Assembly: GCA_017478205.1 (NCBI GenBank) | Contig: JAFVDZ010000009.1 | Span: 1-33,002 of the forward strand | Reading direction: 5' to 3' | Length of the DNA stretch: 33,002 nt | Origin: Spirochaetales bacterium | Lineage (GTDB): Bacteria > Spirochaetota > Spirochaetia > Sphaerochaetales > Sphaerochaetaceae | Part shown: in pieces, positions 1 to 33,002 of the stretch | Numbering within the stretch: the first letter of the stretch is position 1 | Layout: every line of letters begins with the position of its first letter | Notes under the pieces: generated by a model | The model's database searches: none | What the model was told of the DNA's origin: nothing | Seen by the model: only the letters and a program-made list of their open reading frames with translations | Program-made: the position numbers and the translations under genes

Positions 1-249
1 CACATTATTGTCTCTTAATTGTGATGGTTTTGCTGTCACTTGCATTAGTTCATTACAGTTATTGTTTGAAATTTGGCGTCTATTATAGACGTCCATATAA
101 TTCAAAAGATTAACTGGTAATTCATCTGGTTTTGATAATTTGTCTACACCATTTGATTTAAATTCTCCCAAGTCTCCAAGTTTACGCTGTTCCCAAACAT
201 CATTAAAACCACGGAAGCGAATGACTGGTTTTTTCTCTTTTTCTGCCAT
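1..249 (-). CDS. hsdS: HsdS, type I restriction-modification specificity subunit (N-terminal part only)
   Basis: This is the first 83 codons of a specificity subunit; the rest lies beyond the left edge. The protein opens MAEKEKKPVIRFRGF and continues NDVWEQRKLGDLGEF, the usual HsdS opening in which a conserved W-E-Q-R-K-L segment leads into the first target recognition domain. The family selects the DNA sequence that the HsdM/HsdR complex methylates or cuts. The ATG lies one base after the hsdM stop, and a GGAGG inside the end of hsdM serves as ribosome binding site, so the two genes are translationally coupled. The WEQRK-coding DNA reappears inverted at 3272-3286 in front of a silent cassette, suggesting that this gene can exchange its body. 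No hsdR is visible in the window. Confidence 0.85.
   Translation of the reverse strand, partial: MAEKEKKPVIRFRGFNDVWEQRKLGDLGEFKSNGVDKLSKPDELPVNLLNYMDVYNRRQISNNNCNELMQVTAKPSQLRDNNV
182..196 (-). repeat. Left arm of a 15-bp inverted repeat inside hsdS
   Basis: On the minus strand this reads TTGGGAACAGCGTAA and encodes WEQRK of hsdS. The identical 15-mer occurs on the plus strand at 3272-3286, making an inverted pair about 3.1 kb apart. Similarity continues imperfectly for about 12 bases into each gene (CT.GGAGA.TTG against CT.GAAGA.TTG). Recombination between the arms would invert hsdM and the HTH gene and fuse the hsdS start to the silent cassette. Confidence 0.8.
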
Positions 250-250
250 T

Positions 251-2809
251 TCACCTACCTCCAAGCATTTTCTTGAGTTCTTCAAGTCCCTGCATATCAA
301 ATTCGTTTCCTGTCAACATATCAATCATGTCTGAGAGTTCCTTCGCTGTTTCATCAATTTGATTCTCAACTTCAGATAAGGTAGTACTATATTTAGAAGC
401 AAGGTTTTCAAGCTTTTTGATCAACTCTGTAACAATTGATTCAGGTAATTTAGATATTCCAGATACAAGAGGAGCAATCCATTTTTCATGCAAAAGCATC
501 CTGGCTTCATCATCCGTTAGACACTCAATTCTCTCTTTTGTATTCAAATGAAGCGCTATAGAGGCATCTTTAAGCTGTTTTTTCAGTTTCTTTTCTTCCT
601 CATTGGCTTCAGACACCTCTTTTAGAACAGATAGTATTTCTTTATCAAGCTCCTTTGCCTTCAATGCCTTTTTTACTTCTGGCCAAACGAATGCAGTCTT
701 GTCTTCATTTATAAAATCTTTATCCTTTTCTTCTTCAGGAATCTTATCCAAAGCCTCTTCGTATAATGTAGTTATTTCTGCAATACGGTCTTCGTAAGAT
801 TTTATCTTAAAAACTTCATCTGAAAGGAACATTGACTGAACAAGTTCGAAAGGAAGCATGTGGCCAACCCATCCTTCTTGAACTTCTTGTTCTTTATTAT
901 CTTTTTTCTTTAATACCATATTGGAATCCACCTGCTTTGTGGTAGAAAAACCTTCTGTTTGCAGTATTTCAAGATCCACCGCAATTTTAGTCCAATCATC
1001 ATCCAATATCTGATAGGCTTCATAGGCATCTACAAGAGGAATATTACTTAATCTGTTGAAAATTTCCTCACTAAGAACCGCTTCTTCCTTGGAGATGTTA
1101 ATACCTGATGCATCCCGCATTAGTTCCTTGGTCAAGTATTCATCAAAGTCATTGAAAGCATCGATATATTTCTTAGTAAAAGCTGAAACAACCTCATGAT
1201 CAGCCACAATATTCTTGATATTCTCTGACTTAAAATCAGCATAAGAAGCATTACGAGAAGAAAATAGTGCATCTTTCAAGCCTGGGAATGCTTTCCAGTA
1301 TTCATCCAGTTCATCAATTTCCTTTTTAGGGATACCTCCAAACATGGAGGCATATATATCCCAACTCTCAGGCTTCTCGGAAGAATCAACGTAACGAGGA
1401 ATATTGAGATTGTAATCGTTAGCACGTATTTCATCACGAGATACAACCCTAGAGAATTTCTCCACACTGATTCTATCTATCACTACATCAACAATCTTCT
1501 TGATGTCAGATGCACGCAGTTTATTGTTCTTACCTACCTTCGCAAAACCCTTTGACGCATCGATGATGAGCACATCAGTATCGGTGCGCTTCTGCTTCAG
1601 GATCATGATGATTGTTGGGATACCAGTTCCAAAGAAGATGTTGGCAGGAAGGCCTATTACTGCATCAATCTTGTTGTTCTCGATGAGATTCTTTCTTATC
1701 TCACCCTCTTCTCCACCACGGAAGAGAACACCATGAGGCAGAACAATTGTCATTAAACCTTCTGGCTTAATATGATACAGGTCATGAAGCAAGAATGCAT
1801 AATCTGCTTTTCCTTTCGGGGCAAGACCATAAGACTTGTAACGAGGATCAGCTTCCTTGTCCGTTGGATTCCAGTTCTGAGAATAAGGGGGATTCGATAC
1901 TACAGCATCTACGTATAGAGGATTATAACTTCCAACAGGATCATTTTCATCAAAATATGGCCAGTCCTCCTCAAGGGTATCGCCATTTCTTGTAATGATG
2001 TTATCTGGAAGTATTCCTCTCATAACGAGATTCATTCGCGTAAGGTTGTATGTATTTTCCTTCAGTTCCTGGGCATAATATTTGATCTTATCAGAGCTGC
2101 CAATGTACCTAGAAACACTCTTGCCAATATTTATAAGCAGTGAACCAGAACCAGATGTCGGATCATAAATCTTGATCTCAGACCTATCCTTTAGGTGATT
2201 AGCGACGATTTCAGACATGAGAATGGATACTTCTTGAGGGGTATAGAATTCACCCGCCTTCTTTCCAGCATTGGCAGCAAAGTTTGAAATCAGGTATTCA
2301 TAAATAAAGCCAAGCACATCATAATCTTGCTTGCCATCCATAGGAATATCCTTGATCAAGTTGATCAAGTCTCTTATGGATTTGGTTTGGCTACCCGAAC
2401 TATCACCAAGCTTGGAAAGACCAGTTTGGAGGGTATCAAATATTTTATCAAAAACCTTCTTGTGAGAAGTATTTATAAAGCGTGCAAAAGCAGACAATGC
2501 ATCTCTTACATTAGACACATTGAAGTCCGACCCCATATCAAGCCATGTGGAGAACAAGTTCTCATAAGCAATAAAATACCCTAGGTTGTTCTGGATGCTG
2601 TTTACAACCTCCATGTCGGATTCATTTAGAGATTCTTTGATAACATCGTCAGTCCAATCGTTCTCCTTAAGATATTTCATTTCCTTATCGGAAAGAAATT
2701 TGTAGAAAATAAAGCCCAAGATATAATCTTTATATTCATTCGCCTCGATCTTGGAGCGCATTTTATTTGCTGACTCCCAAATCTTTGCTGCAAGTTGTTG
2801 TTTATTCAT
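251..2809 (-). CDS. hsdM: HsdM, type I restriction-modification N6-adenine methyltransferase subunit
   Basis: This 852-residue protein supplies the S-adenosylmethionine-dependent adenine methyltransferase of a type I system. An N-terminal helical HsdM domain (residues about 1-150) is followed by the N6-MTase fold. That fold shows the AdoMet-binding stretch DPTSGSGSLL and the catalytic NPPYS motif typical of gamma-class N6-adenine enzymes. It is longer than the common 500-550 residue HsdM. The extra C-terminal part (from about residue 520) is rich in Lys and Glu and probably coiled coil, as in the long HsdM subfamily. An AAGGAGA lies 7 nt before the ATG. The gene is followed after 1 nt by hsdS, and a small HTH gene lies upstream in the same orientation. 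Together they form the methylation half of a type I locus. Confidence 0.95.
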   Translation of the reverse strand: MNKQQLAAKIWESANKMRSKIEANEYKDYILGFIFYKFLSDKEMKYLKENDWTDDVIKESLNESDMEVVNSIQNNLGYFIAYENLFSTWLDMGSDFNVSNVRDALSAFARFINTSHKKVFDKIFDTLQTGLSKLGDSSGSQTKSIRDLINLIKDIPMDGKQDYDVLGFIYEYLISNFAANAGKKAGEFYTPQEVSILMSEIVANHLKDRSEIKIYDPTSGSGSLLINIGKSVSRYIGSSDKIKYYAQELKENTYNLTRMNLVMRGILPDNIITRNGDTLEEDWPYFDENDPVGSYNPLYVDAVVSNPPYSQNWNPTDKEADPRYKSYGLAPKGKADYAFLLHDLYHIKPEGLMTIVLPHGVLFRGGEEGEIRKNLIENNKIDAVIGLPANIFFGTGIPTIIMILKQKRTDTDVLIIDASKGFAKVGKNNKLRASDIKKIVDVVIDRISVEKFSRVVSRDEIRANDYNLNIPRYVDSSEKPESWDIYASMFGGIPKKEIDELDEYWKAFPGLKDALFSSRNASYADFKSENIKNIVADHEVVSAFTKKYIDAFNDFDEYLTKELMRDASGINISKEEAVLSEEIFNRLSNIPLVDAYEAYQILDDDWTKIAVDLEILQTEGFSTTKQVDSNMVLKKKDNKEQEVQEGWVGHMLPFELVQSMFLSDEVFKIKSYEDRIAEITTLYEEALDKIPEEEKDKDFINEDKTAFVWPEVKKALKAKELDKEILSVLKEVSEANEEEKKLKKQLKDASIALHLNTKERIECLTDDEARMLLHEKWIAPLVSGISKLPESIVTELIKKLENLASKYSTTLSEVENQIDETAKELSDMIDMLTGNEFDMQGLEELKKMLGGR

Positions 2810-2968
2810 TATGGATTCTCCTTGTTTTATCCTTTATCTTTTCCTAATTTTCTTTCGAAATGCTGTCTTTTGCCATATTCATAAGAGTTCTGATCATAAA
2901 AACATGCAATATTATTCCTTTATCAAGAGTCTTTTTCTTCTTACCTAATATTTCACTCACAGTTATGA
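2810..2968 (-). promoter_or_regulatory. Upstream region of hsdM
   Basis: This 159-nt non-coding stretch separates the HTH gene stop from the hsdM start. It is AT-rich and ends in a good ribosome binding site (AAGGAGA). A possible TTGCAT is visible on the minus strand, but no convincing matching -10 hexamer could be chosen, so hsdM may be transcribed from here or co-transcribed with the HTH gene. Confidence 0.35.
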
Positions 2969-3196
2969 TCACTCTTTCTCCTTTCGGTTAATCCACGCCT
3001 CTTCGAGCGTATCAAAATGAAAGCTATTCTTATCACAGAAGTCTTTGATTCTCTTCATGATTGTTATATTTGGGCATGCCTTTCCGGACTCCCATCGGTT
3101 TACCGTAGAAAAGGCTACATCCAGCTCTTTTGCAAATGCTTGTTGAGATAGGAAAGCCTTTTGACGAATTTTTTTTATTTCACTTGAAAAAGCCAT
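2969..3196 (-). CDS. Small XRE-family helix-turn-helix regulator next to hsdM
   Basis: This 75-residue single-domain DNA-binding protein has the lambda-repressor/Cro fold. The helix-turn-helix is readable as SQQAFAKELDVAFSTVNRWE followed by SGKACPN, the usual XRE pattern. I chose the ATG at 3196 (MAFSSEIKK) because an AAAGGA sits 8-9 nt upstream; an earlier in-frame start at 3247 lacks a site and would run through the promoter region. Position and size resemble controller or antitoxin-like regulators next to restriction-modification genes, and it probably regulates itself and hsdM (inference). A near-perfect palindrome just upstream at 3236-3249 is a candidate operator. The gene lies inside the segment bounded by the hsdS inverted repeats, so it would flip together with hsdM. 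Confidence 0.8.
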   Translation of the reverse strand: MAFSSEIKKIRQKAFLSQQAFAKELDVAFSTVNRWESGKACPNITIMKRIKDFCDKNSFHFDTLEEAWINRKEKE

Positions 3197-3235
3197 ATTG
3201 CATATCCTTTCTATTATTATAGCCATAATATAGCG

Positions 3236-3249
3236 TTTTGCACGCAAAA
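3236..3249. promoter_or_regulatory. Palindrome TTTTGCACGCAAAA, candidate operator of the HTH gene
   Basis: Two 6-bp arms (TTTTGC and GCAAAA) surround a 2-bp centre, about 40 bp upstream of the chosen HTH start and next to AT-rich -10-like sequences (TATATT, TATAAT on the minus strand). The size suits a dimeric XRE repressor. That the neighbouring protein binds here is inference. Confidence 0.4.
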
Positions 3250-3254
3250 AATGA

Positions 3255-3713
3255 TTATCGATTACTACAACTTGGGAACAGCGTAAGCTGGAAGAGTTGA
3301 TTTCTCTTGGTAATGGAAAAGACTACAAGCATCTTGAAAAAGGAGTTATTCCTGTATATGGCACTGGTGGCTACATGACTAGTGTTGATCAGTATTTGTG
3401 TGATAAGGATTCCATTGGAATTGGAAGAAAAGGTACTATTGATCAGCCTTATATTCTTCGAGCACCATTTTGGACTGTTGATACTTTATTCTTTGCAACA
3501 CCAAAAGATAATATCGAATTGGATTATTTATTTGGTATATTTCAAACTATTGATTGGAAACAAAAGGATGAGTCAACAGGTGTCCCGAGTCTATCTAAAC
3601 AAAACATAAACACTATTGAGGTTTTTGTATCTTTTGACAAAAGTGAACAGAAAAGTATTGGGAAACATTTTAGTCAACTCGATAACCTTATCACCCTTCA
3701 TCAGCGTGAGTAA
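3255..3713 (+). pseudogene. hsdS': Silent, start-less HsdS target-recognition cassette
   Basis: This open frame has no ATG. It begins just after a stop with LSITTTWEQRKLEELISLG and ends KHFSQLDNLITLHQRE plus a stop. The opening WEQRKL matches the junction in the active hsdS start. The ending LDNLITLHQR is the central conserved helix that closes an HsdS half, so the cassette is one complete target-recognition domain (about 140 residues) without promoter, start or second half. It points the opposite way to hsdM/hsdS. By comparison with phase-variable type I systems it is a storage copy, expressed only after inversion across the 15-bp repeats. It could instead be a dead remnant; the uninterrupted frame favours a reservoir. 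Confidence 0.75.
3272..3286 (+). repeat. Right arm of the hsdS inverted repeat
   Basis: TTGGGAACAGCGTAA reads here on the plus strand and is identical to the minus-strand copy at 182-196. It sits at the very start of the silent cassette, in the same reading frame (WEQRK), so an exchange between the arms would give an in-frame hybrid hsdS. Confidence 0.8.
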
Positions 3714-3878
3714 TAACGTCTTTATCTATATTTCCCTTCATATGGTTGGGGAAAAAGAGTCTCTTCTTTTCTTTTGTCTTCCCTTATAGAAAAATCCTAT
3801 AGGGTAATCTGACATCAGACTCTTTGATGATGGAAATAAATGTAGAATATAAAAAAGAAATAGAGAGTGAGTGAATTA

Positions 3879-4916
3879 TCAGATTGTCAATTTGAAATGA
3901 TCATTCACAATTAAATCAAGTTGCTCTCTTATTTTGGAGAAATCACAATTCAAGTCCAATGTTTTAACGCTTATTTGATTTCCACTCATTTGATACTTTT
4001 CATCAATTCTTTCATTTTCTGTTGCTGCATAAAGAATCATTCCAGAAACTTTGTGTTGTTTTTGACTGTAGGCTTTCTCTTTGTTTTTTACATATGTGAA
4101 GATCTGGTACAGATTATGGGAATGCTGCTTATGAACATTAAATCTGGTTTGAGTTACATTTGTATAATACTTGGCATCAATAATAAGGACATCATTCCCT
4201 TTCGTAAGCATAATATCGCTCTGCATTACAGGAAGCATTGTCCCAATTCCATCATCCAAAGCCCAAGAAATCTGTGAGGACGATACATCCAGTAATGGAA
4301 ATTCACGACGATAATACTCCAAGATGAATTTCTCATATAAATGAGACATCCGCTGCTCATCAAGGAAGTCCATCAATTTTGTACTTCCATCTGCATTAGT
4401 TTGTAAAAGGCCTTTAATCACAAGATAACAGATAGAAATCAACATTCTATAAGTCTGGTTATTTCGGTTGTATTGTATATTCCAATTGATGGAGAGAAAA
4501 TCCAAAGTTTCAACATCGCTAAAATATGCGAGAATCTTCTTCAGTTCTTTCTTACGATTCTTTGAGATATCAGAACGCAATAAAAGTTCCATTGTAGTCT
4601 TTATGATTCGATTCATGTAAGAATTAACGGAAAAATCATCATAGGAACAAATCAGCTGTTGCTTAAGAATACTCAGTGTTTTTATCGTTTCAGAAACTTC
4701 AATTCGCCCTTTTACGGTTGGTAACCCCTCCTCCTTCTGAAGATAATCACGACCTAATCCACGCTTAATTTGAAAAGAAACCCCTTTTACCAATATTGCA
4801 GAACATAACTCAGCCATGTTGTCAAACTGCTCTGTGGCTATATTTTTATAGCCCTGCTCGGTTAACACCTTAAATGCATAGGAAAGCATGTAGTATATAT
4901 TCTGAATTGGTATCAC
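3879..4916 (-). CDS. mcrC: McrC-like nuclease subunit of a McrBC modification-dependent restriction system
   Basis: This 345-residue partner of the upstream McrB GTPase is the McrBC subunit that cuts DNA carrying modified cytosines. The N-terminus MIPIQNIYYMLSYAF is a hallmark of the family. A PD-(D/E)XK nuclease core is visible as QSDIMLTKGNDVLIIDAKYY, where D, D and the D-A-K element supply the metal site, at about residues 230-255. The ATG overlaps the McrB stop by 4 bp (ATGA), so the two are translated together. Length fits the McrC family. The target modification cannot be read from McrC; it depends on the McrB reader region. It lies 165 bp from the silent hsdS cassette, tail to tail. 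Confidence 0.92.
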   Translation of the reverse strand: MIPIQNIYYMLSYAFKVLTEQGYKNIATEQFDNMAELCSAILVKGVSFQIKRGLGRDYLQKEEGLPTVKGRIEVSETIKTLSILKQQLICSYDDFSVNSYMNRIIKTTMELLLRSDISKNRKKELKKILAYFSDVETLDFLSINWNIQYNRNNQTYRMLISICYLVIKGLLQTNADGSTKLMDFLDEQRMSHLYEKFILEYYRREFPLLDVSSSQISWALDDGIGTMLPVMQSDIMLTKGNDVLIIDAKYYTNVTQTRFNVHKQHSHNLYQIFTYVKNKEKAYSQKQHKVSGMILYAATENERIDEKYQMSGNQISVKTLDLNCDFSKIREQLDLIVNDHFKLTI

Positions 4917-7087
4917 TTGATCGAATTCCTTAATCTTTCGCTCCAGTCTTTGATCTTTCCGGGTTCGTCAAACCAGTATTCCTTTAGCAGGGGAATGATT
5001 TCAAACTCAACAATATTGGACAGCATTTGATCTGATATATCTTTTAATTCACAGAAATAACTATGCCCTATGCAAAAACCTTCACCAAGCGAGTCATCAT
5101 TTGAAATAAAATCATTCAGGCTTTTAATACAGTCAATTAATCTATTAAACTTTTTGTTACAAAAGGAATCAATGTAATCTTTGAATTTTTGATTTTCAAA
5201 GCATGGCTTCATTTCAAAGAAAGCAAATCTTCTTCGTAAAGCATAGTCCATCATAGCAAGGCTTCTATCAGCTGTGTTCATCATCCCAATAACATAGAGA
5301 TTCTTTGGAACTGAGAATTCCTCATCATTGTACAAAAGCCTTAAACCAATATCACGCTTATCTGCTTCAATCAGCATAAAAAGCTCGCCGAATATCTTGC
5401 TGAGATTTCCGCGGTTGATTTCATCAATGATAAAGAAATATGGAACATCTTCACCATCTTCCTCTGCGGATTTACAGAAATCATAGAATGGACCATGCTT
5501 AAGCTCAAAACCCCCAGACTGTGTTGGTCTGAATCCCATAATGAAATCTTCATAAGAGTAACTCTGATGAAACTGAACCATCATAACACGGCTCTGGTCT
5601 TTAACTTTCATAATTGAATATGCAAGCCTCTTCGCTGCATATGTCTTTCCAACACCGGGCGCACCTTGAAGTATGACATTTTTCTTATTCATCAGCAGAC
5701 TGACAAGTATCTCATACCGGTCTTTGTCCATGTAGACTTTATCGAGAAACATATCCTCATCATATGGATCCATCAGCATCTGAACTTCGCCGACAACGTC
5801 TTCATCAGAATCACTCTCAAACAACGTATTAAGTTTCTCAACATAATCCTTATACTTGGTTATGTCCGTCAAAACCTTCATCACAGCCTGCCCTGGATGT
5901 TGCCATTCTCCCCTGTTAGTCCATTTGATTTTACGCACATGCTCATATTGTTTTCGTTCTGGGTGAAACTCGTAGTCAGACTCAATTATTCCACGCCCTA
6001 TTACCAGCCTCATTCCCTTCTTGGCAAATACTATATCACCGGGTTTCATTTCATTGGCAAACTGCCATGTGGCATGGGCATCGTTCTTGTATGATTTCAT
6101 AGGATCAAACTTATCCTGCATTGCCTTCTTCATATCACTCTTTGAGTCATATTCAGAGAGGTTTCCAATACCATCTGGTCCTATGGCCATTATTCCAGAA
6201 TCGTAGAACTCATCCCAAAATGAGGCATTATCACCAGGAGAGTAAATCCAATAATGAATAGTCTTAACTCCTTCATCCGCCAGAGCAGCTCCTGTATTCT
6301 CTCTCTGTATTTCAGCCTTCTTGGCAGCATTCTCTTTGTTGACCTGGTCAGAGTATCTCCACGCCTCGAAACTTAACTCTTTGAAATCCTTAAGTTCACT
6401 AAAATCACTCTGTAGATATGCTCGTAGTTTTTCAACAATATCAAAGTATTTTTCTGAAGGTATTTTTGATTCAATAACTGGAAGTGTTCTTACAAGATCA
6501 TCCGGCATTTTGCCAGATTTATAGATGTACCATGTATTGCGCTGATCCAAATTCAAAAATGAATTTGGTGCAATCCAATAAAGACCCATTGTTATCTTGC
6601 TATTCCCGTTGCCTTTTTTGTTTATAGCAAGATCAAAATATTTTGAGAGAACACTCCTATTACTAGTGTTTGGATCATCGGCATAGGCAAGAGCAGATTC
6701 AAATAGTTCCCAAAGATCTTCAATGTCACTATCTTCCCGTTGATCGACGAAGCAGTAATAAGTAGCATTCTGGTTATTCAATACTGGGATACTATCAAAA
6801 GATGTTGGTATATCGGCCTTTATACAAAATAATTCTGCAACTGCTGAAATAATCGATATCCGATTCTCTGGCTTCATAGAGCTTTTGTTAAAAAGTCCAA
6901 AGACAGTAAATGGATCAATATCTACCAGATGATTGTCCTTTTCCAAGGTAGGCAAATTGAGACCCGTTTTCTCATATATCTGTTTGACTTTTGCTACAAG
7001 TTCTTTGCGATTGTTCTTATACTCTAATAACTTTCTAGCTAATTCCTTATAAAAATCTACCCAGTCAAACTGATTCACATTGCTCAT
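4913..7087 (-). CDS. mcrB: McrB-like AAA+ GTPase with N-terminal EVE/YTH-like modified-base reader
   Basis: This 724-residue motor and DNA-recognition subunit of McrBC opens with a helical region (1-270) of unclear fold. Residues about 277-405 (HYWIYSPGDN, then FYDSGIMAIG and MKPGDIVFAK) resemble the EVE/YTH group of pockets that flip out modified bases. The AAA+ domain follows: Walker A GAPGVGKT (about 474-482), Walker B FFIIDEINRG (about 549) and the McrB signature MNTADRSLAMMDYALRRRF (about 604). The McrB motor uses GTP in the studied family members. A reader placed before the motor is the usual McrB plan; the EVE-like identity rests on pattern only. The start codon follows an AAATCTCC-complementary weak site, and the gene diverges from the helicase at 7235. 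Confidence 0.9.
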   Translation of the reverse strand: MSNVNQFDWVDFYKELARKLLEYKNNRKELVAKVKQIYEKTGLNLPTLEKDNHLVDIDPFTVFGLFNKSSMKPENRISIISAVAELFCIKADIPTSFDSIPVLNNQNATYYCFVDQREDSDIEDLWELFESALAYADDPNTSNRSVLSKYFDLAINKKGNGNSKITMGLYWIAPNSFLNLDQRNTWYIYKSGKMPDDLVRTLPVIESKIPSEKYFDIVEKLRAYLQSDFSELKDFKELSFEAWRYSDQVNKENAAKKAEIQRENTGAALADEGVKTIHYWIYSPGDNASFWDEFYDSGIMAIGPDGIGNLSEYDSKSDMKKAMQDKFDPMKSYKNDAHATWQFANEMKPGDIVFAKKGMRLVIGRGIIESDYEFHPERKQYEHVRKIKWTNRGEWQHPGQAVMKVLTDITKYKDYVEKLNTLFESDSDEDVVGEVQMLMDPYDEDMFLDKVYMDKDRYEILVSLLMNKKNVILQGAPGVGKTYAAKRLAYSIMKVKDQSRVMMVQFHQSYSYEDFIMGFRPTQSGGFELKHGPFYDFCKSAEEDGEDVPYFFIIDEINRGNLSKIFGELFMLIEADKRDIGLRLLYNDEEFSVPKNLYVIGMMNTADRSLAMMDYALRRRFAFFEMKPCFENQKFKDYIDSFCNKKFNRLIDCIKSLNDFISNDDSLGEGFCIGHSYFCELKDISDQMLSNIVEFEIIPLLKEYWFDEPGKIKDWSERLRNSIK

Positions 7088-7234
7088 TCTATTTAAATCT
7101 CCTTACCTTTAGGTATCCGGGCACCATAAATATCTCTAGAATATAATATTTGACAAGATTCATGTCACATAATGATAACTTTATTTCGGTTTTGATGTAG
7201 TCTTTGTATGATAAAATCGCTTAGGTAATAGATC
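7088..7234. promoter_or_regulatory. Divergent intergenic region between mcrB and the helicase gene
   Basis: This 147-bp AT-rich region lies between two divergent defence genes and must hold both promoters. A TATGAT at 7207-7212 on the plus strand is a possible -10 for the helicase gene, but no good -35 is visible at the right distance. No inverted repeat stands out. Confidence 0.4.
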
Positions 7235-9946
7235 ATGGACTGGCAGAAGTATTGTGTCATAGACAACAAAACCCATAGAGATATCACAGACCGTATCAAA
7301 AGCATGCATAAGAGCATGATTAAATCAAGATACTACGTATGCTTCTATATCAAAGAAAAAGAGTATGAATACAGCCTTGATCGTCTCACCTGTCTTAAAG
7401 ATCCTCAGGTTGTTGATCTTGCAGATAGATATGTATTCGTCAATGGAATTCTACAGACAGATATTGTCCTCATCCTCAAGTTCCAGGATTGGTACAAGAT
7501 ACAATACACAAGTGGTACTGTAGAGACTGTACACGAGAAAAAACTACAGTTGATCAAGGACAGAAAGAAGGAGCCCTCTGTTTGCAATATCATTGGCTAC
7601 CTAACAGATATTGCTGCAAATGAAAATGATTCGCTATATCAAGATGAAGATGAGCCCAATTTCCTTGAAAAACAATTATCTTCTATCCCCATTCTCGAGA
7701 ATACTGTCCTCTCAGCCTTGATTTCAGATAAAGAGATCAAATCAATTCAAGACGATGGGCCAATAATTGCCCCATTCTCTTCGAATGAGTCTCAATTGAA
7801 GGCAATTCACAAAGCCTTGCATCACAACATATCTGAAATTCAAGGTCCTCCTGGAACAGGTAAGACACAGACAATTCTCAATATAATCTCAAACCTACTT
7901 GTCAGAGGAAAGACGATAGCCGTTGTCTCTGGCAACAACGAAGCAACTAGGAATGTCTATGAAAAGCTTCAAAAGGAAGGTTTAGGAGAGATATGTGCAT
8001 TCTTGGGAAACAAAGAGAACATAAAAGAGTTCTTCTCTCAAGATCACAGCAAAACTCAAATGCTGGAATATGCAGAAAGTTTCAGACACAGAATTGATGC
8101 ACGTGAGCTAAGGCTGCTTGAAAGAGCTGTTTTGGAAATATACAGAGATATAAATGAGAAAGCAAAGCTCAAGGCCGAAATTGATGAGTTGAAAATCGAG
8201 AAAGAAATCAACGATGAAAGTTATTCAAAAGATACACTGAAGCGCCCGAGTAAACTCAAGAAAAAGATGTCTGCAAAAAGCTGTCTCGAGCTTGCTGCAT
8301 TACTTGAAGCTGCCACGATAAAAGCTCCAAGTCTCTTCACAAGACTGAAGCTCTTTCTTTTCTACAAAATCGACCTGAAGAAGGAACTTGATATCTCGAT
8401 AATAATCGATTACTTGCAGAATCGATATTACGTAGAAAAACTAAAGGAAAACGAAGAGACACTTAGAAAAATCGAAAGAAGATATAGCGACAACAAGAAT
8501 AAGGAAACTCTAGAGAAGTTCCAGAAAGCATCAAAGGCTTACCTGATGTCTTCTCTCTTGCTAAGATATAGCAACTTGAAAGAAAAGAAATACTATGCAA
8601 GCAGCTATAGAAAGCATCAATCATTTGTTGCTCACTACCCAATTGTCCTCAGTACAACTCATTCACTTAACAGTTGTTCCCCAGAAGGTGTTCTCTATGA
8701 CTATGTAATCATCGATGAATCAAGTCAGGTAAATTTGACAAGTGCCGCTATCGCACTATCAAGAGCAAAGCGTGCTATTATCGTAGGTGACTCAAAACAG
8801 CTTCCTCATATAGTTCCAGAAAACCTGAAAGGTCCTCTGGAAATGATAAAGGAAAAGTATTCTGTCCCTTCCTGTTTCGACTACACAAGAAACAGTCTTC
8901 TTGAAAGCATTCAGATAAAATATGACTCACAACTGCCAATTACATTACTAAATGAGCACTATAGATGCGATCCAGAGATCATAGGCTTTTGCAATAAACG
9001 TTTCTATGATGGGAACCTAGTTATAGAAACCCAGCATCACGACAAGGGAGGAATCACTATCATCGAAACTCCTTCCCATACTGCTGAAGGAAGATGCAAC
9101 AGAAGGCAAGCTGAGATAATAAGAAGTGAAATCCTTCCTTCAGAAAAAGGAAGCAATGTAGGAATTGTGGCTCCTTATAGAAAGCAGGTTGCCTTGATAA
9201 AGGACTATATTCGTGATGAATCTATCCTTGTCGATACAGTCCATAAGTTCCAGGGAAAAGAAAGAGATACGATGATTCTATCTACTACTGCAGACAGGAC
9301 CGTAATATCTGAAGACCCTGAACATATCGACTTTTTGAATAACCCAAATCTAATCAACGTAGCAATATCCAGAGCAAAGAAAAAACTGTATGTCATTGCC
9401 TCTTCAGAGGCCCTATCACAAGAGGGAACACTACTTTGTGATCTCGCAAAGTATGTTAGCTGCTACTGCCAAAGCTCCAACAAGATCAAGACCAAGGTCT
9501 ATTCTGTCTTCGATCTCATGTATGACGAGTATTCCCCTATCCTACAGGATATGAAAAATCGCATCCTCAAGGTGTCTGAATTTCAAAGTGAGAATATCAT
9601 TGCAACAATCATTGATGAAATATGCAGAAGCAAAAAATATGGGCTCCTTTCCTTCAAGCACAACTATCCACTAAGGAAGATTGTTAATCCAAATGATTAT
9701 GAAAATACAGAGGAGAGAAACTTCATCCTCTCTCCTGGCTCTCATTGTGACTTCATCCTCTTTGACAAACTCAATAAAAGAATCCGTCTATGTATCGAGG
9801 TTGATGGAAAGCAGCATGAAGAGAAAATCCAGAAAGGTCGTGATGAAAAGAAAGATAGCATATTACATCAAGCAGACTTGAAGGTAATAAGGATCAAGAC
9901 GACTGATCTGAATGTAAAGAAAAGGATAGAAGAACAGCTGAAATAG
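7235..9946 (+). CDS. Upf1-like SF1 helicase with C-terminal DUF2726-like nuclease domain
   Basis: This 903-residue protein is predicted to couple ATP-driven nucleic-acid unwinding to a nuclease-like tail. Residues 1-170 are an unrecognised N-terminal domain. The SF1 core shows motif I GPPGTGKT (204-211), motif II IDESSQ (about 492), motif III GDSKQLPHI, motif IV/V VDTVHKFQGKERD (about 666) and motif VI NVAISRAKKKL (about 706). A Lys/Glu-rich helical insert occupies about 275-430. The C-terminus (about 835-903) reads FILFDK, CIEVDGKQHEE, IRIKTTDL, the pattern of the PD-(D/E)XK-like DUF2726 domain. It starts divergently from mcrB, which places it in the defence island; helicase-nuclease fusions of this kind are common in such islands. 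The start ATG has only a weak AGGT site. Its precise target is unknown. Confidence 0.85.
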   Translation: MDWQKYCVIDNKTHRDITDRIKSMHKSMIKSRYYVCFYIKEKEYEYSLDRLTCLKDPQVVDLADRYVFVNGILQTDIVLILKFQDWYKIQYTSGTVETVHEKKLQLIKDRKKEPSVCNIIGYLTDIAANENDSLYQDEDEPNFLEKQLSSIPILENTVLSALISDKEIKSIQDDGPIIAPFSSNESQLKAIHKALHHNISEIQGPPGTGKTQTILNIISNLLVRGKTIAVVSGNNEATRNVYEKLQKEGLGEICAFLGNKENIKEFFSQDHSKTQMLEYAESFRHRIDARELRLLERAVLEIYRDINEKAKLKAEIDELKIEKEINDESYSKDTLKRPSKLKKKMSAKSCLELAALLEAATIKAPSLFTRLKLFLFYKIDLKKELDISIIIDYLQNRYYVEKLKENEETLRKIERRYSDNKNKETLEKFQKASKAYLMSSLLLRYSNLKEKKYYASSYRKHQSFVAHYPIVLSTTHSLNSCSPEGVLYDYVIIDESSQVNLTSAAIALSRAKRAIIVGDSKQLPHIVPENLKGPLEMIKEKYSVPSCFDYTRNSLLESIQIKYDSQLPITLLNEHYRCDPEIIGFCNKRFYDGNLVIETQHHDKGGITIIETPSHTAEGRCNRRQAEIIRSEILPSEKGSNVGIVAPYRKQVALIKDYIRDESILVDTVHKFQGKERDTMILSTTADRTVISEDPEHIDFLNNPNLINVAISRAKKKLYVIASSEALSQEGTLLCDLAKYVSCYCQSSNKIKTKVYSVFDLMYDEYSPILQDMKNRILKVSEFQSENIIATIIDEICRSKKYGLLSFKHNYPLRKIVNPNDYENTEERNFILSPGSHCDFILFDKLNKRIRLCIEVDGKQHEEKIQKGRDEKKDSILHQADLKVIRIKTTDLNVKKRIEEQLK

Positions 9947-9947
9947 C

Positions 9948-10886
9948 TTAGATTTCAAGCACATCAAAGCATCCAAGATATCGAATTGAAGAATTTTCCT
10001 TTATCTTCTCTATCTGCTTTTCTGTTATTCCTCTTTCACTCTCAACCTCGATGATATAGTTATATACACCAAGATTACTTCCTTCTGGTCTATCATGAAT
10101 CGTCACAAGCTCAAGACCTGCTTTATGCAAGCTGTTGATAATATTATAGAGCTCACTTGCTTCACAGCTTACAACGAATGCAGCATGGGATTGTCCATTT
10201 TCATCAAGTGGTGATGATGATAGAACATAGAATCTGGTTTTATTTGTCTCTGTGATCTGAACATCTCTTGCCAAAACAGAAAGTCCATATAGCTTTGCAG
10301 CTCCAGGGGCCGCAACTGCAGCAATTGTCTTATCATTGGTTGCAGCAACATGACTTGCAGCTGCAGCAGTGCTGCTCATCACTTTTGTTTCAGCATTAGG
10401 AAGATGCTCTTTTCTCCACTTTTCACTCTGTGTGATCCCCTGTGCATGAGAACAGACAAGAGTGATATCATCAAGAGAAGAGCCTGGAAGGCCCATCAAA
10501 GTCTGACTGATAGGCAATACTACTTCCCCTACCACATAGACTCTTTCTTCTGAGATCAAGGCATCTACATAGTTTATTACTGCTCCGCCTAAAGTATTCT
10601 CCTGTGGAATTACAGCATAATCTGCAGTTCCATCAACAACAGCTGCAATGGCTTCTGGCACTGTAGTTTTTGGCATCAGTGAAGAGTTTTCACTGAAGAA
10701 AAGCTCGGTTGCTTCTTCTGTATAAGTTCCCTTTGGACCAAGATAGCTGATACGAGCATCCTTATCGATCTGTAAAACATCCAGCTCACCCTGTGATGTC
10801 TCAAGAGACGTACTATGGCATGATGAAAATGCCAGAAGAAACAAAACAGCCAATATCAAATACAGAAATTTATTCTTTAGACTCAT
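9948..10886 (-). CDS. Prephenate dehydratase with ACT domain carrying a lipoprotein signal peptide
   Basis: Residues 45-220 form a prephenate dehydratase domain, which converts prephenate to phenylpyruvate in phenylalanine synthesis: ISYLGPKGTYTEEA at the start, VIPQENTLGGAV in the middle and the catalytic TRF motif at 217-219 (NKTRFYVL). An ACT regulatory domain follows (about 235-312), with HDRP in place of the usual ESRP motif. The first 22 residues are a classical signal sequence (K-N-K, then a Leu-rich core) ending AFSSC, with Cys23 as likely lipidation site. This would put the enzyme on the outer side of the membrane, whereas PheA-type dehydratases are normally cytosolic. I chose the ATG at 10886 over a GTG at 10895 for its AAAGGTG spacing. 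Only 1 nt separates its stop from that of the convergent helicase gene. Confidence 0.85.
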   Translation of the reverse strand: MSLKNKFLYLILAVLFLLAFSSCHSTSLETSQGELDVLQIDKDARISYLGPKGTYTEEATELFFSENSSLMPKTTVPEAIAAVVDGTADYAVIPQENTLGGAVINYVDALISEERVYVVGEVVLPISQTLMGLPGSSLDDITLVCSHAQGITQSEKWRKEHLPNAETKVMSSTAAAASHVAATNDKTIAAVAAPGAAKLYGLSVLARDVQITETNKTRFYVLSSSPLDENGQSHAAFVVSCEASELYNIINSLHKAGLELVTIHDRPEGSNLGVYNYIIEVESERGITEKQIEKIKENSSIRYLGCFDVLEI

Positions 10887-10895
10887 ATCTTGCAC

Positions 10896-11074
10896 CTTTT
10901 CACATCAGGCCACTACCCACTGTGATTGCTCCCATTATATCTATGTATATATTTATTTTGTAAGCACAACCATATATCAAAGTGCAGAAAAAAGAGAGAT
11001 TTTGGATGATTTTTATCCATAATGACACATAAGAATCAAAGCACCCAGGATCAAACCCAAGTGCCTTTAGTTTT
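10896..11074. other. Intergenic region between the dehydratase gene and the feo operon end
   Basis: This 179 bp holds the promoter side of the dehydratase lipoprotein gene (minus strand) and the end of the feo transcript. Apart from the hairpin described separately, nothing coding or repeated is visible. Confidence 0.4.
11038..11068 (-). terminator. Likely transcription terminator after the feo operon
   Basis: On the minus strand, directly after the last feo gene, AAAGGCAC and GTGCTTT pair around an inner TTGGG/CCTGG helix containing wobble pairs. Only a short T tract follows, so termination strength is uncertain. Confidence 0.5.
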
Positions 11075-11455
11075 TTAGCTAATCACAACTGTGTTCTTTA
11101 GGATATAGCCTGTGTCCTTTAGAACCTTGGCAGCCTTTTCTGTATCTAATGGTTCTTCACTAGTTACAGTGCATACACCTGTCTTATGAGATGACTTTAC
11201 TGACTTAACTGTAAAGTTGTTTCTGATAGCATCGTTAACATGGCTTTCGCACATTGTACACATCATGCCATCGATCTCAAGTATCGTGCGATGAAGTCCA
11301 TCATCTGCAATTGGCAAGGAACTAGAACTGCAAGCATTGCAGCTTGCACAGCTACCTCCACAGGAGTGTTTACCTTTTTTATGGTTTTTTATCTGGGTCA
11401 TTATGATGGCTGCAACAACAGCCACCAGAATGATTCCTACAACAAAAGTTCCCAT
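11075..11455 (-). CDS. FeoB-associated Cys-rich membrane protein fused to a heavy-metal-binding (HMA) domain
   Basis: This 126-residue protein is the last gene of the feo operon. Residues 3-20 form one membrane helix (VVGIILVAVVAAIIM), followed by a basic stretch and a Cys-rich linker (SCGGSCASCNACSSS), the layout of the small FeoB-associated Cys-rich proteins. The C-terminal 70 residues are an HMA ferredoxin-like fold with the metal-binding motif MMCTMC (MxCxxC). It presumably binds iron or another soft metal at the inner face of the FeoB pore; this is inferred from position and Cys content. Its ATG overlaps the feoB stop (TAATG), so the two are coupled. The stand-alone FeoB-associated protein is usually about 50-80 residues, so the added HMA domain is notable. 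Confidence 0.8.
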   Translation of the reverse strand: MGTFVVGIILVAVVAAIIMTQIKNHKKGKHSCGGSCASCNACSSSSLPIADDGLHRTILEIDGMMCTMCESHVNDAIRNNFTVKSVKSSHKTGVCTVTSEEPLDTEKAAKVLKDTGYILKNTVVIS

Positions 11456-13836
11456 TACTTTACTTCTTTTACCTCAAGCTTTGTAGCTTCACTGTACTTC
11501 TTGATGAAGATCATATAGAGCATGCAAGCGATTGCTGCGAGTGCGAGAACAAAACCGATAAAGTTGAAGTTGCCAGTGAATGCACCACCAACCTGAGCGA
11601 TGATGAATGCGATGACGTAAGCAAAACCACACTGATAGAGGATTGCAAACCAGGTCCACTTGGTATTGTTCATCTCACGGCGAATTGCACCGATTGCAGC
11701 AAAACAAGGAGCACAGAGAAGATTGAATACGAGGAATGAGTAGCCTGTTACAGAGTTGAATGCAGCTCCGATTGCCTCGTAAGCGGTCATATCAGCTGAG
11801 CTGTAGAGGACACCCATTGTACCAACAATGTTCTCCTTAGCAACAAGACCAGTAACAGAAGCAACAACTGCCTGCCAGTTACCCCAACCGAGTGGAGCAA
11901 AGAGCCATGCAAAGAGGCTACCGACCTTAGCGAGCAAGGAAGAATCGATCTGATCCTCACCAAGCATTCCAAAGCCCTCTTCACCGAATCCAAAGTTGGA
12001 AAGGAACCAGATGACGATTGTGGAAAGAAGGATGATTGTTCCTGCCTTCTTGATGAAGGACCAACCACGCTCCCACATTGATCTGAGGACATTGCCAACT
12101 GTTGGCATATGGTAAGCTGGAAGCTCCATTACGAATGGAGATGGGTTACCAGCGAACATCTTTGTCTTCTTGAGCATTACACCAGAGATGATGATTGCAG
12201 CCATACCGATGAAGTATGCAGAGGTTGCAACCCATGCAGCGCCACCGAAGATAGCACCTGCGACCATTGCGATGAATGGAACCTTAGCACCACAAGGGAT
12301 GAAGGTTGTAGTCATGATGGTCATACGGCGATCTCTTTCATTCTCGATCGTTCTACTTGCCATGACACCAGGAATACCACAACCAGTACCAACGAGCATT
12401 GGGATGAAGGACTTGCCAGAAAGACCGAATCTTCTGAAGATCCTATCAAGTACGAATGCAATTCTTGCCATGTAACCACATGCTTCGAGGAATGCAAGCA
12501 ACAGGAAGAGGACAAGCATCTGAGGAACGAAGCCGAGGACAGCACCAACACCACCAACGATACCATCGAGGATGAGGCTTGAAAGCCAATCAGCACAACC
12601 GATGCTTTCGAGAATGCCTTCAACGACTGCAGGAACACCAGGAATCCAGATACCATATTCTGCTGTATCAGGTCCCTCTTCGCCATACTTGGCAACCATT
12701 TCCTTAGCCTCTGCGACCATATCAGAAGTGATTTCGATAGGATCGGAAGTCTCGAGGGTCTCTTCATCTACGACAACATATGTATTAGCACCAGCTTCGA
12801 CAGCTTCAAGGATGAGTGCAGAATCACCAAACTCTTCAGCATCTTCCTCATATTCAGCGGTTCCAATACCAAAGAGGTGATAACCATCACCAAAGAGTCC
12901 ATCGTTTGCCCAGTCAGTTGCTGCAACACCTACACCGACCATTGAGATCCAGTATACGAGGAACATGACTGCTGCGAAGATTGGAAGACCGAGGAAACGG
13001 TTAGTTACAATTTTATCGATCTTATCAGAGTTGGAAAGAGCACCAGCATTGTGCTTCTTGTAGCTTGACTTCAGGATGCTAGCGATCCAGATGTATCTCT
13101 CATTTGTGATGATACTTTCTGCATCGTCATCGAGCTCCTTTTCTGCAGCTTCGATATCAGCATTGACATGAGCAAGTGTCTCTGGCTTGATGTTGAGTGC
13201 TTCGATAACCTTGTCATCGTGCTCGAAGACCTTGATAGCATACCATCTCTGCTGCTCTTCTGGCATGTTGTGGACGATAGCTTCTTCGATGTGAGCAATA
13301 GCATGCTCAACAGCACCTGAGAAGGAATGGCGAGGAACTGTCTTTGTGTTCTTTGCAGCATCGATTGCAGCCTCTGCAGCTTCCATGATGCCAGTGCCCT
13401 TGAGAGCAGAAATCTGAACGATCTTGCAACCAAGCTGCTTTGAAAGCTGGTCAACATCGATCTTATCTCCTGCCTTCTTTACGAGATCCATCATGTTGAG
13501 AGCAATAACAACTGGGATACCGAGCTCAACGAGCTGAGTTGTGAGATAGAGGTTTCTCTCAAGGTTTGTTGCATCAACAATATTGAGGATTACGTCTGGT
13601 CTCTCACCGATGAGATAGTTTCTAGCAACAACCTCTTCAAGTGTATATGGAGAGAGAGAGTAAATACCAGGAAGGTCGGTGACAGTTACGCCATCATGCT
13701 TCTTGAGCTTACCTTCCTTCTTTTCGACTGTTACGCCTGGCCAGTTACCAACAAACTGGTTAGATCCTGTAAGTGCATTAAAAAGAGTAGTTTTACCGCA
13801 GTTTGGGTTACCTGCGAGAGCAATTCTAATATCCAT
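11455..13836 (-). CDS. feoB: FeoB ferrous iron transporter
   Basis: This 793-residue membrane protein takes up Fe(II), using an N-terminal G domain. G1 is GNPNCGKTT (9-17), G3 DLPG (54-57) and G4 NMMD (114-117). The helical GDI-like region follows, then the membrane part with two Gate motifs: one near FVPQMLVLFLLLAFLEACGY, the CGIPGVMASR segment, and a second near LCAPCFAAIGAIRREM. An acidic insert of about 75 residues (roughly 310-385, rich in Glu and Asp) lies between the first membrane helix and the core, probably outside the cell. An AAGGAG lies 8 nt before the ATG. It follows two feoA genes and shares the iron-responsive control region at 14352-14505. Confidence 0.97.
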   Translation of the reverse strand: MDIRIALAGNPNCGKTTLFNALTGSNQFVGNWPGVTVEKKEGKLKKHDGVTVTDLPGIYSLSPYTLEEVVARNYLIGERPDVILNIVDATNLERNLYLTTQLVELGIPVVIALNMMDLVKKAGDKIDVDQLSKQLGCKIVQISALKGTGIMEAAEAAIDAAKNTKTVPRHSFSGAVEHAIAHIEEAIVHNMPEEQQRWYAIKVFEHDDKVIEALNIKPETLAHVNADIEAAEKELDDDAESIITNERYIWIASILKSSYKKHNAGALSNSDKIDKIVTNRFLGLPIFAAVMFLVYWISMVGVGVAATDWANDGLFGDGYHLFGIGTAEYEEDAEEFGDSALILEAVEAGANTYVVVDEETLETSDPIEITSDMVAEAKEMVAKYGEEGPDTAEYGIWIPGVPAVVEGILESIGCADWLSSLILDGIVGGVGAVLGFVPQMLVLFLLLAFLEACGYMARIAFVLDRIFRRFGLSGKSFIPMLVGTGCGIPGVMASRTIENERDRRMTIMTTTFIPCGAKVPFIAMVAGAIFGGAAWVATSAYFIGMAAIIISGVMLKKTKMFAGNPSPFVMELPAYHMPTVGNVLRSMWERGWSFIKKAGTIILLSTIVIWFLSNFGFGEEGFGMLGEDQIDSSLLAKVGSLFAWLFAPLGWGNWQAVVASVTGLVAKENIVGTMGVLYSSADMTAYEAIGAAFNSVTGYSFLVFNLLCAPCFAAIGAIRREMNNTKWTWFAILYQCGFAYVIAFIIAQVGGAFTGNFNFIGFVLALAAIACMLYMIFIKKYSEATKLEVKEVK

Positions 13837-13852
13837 ACTTTCTTCTCCTTAG

Positions 13853-14074
13853 TTACTCGACTTCGATCATCTCGGCGTCAGCCTTTCTGAGAGAAAGTTC
13901 ATAGTTTCTAACAGTTACTTCGATTGGGTCACCAAGAGGAGCAACCTTGCGCACATAGATTTCTACGCCCTTAGTAACACCCATGTCCATGATGCGACGC
14001 TTTACAGCACCTTCGCCATGGAGTTTGACGACCTTGACAGTGTCGCCAATCTTAACATCACGCAATGTCTTCAT
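13853..14074 (-). CDS. feoA: FeoA-family SH3-like protein (second copy)
   Basis: This 73-residue cytosolic protein has the FeoA SH3-like fold: LRDVKIGDTVKVVKLHGEGA, then VKRRIMDMGVTKGVEI and a final ELSLRKADAEMIEV strand pair. FeoA proteins bind FeoB and are needed for its activity in studied bacteria. A GGAGG lies upstream, and feoB starts 16 nt after its stop. Sequence similarity to the first copy is limited to the family pattern, so the two probably have separate roles. Confidence 0.93.
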   Translation of the reverse strand: MKTLRDVKIGDTVKVVKLHGEGAVKRRIMDMGVTKGVEIYVRKVAPLGDPIEVTVRNYELSLRKADAEMIEVE

Positions 14075-14107
14075 AATATTTTATGCCTCCAAAAATATTT
14101 TTAAAAA

Positions 14108-14320
14108 TTAAACCATGATACGTCTTGCCATATCTTCATTGACGGCAATACGCGATTCCTTAACCTTGATGATCAAGTTGCCAGCAAGGGAATTGATTAC
14201 TGTTACTGTTCCACCTACATTGAATCCAAGATTTGCAAGATGACGTTTTACTTCTTCACTACCGCCAATCTTTTTGATGACCAGCTCTTCTCCTGGAGTG
14301 GCAACAACTAAAGGAATCAT
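14108..14320 (-). CDS. feoA: FeoA-family SH3-like protein (first copy)
   Basis: This 70-residue FeoA-type protein is the first gene of the iron operon. The fold pattern reads MIPLVVATPGEELVIKKIGG, then VKRHLANLGFNVGGTVTVI and the closing IKVKESRIAVNEDMARRIMV. I chose the ATG at 14320 because GGGAGAG sits 9 nt before it; a TTG at 14338 lies upstream of that site and is unlikely. Paired feoA genes before feoB are common in anaerobes. The gene is 33 nt from the second copy and is probably the first translated from the metal-controlled promoter at 14360-14389. Confidence 0.92.
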   Translation of the reverse strand: MIPLVVATPGEELVIKKIGGSEEVKRHLANLGFNVGGTVTVINSLAGNLIIKVKESRIAVNEDMARRIMV

Positions 14321-14351
14321 AAAAACTTTCTCTCCCAAAAAACTATTGTTT

Positions 14352-14367
14352 GTTAGGAAATGCTAAC
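14352..14367 (-). promoter_or_regulatory. Metal-regulator-type operator, site 1 (perfect dyad)
   Basis: Minus strand GTTAGCATTTCCTAAC: arms GTTAG and CTAAC are perfect inverted repeats around 6 bp. It covers the proposed -10 of the feo promoter. The TTAG-N6-CTAA layout is like DtxR/MntR-family operators; assignment to that family is inference. Confidence 0.6.
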
Positions 14368-14389
14368 TTGTTGTTGGGTTTCAAGTCAA
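14360..14389 (-). promoter_or_regulatory. Promoter of the feo operon
   Basis: On the minus strand TTGACT (14389-14384) and TAGCAT (14365-14360) are separated by 18 bp. Transcription would start about 30 nt upstream of the first feoA. The -10 lies inside operator site 1, as expected for iron repression. Confidence 0.55.
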
Positions 14390-14435
14390 TAAAAACCTCA
14401 ATTTTTATTTTTCCCATAAAAATTTATAAACTAAT

Positions 14436-14451
14436 GCTAACTTTTTTATAC
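14436..14451 (-). promoter_or_regulatory. Metal-regulator-type operator, site 2
   Basis: Minus strand GTTAGCATTAGTTTAT shares its first nine bases with site 1 and its first eleven with site 3; the far half is degenerate. It overlaps a weaker promoter candidate (TTGTAT, 17 bp, TTTATA at 14463-14435). Confidence 0.5.
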
Positions 14452-14489
14452 AATGTAAGTAATTATGTTTAAAAAATCACAGCCTTTAA

Positions 14490-14505
14490 GTTAGCATTAG
14501 GTAAT
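14490..14505 (+). promoter_or_regulatory. Metal-regulator-type operator, site 3 (inverted)
   Basis: Plus strand GTTAGCATTAGGTAAT. Its first 11 bases are the exact inverted copy of site 2, 38 bp away. It lies upstream of both candidate feo promoters and may allow cooperative binding. Confidence 0.5.
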
Positions 14506-14574
14506 AAATTTATTTTCTCTTGGCCTTTTTCGCTGATCTCAGATGCTTTTTACACCACTCTTTGGGTACAAGCC

Positions 14575-15198
14575 TCAATCTTTTAAAACCCAGCTAAATG
14601 CCTTCGCTGTCCTAAGTTCAGCATCACAGAAATGACCTCCTGCATTCCACTCAAGAGTTGTCATTATCCCATTATCATTTAAGTATCTATGATAGCTTCT
14701 TATCTTCTCTCCCACCATTGCCATAACAGGGTTTCTAGTTCTCTCTTCCTTGTCTCCGAGGCTTAGATAAACCTTATCTGTCAGTATCTGGTGACTCAAA
14801 ACATAGCTATCAAAACCAGGGAACCATACAGATGGAGATGCTGCAGCAACTCCTTGAAAGATGTCAGTCTGATAAGAGGCCCAAAGAGCAAACAGGCCTG
14901 CAAGTGAGTATCCTCCAATATAATATTTTTTACTCTTGTCACTACAGAAACCAATAACTTCAGAAAGTGTCTTTTCAGCTTCCCCTCCAAAGCCTACATT
15001 CCCAAAGACAGGCTCTGCTTTCCAAGGAGAAATATCTCTGTTCCAGTCTTCAACCTTAAAGGCAAGCATAGAGAAGGACTTATCTATATTCTTCTCAATT
15101 AGGTTGAATTCCTTCTCTAGTCCTTCAAGGTCTCTTTCATCGACCATCTGGATAAGGATGATATCACTATCGCTCTTTCCTAAAATATAACTATCCAT
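14575..15198 (-). CDS. Alpha/beta-hydrolase, enterochelin-esterase-like
   Basis: This 207-residue cytosolic hydrolase has the nucleophile elbow GGYSLAGLFALWA (G-x-S-x-G around Ser at about residue 96) and a C-terminal NAGGHF with the catalytic His, following a PSVWF segment typical of the Fes/IroE esterase family (Pfam putative esterase). Such enzymes cleave siderophore esters or S-formylglutathione-like substrates. Its position directly upstream of an iron-controlled feo operon makes a role in releasing iron from an ester siderophore attractive, but there is no siderophore transporter here, so this is only inference. A strong GAAGGAAGAAGG precedes the ATG. It diverges from the rhodanese gene. 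A short overlapping reading frame follows its stop. Confidence 0.75.
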   Translation of the reverse strand: MDSYILGKSDSDIILIQMVDERDLEGLEKEFNLIEKNIDKSFSMLAFKVEDWNRDISPWKAEPVFGNVGFGGEAEKTLSEVIGFCSDKSKKYYIGGYSLAGLFALWASYQTDIFQGVAAASPSVWFPGFDSYVLSHQILTDKVYLSLGDKEERTRNPVMAMVGEKIRSYHRYLNDNGIMTTLEWNAGGHFCDAELRTAKAFSWVLKD

Positions 15199-15266
15199 AA
15201 CCTTCTTCCTTCAAATTGGACTCTTTCCATTTTACTTCATATCTTTCTTTCAAGGGGAACATAAAA

Positions 15267-15686
15267 ATGAAAACAAAACAAATCACTAAACTTTTATTTC
15301 TAGGACTTCTTTTACTTTCCTCTTTGACAGGCTGTTCAAGAGTAAAGGAAGGTGCAACACACTCACTTTCATATAAAGAAGTAAATGCCCAAGAGGCGAA
15401 GAGAATCATGGACAGCGAGGAGAATTACATAATCCTTGATGTCAGAACAGAAGCTGAATTCAGAGCAGGACATATAAAGGATGCAATATTGATTCCTCAT
15501 GACCAGATCTATGACAATGCAGAGAAGTATCTAAAGGACAAAGGCCAATTGATACTTGTCTACTGTAGGAGTGGAAACAGAAGCAAAGTGGCAGCAAATG
15601 CACTCGTCAAACTCGGCTATAGTAACATTGTAGAGTTCGGCGGAATCAACCAATGGCCATATGAAACAGTCAAAGAACTCAAATAA
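15267..15686 (+). CDS. Rhodanese-domain lipoprotein
   Basis: This 139-residue protein has a lipoprotein signal (K-T-K-Q, Leu-rich core, then SLTGC with Cys23) followed by a single rhodanese domain. The domain shows LDVRTEAEFRAGHIKDAILI and the active-site loop VYCRSGNRSK with Cys100. Rhodaneses move sulfane sulfur through a persulfide on that Cys. Exported single-domain forms occur in anaerobes, and their partners are mostly unknown. I chose the start at 15267 (MKTKQITK) because GGGG lies 9 nt upstream and the signal peptide begins there; an in-frame ATG at 15216 would bury the signal. The stop is close to the promoter of the fructokinase gene, so it is probably a separate unit. Confidence 0.88.
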   Translation: MKTKQITKLLFLGLLLLSSLTGCSRVKEGATHSLSYKEVNAQEAKRIMDSEENYIILDVRTEAEFRAGHIKDAILIPHDQIYDNAEKYLKDKGQLILVYCRSGNRSKVAANALVKLGYSNIVEFGGINQWPYETVKELK

Positions 15687-15688
15687 TA

Positions 15689-15718
15689 TTACTTAATGCC
15701 TGTTTTATGGGTTATAAT
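15689..15718 (+). promoter_or_regulatory. Promoter of the sugar operon with TSS at or near the ATG
   Basis: A perfect TATAAT lies at 15713-15718, with a weak TTACTT 18 bp upstream (15689-15694). Only six bases separate the -10 from the ATG at 15725, so transcription should start at or within a base or two of the start codon. No Shine-Dalgarno is present. Confidence 0.6.
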
Positions 15719-15724
15719 TGCCCT

Positions 15725-16660
15725 ATGGCACTCAAGATAACTACGCTCGGAGAGGTTCTTGTCGACTTGACACAGACATCTGTGAGTGAGAATGGAATAA
15801 TAAATTTTACTGCAAATCCAGGAGGCGCACCTGCCAATGCAGCAGTTGCTGCCTCAAGATTGGGAGCAGAATCAGCCTTCATCGGCTGTGTTGGACAAGA
15901 CTCCTTTGGAAAATATCTAAGCGATACGCTAAAAGAGAACAAAGTAGACATCTCAGGCTTGCAGGTTACTGACAATGCAAGCACGACTATCGCTGTCGTA
16001 ACTGTAGATGAAACAGGAGAGAGAAGCTTCTCTTTCTTGCGTAAGCCAGGTGCTGATATGCTCCTTGATGCTGATAGGGCGATTGCAAGTGCAAGGAATA
16101 CAGGAATTCTGCACTTTGGAAGCGTCAGTCTCACTTCTGAAGAACCCCGCAATACTATCAAGAAGATTGTAAGTACACTGAAAGAAGATGGTGCGATCAT
16201 AACATATGACCCGAACTATCGTGCATCTCTTTGGGAAAACGAGGCTGAAGCAATCAAATACATGAGAGAGGTCATCCCATTTGCTGACATCATGAAGATC
16301 AGTGACGAGGAAACTCTCCTCCTCACAGGAGAGAAGGATGCAAAGAAGGCATCTCTTGCCCTACACTCTCAGGGCGTAAAACTTGTACTTGTCACACTTG
16401 GCTCAAATGGTGCCTTCTTCAGTACAGGAAGCATCGCAGGAACCGTTCCTGGCTACAAGGTCAAGGTTGCAGACACTAACGGAGCTGGGGACACCTTCTT
16501 TGGAGCATTTCTTAGCAGGATTGCTCTTAGAGGAGGAATAGACAATATCACAGAAAAAGAACTGAAGGAATATGTAGACTTTGCAAACAAGGCCGCATCG
16601 ATTACGGCAAGTCGCAGAGGCGCTATTCCTGCAATGCCATATTTGGGGGAAATTTTATGA
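15725..16660 (+). CDS. PfkB-family carbohydrate kinase, probable fructokinase
   Basis: This 311-residue ribokinase-fold enzyme is likely to phosphorylate fructose. Signature 1 is NPGGAPANAAVAASRLG. Signature 2 contains the anion hole and catalytic base, DTNGAGDTFFGAFL (Asp of GAGD). The opening ITTLGEVLVDL is typical of fructokinases. I chose the ATG at 15725 rather than 15707 because a perfect TATAAT sits just before it, which would make the earlier ATG untranscribed and this mRNA leaderless. The stop overlaps the next ATG by 4 bp (ATGA), linking it to the amylosucrase, which releases fructose. That coupling is the main reason for the fructose assignment. Confidence 0.85.
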   Translation: MALKITTLGEVLVDLTQTSVSENGIINFTANPGGAPANAAVAASRLGAESAFIGCVGQDSFGKYLSDTLKENKVDISGLQVTDNASTTIAVVTVDETGERSFSFLRKPGADMLLDADRAIASARNTGILHFGSVSLTSEEPRNTIKKIVSTLKEDGAIITYDPNYRASLWENEAEAIKYMREVIPFADIMKISDEETLLLTGEKDAKKASLALHSQGVKLVLVTLGSNGAFFSTGSIAGTVPGYKVKVADTNGAGDTFFGAFLSRIALRGGIDNITEKELKEYVDFANKAASITASRRGAIPAMPYLGEIL

Positions 16661-18507
16661 CAGACAGGACCACCTGGAAAGAGGAGTTCGCAAAACGTTT
16701 TTCAAAGCATGAGGATGAACTGAAATATCTGTACCTCGAGCTCTATCACAATGATCAGATGGCATACGACTATTTCGTATCCATGCTCTACAATCTCTGG
16801 ACAAAGAGACCTGAGAATCTGAAAAAGATCGACCGCGCCCGCGAAGAGCTCTCCGACTGGTACAAAGGAAACACACTTACCGGTATGCTCATGTACGTCA
16901 ATGCCTTTGCAGGAAACTTGAAGGGCGTAAAGGAAAAGCTGGATTATATCGAGGATTGCGGAGTCAATTACCTTCACCTCATGCCTCTTCTCAAGAGCCC
17001 TAAGGACAGAAGTGATGGGGGCTATGCAGTCAGTGACTTCAGAAGTGTACAGCCAGAGCTTGGAACCATGAAGGACCTTTCCGCCCTTTCAGATGCTTGC
17101 CACAAGAGAGGTATCTCTGTCTGTCTCGACTTTGTCATGAACCACACAAGTGAAGACCATGAGTGGGCAAAGAGAGCCAGAGCTGGCGAAAAGGAGTATC
17201 AGGACCGCTACTTCTTCTATGACAACTGGGATATCCCAAACCAGTTCGAACAGACAGTTCCTCAAGTATTCCCTGTATCAGCTCCAGGCAACTTCAGCTG
17301 GTGCGCTGAAGCAAAGAAGGTCGTCATGACCACCTTCTACCCATATCAGTGGGATTTGAATTATGCAAATCCTGTCGTCTTCAACGACATGACCGATAAT
17401 ATGCTGAATCTCTGCAATCACGGTGTCGATATCATCCGCCTCGATGCAGTCCCATATATATGGAAGGAGCTTGGAACACCATGCAGAAACCTTCCTCAGG
17501 TACATACACTCGTCAGGATCATGAGAATGGTCTGTGAAATCGTATGTCCAGGAACCCTTCTACTTGGTGAAGTTGTCATGGAACCAAGCAAGGTTGTTCC
17601 TTACTTTGGCACTGTAGAAAAGCCAGAGTGTCACCTTCTTTACAACGTAACTACGATGGCAACTATCTGGCACACAGTAGCAACTCAGGATACTAGACTT
17701 CTCGCTCATCAAATGGAGCAAGTATTCTCACTTCCTAAGGAGTACACATTCCTTAATTACTTAAGATGCCATGATGATATCGGTTGGGGGCTTGACTACC
17801 CATTCATCAGCCGCTTCGGGCAGAAGGAAATTCCACACAAGAAGTATCTCAACGACTTCTTGACAGGTAACTGGCCTAACAGCTTTGCACGTGGAGAACT
17901 ATATAACAACGATCCAAAACTTGGAGATGCAAGACTCTGTGGCACAACAGCATCCCTCTGCGGAATCGAAGCAGCAACTCAAAGTGGAGACAAGGAAGCA
18001 CTCAAGAGAGCAATTACATTAGACACGATGCTCCATGCATTCATGTTCACACTAAGTGGTGTACCAGTACTCTACTCTGGTGATGAAATTGCTCAGCTCA
18101 ATGACAACTCCTATCACAATGACCCTATCAAGCAAGATGATAGCCGTTACCTCCATAGAGGCGCCCTCGACTGGAAGAAGGCAGAAAAGAGAAACAAGAA
18201 AGGACATGTCGAAGAGAAGATCTTCAAGGCACTCAAGAAGATGGAGAAGATCAGAGGAGAGCATAGAGTCTTCGATTCAACTGCAGACACCTGGCTTGTA
18301 AACACAGGCAAGCACAATGTCATCGCAATCGGTAGATACTTCAAGGGCGAGAAGATGTTTGCATTCTTCAATTTCTCAGATGAGGTACAATCTGTCTGGA
18401 TTCCAGATGATGGCAAATTCAAGAATATGATGACTGGCAGAAATCAGAGCCAGCCTTATTCAGATATAGAACCATTTGACTTCAAGTGGTTCGTAACGGA
18501 GATGTGA
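16657..18507 (+). CDS. GH13 amylosucrase-type enzyme
   Basis: This 616-residue intracellular enzyme matches amylosucrase, which converts sucrose to alpha-1,4-glucan plus fructose. Visible features are the family-specific stretch SPKDRSDGGYAVSDFR with Asp120, nucleophile Asp263 in DIIRLDAV, acid/base Glu305 in LLGEVV, transition-state Asp373 in RCHDDIGW, and Arg497 in QDDSRYLHRG. Asp120 and Arg497 align with the Asp-Arg pair that closes the active-site pocket in Neisseria amylosucrase. There is no signal peptide. It sits between fructokinase and a HAD phosphatase, 0.9 kb before a sucrose-type PTS gene. Either the PTS product sucrose-6-phosphate is first dephosphorylated or this enzyme accepts the phosphate directly. 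Glucosidase or sucrose phosphorylase activity is the alternative; the pocket residues argue against phosphorylase. Confidence 0.85.
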   Translation: MTDRTTWKEEFAKRFSKHEDELKYLYLELYHNDQMAYDYFVSMLYNLWTKRPENLKKIDRAREELSDWYKGNTLTGMLMYVNAFAGNLKGVKEKLDYIEDCGVNYLHLMPLLKSPKDRSDGGYAVSDFRSVQPELGTMKDLSALSDACHKRGISVCLDFVMNHTSEDHEWAKRARAGEKEYQDRYFFYDNWDIPNQFEQTVPQVFPVSAPGNFSWCAEAKKVVMTTFYPYQWDLNYANPVVFNDMTDNMLNLCNHGVDIIRLDAVPYIWKELGTPCRNLPQVHTLVRIMRMVCEIVCPGTLLLGEVVMEPSKVVPYFGTVEKPECHLLYNVTTMATIWHTVATQDTRLLAHQMEQVFSLPKEYTFLNYLRCHDDIGWGLDYPFISRFGQKEIPHKKYLNDFLTGNWPNSFARGELYNNDPKLGDARLCGTTASLCGIEAATQSGDKEALKRAITLDTMLHAFMFTLSGVPVLYSGDEIAQLNDNSYHNDPIKQDDSRYLHRGALDWKKAEKRNKKGHVEEKIFKALKKMEKIRGEHRVFDSTADTWLVNTGKHNVIAIGRYFKGEKMFAFFNFSDEVQSVWIPDDGKFKNMMTGRNQSQPYSDIEPFDFKWFVTEM

Positions 18508-18508
18508 T

Positions 18509-19333
18509 ATGAAAAATAAACTCATTTTTCTAGATATCGACGGAACACTTACCGAAGCAGGAAGCAACACGCCACCAGAAAGTGCACTCATTGCAATCAG
18601 GAAGGCTATGGAAAAAGGACATAAGATATTCCTCTGTACAGGAAGAAACCCTGCAATGCTTGCTCCTGTTCTCGAGTATGGGTTCGACGGTGCAGTCGCA
18701 TGTGGTGGTGGCTATATCTTCACAAAGGACGAAGTGCTATATGACTGTCCAATGACTGAAGAGCAGCGCGTTACAGGTCTTGAGCTTTTAAAGAAGCATG
18801 GAGTCTTCAGAACGATCGAAGCAAAGGACTGTACATATGGAGATGAAGAGCTCGGAGAGTTCCTTTCGGGTCAGGAAGGTGGTAACAGTGAATTGATCAG
18901 ATGGAGAAAGGCGCTTGCAGAGCAGCTCAATATCCACCCAATGAAGGAGTACGATGGCAGACCACTTTATAAGATCGTATTCATGTGCAAATCATACGAC
19001 CAGCTCGATGAAGCAAAGGAAGCTCTTGAGAAGGATTTCAACTTTGTGGTCCAGGATGTTGCAGCTCACAGCTGTCTCAATGGAGAACTTGTCAACAAGA
19101 AGTTCGACAAGGGCAAGGGTGTCAGAATCGTAGCAGAGCACTTTGGCATCCCGATCGAAGACACTATCGGCTTTGGTGATAGCATGAATGATCTTGAGAT
19201 GATAGAGACTGTTGGAATGAGTGTATGTATGGACAATGGCAGCCCTCTTTTGAAGGAAAAAAGCAAGATGATCGCACCAGCTGTCACCGACGATGGCCTT
19301 TACAAAGCCTTCGAAGAGCTCGGTCTAATCTAA
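18509..19333 (+). CDS. Cof-type HAD-IIB sugar phosphatase
   Basis: This 274-residue cytosolic phosphatase of the haloacid dehalogenase superfamily has motif I FLDIDGTLT (Asp8 and Asp10), motif II CTGR and motif IV FGDSMNDLEM, with a C2-type cap between. Cof-type enzymes remove phosphate from sugar phosphates. It begins 1 nt after the amylosucrase stop and is the last gene of the three-gene unit. In this setting a plausible substrate is sucrose-6-phosphate made by the PTS, or a side-product sugar phosphate; this is inference. Sucrose-phosphate phosphatases of plants and cyanobacteria belong to the same HAD-IIB group. Confidence 0.85.
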   Translation: MKNKLIFLDIDGTLTEAGSNTPPESALIAIRKAMEKGHKIFLCTGRNPAMLAPVLEYGFDGAVACGGGYIFTKDEVLYDCPMTEEQRVTGLELLKKHGVFRTIEAKDCTYGDEELGEFLSGQEGGNSELIRWRKALAEQLNIHPMKEYDGRPLYKIVFMCKSYDQLDEAKEALEKDFNFVVQDVAAHSCLNGELVNKKFDKGKGVRIVAEHFGIPIEDTIGFGDSMNDLEMIETVGMSVCMDNGSPLLKEKSKMIAPAVTDDGLYKAFEELGLI

Positions 19334-19341
19334 AAATCATT

Positions 19342-19375
19342 TTGACTTTTTTATTTACATCTCAAAAAATGTCAA
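19342..19375. promoter_or_regulatory. Interrupted inverted repeat over the PTS promoter
   Basis: TTGACTTTTTT and AAAAAATGTCAA pair with one bulge around 11 bp. It overlaps the -35 and spacer of the promoter at 19354-19382. It may be an operator for a sugar-responsive repressor or a weak terminator after the HAD gene. Confidence 0.4.
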
Positions 19376-19382
19376 ATAGAAT
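19354..19382 (+). promoter_or_regulatory. Promoter of the PTS gene cluster
   Basis: TTTACA (19354-19359) and TAGAAT (19377-19382) match consensus at five of six positions each, with 17 bp between. Start of transcription would be near 19389, giving a leader of about 59 nt. Confidence 0.6.
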
Positions 19383-19400
19383 TTAAAAGGATTTATCCGT

Positions 19401-19433
19401 ATCCGTGGGTATCCATCCCGCGGATATTTTTTT
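19401..19433 (+). terminator. Leader terminator hairpin next to the PTS ribosome binding site
   Basis: ATCCGTGGG (19401-19409) pairs with CCCGCGGAT (19417-19425) through one G-T wobble and a 7-nt loop, followed by T7 and then at once AGGAGG. It lies after the predicted start site, so it can act as an attenuator. A competing GGATTTATCC hairpin (19389-19398) directly precedes it. No clear match to the BglG/SacT antiterminator target was found. Confidence 0.65.
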
Positions 19434-19447
19434 AGGAGGAAATTTTT

Positions 19448-21295
19448 ATGGCTCTCGACTACAGGAAATGTGCAGAGCAGATCGCTGCAAATATTGGCGG
19501 TGGCTCTAATGTCGTAAGCGCTGCACATTGCGCAACTAGGCTCAGGTTGGTAATTGCAGACAACAGCAAGATCAACAAGAAAGCTCTCGAAGATGTTGAA
19601 GGTGTTAAGGGAATGTTCGAATCCAATGGTCAGATTCAGCTCATCATTGGAACTGGTACAGTCAACAAGGTATATGATGAATTCCTTGCAGTTACTGGCG
19701 CAAGTGCTGCTACAAAGGATGATGTAAAGAAAGCAGCTGCAGCTCAGATGCCTCTCTGGAAGAGAATTCTAAAGACACCAGGTGATGTATTCGTACCAAT
19801 CCTTCCAGCTATCGTAGCTTCCGGTCTCATGATGGGTCTCGTAGAAGCTCTGGCAAAGGTAATTCCATCTTTCGGTGCAACTGGTTGGTTCCAGTTCCTT
19901 GATATGGTTGCAAATACCGCATTTGCACTTCTCCCAGTTCTCGTAGCTGTATCCTCAGCAAGAGTATTCGGTGCTAACATCTTCCTCGGTGCTGTTATCG
20001 GTATCATGATGGTTCACCCAGCTCTCATGAACGCATGGACAGTTACCCCAACCAACCAGCCAGCTGTCTGGATCAAGCTCGGATTCTTGAAGATTTCTGC
20101 TGTTGGTTATCAGGGTCACGTAATCCCAGTAATTCTCGCTGTACTCCTCATGTCCAAGATCGAGAAGTGGCTCCACAAGCATGTTCCTGAGATGATCGAC
20201 CTCTTTGTTACTCCACTCGTAACAGTCATGGCAACAGCATTCGCAACATTCATGGTAATCGGACCATTCTTCTCTGTTCTCGAGAACTACGTACTTATCG
20301 GTGCTCGCTGGCTCGTAACAAGTACTGGTGGTATCGGTGCTCTCATCATGGGTGCTATCTATCCATTCACAGTTGTCATGGGTCTACACCATATGTACAA
20401 CGTTATCGAAGCTGGTATGCTCGCATCCGGTGGTCTCAACATCTGGATGCCAATCGCTTCTGCTGCTAACTTCGCTCAGTTTGGTGCATGTATCGCAGTT
20501 GCTTACAAGTGCCACAGTGCAAAGCTCAAGTCAGTTGCTCTCCCAAGCTCCCTTTCTGCAGCTCTCGGTATCACAGAACCAGCAATCTTCGGTGTCAACT
20601 TCAGATTCCTCAAGCCATTCATCGCAGGTGTTATCGGTGGTGCTGTCGGTTCCCTCTTTGGTGCTATCGCAGGCCTCGGTGCTACAGCTTATGGTGTAAC
20701 AGGTATCCCAGGATATCTCATCATCGACCACAAGATTCCTTATACAATTCTTCTCCTGATCAGTGGTGGTGTTGCATTCGCAATCACACTTTTCATCTGG
20801 CACGAAGAGAAAGAAGAGCCAAAGGCAGAAGAGAAGAAGACTGAACCAGCTCCAGCTGTCAAGTTTGAAGCTCCAGCAGTCATCCGCTGCAAGAACGGTA
20901 CTGTCATGCAGCCAGTTAAGGGCTCTGTTGTAAAGAGAGAGGATATTCCAGATGCAACATTCGCATCCGGCGTTCTCGGTGATGGTGTTGGTATTGTTCC
21001 AACAGAAGGTCTCGTAGTTGCTCCTTTCAAGGGAACAGTTACTTCTGTTGCAGAGAGCAACCACGCAGTTGGCCTCGAAGCTAATGGTATGGAACTTCTC
21101 ATCCACGTTGGCGTTGATACTGTCAACATGAAGGGTGATGGCTTTACCTGTCTTGTCAAGGAAGGCGACGCTATCGAAGCTGGCCAGTCACTTATCCGCT
21201 TCGATATGGATAAGATCAAGGCTGCTGGTTACAACAACACTGTAGCAGTTCTTCTTACCAACGCTGAAGACCTCGAAGAGGTAGTCTGCGGTTAA
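19448..21295 (+). CDS. PTS sugar transporter EIIBCA, glucose/sucrose family
   Basis: This 615-residue membrane permease phosphorylates its sugar during import. The EIIB domain (1-90) has phosphorylation Cys28 in SAAHCATRLRL. The EIIC membrane domain (about 105-455) includes LPAIVASGLMMG and the GITEPAIFGVN motif. After an acidic Lys/Glu/Pro linker comes EIIA-Glc (about 475-615) with His539 (SNHAVGL) and phospho-acceptor His553 (LLIHVGVDTV). The B-domain sequence VKGMFESNGQIQLIIGTGTVNKV is like sucrose-specific EII proteins. Codon choice is extreme (CTC for Leu, ATC for Ile, GGT for Gly), which suggests very high expression and creates long false frames on the other strands. It follows the fructokinase-amylosucrase-HAD unit and precedes HPr. 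Confidence 0.92.
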   Translation: MALDYRKCAEQIAANIGGGSNVVSAAHCATRLRLVIADNSKINKKALEDVEGVKGMFESNGQIQLIIGTGTVNKVYDEFLAVTGASAATKDDVKKAAAAQMPLWKRILKTPGDVFVPILPAIVASGLMMGLVEALAKVIPSFGATGWFQFLDMVANTAFALLPVLVAVSSARVFGANIFLGAVIGIMMVHPALMNAWTVTPTNQPAVWIKLGFLKISAVGYQGHVIPVILAVLLMSKIEKWLHKHVPEMIDLFVTPLVTVMATAFATFMVIGPFFSVLENYVLIGARWLVTSTGGIGALIMGAIYPFTVVMGLHHMYNVIEAGMLASGGLNIWMPIASAANFAQFGACIAVAYKCHSAKLKSVALPSSLSAALGITEPAIFGVNFRFLKPFIAGVIGGAVGSLFGAIAGLGATAYGVTGIPGYLIIDHKIPYTILLLISGGVAFAITLFIWHEEKEEPKAEEKKTEPAPAVKFEAPAVIRCKNGTVMQPVKGSVVKREDIPDATFASGVLGDGVGIVPTEGLVVAPFKGTVTSVAESNHAVGLEANGMELLIHVGVDTVNMKGDGFTCLVKEGDAIEAGQSLIRFDMDKIKAAGYNNTVAVLLTNAEDLEEVVCG

Positions 21296-21322
21296 TAAAA
21301 AAAAGGAAAAGGAGAAATAGAT

Positions 21323-21580
21323 ATGAAGTCATTCGAATACACAATCAAGGATCCAGTAGGTATCCACGCTCGTCCAGCAGGACTTCTTGTAAAGGAAGTA
21401 AAAAATTATACATCTACAGTCACAATCGCTAAGGGCGAAAAGGCTGTAAATGCTCTCAAGCTCATGGCATTAATGGGCATGGGTATCAAGCAGGGTGATA
21501 CTGTAAAGGTTACAGTAGAGGGTGCAGACGAAGAGACTGCAGCAGCTGCAATTGAAGCCTTCTTCAATGCAAATCTTTGA
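21323..21580 (+). CDS. ptsH: HPr phosphocarrier with Lys at position 46
   Basis: This 85-residue general PTS phosphocarrier has active His15 in GIHARPAG. The second regulatory site, Ser46 in Bacillota and many other groups, aligns with Lys46 (NALKLMALMGMG). An HPr without Ser46 cannot be modified by HPr kinase, so CcpA-type catabolite control is not expected through this protein. It lies between the EII gene and ptsI with AAAAGGAG upstream. As the only HPr seen here it probably serves all PTS sugars of the cell. Confidence 0.95.
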   Translation: MKSFEYTIKDPVGIHARPAGLLVKEVKNYTSTVTIAKGEKAVNALKLMALMGMGIKQGDTVKVTVEGADEETAAAAIEAFFNANL

Positions 21581-21603
21581 TTCCTTAACATAAAGGAGGA
21601 AAA

Positions 21604-23262
21604 ATGATTTCCATTCAGGGAAAGGGTGTTTCTACAGGTGTAGCAATTGGTCCTCTCTACTTTTACAAGAGAACCAGTGCAACAATAACAAGAGAAACCG
21701 TCAGTGATACTGCAAAGGAATGGGATCGCTTCAAAGCTGCACAGGTAAAGGCCATCGACCAGCTCGGCGAGCTGGCCGAAAAGGCCCGCCAAGAAGCTGG
21801 CGATTCAGCTGCTCTTCTTTTCGAGACTCACCAGATGATGGCTGAGGACCTCGATTACGAAGAAAGCATCCAGACACTTATCCAGGACGAAAAGCTTAAT
21901 GCAGAAGCAGCTGTAACTGACACAGCTAGCCAGTTTGCTGCAATGTTTGCAGCTATGGATGATCCATATATGCAGGCAAGAGCAGCCGATGTAAAGGACG
22001 TTTCTTCTAGAATCATCGGTATCCTCACTGGAGCAGTCCAGGGTGGTATCGATTCCAAGGTTCCTGTAATCTTGGCAGCTGACGACCTCGCACCAAGTGA
22101 GACTGTACAGCTTGATAAGAGTAAGATTCTCGGCTTTGTTACAGAAGGAGGAAGTGGCTCTAGCCACACAGCTATCCTTGCTCGTACCATGGGCATTCCA
22201 GCCATCATTGGTGTTGGTGACCAGGTAAAGAAAGAGTTCGAAGGACGCGAAGTAATCATCGATGGAAGTCTCGGCGTTGTCATCATCGATTCAGATGCTA
22301 CAACAAAGTCACAGATGGTAGCCAAGAAGGAAGAGCAGAGAAAGAACCGCGAGATGCTCGAGCTTCTGAAGGGCAGAGCCAATGAAACTAAGGACGGACA
22401 CAGTATTCGCATCTACTGTAATATTGGAAGTCCTGACGATGTTTCAGCTGTTCTTGGAAACGATGCAGGTGGTATCGGTCTCTTCCGCTCTGAATTCCTC
22501 TATCTCAACTGTGATGACTATCCAACAGAGGATTATCAGTTCGAAGCCTACAAGAAGGTTCTTTCCGACATGGAAGGAAGAGAAGTAATCATCAGAACAC
22601 TGGATATTGGTGCTGACAAGCAGATCGATTACTTCGATCTTCCTAAGGAAGAGAACCCAGCTATGGGTAACAGAGCACTTAGAATCTGTCTTTCTAGGCC
22701 AGAAATCTTCCTTACCCAGCTCAGAGCTCTCTACAGAGCATCTGTATTCGGTAAGCTTTCTATCATGTTCCCAATGGTTGCAAGCGTCTGGGAAGTAAAG
22801 GAAGCTAAGAAGATGTGCGAGAGAGTCAAGAAGGAGCTTACTGAAGAAGGAAAGGCCTTCAGTGATGATGTACACATTGGTATCATGATCGAGACTCCAG
22901 CTGCAGCAATGATCAGTGATAGACTTGCAAAGGAAGTTGACTTCTTCTCTTGCGGAACCAATGACCTTACTCAGTACACATTGGCTTGTGACAGACAGAA
23001 TGCAGATCTCGGAAGATTCTTCGATCCACACCACCCTGCTGTACTTCGTCTCTTGAAGCTTGTCGCTGACAACGCTCACAAGAACAATATCTGGGTTGGT
23101 ATCTGTGGTGAACTCGGTGCTGATCTCTCTCTGACAGAGACCTTCCTCTCTATCGGAATCGACGAGCTCAGTGTTTCACCAAGATCAGTTCTGCCTCTAA
23201 GACAGAAGGTCAGAGAGATCAATGTCGCATCCGTAAAGGATAAGATTCTTGAGAATCTTTGA
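21604..23262 (+). CDS. ptsI: PTS enzyme I
   Basis: This 552-residue phosphoenolpyruvate-protein phosphotransferase passes phosphate from PEP to HPr. Phospho-acceptor His188 is in GGSGSSHTAILARTMGIPAI. The PEP-binding C-terminal barrel shows GIGLFRSEFLYL, MIETPAAAM, SCGTNDLTQYTLACDR and the catalytic Cys loop GICGELGAD. Length is close to the usual 570. AAAGGAGG precedes the ATG. A strong terminator follows at 23281, ending the EII-HPr-EI unit. Confidence 0.97.
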   Translation: MISIQGKGVSTGVAIGPLYFYKRTSATITRETVSDTAKEWDRFKAAQVKAIDQLGELAEKARQEAGDSAALLFETHQMMAEDLDYEESIQTLIQDEKLNAEAAVTDTASQFAAMFAAMDDPYMQARAADVKDVSSRIIGILTGAVQGGIDSKVPVILAADDLAPSETVQLDKSKILGFVTEGGSGSSHTAILARTMGIPAIIGVGDQVKKEFEGREVIIDGSLGVVIIDSDATTKSQMVAKKEEQRKNREMLELLKGRANETKDGHSIRIYCNIGSPDDVSAVLGNDAGGIGLFRSEFLYLNCDDYPTEDYQFEAYKKVLSDMEGREVIIRTLDIGADKQIDYFDLPKEENPAMGNRALRICLSRPEIFLTQLRALYRASVFGKLSIMFPMVASVWEVKEAKKMCERVKKELTEEGKAFSDDVHIGIMIETPAAAMISDRLAKEVDFFSCGTNDLTQYTLACDRQNADLGRFFDPHHPAVLRLLKLVADNAHKNNIWVGICGELGADLSLTETFLSIGIDELSVSPRSVLPLRQKVREINVASVKDKILENL

Positions 23263-23280
23263 TTCAATTTATCTATATCA

Positions 23281-23309
23281 TGGGGCACCCAGGTCGGGTG
23301 CCTCATTTT
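23281..23309 (+). terminator. Rho-independent terminator after ptsI
   Basis: GGGCACCC pairs with GGGTGCCT around a 5-nt loop (AGGTC), followed by CATTTT. It ends the PTS transcript just before the acylphosphatase gene. Confidence 0.7.
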
Positions 23310-23326
23310 GAATGTGGATTTCTTTC

Positions 23327-23617
23327 ATGAGTGATTCAATTACATCAAGATGGCATCTTATATTCCATGGCAAAGTCCAACATGTGGGCTTTCGCTATAC
23401 CGCCTATTACTTTTCAAGGGATCTGTATATTACAGGCTGGGTAAAGAATCTGGAAAATGAGTGTGTTGAGATGGAAGCTCAGGGAAGTATTGTGTGTTTG
23501 AGAAAGTTTCTTCTGAAACTCAAAAGCGTGCCACACATCCATATAACAGAAACAGAGCTTGAGGTGATACCAACACAACCTCATGAGAGAAAATTCAGGA
23601 TAGTAGAGGAATTATGA
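23327..23617 (+). CDS. acyP: Acylphosphatase
   Basis: This 96-residue enzyme hydrolyses carboxyl phosphates such as acetyl phosphate. The catalytic loop reads HGKVQHVGFRYTAY (Arg of GFR) with the catalytic Asn in GWVKNL, both family-defining. The usual length is 90-100. I chose the ATG at 23327 over 23312 because it gives the family's normal N-terminus; neither has a good ribosome binding site. Its stop overlaps the next ATG by 4 bp, so it is coupled to a small membrane protein. Confidence 0.85.
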   Translation: MSDSITSRWHLIFHGKVQHVGFRYTAYYFSRDLYITGWVKNLENECVEMEAQGSIVCLRKFLLKLKSVPHIHITETELEVIPTQPHERKFRIVEEL

Positions 23618-23811
23618 AACAGAGACACTTGATTGTATTGATAATATCAATTGTCATACTCCTTTGGGGCTATGGCTTTGTCAAAGCCTCAATAGAAGTA
23701 AAGCAGGGCTTGAGCGACAAGGAGCTTGTGCAAGCAGCAGAGAGCGCCAATCCTGTTACCAAGAGTGGTTATATCACTTATCTACATAACAACACAGAGC
23801 TCTATAAATAA
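23614..23811 (+). CDS. Small single-pass membrane or exported protein, unknown function
   Basis: This 65-residue protein is not recognised. Residues 5-24 form a hydrophobic helix (LIVLIISIVILLWGYGF), followed by a polar tail of about 40 residues containing Lys, Asp and Glu. There is no lipobox Cys. AGAGGAATT before the ATG acts as ribosome binding site, and the ATGA overlap with the acylphosphatase gene argues that it is real and translated. A bidirectional terminator directly follows. Confidence 0.6.
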   Translation: MKQRHLIVLIISIVILLWGYGFVKASIEVKQGLSDKELVQAAESANPVTKSGYITYLHNNTELYK

Positions 23812-23815
23812 AAGG

Positions 23816-23832
23816 GGCATGCTAGGCATGCC
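23816..23832. terminator. Shared terminator between convergent genes
   Basis: GGCATGC and GCATGCC form a 7-bp stem with a 3-nt loop. T-rich tracts follow on both strands (GATGTTTT on plus, CCTTTTATTT on minus), so it can end both the small membrane gene and the glutathione peroxidase gene. Confidence 0.65.
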
Positions 23833-23840
23833 ATGATGTT

Positions 23841-24380
23841 TTAAAGAAGAGCCTTTATATCCTCTTCGAACTTCATTGGTTCGCTTGTTGGATCAAAGCG
23901 CTTTACTACGTTTCCTTCCCTATCTACAAGGAACTTGGTAAAATTCCACTTGATATCTTCCTTCTTCTTGCAGCTTGTGCTGATCTTCTTGATCATGGCC
24001 ATAGCTGCCTTTGCCTTTACACCCTCTATCTCTTCATCTGGCTGTGCCTGCTTGAGGAAGGTATATAGAGGCTCCTCTGTCTCACCATTTACATCGATCT
24101 TTGCCAGTTGATCAAACTGTGTCTTATATCTTGCAGTGCAGAACTCGTGGATTTCATCTTCTTCTCCTGGTGCCTGATGACCAAACTGGTTGCAAGGGAA
24201 ATCGAGAATCTCCAATCCCTTTTCGTGATACTTTTCATATAGTTCTTCAAGTCCCTTATATTGAGGTGTGAAACCACAGCCTGTGGCTGTATTTACAATT
24301 AAGAGGACCTTTCCCTTGAGAGTGGACATAGCCAATGTCTTTCCAAGGCGTGCCTTCACTGTGAAATCATAAATGCTCAT
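23841..24380 (-). CDS. Glutathione peroxidase-like thiol peroxidase
   Basis: This 179-residue cytosolic peroxidase reduces H2O2 and organic peroxides. Peroxidatic Cys35 lies in NTATGCGFTPQY, encoded by an ordinary Cys codon rather than a UGA selenocysteine. The tetrad partners are visible: Gln in FPCNQFGHQ, and Trp-Asn in IKWNFTKFLVDREG. Most bacterial members use thioredoxin rather than glutathione. Upstream AAGGAG fits the ATG. It is probably part of oxygen protection in an anaerobe. Confidence 0.93.
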   Translation of the reverse strand: MSIYDFTVKARLGKTLAMSTLKGKVLLIVNTATGCGFTPQYKGLEELYEKYHEKGLEILDFPCNQFGHQAPGEEDEIHEFCTARYKTQFDQLAKIDVNGETEEPLYTFLKQAQPDEEIEGVKAKAAMAMIKKISTSCKKKEDIKWNFTKFLVDREGNVVKRFDPTSEPMKFEEDIKALL

Positions 24381-24445
24381 ACATTGACTCCTTACTTACC
24401 CCTATTCTATTGCCTAGAGATAATTTTAGGAATAGAAAAATTCTA

Positions 24446-25717
24446 CTACACAGTCCAAGGAAGTTCGATGTTTGCAAGCTTCAGTTCATTGACGTCCTGA
24501 AGGTCATATACAATTCCATTCTCTTCCAGTTCTTCGAGGAAAGCATTCACAAAAACAGGACTAGAAAACACCTGCAGGAAATCAAGGGTGAAGCGACCAT
24601 TTACGGCAGATATTTCAACAGTAAGCCCATTAGATGCAGATGTTGTCCACAGTCTAAAATCACGGATATACTGTTCTGCTTCATGATAGTTTGCCTTGCC
24701 AACATAACTTACTGTGGCCGTGACGACTCTTTTTGCTAGAGTATTAACATAATGTGCCACCGCCAATCTATCCTGATCGCTCTCTTTTGACAGGAGCAAA
24801 CCATCAATCCCTTTGATGGAAGATACCCCCATCAGCACATTCTCTTCCTGTGTCTGATGAATAAGCATTTCTCGGAAAGCCATAGCCTGCTTACTAAGCG
24901 GTAAATCGCGTATCGAATCATTATACTCTAGAAAGGCTCCTCCAACTAGGCATTGATGTGCTAACGGTAAATGGAGCGCCTTTCTCTGATTTACACATAG
25001 TGTGATGCGAATGATATCATCTGCATCTGGATACAGTTTCGCAATAGCTCGGCTTAGGAGAAGAGAGACCATTTGTCCGGGGCTACTGTTGTTGTCCTGG
25101 ATGAATTTCATGAATTTGGCTTCGGAAATAGCGATACTGTATACGGTACCCCTATGGTCATTCTCCAAACCTGCCAAAGCTATAGGATTAAGAGCATCTG
25201 ACATCTTTTCATGTTGCTTGGGGTTTGGAAGATCATTCCTGATCACCAAAGGATCCTCCCACTCTTGAACGGATATCTCATCCCCAACTAGACGGATGCC
25301 TTCTTCTTTCAGCTTGACACCATACCTTTCGCTGCAATAGTAGAAAAGAAGTGTTCTCAGAATCTCATAAGCACCAGTCCCATCTGTCATGCCATGAAAC
25401 ACATCCATCATGATCCAGTTATCAGCCCAACTGAATGCAATCATGTGGTAATTGGCTTCCTTTGAGTTCAGTGAAACGCCATGAAGTGTATTTGCAATTA
25501 CAACAGGACGAAGGTTATCTTCAAAAATGTATTGTCCCTCTTTCTTCTTCAGTTCAACGCAGAAATATGGATATCTTTCCATAGTCAAATCCACAGCATG
25601 ACGAAGAATATCTGAATCAATCAAGTCACGCATACGCATCCTGACTCTGATATCATTTGGCTTATCTTTGCTTGTCACGTATAACATACGCAGTTCTGAA
25701 AATAACTTATGTTCCAT
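24446..25717 (-). CDS. Condensation/alcohol-acyltransferase-like protein (CAT superfamily)
   Basis: This 423-residue protein shows the chloramphenicol-acetyltransferase/condensation-domain motif HxxxDG as FHGMTDGTG (His108, Asp112) in the usual place after the first strand-helix unit, plus a mid-region ITLCVNQRKAL like the second half of such folds. Members join acyl groups to alcohols or amines from CoA or carrier thioesters. No carrier protein or adenylation domain lies beside it, so a stand-alone acyltransferase such as PapA or wax-ester-like enzymes is more likely than a peptide synthetase part. Substrates are unknown. I chose the ATG at 25717; an adjacent TTG is less likely. Unusually, it has no operon partner within 140 bp. 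Confidence 0.65.
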   Translation of the reverse strand: MEHKLFSELRMLYVTSKDKPNDIRVRMRMRDLIDSDILRHAVDLTMERYPYFCVELKKKEGQYIFEDNLRPVVIANTLHGVSLNSKEANYHMIAFSWADNWIMMDVFHGMTDGTGAYEILRTLLFYYCSERYGVKLKEEGIRLVGDEISVQEWEDPLVIRNDLPNPKQHEKMSDALNPIALAGLENDHRGTVYSIAISEAKFMKFIQDNNSSPGQMVSLLLSRAIAKLYPDADDIIRITLCVNQRKALHLPLAHQCLVGGAFLEYNDSIRDLPLSKQAMAFREMLIHQTQEENVLMGVSSIKGIDGLLLSKESDQDRLAVAHYVNTLAKRVVTATVSYVGKANYHEAEQYIRDFRLWTTSASNGLTVEISAVNGRFTLDFLQVFSSPVFVNAFLEELEENGIVYDLQDVNELKLANIELPWTV

Positions 25718-25859
25718 CAATCTCTCTCATCTATCCTTTATAGGAAACGATGAAAAGAATAGCTGACAAAGGATTGCTGTGTCCATAAAGGTTCAAACAG
25801 ATATCTTCCTATTTTCAGGTGCAAAAGCAATATAAAGTCAGAGAATCAAGTCTATATTT

Positions 25860-26360
25860 CTAACCGTCTGTTCGAGAAAGAGAGTGGACAAAATCCATTT
25901 TGGAAATATCTCTAGCTTCACTGTCATCAGAAAGATGCAGAGCATGCTTCTTCCCATCAAGATCTGCAGGTGTAGTTGCCACCATCTGGTTCTTCCTGTA
26001 ATTGAAAGTAAGATTTGGACCACTCTTGTGTCCATCTCCTATGATTATCTCATACTTGGAGAAGGCAAGTGCTCTTCTTATTCGTCCATTCTTTCTCTTG
26101 GACTCTTCGATGTGATAATCGATCCACACACCTTTTCTTATTGCATAGACTCCGACTATCTCGGTTACACCGTTGATGACATCCCCAATGGCAACTCTCC
26201 AGATGATCGCATGCGTGTAAATTCCATCGACCCAGTTATCCCTCTCTTCCTCGATAGCATGTACAGCTGCTTTGAGAGAGCTTTCCATGAAGACTACCTC
26301 TGAAAAGGAGTCACCCCTTTCATAGGAAGAGACGAAATAGATATATTCTGCTTCAGCCAT
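25860..26360 (-). CDS. Hypothetical protein of 166 residues
   Basis: I do not recognise this protein. It starts MAEAEYIYFVSSYERGDSFS with a clear AAGGGGG ribosome binding site 5-6 nt upstream. It is soluble, mixed alpha/beta by composition, acidic in the first half and basic around residues 85-120. There is no signal peptide or membrane helix. The real-looking start site and unbroken frame support it as a gene. It lies alone between the acyltransferase and the broken GNAT gene. Confidence 0.6.
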   Translation of the reverse strand: MAEAEYIYFVSSYERGDSFSEVVFMESSLKAAVHAIEEERDNWVDGIYTHAIIWRVAIGDVINGVTEIVGVYAIRKGVWIDYHIEESKRKNGRIRRALAFSKYEIIIGDGHKSGPNLTFNYRKNQMVATTPADLDGKKHALHLSDDSEARDISKMDFVHSLSRTDG

Positions 26361-26601
26361 AAAGTTCCCCCTTAAAACACTATAGCGTCGTTAAATTACA
26401 TCAGATCTTCTTTTCAAGAAGAACAAGATCTACACCAGCAATACCATTGAAAGAGCAAGGAATTATACCAGCCTCTTCATACCCGAGTTTCCTGTAAAGA
26501 CATCTTGCTCGAGTGTTTATCTTGTTCGTATCCATTCTCAGGACCTTTGCGCACTGCCTCTTTGCTTTCTCTTCATAGAATTTCACAAAGGCACTGCCAT
26601 A

Positions 26602-26629
26602 GCCTTTTCCATTCACTCGTGGGTCGAGC
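26602..26629 (-). repeat. 28-bp direct repeat, copy 1, inside the GNAT gene
   Basis: Positions 26602-26629 equal 26663-26690 base for base and encode DPRVNGKG in the downstream frame. The copies are separated by 33 bp of unique sequence. Confidence 0.9.
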
Positions 26630-26662
26630 CAAATAAGGCTTCCAATCAACATCCTTCCCTTT

Positions 26663-26690
26663 GCCTTTTCCATTCACTCGTGGGTCGAGC
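26663..26690 (-). repeat. 28-bp direct repeat, copy 2, inside the GNAT gene
   Basis: Identical to 26602-26629 and encoding DPRVNGKG in the upstream frame. Recombination or slippage between the copies would delete 61 bp and repair the gene. Confidence 0.9.
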
Positions 26691-26983
26691 GTCAGCGTAT
26701 GCATGACAAACACTTCTTCACTCTTTGCTTCATAGGCCCAGGAAGCTTTGCTATAAACGTCCACCTGATGCTTATTAAGGACCGCTGAGCCTATCACAAC
26801 ATCATTATCGACAATGACGTAGAGATCATCACGAGAGAGCGCTTCTAGAGTTGTTTTTTCAGTTGGATAGACTCCTTTCTGCCATCCAATAGTAAGAATT
26901 CCCTCTTCTTCAAGATCATGGATGCTATCGTAAATCCTAACAACTGAGCGAATATCCTCTTTCTTTGCCTTTCTTATTTCCAT

Positions 26984-27005
26984 ATAAAAGCAAGGCTATG
27001 CCTTG
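26984..27005 (-). terminator. Terminator of the flavin reductase gene
   Basis: CAAGGC and GCCTTG form a perfect 6-bp stem with a 3-nt loop right after the stop, followed on the minus strand by CTTTTAT. It directly touches the start of the broken GNAT gene. Confidence 0.6.
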
Positions 27006-27008
27006 TCC

Positions 27009-27590
27009 TTATCTTATGAAGTTTGTTCTTTCCTTCTTCATTGGCTCAGGTGTTTTGATGCCTGCTTTCTTACCTGCTTCGATACTCTTGATGAGCCATG
27101 CCATATTTCTTCCAAGTACCTGAAGTGTCTCAACCCCTTCCTTGTCCTCGTATACATCTTCAGGCTTTGTTCCATGGACCATGTTCCAGTAATTTGATGA
27201 GACGATAGGCATCTCAGTTATAGTTGCATACTTATTTAGAACATCGAAAGTAGCTGTTGTACCAGCACGGCGTGCTGATGCAATAGATGCTGCTGGCTTC
27301 AATCTGAGTTCTGCTTTAGGGTTGTAGAAGAGTCTATCAAGCACAACCTGGATTTCACCAGATGGAGATGCATAGTAGACAGGAGATGCGAAGATAAAGC
27401 CATCTGCACTCTTAGTCTTTTCAACAAGTTCCTTTACTAGCTCATCAAGAGACCCATCCACTGCCCTCTTTCCAATAAAGCAGATTTCACTATCAATACC
27501 TTCCTTGGCCAAGGCCTCAGCAACAACAGAGAGTGCAGTATAGGTACAGCCTTTCTCTCTTCTGCTTCCATTTATCATCAAAACCTTCAT
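27009..27590 (-). CDS. Flavodoxin-fold NAD(P)H-dependent FMN reductase
   Basis: This 193-residue cytosolic flavoprotein belongs to the NADPH-dependent FMN reductase/flavodoxin family. The phosphate-binding loop is MKVLMINGSRREKGCTYTAL, and the flavin-contact stretch is ASPVYYASPSGEIQVVLDRL. Such proteins reduce flavins, quinones or nitro compounds; the substrate is unknown. I chose the ATG at 27590 because GAGGAG lies just upstream and the fold begins there; an earlier start at 27647 would run through the promoter. It has its own promoter and terminator. Confidence 0.88.
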   Translation of the reverse strand: MKVLMINGSRREKGCTYTALSVVAEALAKEGIDSEICFIGKRAVDGSLDELVKELVEKTKSADGFIFASPVYYASPSGEIQVVLDRLFYNPKAELRLKPAASIASARRAGTTATFDVLNKYATITEMPIVSSNYWNMVHGTKPEDVYEDKEGVETLQVLGRNMAWLIKSIEAGKKAGIKTPEPMKKERTNFIR

Positions 27591-27609
27591 AATTATCTCC
27601 TCTATAACC

Positions 27610-27638
27610 ATTATAGCAGATGCCAAAGAAAAGGTGAA
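27610..27638 (-). promoter_or_regulatory. Promoter of the flavin reductase gene
   Basis: The minus strand carries an extended -10, TGCTATAAT (hexamer at 27615-27610), and TTCACC 17 bp upstream. The -35 lies within the tail of the ligase terminator. Confidence 0.6.
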
Positions 27639-27664
27639 ACTGCCCACAGTGAAGTGAGCAGTTT
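27637..27664 (-). terminator. Terminator of the HTH-cupin-ligase gene
   Basis: On the minus strand AAACTGCTCAC pairs with GTGGGCAGTTT (one wobble) around a 6-nt loop, followed by CACCTTTTCTTT. Confidence 0.7.
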
Positions 27665-27672
27665 ATATTTCC

Positions 27673-29964
27673 TTACAGCTTTGCACGTATGATCTTTCCA
27701 CTTGTAGTCTTTGGAAGCTCGTCACGGAAGACTACCAGTCTTGGATACTTGTATGGTGCTGTATGCTCCTTTACATAGTTCTGGATCTCTTTCTTGAGCT
27801 CCTCAGTTGGTTGGGTATCCTTCGTAAGTACAATGGATGCCTTGACTATCTGTCCTCTGACTGGGTCTGGAGAAGCAGAAACACCACATTCCATGACATA
27901 TGGAAGCTCCATGATGACAGATTCGATTTCAAATGGTCCAATTCTGTAACCAGAGGATTTGATCATATCATCGGTCCTTCCAACATACCAATAGTAGCCA
28001 TCCTCATCCATCCACGCAGTGTCTCCAGTATGATAATAGCCATCGTGACAGACCTGTGCTGTCTTCTCCTCATCGTTATAGTAGCCCACAAAGAGACCAC
28101 ATGGCCTACCTTTCTTGATATTGACTACGATTTCACCAGTTTCTCCAACAGGGACGCTCTTTCCATCCTTGTCGACAAGAGAGATATCGTAGATAGGAGC
28201 AGGCTTGCCCATTGAACCCACCTTGTGTCCTGCTCTGACAAGATTTCCTATCATCATGGTGCTTTCGCTCTGGCCAAAGCCTTCATGAATCTTAAGCCCT
28301 GTCAGCTTCTCGAACTGGCGGTAGACCTCTGGGTTGAGAGCCTCACCTGCAGTTGTCATGCGCCTGACCGAAGAGAAATCATACTTCGACAAGTCTTCCT
28401 TTATCATCATCCTGAGCATGGTTGGAGGTGCACAGAAGCTGGTAATCTGGTACTTGGCAAACATAGGCATGATATCGGCAGCATTGAAGCGATCGAAGTC
28501 ATAGACAAAGGTTGCGCATTCGGCAAGCCACTGACCATAGAGCTTTCCCCACATGGCCTTTGCCCATCCTGTGTCGCTTATGGTGAAGTGCAAGCCATCT
28601 TCCTTTGCACAATGCCAATACTTTGCAGTGTGGAAGTGTCCAAGAGGATATTTATGGTTGTGAGCTGCAATCTTTGGAAAGCCTGAAGTTCCAGATGTGA
28701 AGAACATCAGGAGAAGATCATCACCACATGGACTGTTTTCATTCTTGCGGAAACTGGATGTGAACATCTTGTATTCCTCATCGAAGCTTCTCCAGCCTTC
28801 ACGACTTGAGTTCACTATCAGCTTATGCTTCAAGGAAGGACAGTTCTTCTCAGCCTCTTCTACATGCTGAGGAATACCATCATCGCTTGTACAGATTACA
28901 GCACTTATGCCAGCTGCGTTGATCCTGTATTCGATATCATGTGCAAGCAGTTGATTGGTTGCAGGAATTGCAATGGCACCTAGCTTGTTGAGGCCTAGCA
29001 TTGCAAACCAGAACTGATAGTGGCGCTTGAGGATCAGCATGACCCTATCGCCCTTCTTTATTCCAAGGCTCTTGAAATAGTTTGCACACCTTCCCGATTC
29101 CTTCTTCATGTTGTTGAATGAAAAGCGTCTTTCCGTCTTGTCCTTGGAAACATGCAGCATTGCAAGCTTATCTGGCTCTCTCCTTGCTATCTCATCAACG
29201 ACATCGAAAGCGAAGTTGAATTTCTCGGTATTCTTGAATTGGATATTTACAGGAGTTCCTCTCTCATTTAGTTCGACATCGATGAAGTTGTGCCAGATTC
29301 TTTTTGAATCATCGACCTTCTGCAACTCCTGATATTGAGGAGAATAGGTAACAGGAGTGAGTTCAGGGATGGGTGCACCTGTCGGGTTGAGTACAATTGC
29401 ATAAAATTCGCAATCCTTTCCACCAGTTGCGATCATGCCATGTGGTGTAGATGAGCCAAAATATATGGAATCTCCAGGACCAAGAGTAGTGCGATGCTCT
29501 CCGACCTGTACAAGGAGACTTCCATTTATGACGATATCAAGCTCCTGACCATCATGGCTTGTTAGCTCTATATCCCTATGCTGAGCTTCCGGGTCATAGA
29601 CACTCTTGACATACAAAGGCTCTGCAATCCTGTTCTGGAAGGCATATGCAAGATTGAAGTAGGTCATGCCATGGGCATTGGAAATTTCCTGCCCCTTTCC
29701 TGCACGTGTGACGGTGAAGGATTTGAGGGTTGGGCTGTGACCTTCGATGATATCGGTAACATCGACACCCAAAGCAAGAGCACATCGATAGATGAAGGTG
29801 AAGTTCAAGTCCCCCTTTCCCGACTCGCATGCAAGATATTCCTCTCTGCTTGTCTGTGTCTTTGCTGCCATTTCATAGGTAGTCAAACCCTCGATTTCCC
29901 TGAGTTCCTTTATTCTCGCAGCCATCTCCTGAATCTTGAAATCCAGACCTGTGATATGAGCCAT
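27673..29964 (-). CDS. Fusion of XRE-type HTH, cupin sensor and AMP-forming acyl-CoA ligase
   Basis: This 763-residue protein has three parts. Residues 11-70 are an XRE helix-turn-helix (LTTYEMAAKTQTSREEYLAC then ESGKGDL). Residues 120-195 are a cupin barrel with His137, Glu141 and His175 as possible metal or ligand contacts (SHDGQELDIVINGSL, STPHGMIA). From about 250 to 763 runs a ligase of the medium-chain acyl-CoA synthetase type: P-loop FTSGTSGFPK, GFGQSESTMM, hinge GRTDDMIKSSGYRIG and catalytic Lys757 in TSGKIIRAKL. It would activate a carboxylic acid to acyl-AMP and then acyl-CoA. HTH-cupin proteins are normally separate regulators; here sensor and enzyme are one chain. I chose the ATG at 29964, 3 nt after GGGAGGAG. 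A T-box riboswitch precedes it. Confidence 0.88.
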   Translation of the reverse strand: MAHITGLDFKIQEMAARIKELREIEGLTTYEMAAKTQTSREEYLACESGKGDLNFTFIYRCALALGVDVTDIIEGHSPTLKSFTVTRAGKGQEISNAHGMTYFNLAYAFQNRIAEPLYVKSVYDPEAQHRDIELTSHDGQELDIVINGSLLVQVGEHRTTLGPGDSIYFGSSTPHGMIATGGKDCEFYAIVLNPTGAPIPELTPVTYSPQYQELQKVDDSKRIWHNFIDVELNERGTPVNIQFKNTEKFNFAFDVVDEIARREPDKLAMLHVSKDKTERRFSFNNMKKESGRCANYFKSLGIKKGDRVMLILKRHYQFWFAMLGLNKLGAIAIPATNQLLAHDIEYRINAAGISAVICTSDDGIPQHVEEAEKNCPSLKHKLIVNSSREGWRSFDEEYKMFTSSFRKNENSPCGDDLLLMFFTSGTSGFPKIAAHNHKYPLGHFHTAKYWHCAKEDGLHFTISDTGWAKAMWGKLYGQWLAECATFVYDFDRFNAADIMPMFAKYQITSFCAPPTMLRMMIKEDLSKYDFSSVRRMTTAGEALNPEVYRQFEKLTGLKIHEGFGQSESTMMIGNLVRAGHKVGSMGKPAPIYDISLVDKDGKSVPVGETGEIVVNIKKGRPCGLFVGYYNDEEKTAQVCHDGYYHTGDTAWMDEDGYYWYVGRTDDMIKSSGYRIGPFEIESVIMELPYVMECGVSASPDPVRGQIVKASIVLTKDTQPTEELKKEIQNYVKEHTAPYKYPRLVVFRDELPKTTSGKIIRAKL

Positions 29965-29975
29965 ATTCTCCTCCC

Positions 29976-30232
29976 AAAAAAAATACTCGCCCCAAATAAA
30001 CTTTGAGACGAGTATATTACCCGCGGTACCACTCAAATTGCGTAGTTTCCTACGCCTCTTTCAGAGTCCTACAACTCCTATGTCCTAACGCGACAGATTC
30101 GGAAATGCTCTACTTGCCTTATCGGCTTTCTGCATTTCAGCTCGGGAGCGACAGTCTTTTCGCCATCACCTACGGTTCGCACCACCCACCGCCTCTCTCC
30201 TGGCTATTCGAAAAAACACTCTCCGTCAATGC
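29976..30232 (-). promoter_or_regulatory. T-box riboswitch controlling the HTH-cupin-ligase gene
   Basis: The minus-strand leader carries the T-box sequence GAGTGGTACCGCGG (30034-30021). GAGT pairs with ACTC to form the antiterminator. The competing terminator is an 11-bp stem, ATACTCGTCTC (30015-30005) with GGGGCGAGTAT (29993-29983), followed by T8, and they share ATACTC. A stem III hairpin, GCGTAG-GAAA-CTACGC, precedes the T-box. Stem I is closed by GCATT/AATGC and has the GAGC kink-turn element before TGAAATG. Hand alignment with glyQS places GTC (30152-30150) followed by G in the specifier position, which would mean valine. Uncharged tRNA would allow transcription into the ligase gene. 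The T-box and terminator are clear; the specifier is tentative. Confidence 0.88.
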
Positions 30233-30248
30233 TTTTAAATTTTTTTCC

Positions 30249-30277
30249 AATTTACACGCAAAGAATCATTTATGCAA
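30249..30277 (-). promoter_or_regulatory. Weak promoter candidate of the T-box transcript
   Basis: On the minus strand TTGCAT (30277-30272) and TAAATT (30254-30249) are 17 bp apart. Hexamer matches are only moderate, but the position just before stem I is right. Confidence 0.35.
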
Positions 30278-30285
30278 CAGATAAG

Positions 30286-30313
30286 TTTTGTTATGAATAT
30301 TTTTGTAACAAAA
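30286..30313. repeat. Inverted repeat upstream of the T-box promoter
   Basis: TTTTGTTA (30286-30293) and TAACAAAA (30306-30313) are perfect 8-bp arms 12 bp apart, ending 9 bp from the candidate -35. This is a possible operator for a dimeric regulator; the HTH domain of the downstream protein is one candidate. Confidence 0.4.
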
Positions 30314-30340
30314 TCTACAGTACATGTTCAATTTGAATGA

Positions 30341-30360
30341 GGGCTGCGTTATCACAGCCC
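30341..30360 (-). terminator. Hairpin after pyruvate kinase
   Basis: On the minus strand GGGCTG and CAGCCC form a 6-bp stem with an 8-nt loop, 8 nt after the pyk stop. The following TCATTCAAATT is only weakly T-rich. Confidence 0.5.
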
Positions 30361-30368
30361 TATATCAC

Positions 30369-31796
30369 TCAAACGAAATTCTCTCCTATAATTTCAGCCT
30401 TCATGAGGTTTGAAGAAACACTTCTACCAAGTGGAACACCTGCTGTAATTACAACAGTGTCCCCTTCAGTTACGAGTTCTTCCTTCAAGGCAACCTCTGT
30501 ACAGAGAGAGAAGATTCTATCTGTGTTGTGTACCTCTCCTGTCAGGAATGGTGCAACACCCCAGCTAATTGCAAGCTGTCTTCTAACCTTTTCTCTTGTT
30601 GTCATTGCTCCAATTGGGCAAGCTGGGCGGAAGCGGCTGATCATCCTGGCAGTATGACCTGAGTTGGTTGCTGTCAGGATTGCGGTTGCGCTCAAGTCCA
30701 TTGCTGTGAGACAACATGAGTGTGTGATAGCATCGTTGATACTCTTCTGGGCAGCAACATGGTTGCGCTCGAACTGTCTCCAGAAATTGATGGAATCTTC
30801 TGCTTCACGAACGATGTTGTCCATAGCTGTAATTGCTTCAATTGGATACTTTCCTGCAGCCGTTTCACCTGAAAGCATTACACAGCTAGTTCCATCGAAT
30901 ACAGCGTTGGATACATCGGAAACCTCAGCTCTGGTAGGGCGTGGATTTCTTATCATGGAATCGAGCATCTGGGTTGCTGTGATAACAGGTTTTCCAGTTC
31001 TCAGACCTTCTGAGATCATGCGCTTTTGAAGGATTGGAACACGGGATGCAGGAATCTCTACACCAAGATCACCACGAGCAACCATTATGCCATCACTTGC
31101 TGCGATAATCTCTTTAAGGTTATCAACACCCTCCTGGTTCTCGATCTTGGAGATGATCCTGATATCACTTCCACCATTTTCCTTCAAGACCTGTCTTATC
31201 GCCTCAACATCAGAAGCTTTTCTGACGAAGGATGCTGCAATGAAATCGAAATCGTTCTCGATACCGAATTTGATATCGGAAATATCCTGCTCTGTGAGAG
31301 CTGGAAGATGGATATGTGCACCAGGAATGTTGATGGACTTGTTGGAAGAAAGACGACCACCATTTCTTACACTACAGTGGATTTCCTTTCCCTTGATCTC
31401 TTTTACTTCAAGACCTACGAGACCATCGTCGATCAAGATGAGCTGTCCAATCTCAACTTCCTTGTAGAGGTCTTCATAAGTGACAGAAACTATCTTGTTG
31501 TCTCCCAACACATCATCACATGTGAGAATGAATTCATCCCCTGTTACAAGTTCAATTGGGTTTGCAAACTTCTTTACTCTGATTTCCGGACCTTTGGTGT
31601 CAAGAATAGTAGCGACAGGGACACCAAGAGAATCACGAACAGAAGTAAATCGATTGAGTCTTTCAAGCTGTTCTTCATGTGTACCATGGGAAAAGTTGAA
31701 TCTAGCTGCATTCATTCCTGCAGAAATTAGCTTGTGAATCATCTCAGTACTGTCGGTCGCAGGACCGAGAGTACAAATAATCTTTGTCTTTCTCAT
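30369..31796 (-). CDS. pyk: Pyruvate kinase
   Basis: This 475-residue glycolytic enzyme makes pyruvate and ATP from PEP and ADP. Visible are TKIICTLGPATDS at the N-terminus, MNAARFNFSHGTHEEQ, the active-site signature IRIISKIENQEGVDNL with the catalytic Lys, MVARGDLGVEIP and TQMLDSMIRNPRPTRAEVSD. A complete C-terminal allosteric domain ends GENFV. Length is typical. AGAGGAG lies 7 nt before the ATG. In a PTS organism this enzyme competes with enzyme I for PEP. Confidence 0.97.
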   Translation of the reverse strand: MRKTKIICTLGPATDSTEMIHKLISAGMNAARFNFSHGTHEEQLERLNRFTSVRDSLGVPVATILDTKGPEIRVKKFANPIELVTGDEFILTCDDVLGDNKIVSVTYEDLYKEVEIGQLILIDDGLVGLEVKEIKGKEIHCSVRNGGRLSSNKSINIPGAHIHLPALTEQDISDIKFGIENDFDFIAASFVRKASDVEAIRQVLKENGGSDIRIISKIENQEGVDNLKEIIAASDGIMVARGDLGVEIPASRVPILQKRMISEGLRTGKPVITATQMLDSMIRNPRPTRAEVSDVSNAVFDGTSCVMLSGETAAGKYPIEAITAMDNIVREAEDSINFWRQFERNHVAAQKSINDAITHSCCLTAMDLSATAILTATNSGHTARMISRFRPACPIGAMTTREKVRRQLAISWGVAPFLTGEVHNTDRIFSLCTEVALKEELVTEGDTVVITAGVPLGRSVSSNLMKAEIIGENFV

Positions 31797-31873
31797 TTAG
31801 AACTCCTCTAGTGTAATAGAGTACCACGAGTTAGAAAGACTAAGAAAAAAAACCATCAAGTTATATGCAAAAA

Positions 31874-32632
31874 TTAACGTTTTATGAGCTCAAATTGAGA
31901 GCCTATAGCCTTCATTCCCACTTTCTCAAAGGCCATTATCGCATCCTTTTCCCTTTCATCGATGTTAATGGCACTCAAAGGCCTACCTGTCACAAAGGAA
32001 GCAAAAGAAAGAATTCTTACTCCATCATCTATATCAGGACAAGATAATAGATGAATTTCACCAGAAGGAGAAAAAACAATCTTGGCAGAGTGGTAAGCAT
32101 AAGCGCGTACTTCGATCTTCTCCAAGGCTTCCAAAGTATTCTGGTGAGAGGGACGATAATTATCTGTTATTGATGACAGAGATATCTCATCAGTTTTCAA
32201 AGAAAGGGGAGCAACATTCCCAGAGTAGAGCTTCAGACATCTTACTCTTTCAAAACCTAGATCCTCATAGAAGCTAAGGGACGACCTATTTTCTTCTAGG
32301 CACTCAAGGATGAGAGGCTTTGACACACTCAAAGTCTTGTTAATCAAAGTCTTCCCGATTCCACCCTTCCTATACTTAGGAATTACACTAAGAGAACAAC
32401 TGTAGATTCCACTTATCAAAGGACAATTAAGGATGATACCAACAAGCATACGCTCATATGTAACACCAAATGATAGATGATCATCATAGCCATTCCTTCT
32501 AAGAAAAAGCATGAAATCATCAAAGGATGGCTTGATCTTCAAGTTGTAATCAAGAAAGCCTTGAAGGAAGCATTTATATATCTTCTCACTTTCTTGAGTA
32601 TCAAGTCTAATTAGATTGAAATCTGAAGCCAT
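31874..32632 (-). CDS. GNAT-family acetyltransferase
   Basis: This 252-residue protein has an N-terminal GNAT fold. The acetyl-CoA loop reads VIPKYRKGGIGKTLINK (R-x-x-G-x-G/A), followed by LECLEENRSSLSFYEDLGFE, the usual beta5-alpha4 part. About 90 extra C-terminal residues look like a second, shorter alpha/beta domain. The acceptor is unknown. I chose the ATG at 32632 (MASDFNL) because upstream in-frame codons run through the rRNA terminator. No Shine-Dalgarno is present, and a perfect TATAAT ends 10 nt before the ATG, so the mRNA would have almost no leader. Confidence 0.75.
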   Translation of the reverse strand: MASDFNLIRLDTQESEKIYKCFLQGFLDYNLKIKPSFDDFMLFLRRNGYDDHLSFGVTYERMLVGIILNCPLISGIYSCSLSVIPKYRKGGIGKTLINKTLSVSKPLILECLEENRSSLSFYEDLGFERVRCLKLYSGNVAPLSLKTDEISLSSITDNYRPSHQNTLEALEKIEVRAYAYHSAKIVFSPSGEIHLLSCPDIDDGVRILSFASFVTGRPLSAINIDEREKDAIMAFEKVGMKAIGSQFELIKR

Positions 32633-32642
32633 AGCACAAGGT

Positions 32643-32648
32643 ATTATA
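32643..32648 (-). promoter_or_regulatory. -10 box of the GNAT gene with near-leaderless start
   Basis: TATAAT on the minus strand directly follows the T tract of the rRNA terminator; the ATG starts 10 nt later. No good -35 is visible. Confidence 0.4.
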
Positions 32649-32650
32649 AT

Positions 32651-32679
32651 AAAAAAAGTCATCAGAAAGAACTGATGAC
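32651..32679 (-). terminator. Terminator of the rRNA operon
   Basis: On the minus strand GTCATCAG pairs with CTGATGAC around a 6-nt loop (TTCTTT), followed by T7. It lies about 47 bp after the 5S gene. Confidence 0.85.
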
Positions 32680-32725
32680 CTGATATATAGATAAGGAAAA
32701 TGAATTCCTGGAGGAGCAAAAAAAA

Positions 32726-32839
32726 CCTGGCAGCGTCCTACTCTCCCGGATACGAAATCCAGTACCATCGGCGATGGAGTGTTTCACTGTCGTGTTCGGG
32801 ATGGGAACGTGTGTTGCCACTCCTCCAGGGCCACCAGGA
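32726..32839 (-). rRNA. rrf: 5S ribosomal RNA
   Basis: The minus-strand transcript starts CCTGGTGGCCCTGG and ends ACGCTGCCAGG, so the two ends pair as helix I. The conserved internal ACACGTTCCCATCCCGAACA and CGGGAGAGTAGGACG segments are present. Length of about 114 nt is normal. A T8 run follows the 3' end. Confidence 0.93.
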
Positions 32840-32907
32840 AATCCATAGTGTGGCACGATGAATCATGCGACATATGGATCCATTCTCATGGAAGAGAACG
32901 ATAATAT

Positions 32908-33002
32908 GGTCAAGCCTCACGGCTTATTAGTACCGGTAGGCTGAATGCATTGCTGCACTTGTACCTCCGGCCTATCGAACAGATAGTGTCTCTGTTTCCT
33001 TC
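32908..33002 (-). rRNA. rrl: 23S ribosomal RNA, 3' end (partial)
   Basis: The last roughly 95 nt of 23S rRNA read on the minus strand: the conserved CGGTACTAATAAGCCGTGAG followed by GCTTGACC at the 3' end. The rest lies beyond the right edge. The 68-bp 23S-5S spacer contains no tRNA. Confidence 0.93.

Follow-up and report, generated by a model that had tools for sequence, protein, structure and literature searches.

The locus lies in the window, the whole 33,002-nucleotide stretch of DNA analysed here, which comes from a rumen spirochaete MAG of the Sphaerochaetaceae (1.9 Mb, completeness 97.5%). Four intact genes are tightly packed in the same direction on the forward strand between positions 15725 and 21295. 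These encode a PfkB-family sugar kinase (15725..16660), a GH13 subfamily 4-like enzyme related to amylosucrases and sucrose hydrolases (16657..18507), a HAD-IIB (Cof-type) phosphatase (18509..19333) and a PTS EIIBCA of the sucrose/beta-glucoside family (19448..21295). The initial annotation had described a sucrose PTS combined with an amylosucrase-type GH13, a kinase and a HAD phosphatase, and all four genes were found as named; it missed, however, two further genes downstream on the same strand, encoding HPr (21323..21580, identified by translation, with the L003 orthologue matching PF00381) and PTS enzyme I (EI; 21604..23262; TIGR01417, 607 bits, above the cut-off). With HPr and EI following EIIBCA, a complete PTS is encoded.

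The kinase and GH13 genes overlap by four bases and a single base separates the GH13 stop codon from the HAD gene. The 114-base gap upstream of the EII gene holds a promoter-like site (19354-19382, forward strand) followed by a terminator-like hairpin with a T run (19399..19427, forward strand). As similar promoter-like sites also precede the EII gene in relatives, EII, HPr and EI probably form a second transcription unit. The hairpin lies ahead of the EII ribosome-binding site and differs in sequence while keeping its position in four relatives (L099, L003, L032 and L100); the site and hairpin together (19354-19427) may serve to end the upstream transcript or else to attenuate EII. An Rfam search of the region before EII matched no known leader RNA. 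It should also be noted that a TATAAT box lies approximately eight bases ahead of the start codon of the kinase gene, which lacks a Shine-Dalgarno sequence (15711-15727), and that L001, L002, L014 and L032 have similar boxes immediately ahead of the start. The kinase-GH13-HAD mRNA may be leaderless.

The kinase belongs to the PfkB family (PF00294, E 1e-63). Its nearest NCBIfam model is fructokinase PRK09434, which it matched with 231 bits, below the equivalog cut-off of 450, and it is best described as a fructokinase. The HAD protein matched Pfam Hydrolase_3, with a secondary match to the S6PP family (PF05116, 33 bits) above the cut-off. It also passed TIGR00099 (Cof-type) and keeps the HAD motifs, of which DIDGT and GFGDSMND were invariant among 30 relatives, but it scored 64.9 bits against the stricter SPP subfamily model TIGR01482 with its cut-off of 107.15. 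The structure model of this protein (pLDDT 90) was nearest to 3fzq, 2pq0 and the sugar-phosphate phosphatase BT4131. HAD-IIB phosphatases are often promiscuous.

The product of the GH13 gene matched Pfam Alpha-amylase, and its catalytic residues D263, E305 and D373 are present. Its best PDB sequence matches were all amylosucrases (E 1e-134), and the top 18 sequence matches and top 21 fold matches were all amylosucrases and sucrose hydrolases, placing the enzyme in GH13_4. The AlphaFold model matched these enzymes with Z scores of 38-43 (43.1 for 4ays and 39.3 for the sucrose hydrolase 3czg). Identity to the amylosucrase of Deinococcus radiodurans was 41% over 500 columns, and the clade as a whole was 37-41% identical to the two characterised amylosucrases compared (Neisseria, Deinococcus). 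An intact pocket had been claimed for this enzyme from its motifs and this proved right: in NpAS numbering, the equivalents of D144, Y147, H187, F250, R284, D286, E328, H392, D393 and R446 were invariant in 81 of 81 relatives and that of R509 (R497 here) was kept in 80, so that the catalytic and minus-1 subsite residues are those of GH13_4. The clade also has basic residues absent from the characterised amylosucrases compared (R118, R184, K221, R277 and K312) and specific changes around the catalytic residues (P266, G304, V307 and M308). Pro 266, followed by Tyr 267, occurs throughout the clade, with Ala-Phe in both amylosucrases compared; these positions presumably correspond to NpAS 289-290, the sites of engineered A289P-F290 mutants named in the titles of matched structures, so that the acceptor specificity of the clade may be naturally different. 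Transfer and hydrolysis are both known activities in GH13_4. At the level of the family, the enzyme would pass glucose either to an alpha-glucan or to water.

The EIIBCA protein, with PTS_EIIB, EIIC and EIIA_1 domains, scored 514.7 bits against the sucrose IIBC model TIGR01996 (cut-off 559.3) with the beta-glucoside model close behind at 511.3 bits (cut-off 614.7), and it is therefore named as a sucrose type by association and not by a curated model. This association comes from its close relatives. The EIIs of L092 and L095, with 78-79% full-length identity to that of the window, are divergently oriented from GH32 genes, as is that of L094 (86% over 405 residues). The EII of L041 (80%) is encoded in a single operon in the order GH32-kinase-HAD-EII-HPr-EI, where the GH32 protein passes TIGR01322 scrB_fam for sucrose-6-phosphate hydrolases (431 bits, cut-off 356). 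Given these GH32 neighbours, sucrose is likely to be the substrate, in agreement with the sucrose PTS first proposed. Six Clostridial EIIs (L006, L012, L017, L022, L024 and L090) carry an insertion in EIIC at approximately residue 198-208 within one open frame of 690-770 residues.

Use of sucrose through a PTS normally ends in a sucrose-6-phosphate hydrolase. The cluster has no GH32 enzyme of this kind and is thus not a classical scrAB operon. It had been suggested that a GH32 hydrolase elsewhere might handle the sugar, and none was found in a search of the host genome; a search for GH4 there also gave no match. The remaining GH13s of the host are GlgB and one divergent protein, and no other candidate for a sucrose-cleaving enzyme was retained. 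GH32 was likewise not matched in the genomes behind eight spirochaete loci (L001-L005, L014, L032 and L037) or in seven EII-bearing Clostridial genomes (G009, G011, G022, G024, G030, G031 and G043), giving 16 EII-bearing genomes without GH32 including the host. Although single MAGs can miss genes, the agreement of approximately 15 of them makes assembly loss an unlikely cause of this absence. Among 119 genomes of the host family, a set that overlaps with those above, this GH13 type (at least 72% identity) was present in 10 including the host, and GH32 was found in none of these 10 compared with 20 of the other 109. The deficit is suggestive only (p 0.21) and was not taken as significant.

Of 80 related loci, which come from rumen spirochaetes and Clostridia, 47 pair the GH13 gene with the HAD gene, and in most of these the EII, HPr and EI genes follow if the contig extends far enough. 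This linkage is far beyond chance, since dozens of loci in two phyla share the gene order. The GH13 of the window is 93% identical to that of the Sphaerochaetaceae MAG L001, 72-81% to those of rumen and gut Spirochaetales and 67-76% to those of Clostridia. In variants of the arrangement, a LacI regulator gene separates GH13 from HAD (eleven loci, L055-L058, L063, L064, L068-L070, L073 and L076), the kinase gene lies at the opposite end (L043, L044, L046, L060 and L062), GH32 lies up- or downstream (fifteen loci, L017, L022, L025-L029, L041, L055-L057, L063, L066, L069 and L070) or GH13 is located away from EII-HAD units (L089 and L090). With GH32 in or near the cluster of many Clostridial relatives, the GH13/HAD branch is there an additional route and not the only one. 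In a tree whose root is not fixed, the nine spirochaete GH13s grouped together with support 99 amid Clostridial sequences, which suggests that the spirochaete gene was acquired by transfer from Clostridia. Other GH13_4 genes examined in the host family (42-49% identity) have no HAD or EII neighbours, and two of them (L112 and L114) adjoin a gene for an ABC sugar-binding protein.

Comparative tests bear on which enzyme meets sucrose-6-phosphate. Of 50 genomes carrying relatives of this GH13, 35 have both HAD and EII, four have EII only, one has HAD only (a fragment) and ten have neither (Fisher p 1e-6, to be read only as a guide as genomes were chosen for GH13 and relatedness was not corrected for). 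One of the four with EII only, G008, has the start of a HAD gene at the end of its contig (L037) and the other three (G027, G047 and G049) all have GH32. The HAD gene also adjoins EII in L041, L089 and L090, with GH13 divergent or located elsewhere, as is expected if HAD acts on the product of EII. GH13, on the other hand, is not tied to the transporter, with an EII of this kind absent down to E 1e-40 in 11 of the 50 genomes. In the tree, GH13s from PTS-linked and EII-lacking genomes are interleaved with at least three supported label changes, and their pocket residues are identical. Column 197 (F/Y) was the only site separating the two sets, which gives no sign of a phosphate-adapted GH13 subgroup. 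The interleaving and the shared pocket indicate that the two sets probably act on the same substrate; where EII is lacking, free sucrose would be the simplest candidate. The HAD-EII pairing, the independence of GH13 from EII and the pocket and fold match to sucrose-acting GH13_4 enzymes together favour free sucrose as the substrate of GH13, with HAD supplying it from the PTS product.

The cluster is real and conserved. Functionally it is a variant of the sucrose PTS module, with the role of ScrB most likely taken over by HAD and GH13_4. Sucrose PTSs place the phosphate on C6 of the glucose half. In the proposed two-step route, EIIBCA with HPr and EI would import sucrose as sucrose-6-phosphate phosphorylated at glucose C6, and HAD would then strip the phosphate inside the cell to give free sucrose. 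GH13_4 would split this by the retaining mechanism of amylosucrases, which frees fructose and transfers glucose either to alpha-1,4-glucan or to water, and the PfkB kinase would convert fructose to fructose-6-phosphate. The glycogen genes of the host, a check called for by the initial annotation, include two genes of glgA type, one for glycogen phosphorylase (glgP) and one for a GlgB that scores above its cut-off. With this set present, a glucan made by GH13 could be branched by GlgB and mobilised by GlgP, and GH13 is not the sole possible source of glucan. It is suspected, with somewhat better than even confidence, that ScrB has been replaced by this two-step route. Removal of phosphate before GH13 was one of two routes which had been put forward as uncommon and it is the one favoured by the comparative evidence, but the arrangement itself turned out to be common in rumen spirochaetes and Clostridia.

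A weak point of the two-step route is that, of the 24 genomes in which EII occurs along with a GH32 match, 21 also have HAD, and sucrose can be opened there without it. HAD could simply relieve sugar-phosphate stress and would then track EII too, which would also account for these cases. The fold neighbours of HAD are in addition mostly general sugar-phosphate phosphatases, with the sucrose phosphatase 1s2o only 40th, and the GH13 is at low identity to characterised amylosucrases, carries the extra basic residues and is known here from hosts that are MAGs.

The main rival is a direct attack of GH13 on sucrose-6-phosphate. Its products would be fructose and glucose-6-phosphate (or an acceptor carrying a 6-phosphoglucosyl group), and HAD would be a general relief phosphatase for sugar phosphates. 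This would be the simplest pathway and fits the fructokinase, the basic residues conserved in the clade and the 16 EII-bearing genomes with no GH32 left for the job; GH13_29 enzymes are also known to accept 6-phosphoglucosides. However, the minus-1 residues checked are kept, including the pocket-closing Asp-Arg pair and the His adjacent to O6, GH13s of the genomes lacking this EII have the same pocket, and the tight HAD-EII pairing would be left with no specific reason. The direct attack is accordingly held to be a possible but rather unlikely reading, and that the GH13_4 clade is a new phospho-sucrose glucosidase or transferase, replacing ScrB in one step, is slightly more doubtful still. Two co-located systems, with GH13 making alpha-glucan from sucrose imported otherwise and the PTS feeding another sucrose-6-phosphate hydrolase, are improbable: several Clostridia do have GH13 away from the PTS operon and GH32 beside the PTS (L092, L094 and L095), but GH32 was not found in the host or in 15 further genomes with EII, the host has neither GH4 nor GH13s other than those named above, and the HAD gene starts almost directly at the end of GH13. 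It is very improbable that the EII transports some other alpha- or beta-glucoside and that the cluster serves a sugar other than sucrose. The near-equal scores below both curated cut-offs would allow it, but in L092 and L095 close relatives of the EII are divergently oriented from GH32, and the operon of L041 contains the scrB_fam GH32 and a fructokinase gene.

Among known systems, the scrA-scrB-scrK sucrose PTS operon is alike in its sucrose-family EII, fructokinase and PTS energy coupling, but the host has HAD and GH13_4 in place of GH32, and HPr and EI lie inside the cluster. The proposed logic of the two-step route is closest to that of MapP and maltose phosphorylase in Enterococcus faecalis, where MapP is reported to dephosphorylate PTS-imported maltose-6-phosphate (PMC3737437): a disaccharide phosphate is brought in, dephosphorylated in the cytosol and split with its bond energy kept. 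Compared with that account, the sugar would be sucrose and not maltose, the phosphatase is a HAD-IIB protein and not of the endonuclease/exonuclease/phosphatase fold, and an amylosucrase-like GH13 takes the place of the phosphorylase. The amylosucrases (GH13_4; Neisseria, Deinococcus) and the sucrose hydrolase SUH of Xanthomonas share fold, catalytic and minus-1 residues with the window GH13, which differs from the two amylosucrases compared in its identity level, the four changes around the catalytic residues and its PTS context. In Synechococcus PCC7002, the spsA-sppA-frkA-amsA operon, which handles sucrose made by the cell (PMC11046441), likewise brings together a sucrose-phosphate phosphatase, fructokinase and amylosucrase, but the phosphate in that case originates in synthesis and sits on the fructose half, while in the proposed route it would originate in PTS import and sit on the glucose half. 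The sucrose 6F-phosphate phosphorylase (GH13_18; 6s9v) is also a GH13 acting on phosphorylated sucrose, though of another subfamily (fold Z 32 against 43 for amylosucrase) and with the phosphate on the other sugar. In Faecalibacterium prausnitzii, an amylosucrase degrades sucrose and its gene lies with a fructokinase beside a fructan ABC importer (PMC8894670). A literature search that covered few subscription journals found no description of the combination of PTS, HAD and GH13_4.

A sucrose PTS with no hydrolase in widespread rumen bacteria would imply either a route of phosphorylation followed by dephosphorylation or a new GH13 specificity. If the dephosphorylation route is true, imported sucrose could enter storage glucan with no further ATP. 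Predictions of sucrose fermentation from rumen genomes would also change, since a genome lacking GH32 would otherwise be taken to be incapable of using PTS sucrose.

Elsewhere in the window, a defence-like island (251-9946) encodes a type I methyltransferase (852 aa), a McrC-like protein, an AAA protein which may be the McrB partner of its McrC-like neighbour, and an SF1 helicase with DUF2726. A prephenate dehydratase domain lies behind a lipoprotein-like signal (LAFSSCHS) on the reverse strand (9948-10895), which is odd for a biosynthetic enzyme. A T-box leader (Rfam RF00230, above the cut-off) was detected on the reverse strand at 30001-30238. It precedes the gene for an AMP-binding enzyme that also has HTH and cupin domains (27673-30036), a setting in which T-boxes are unusual, and has a pyruvate kinase-like gene on its other side.
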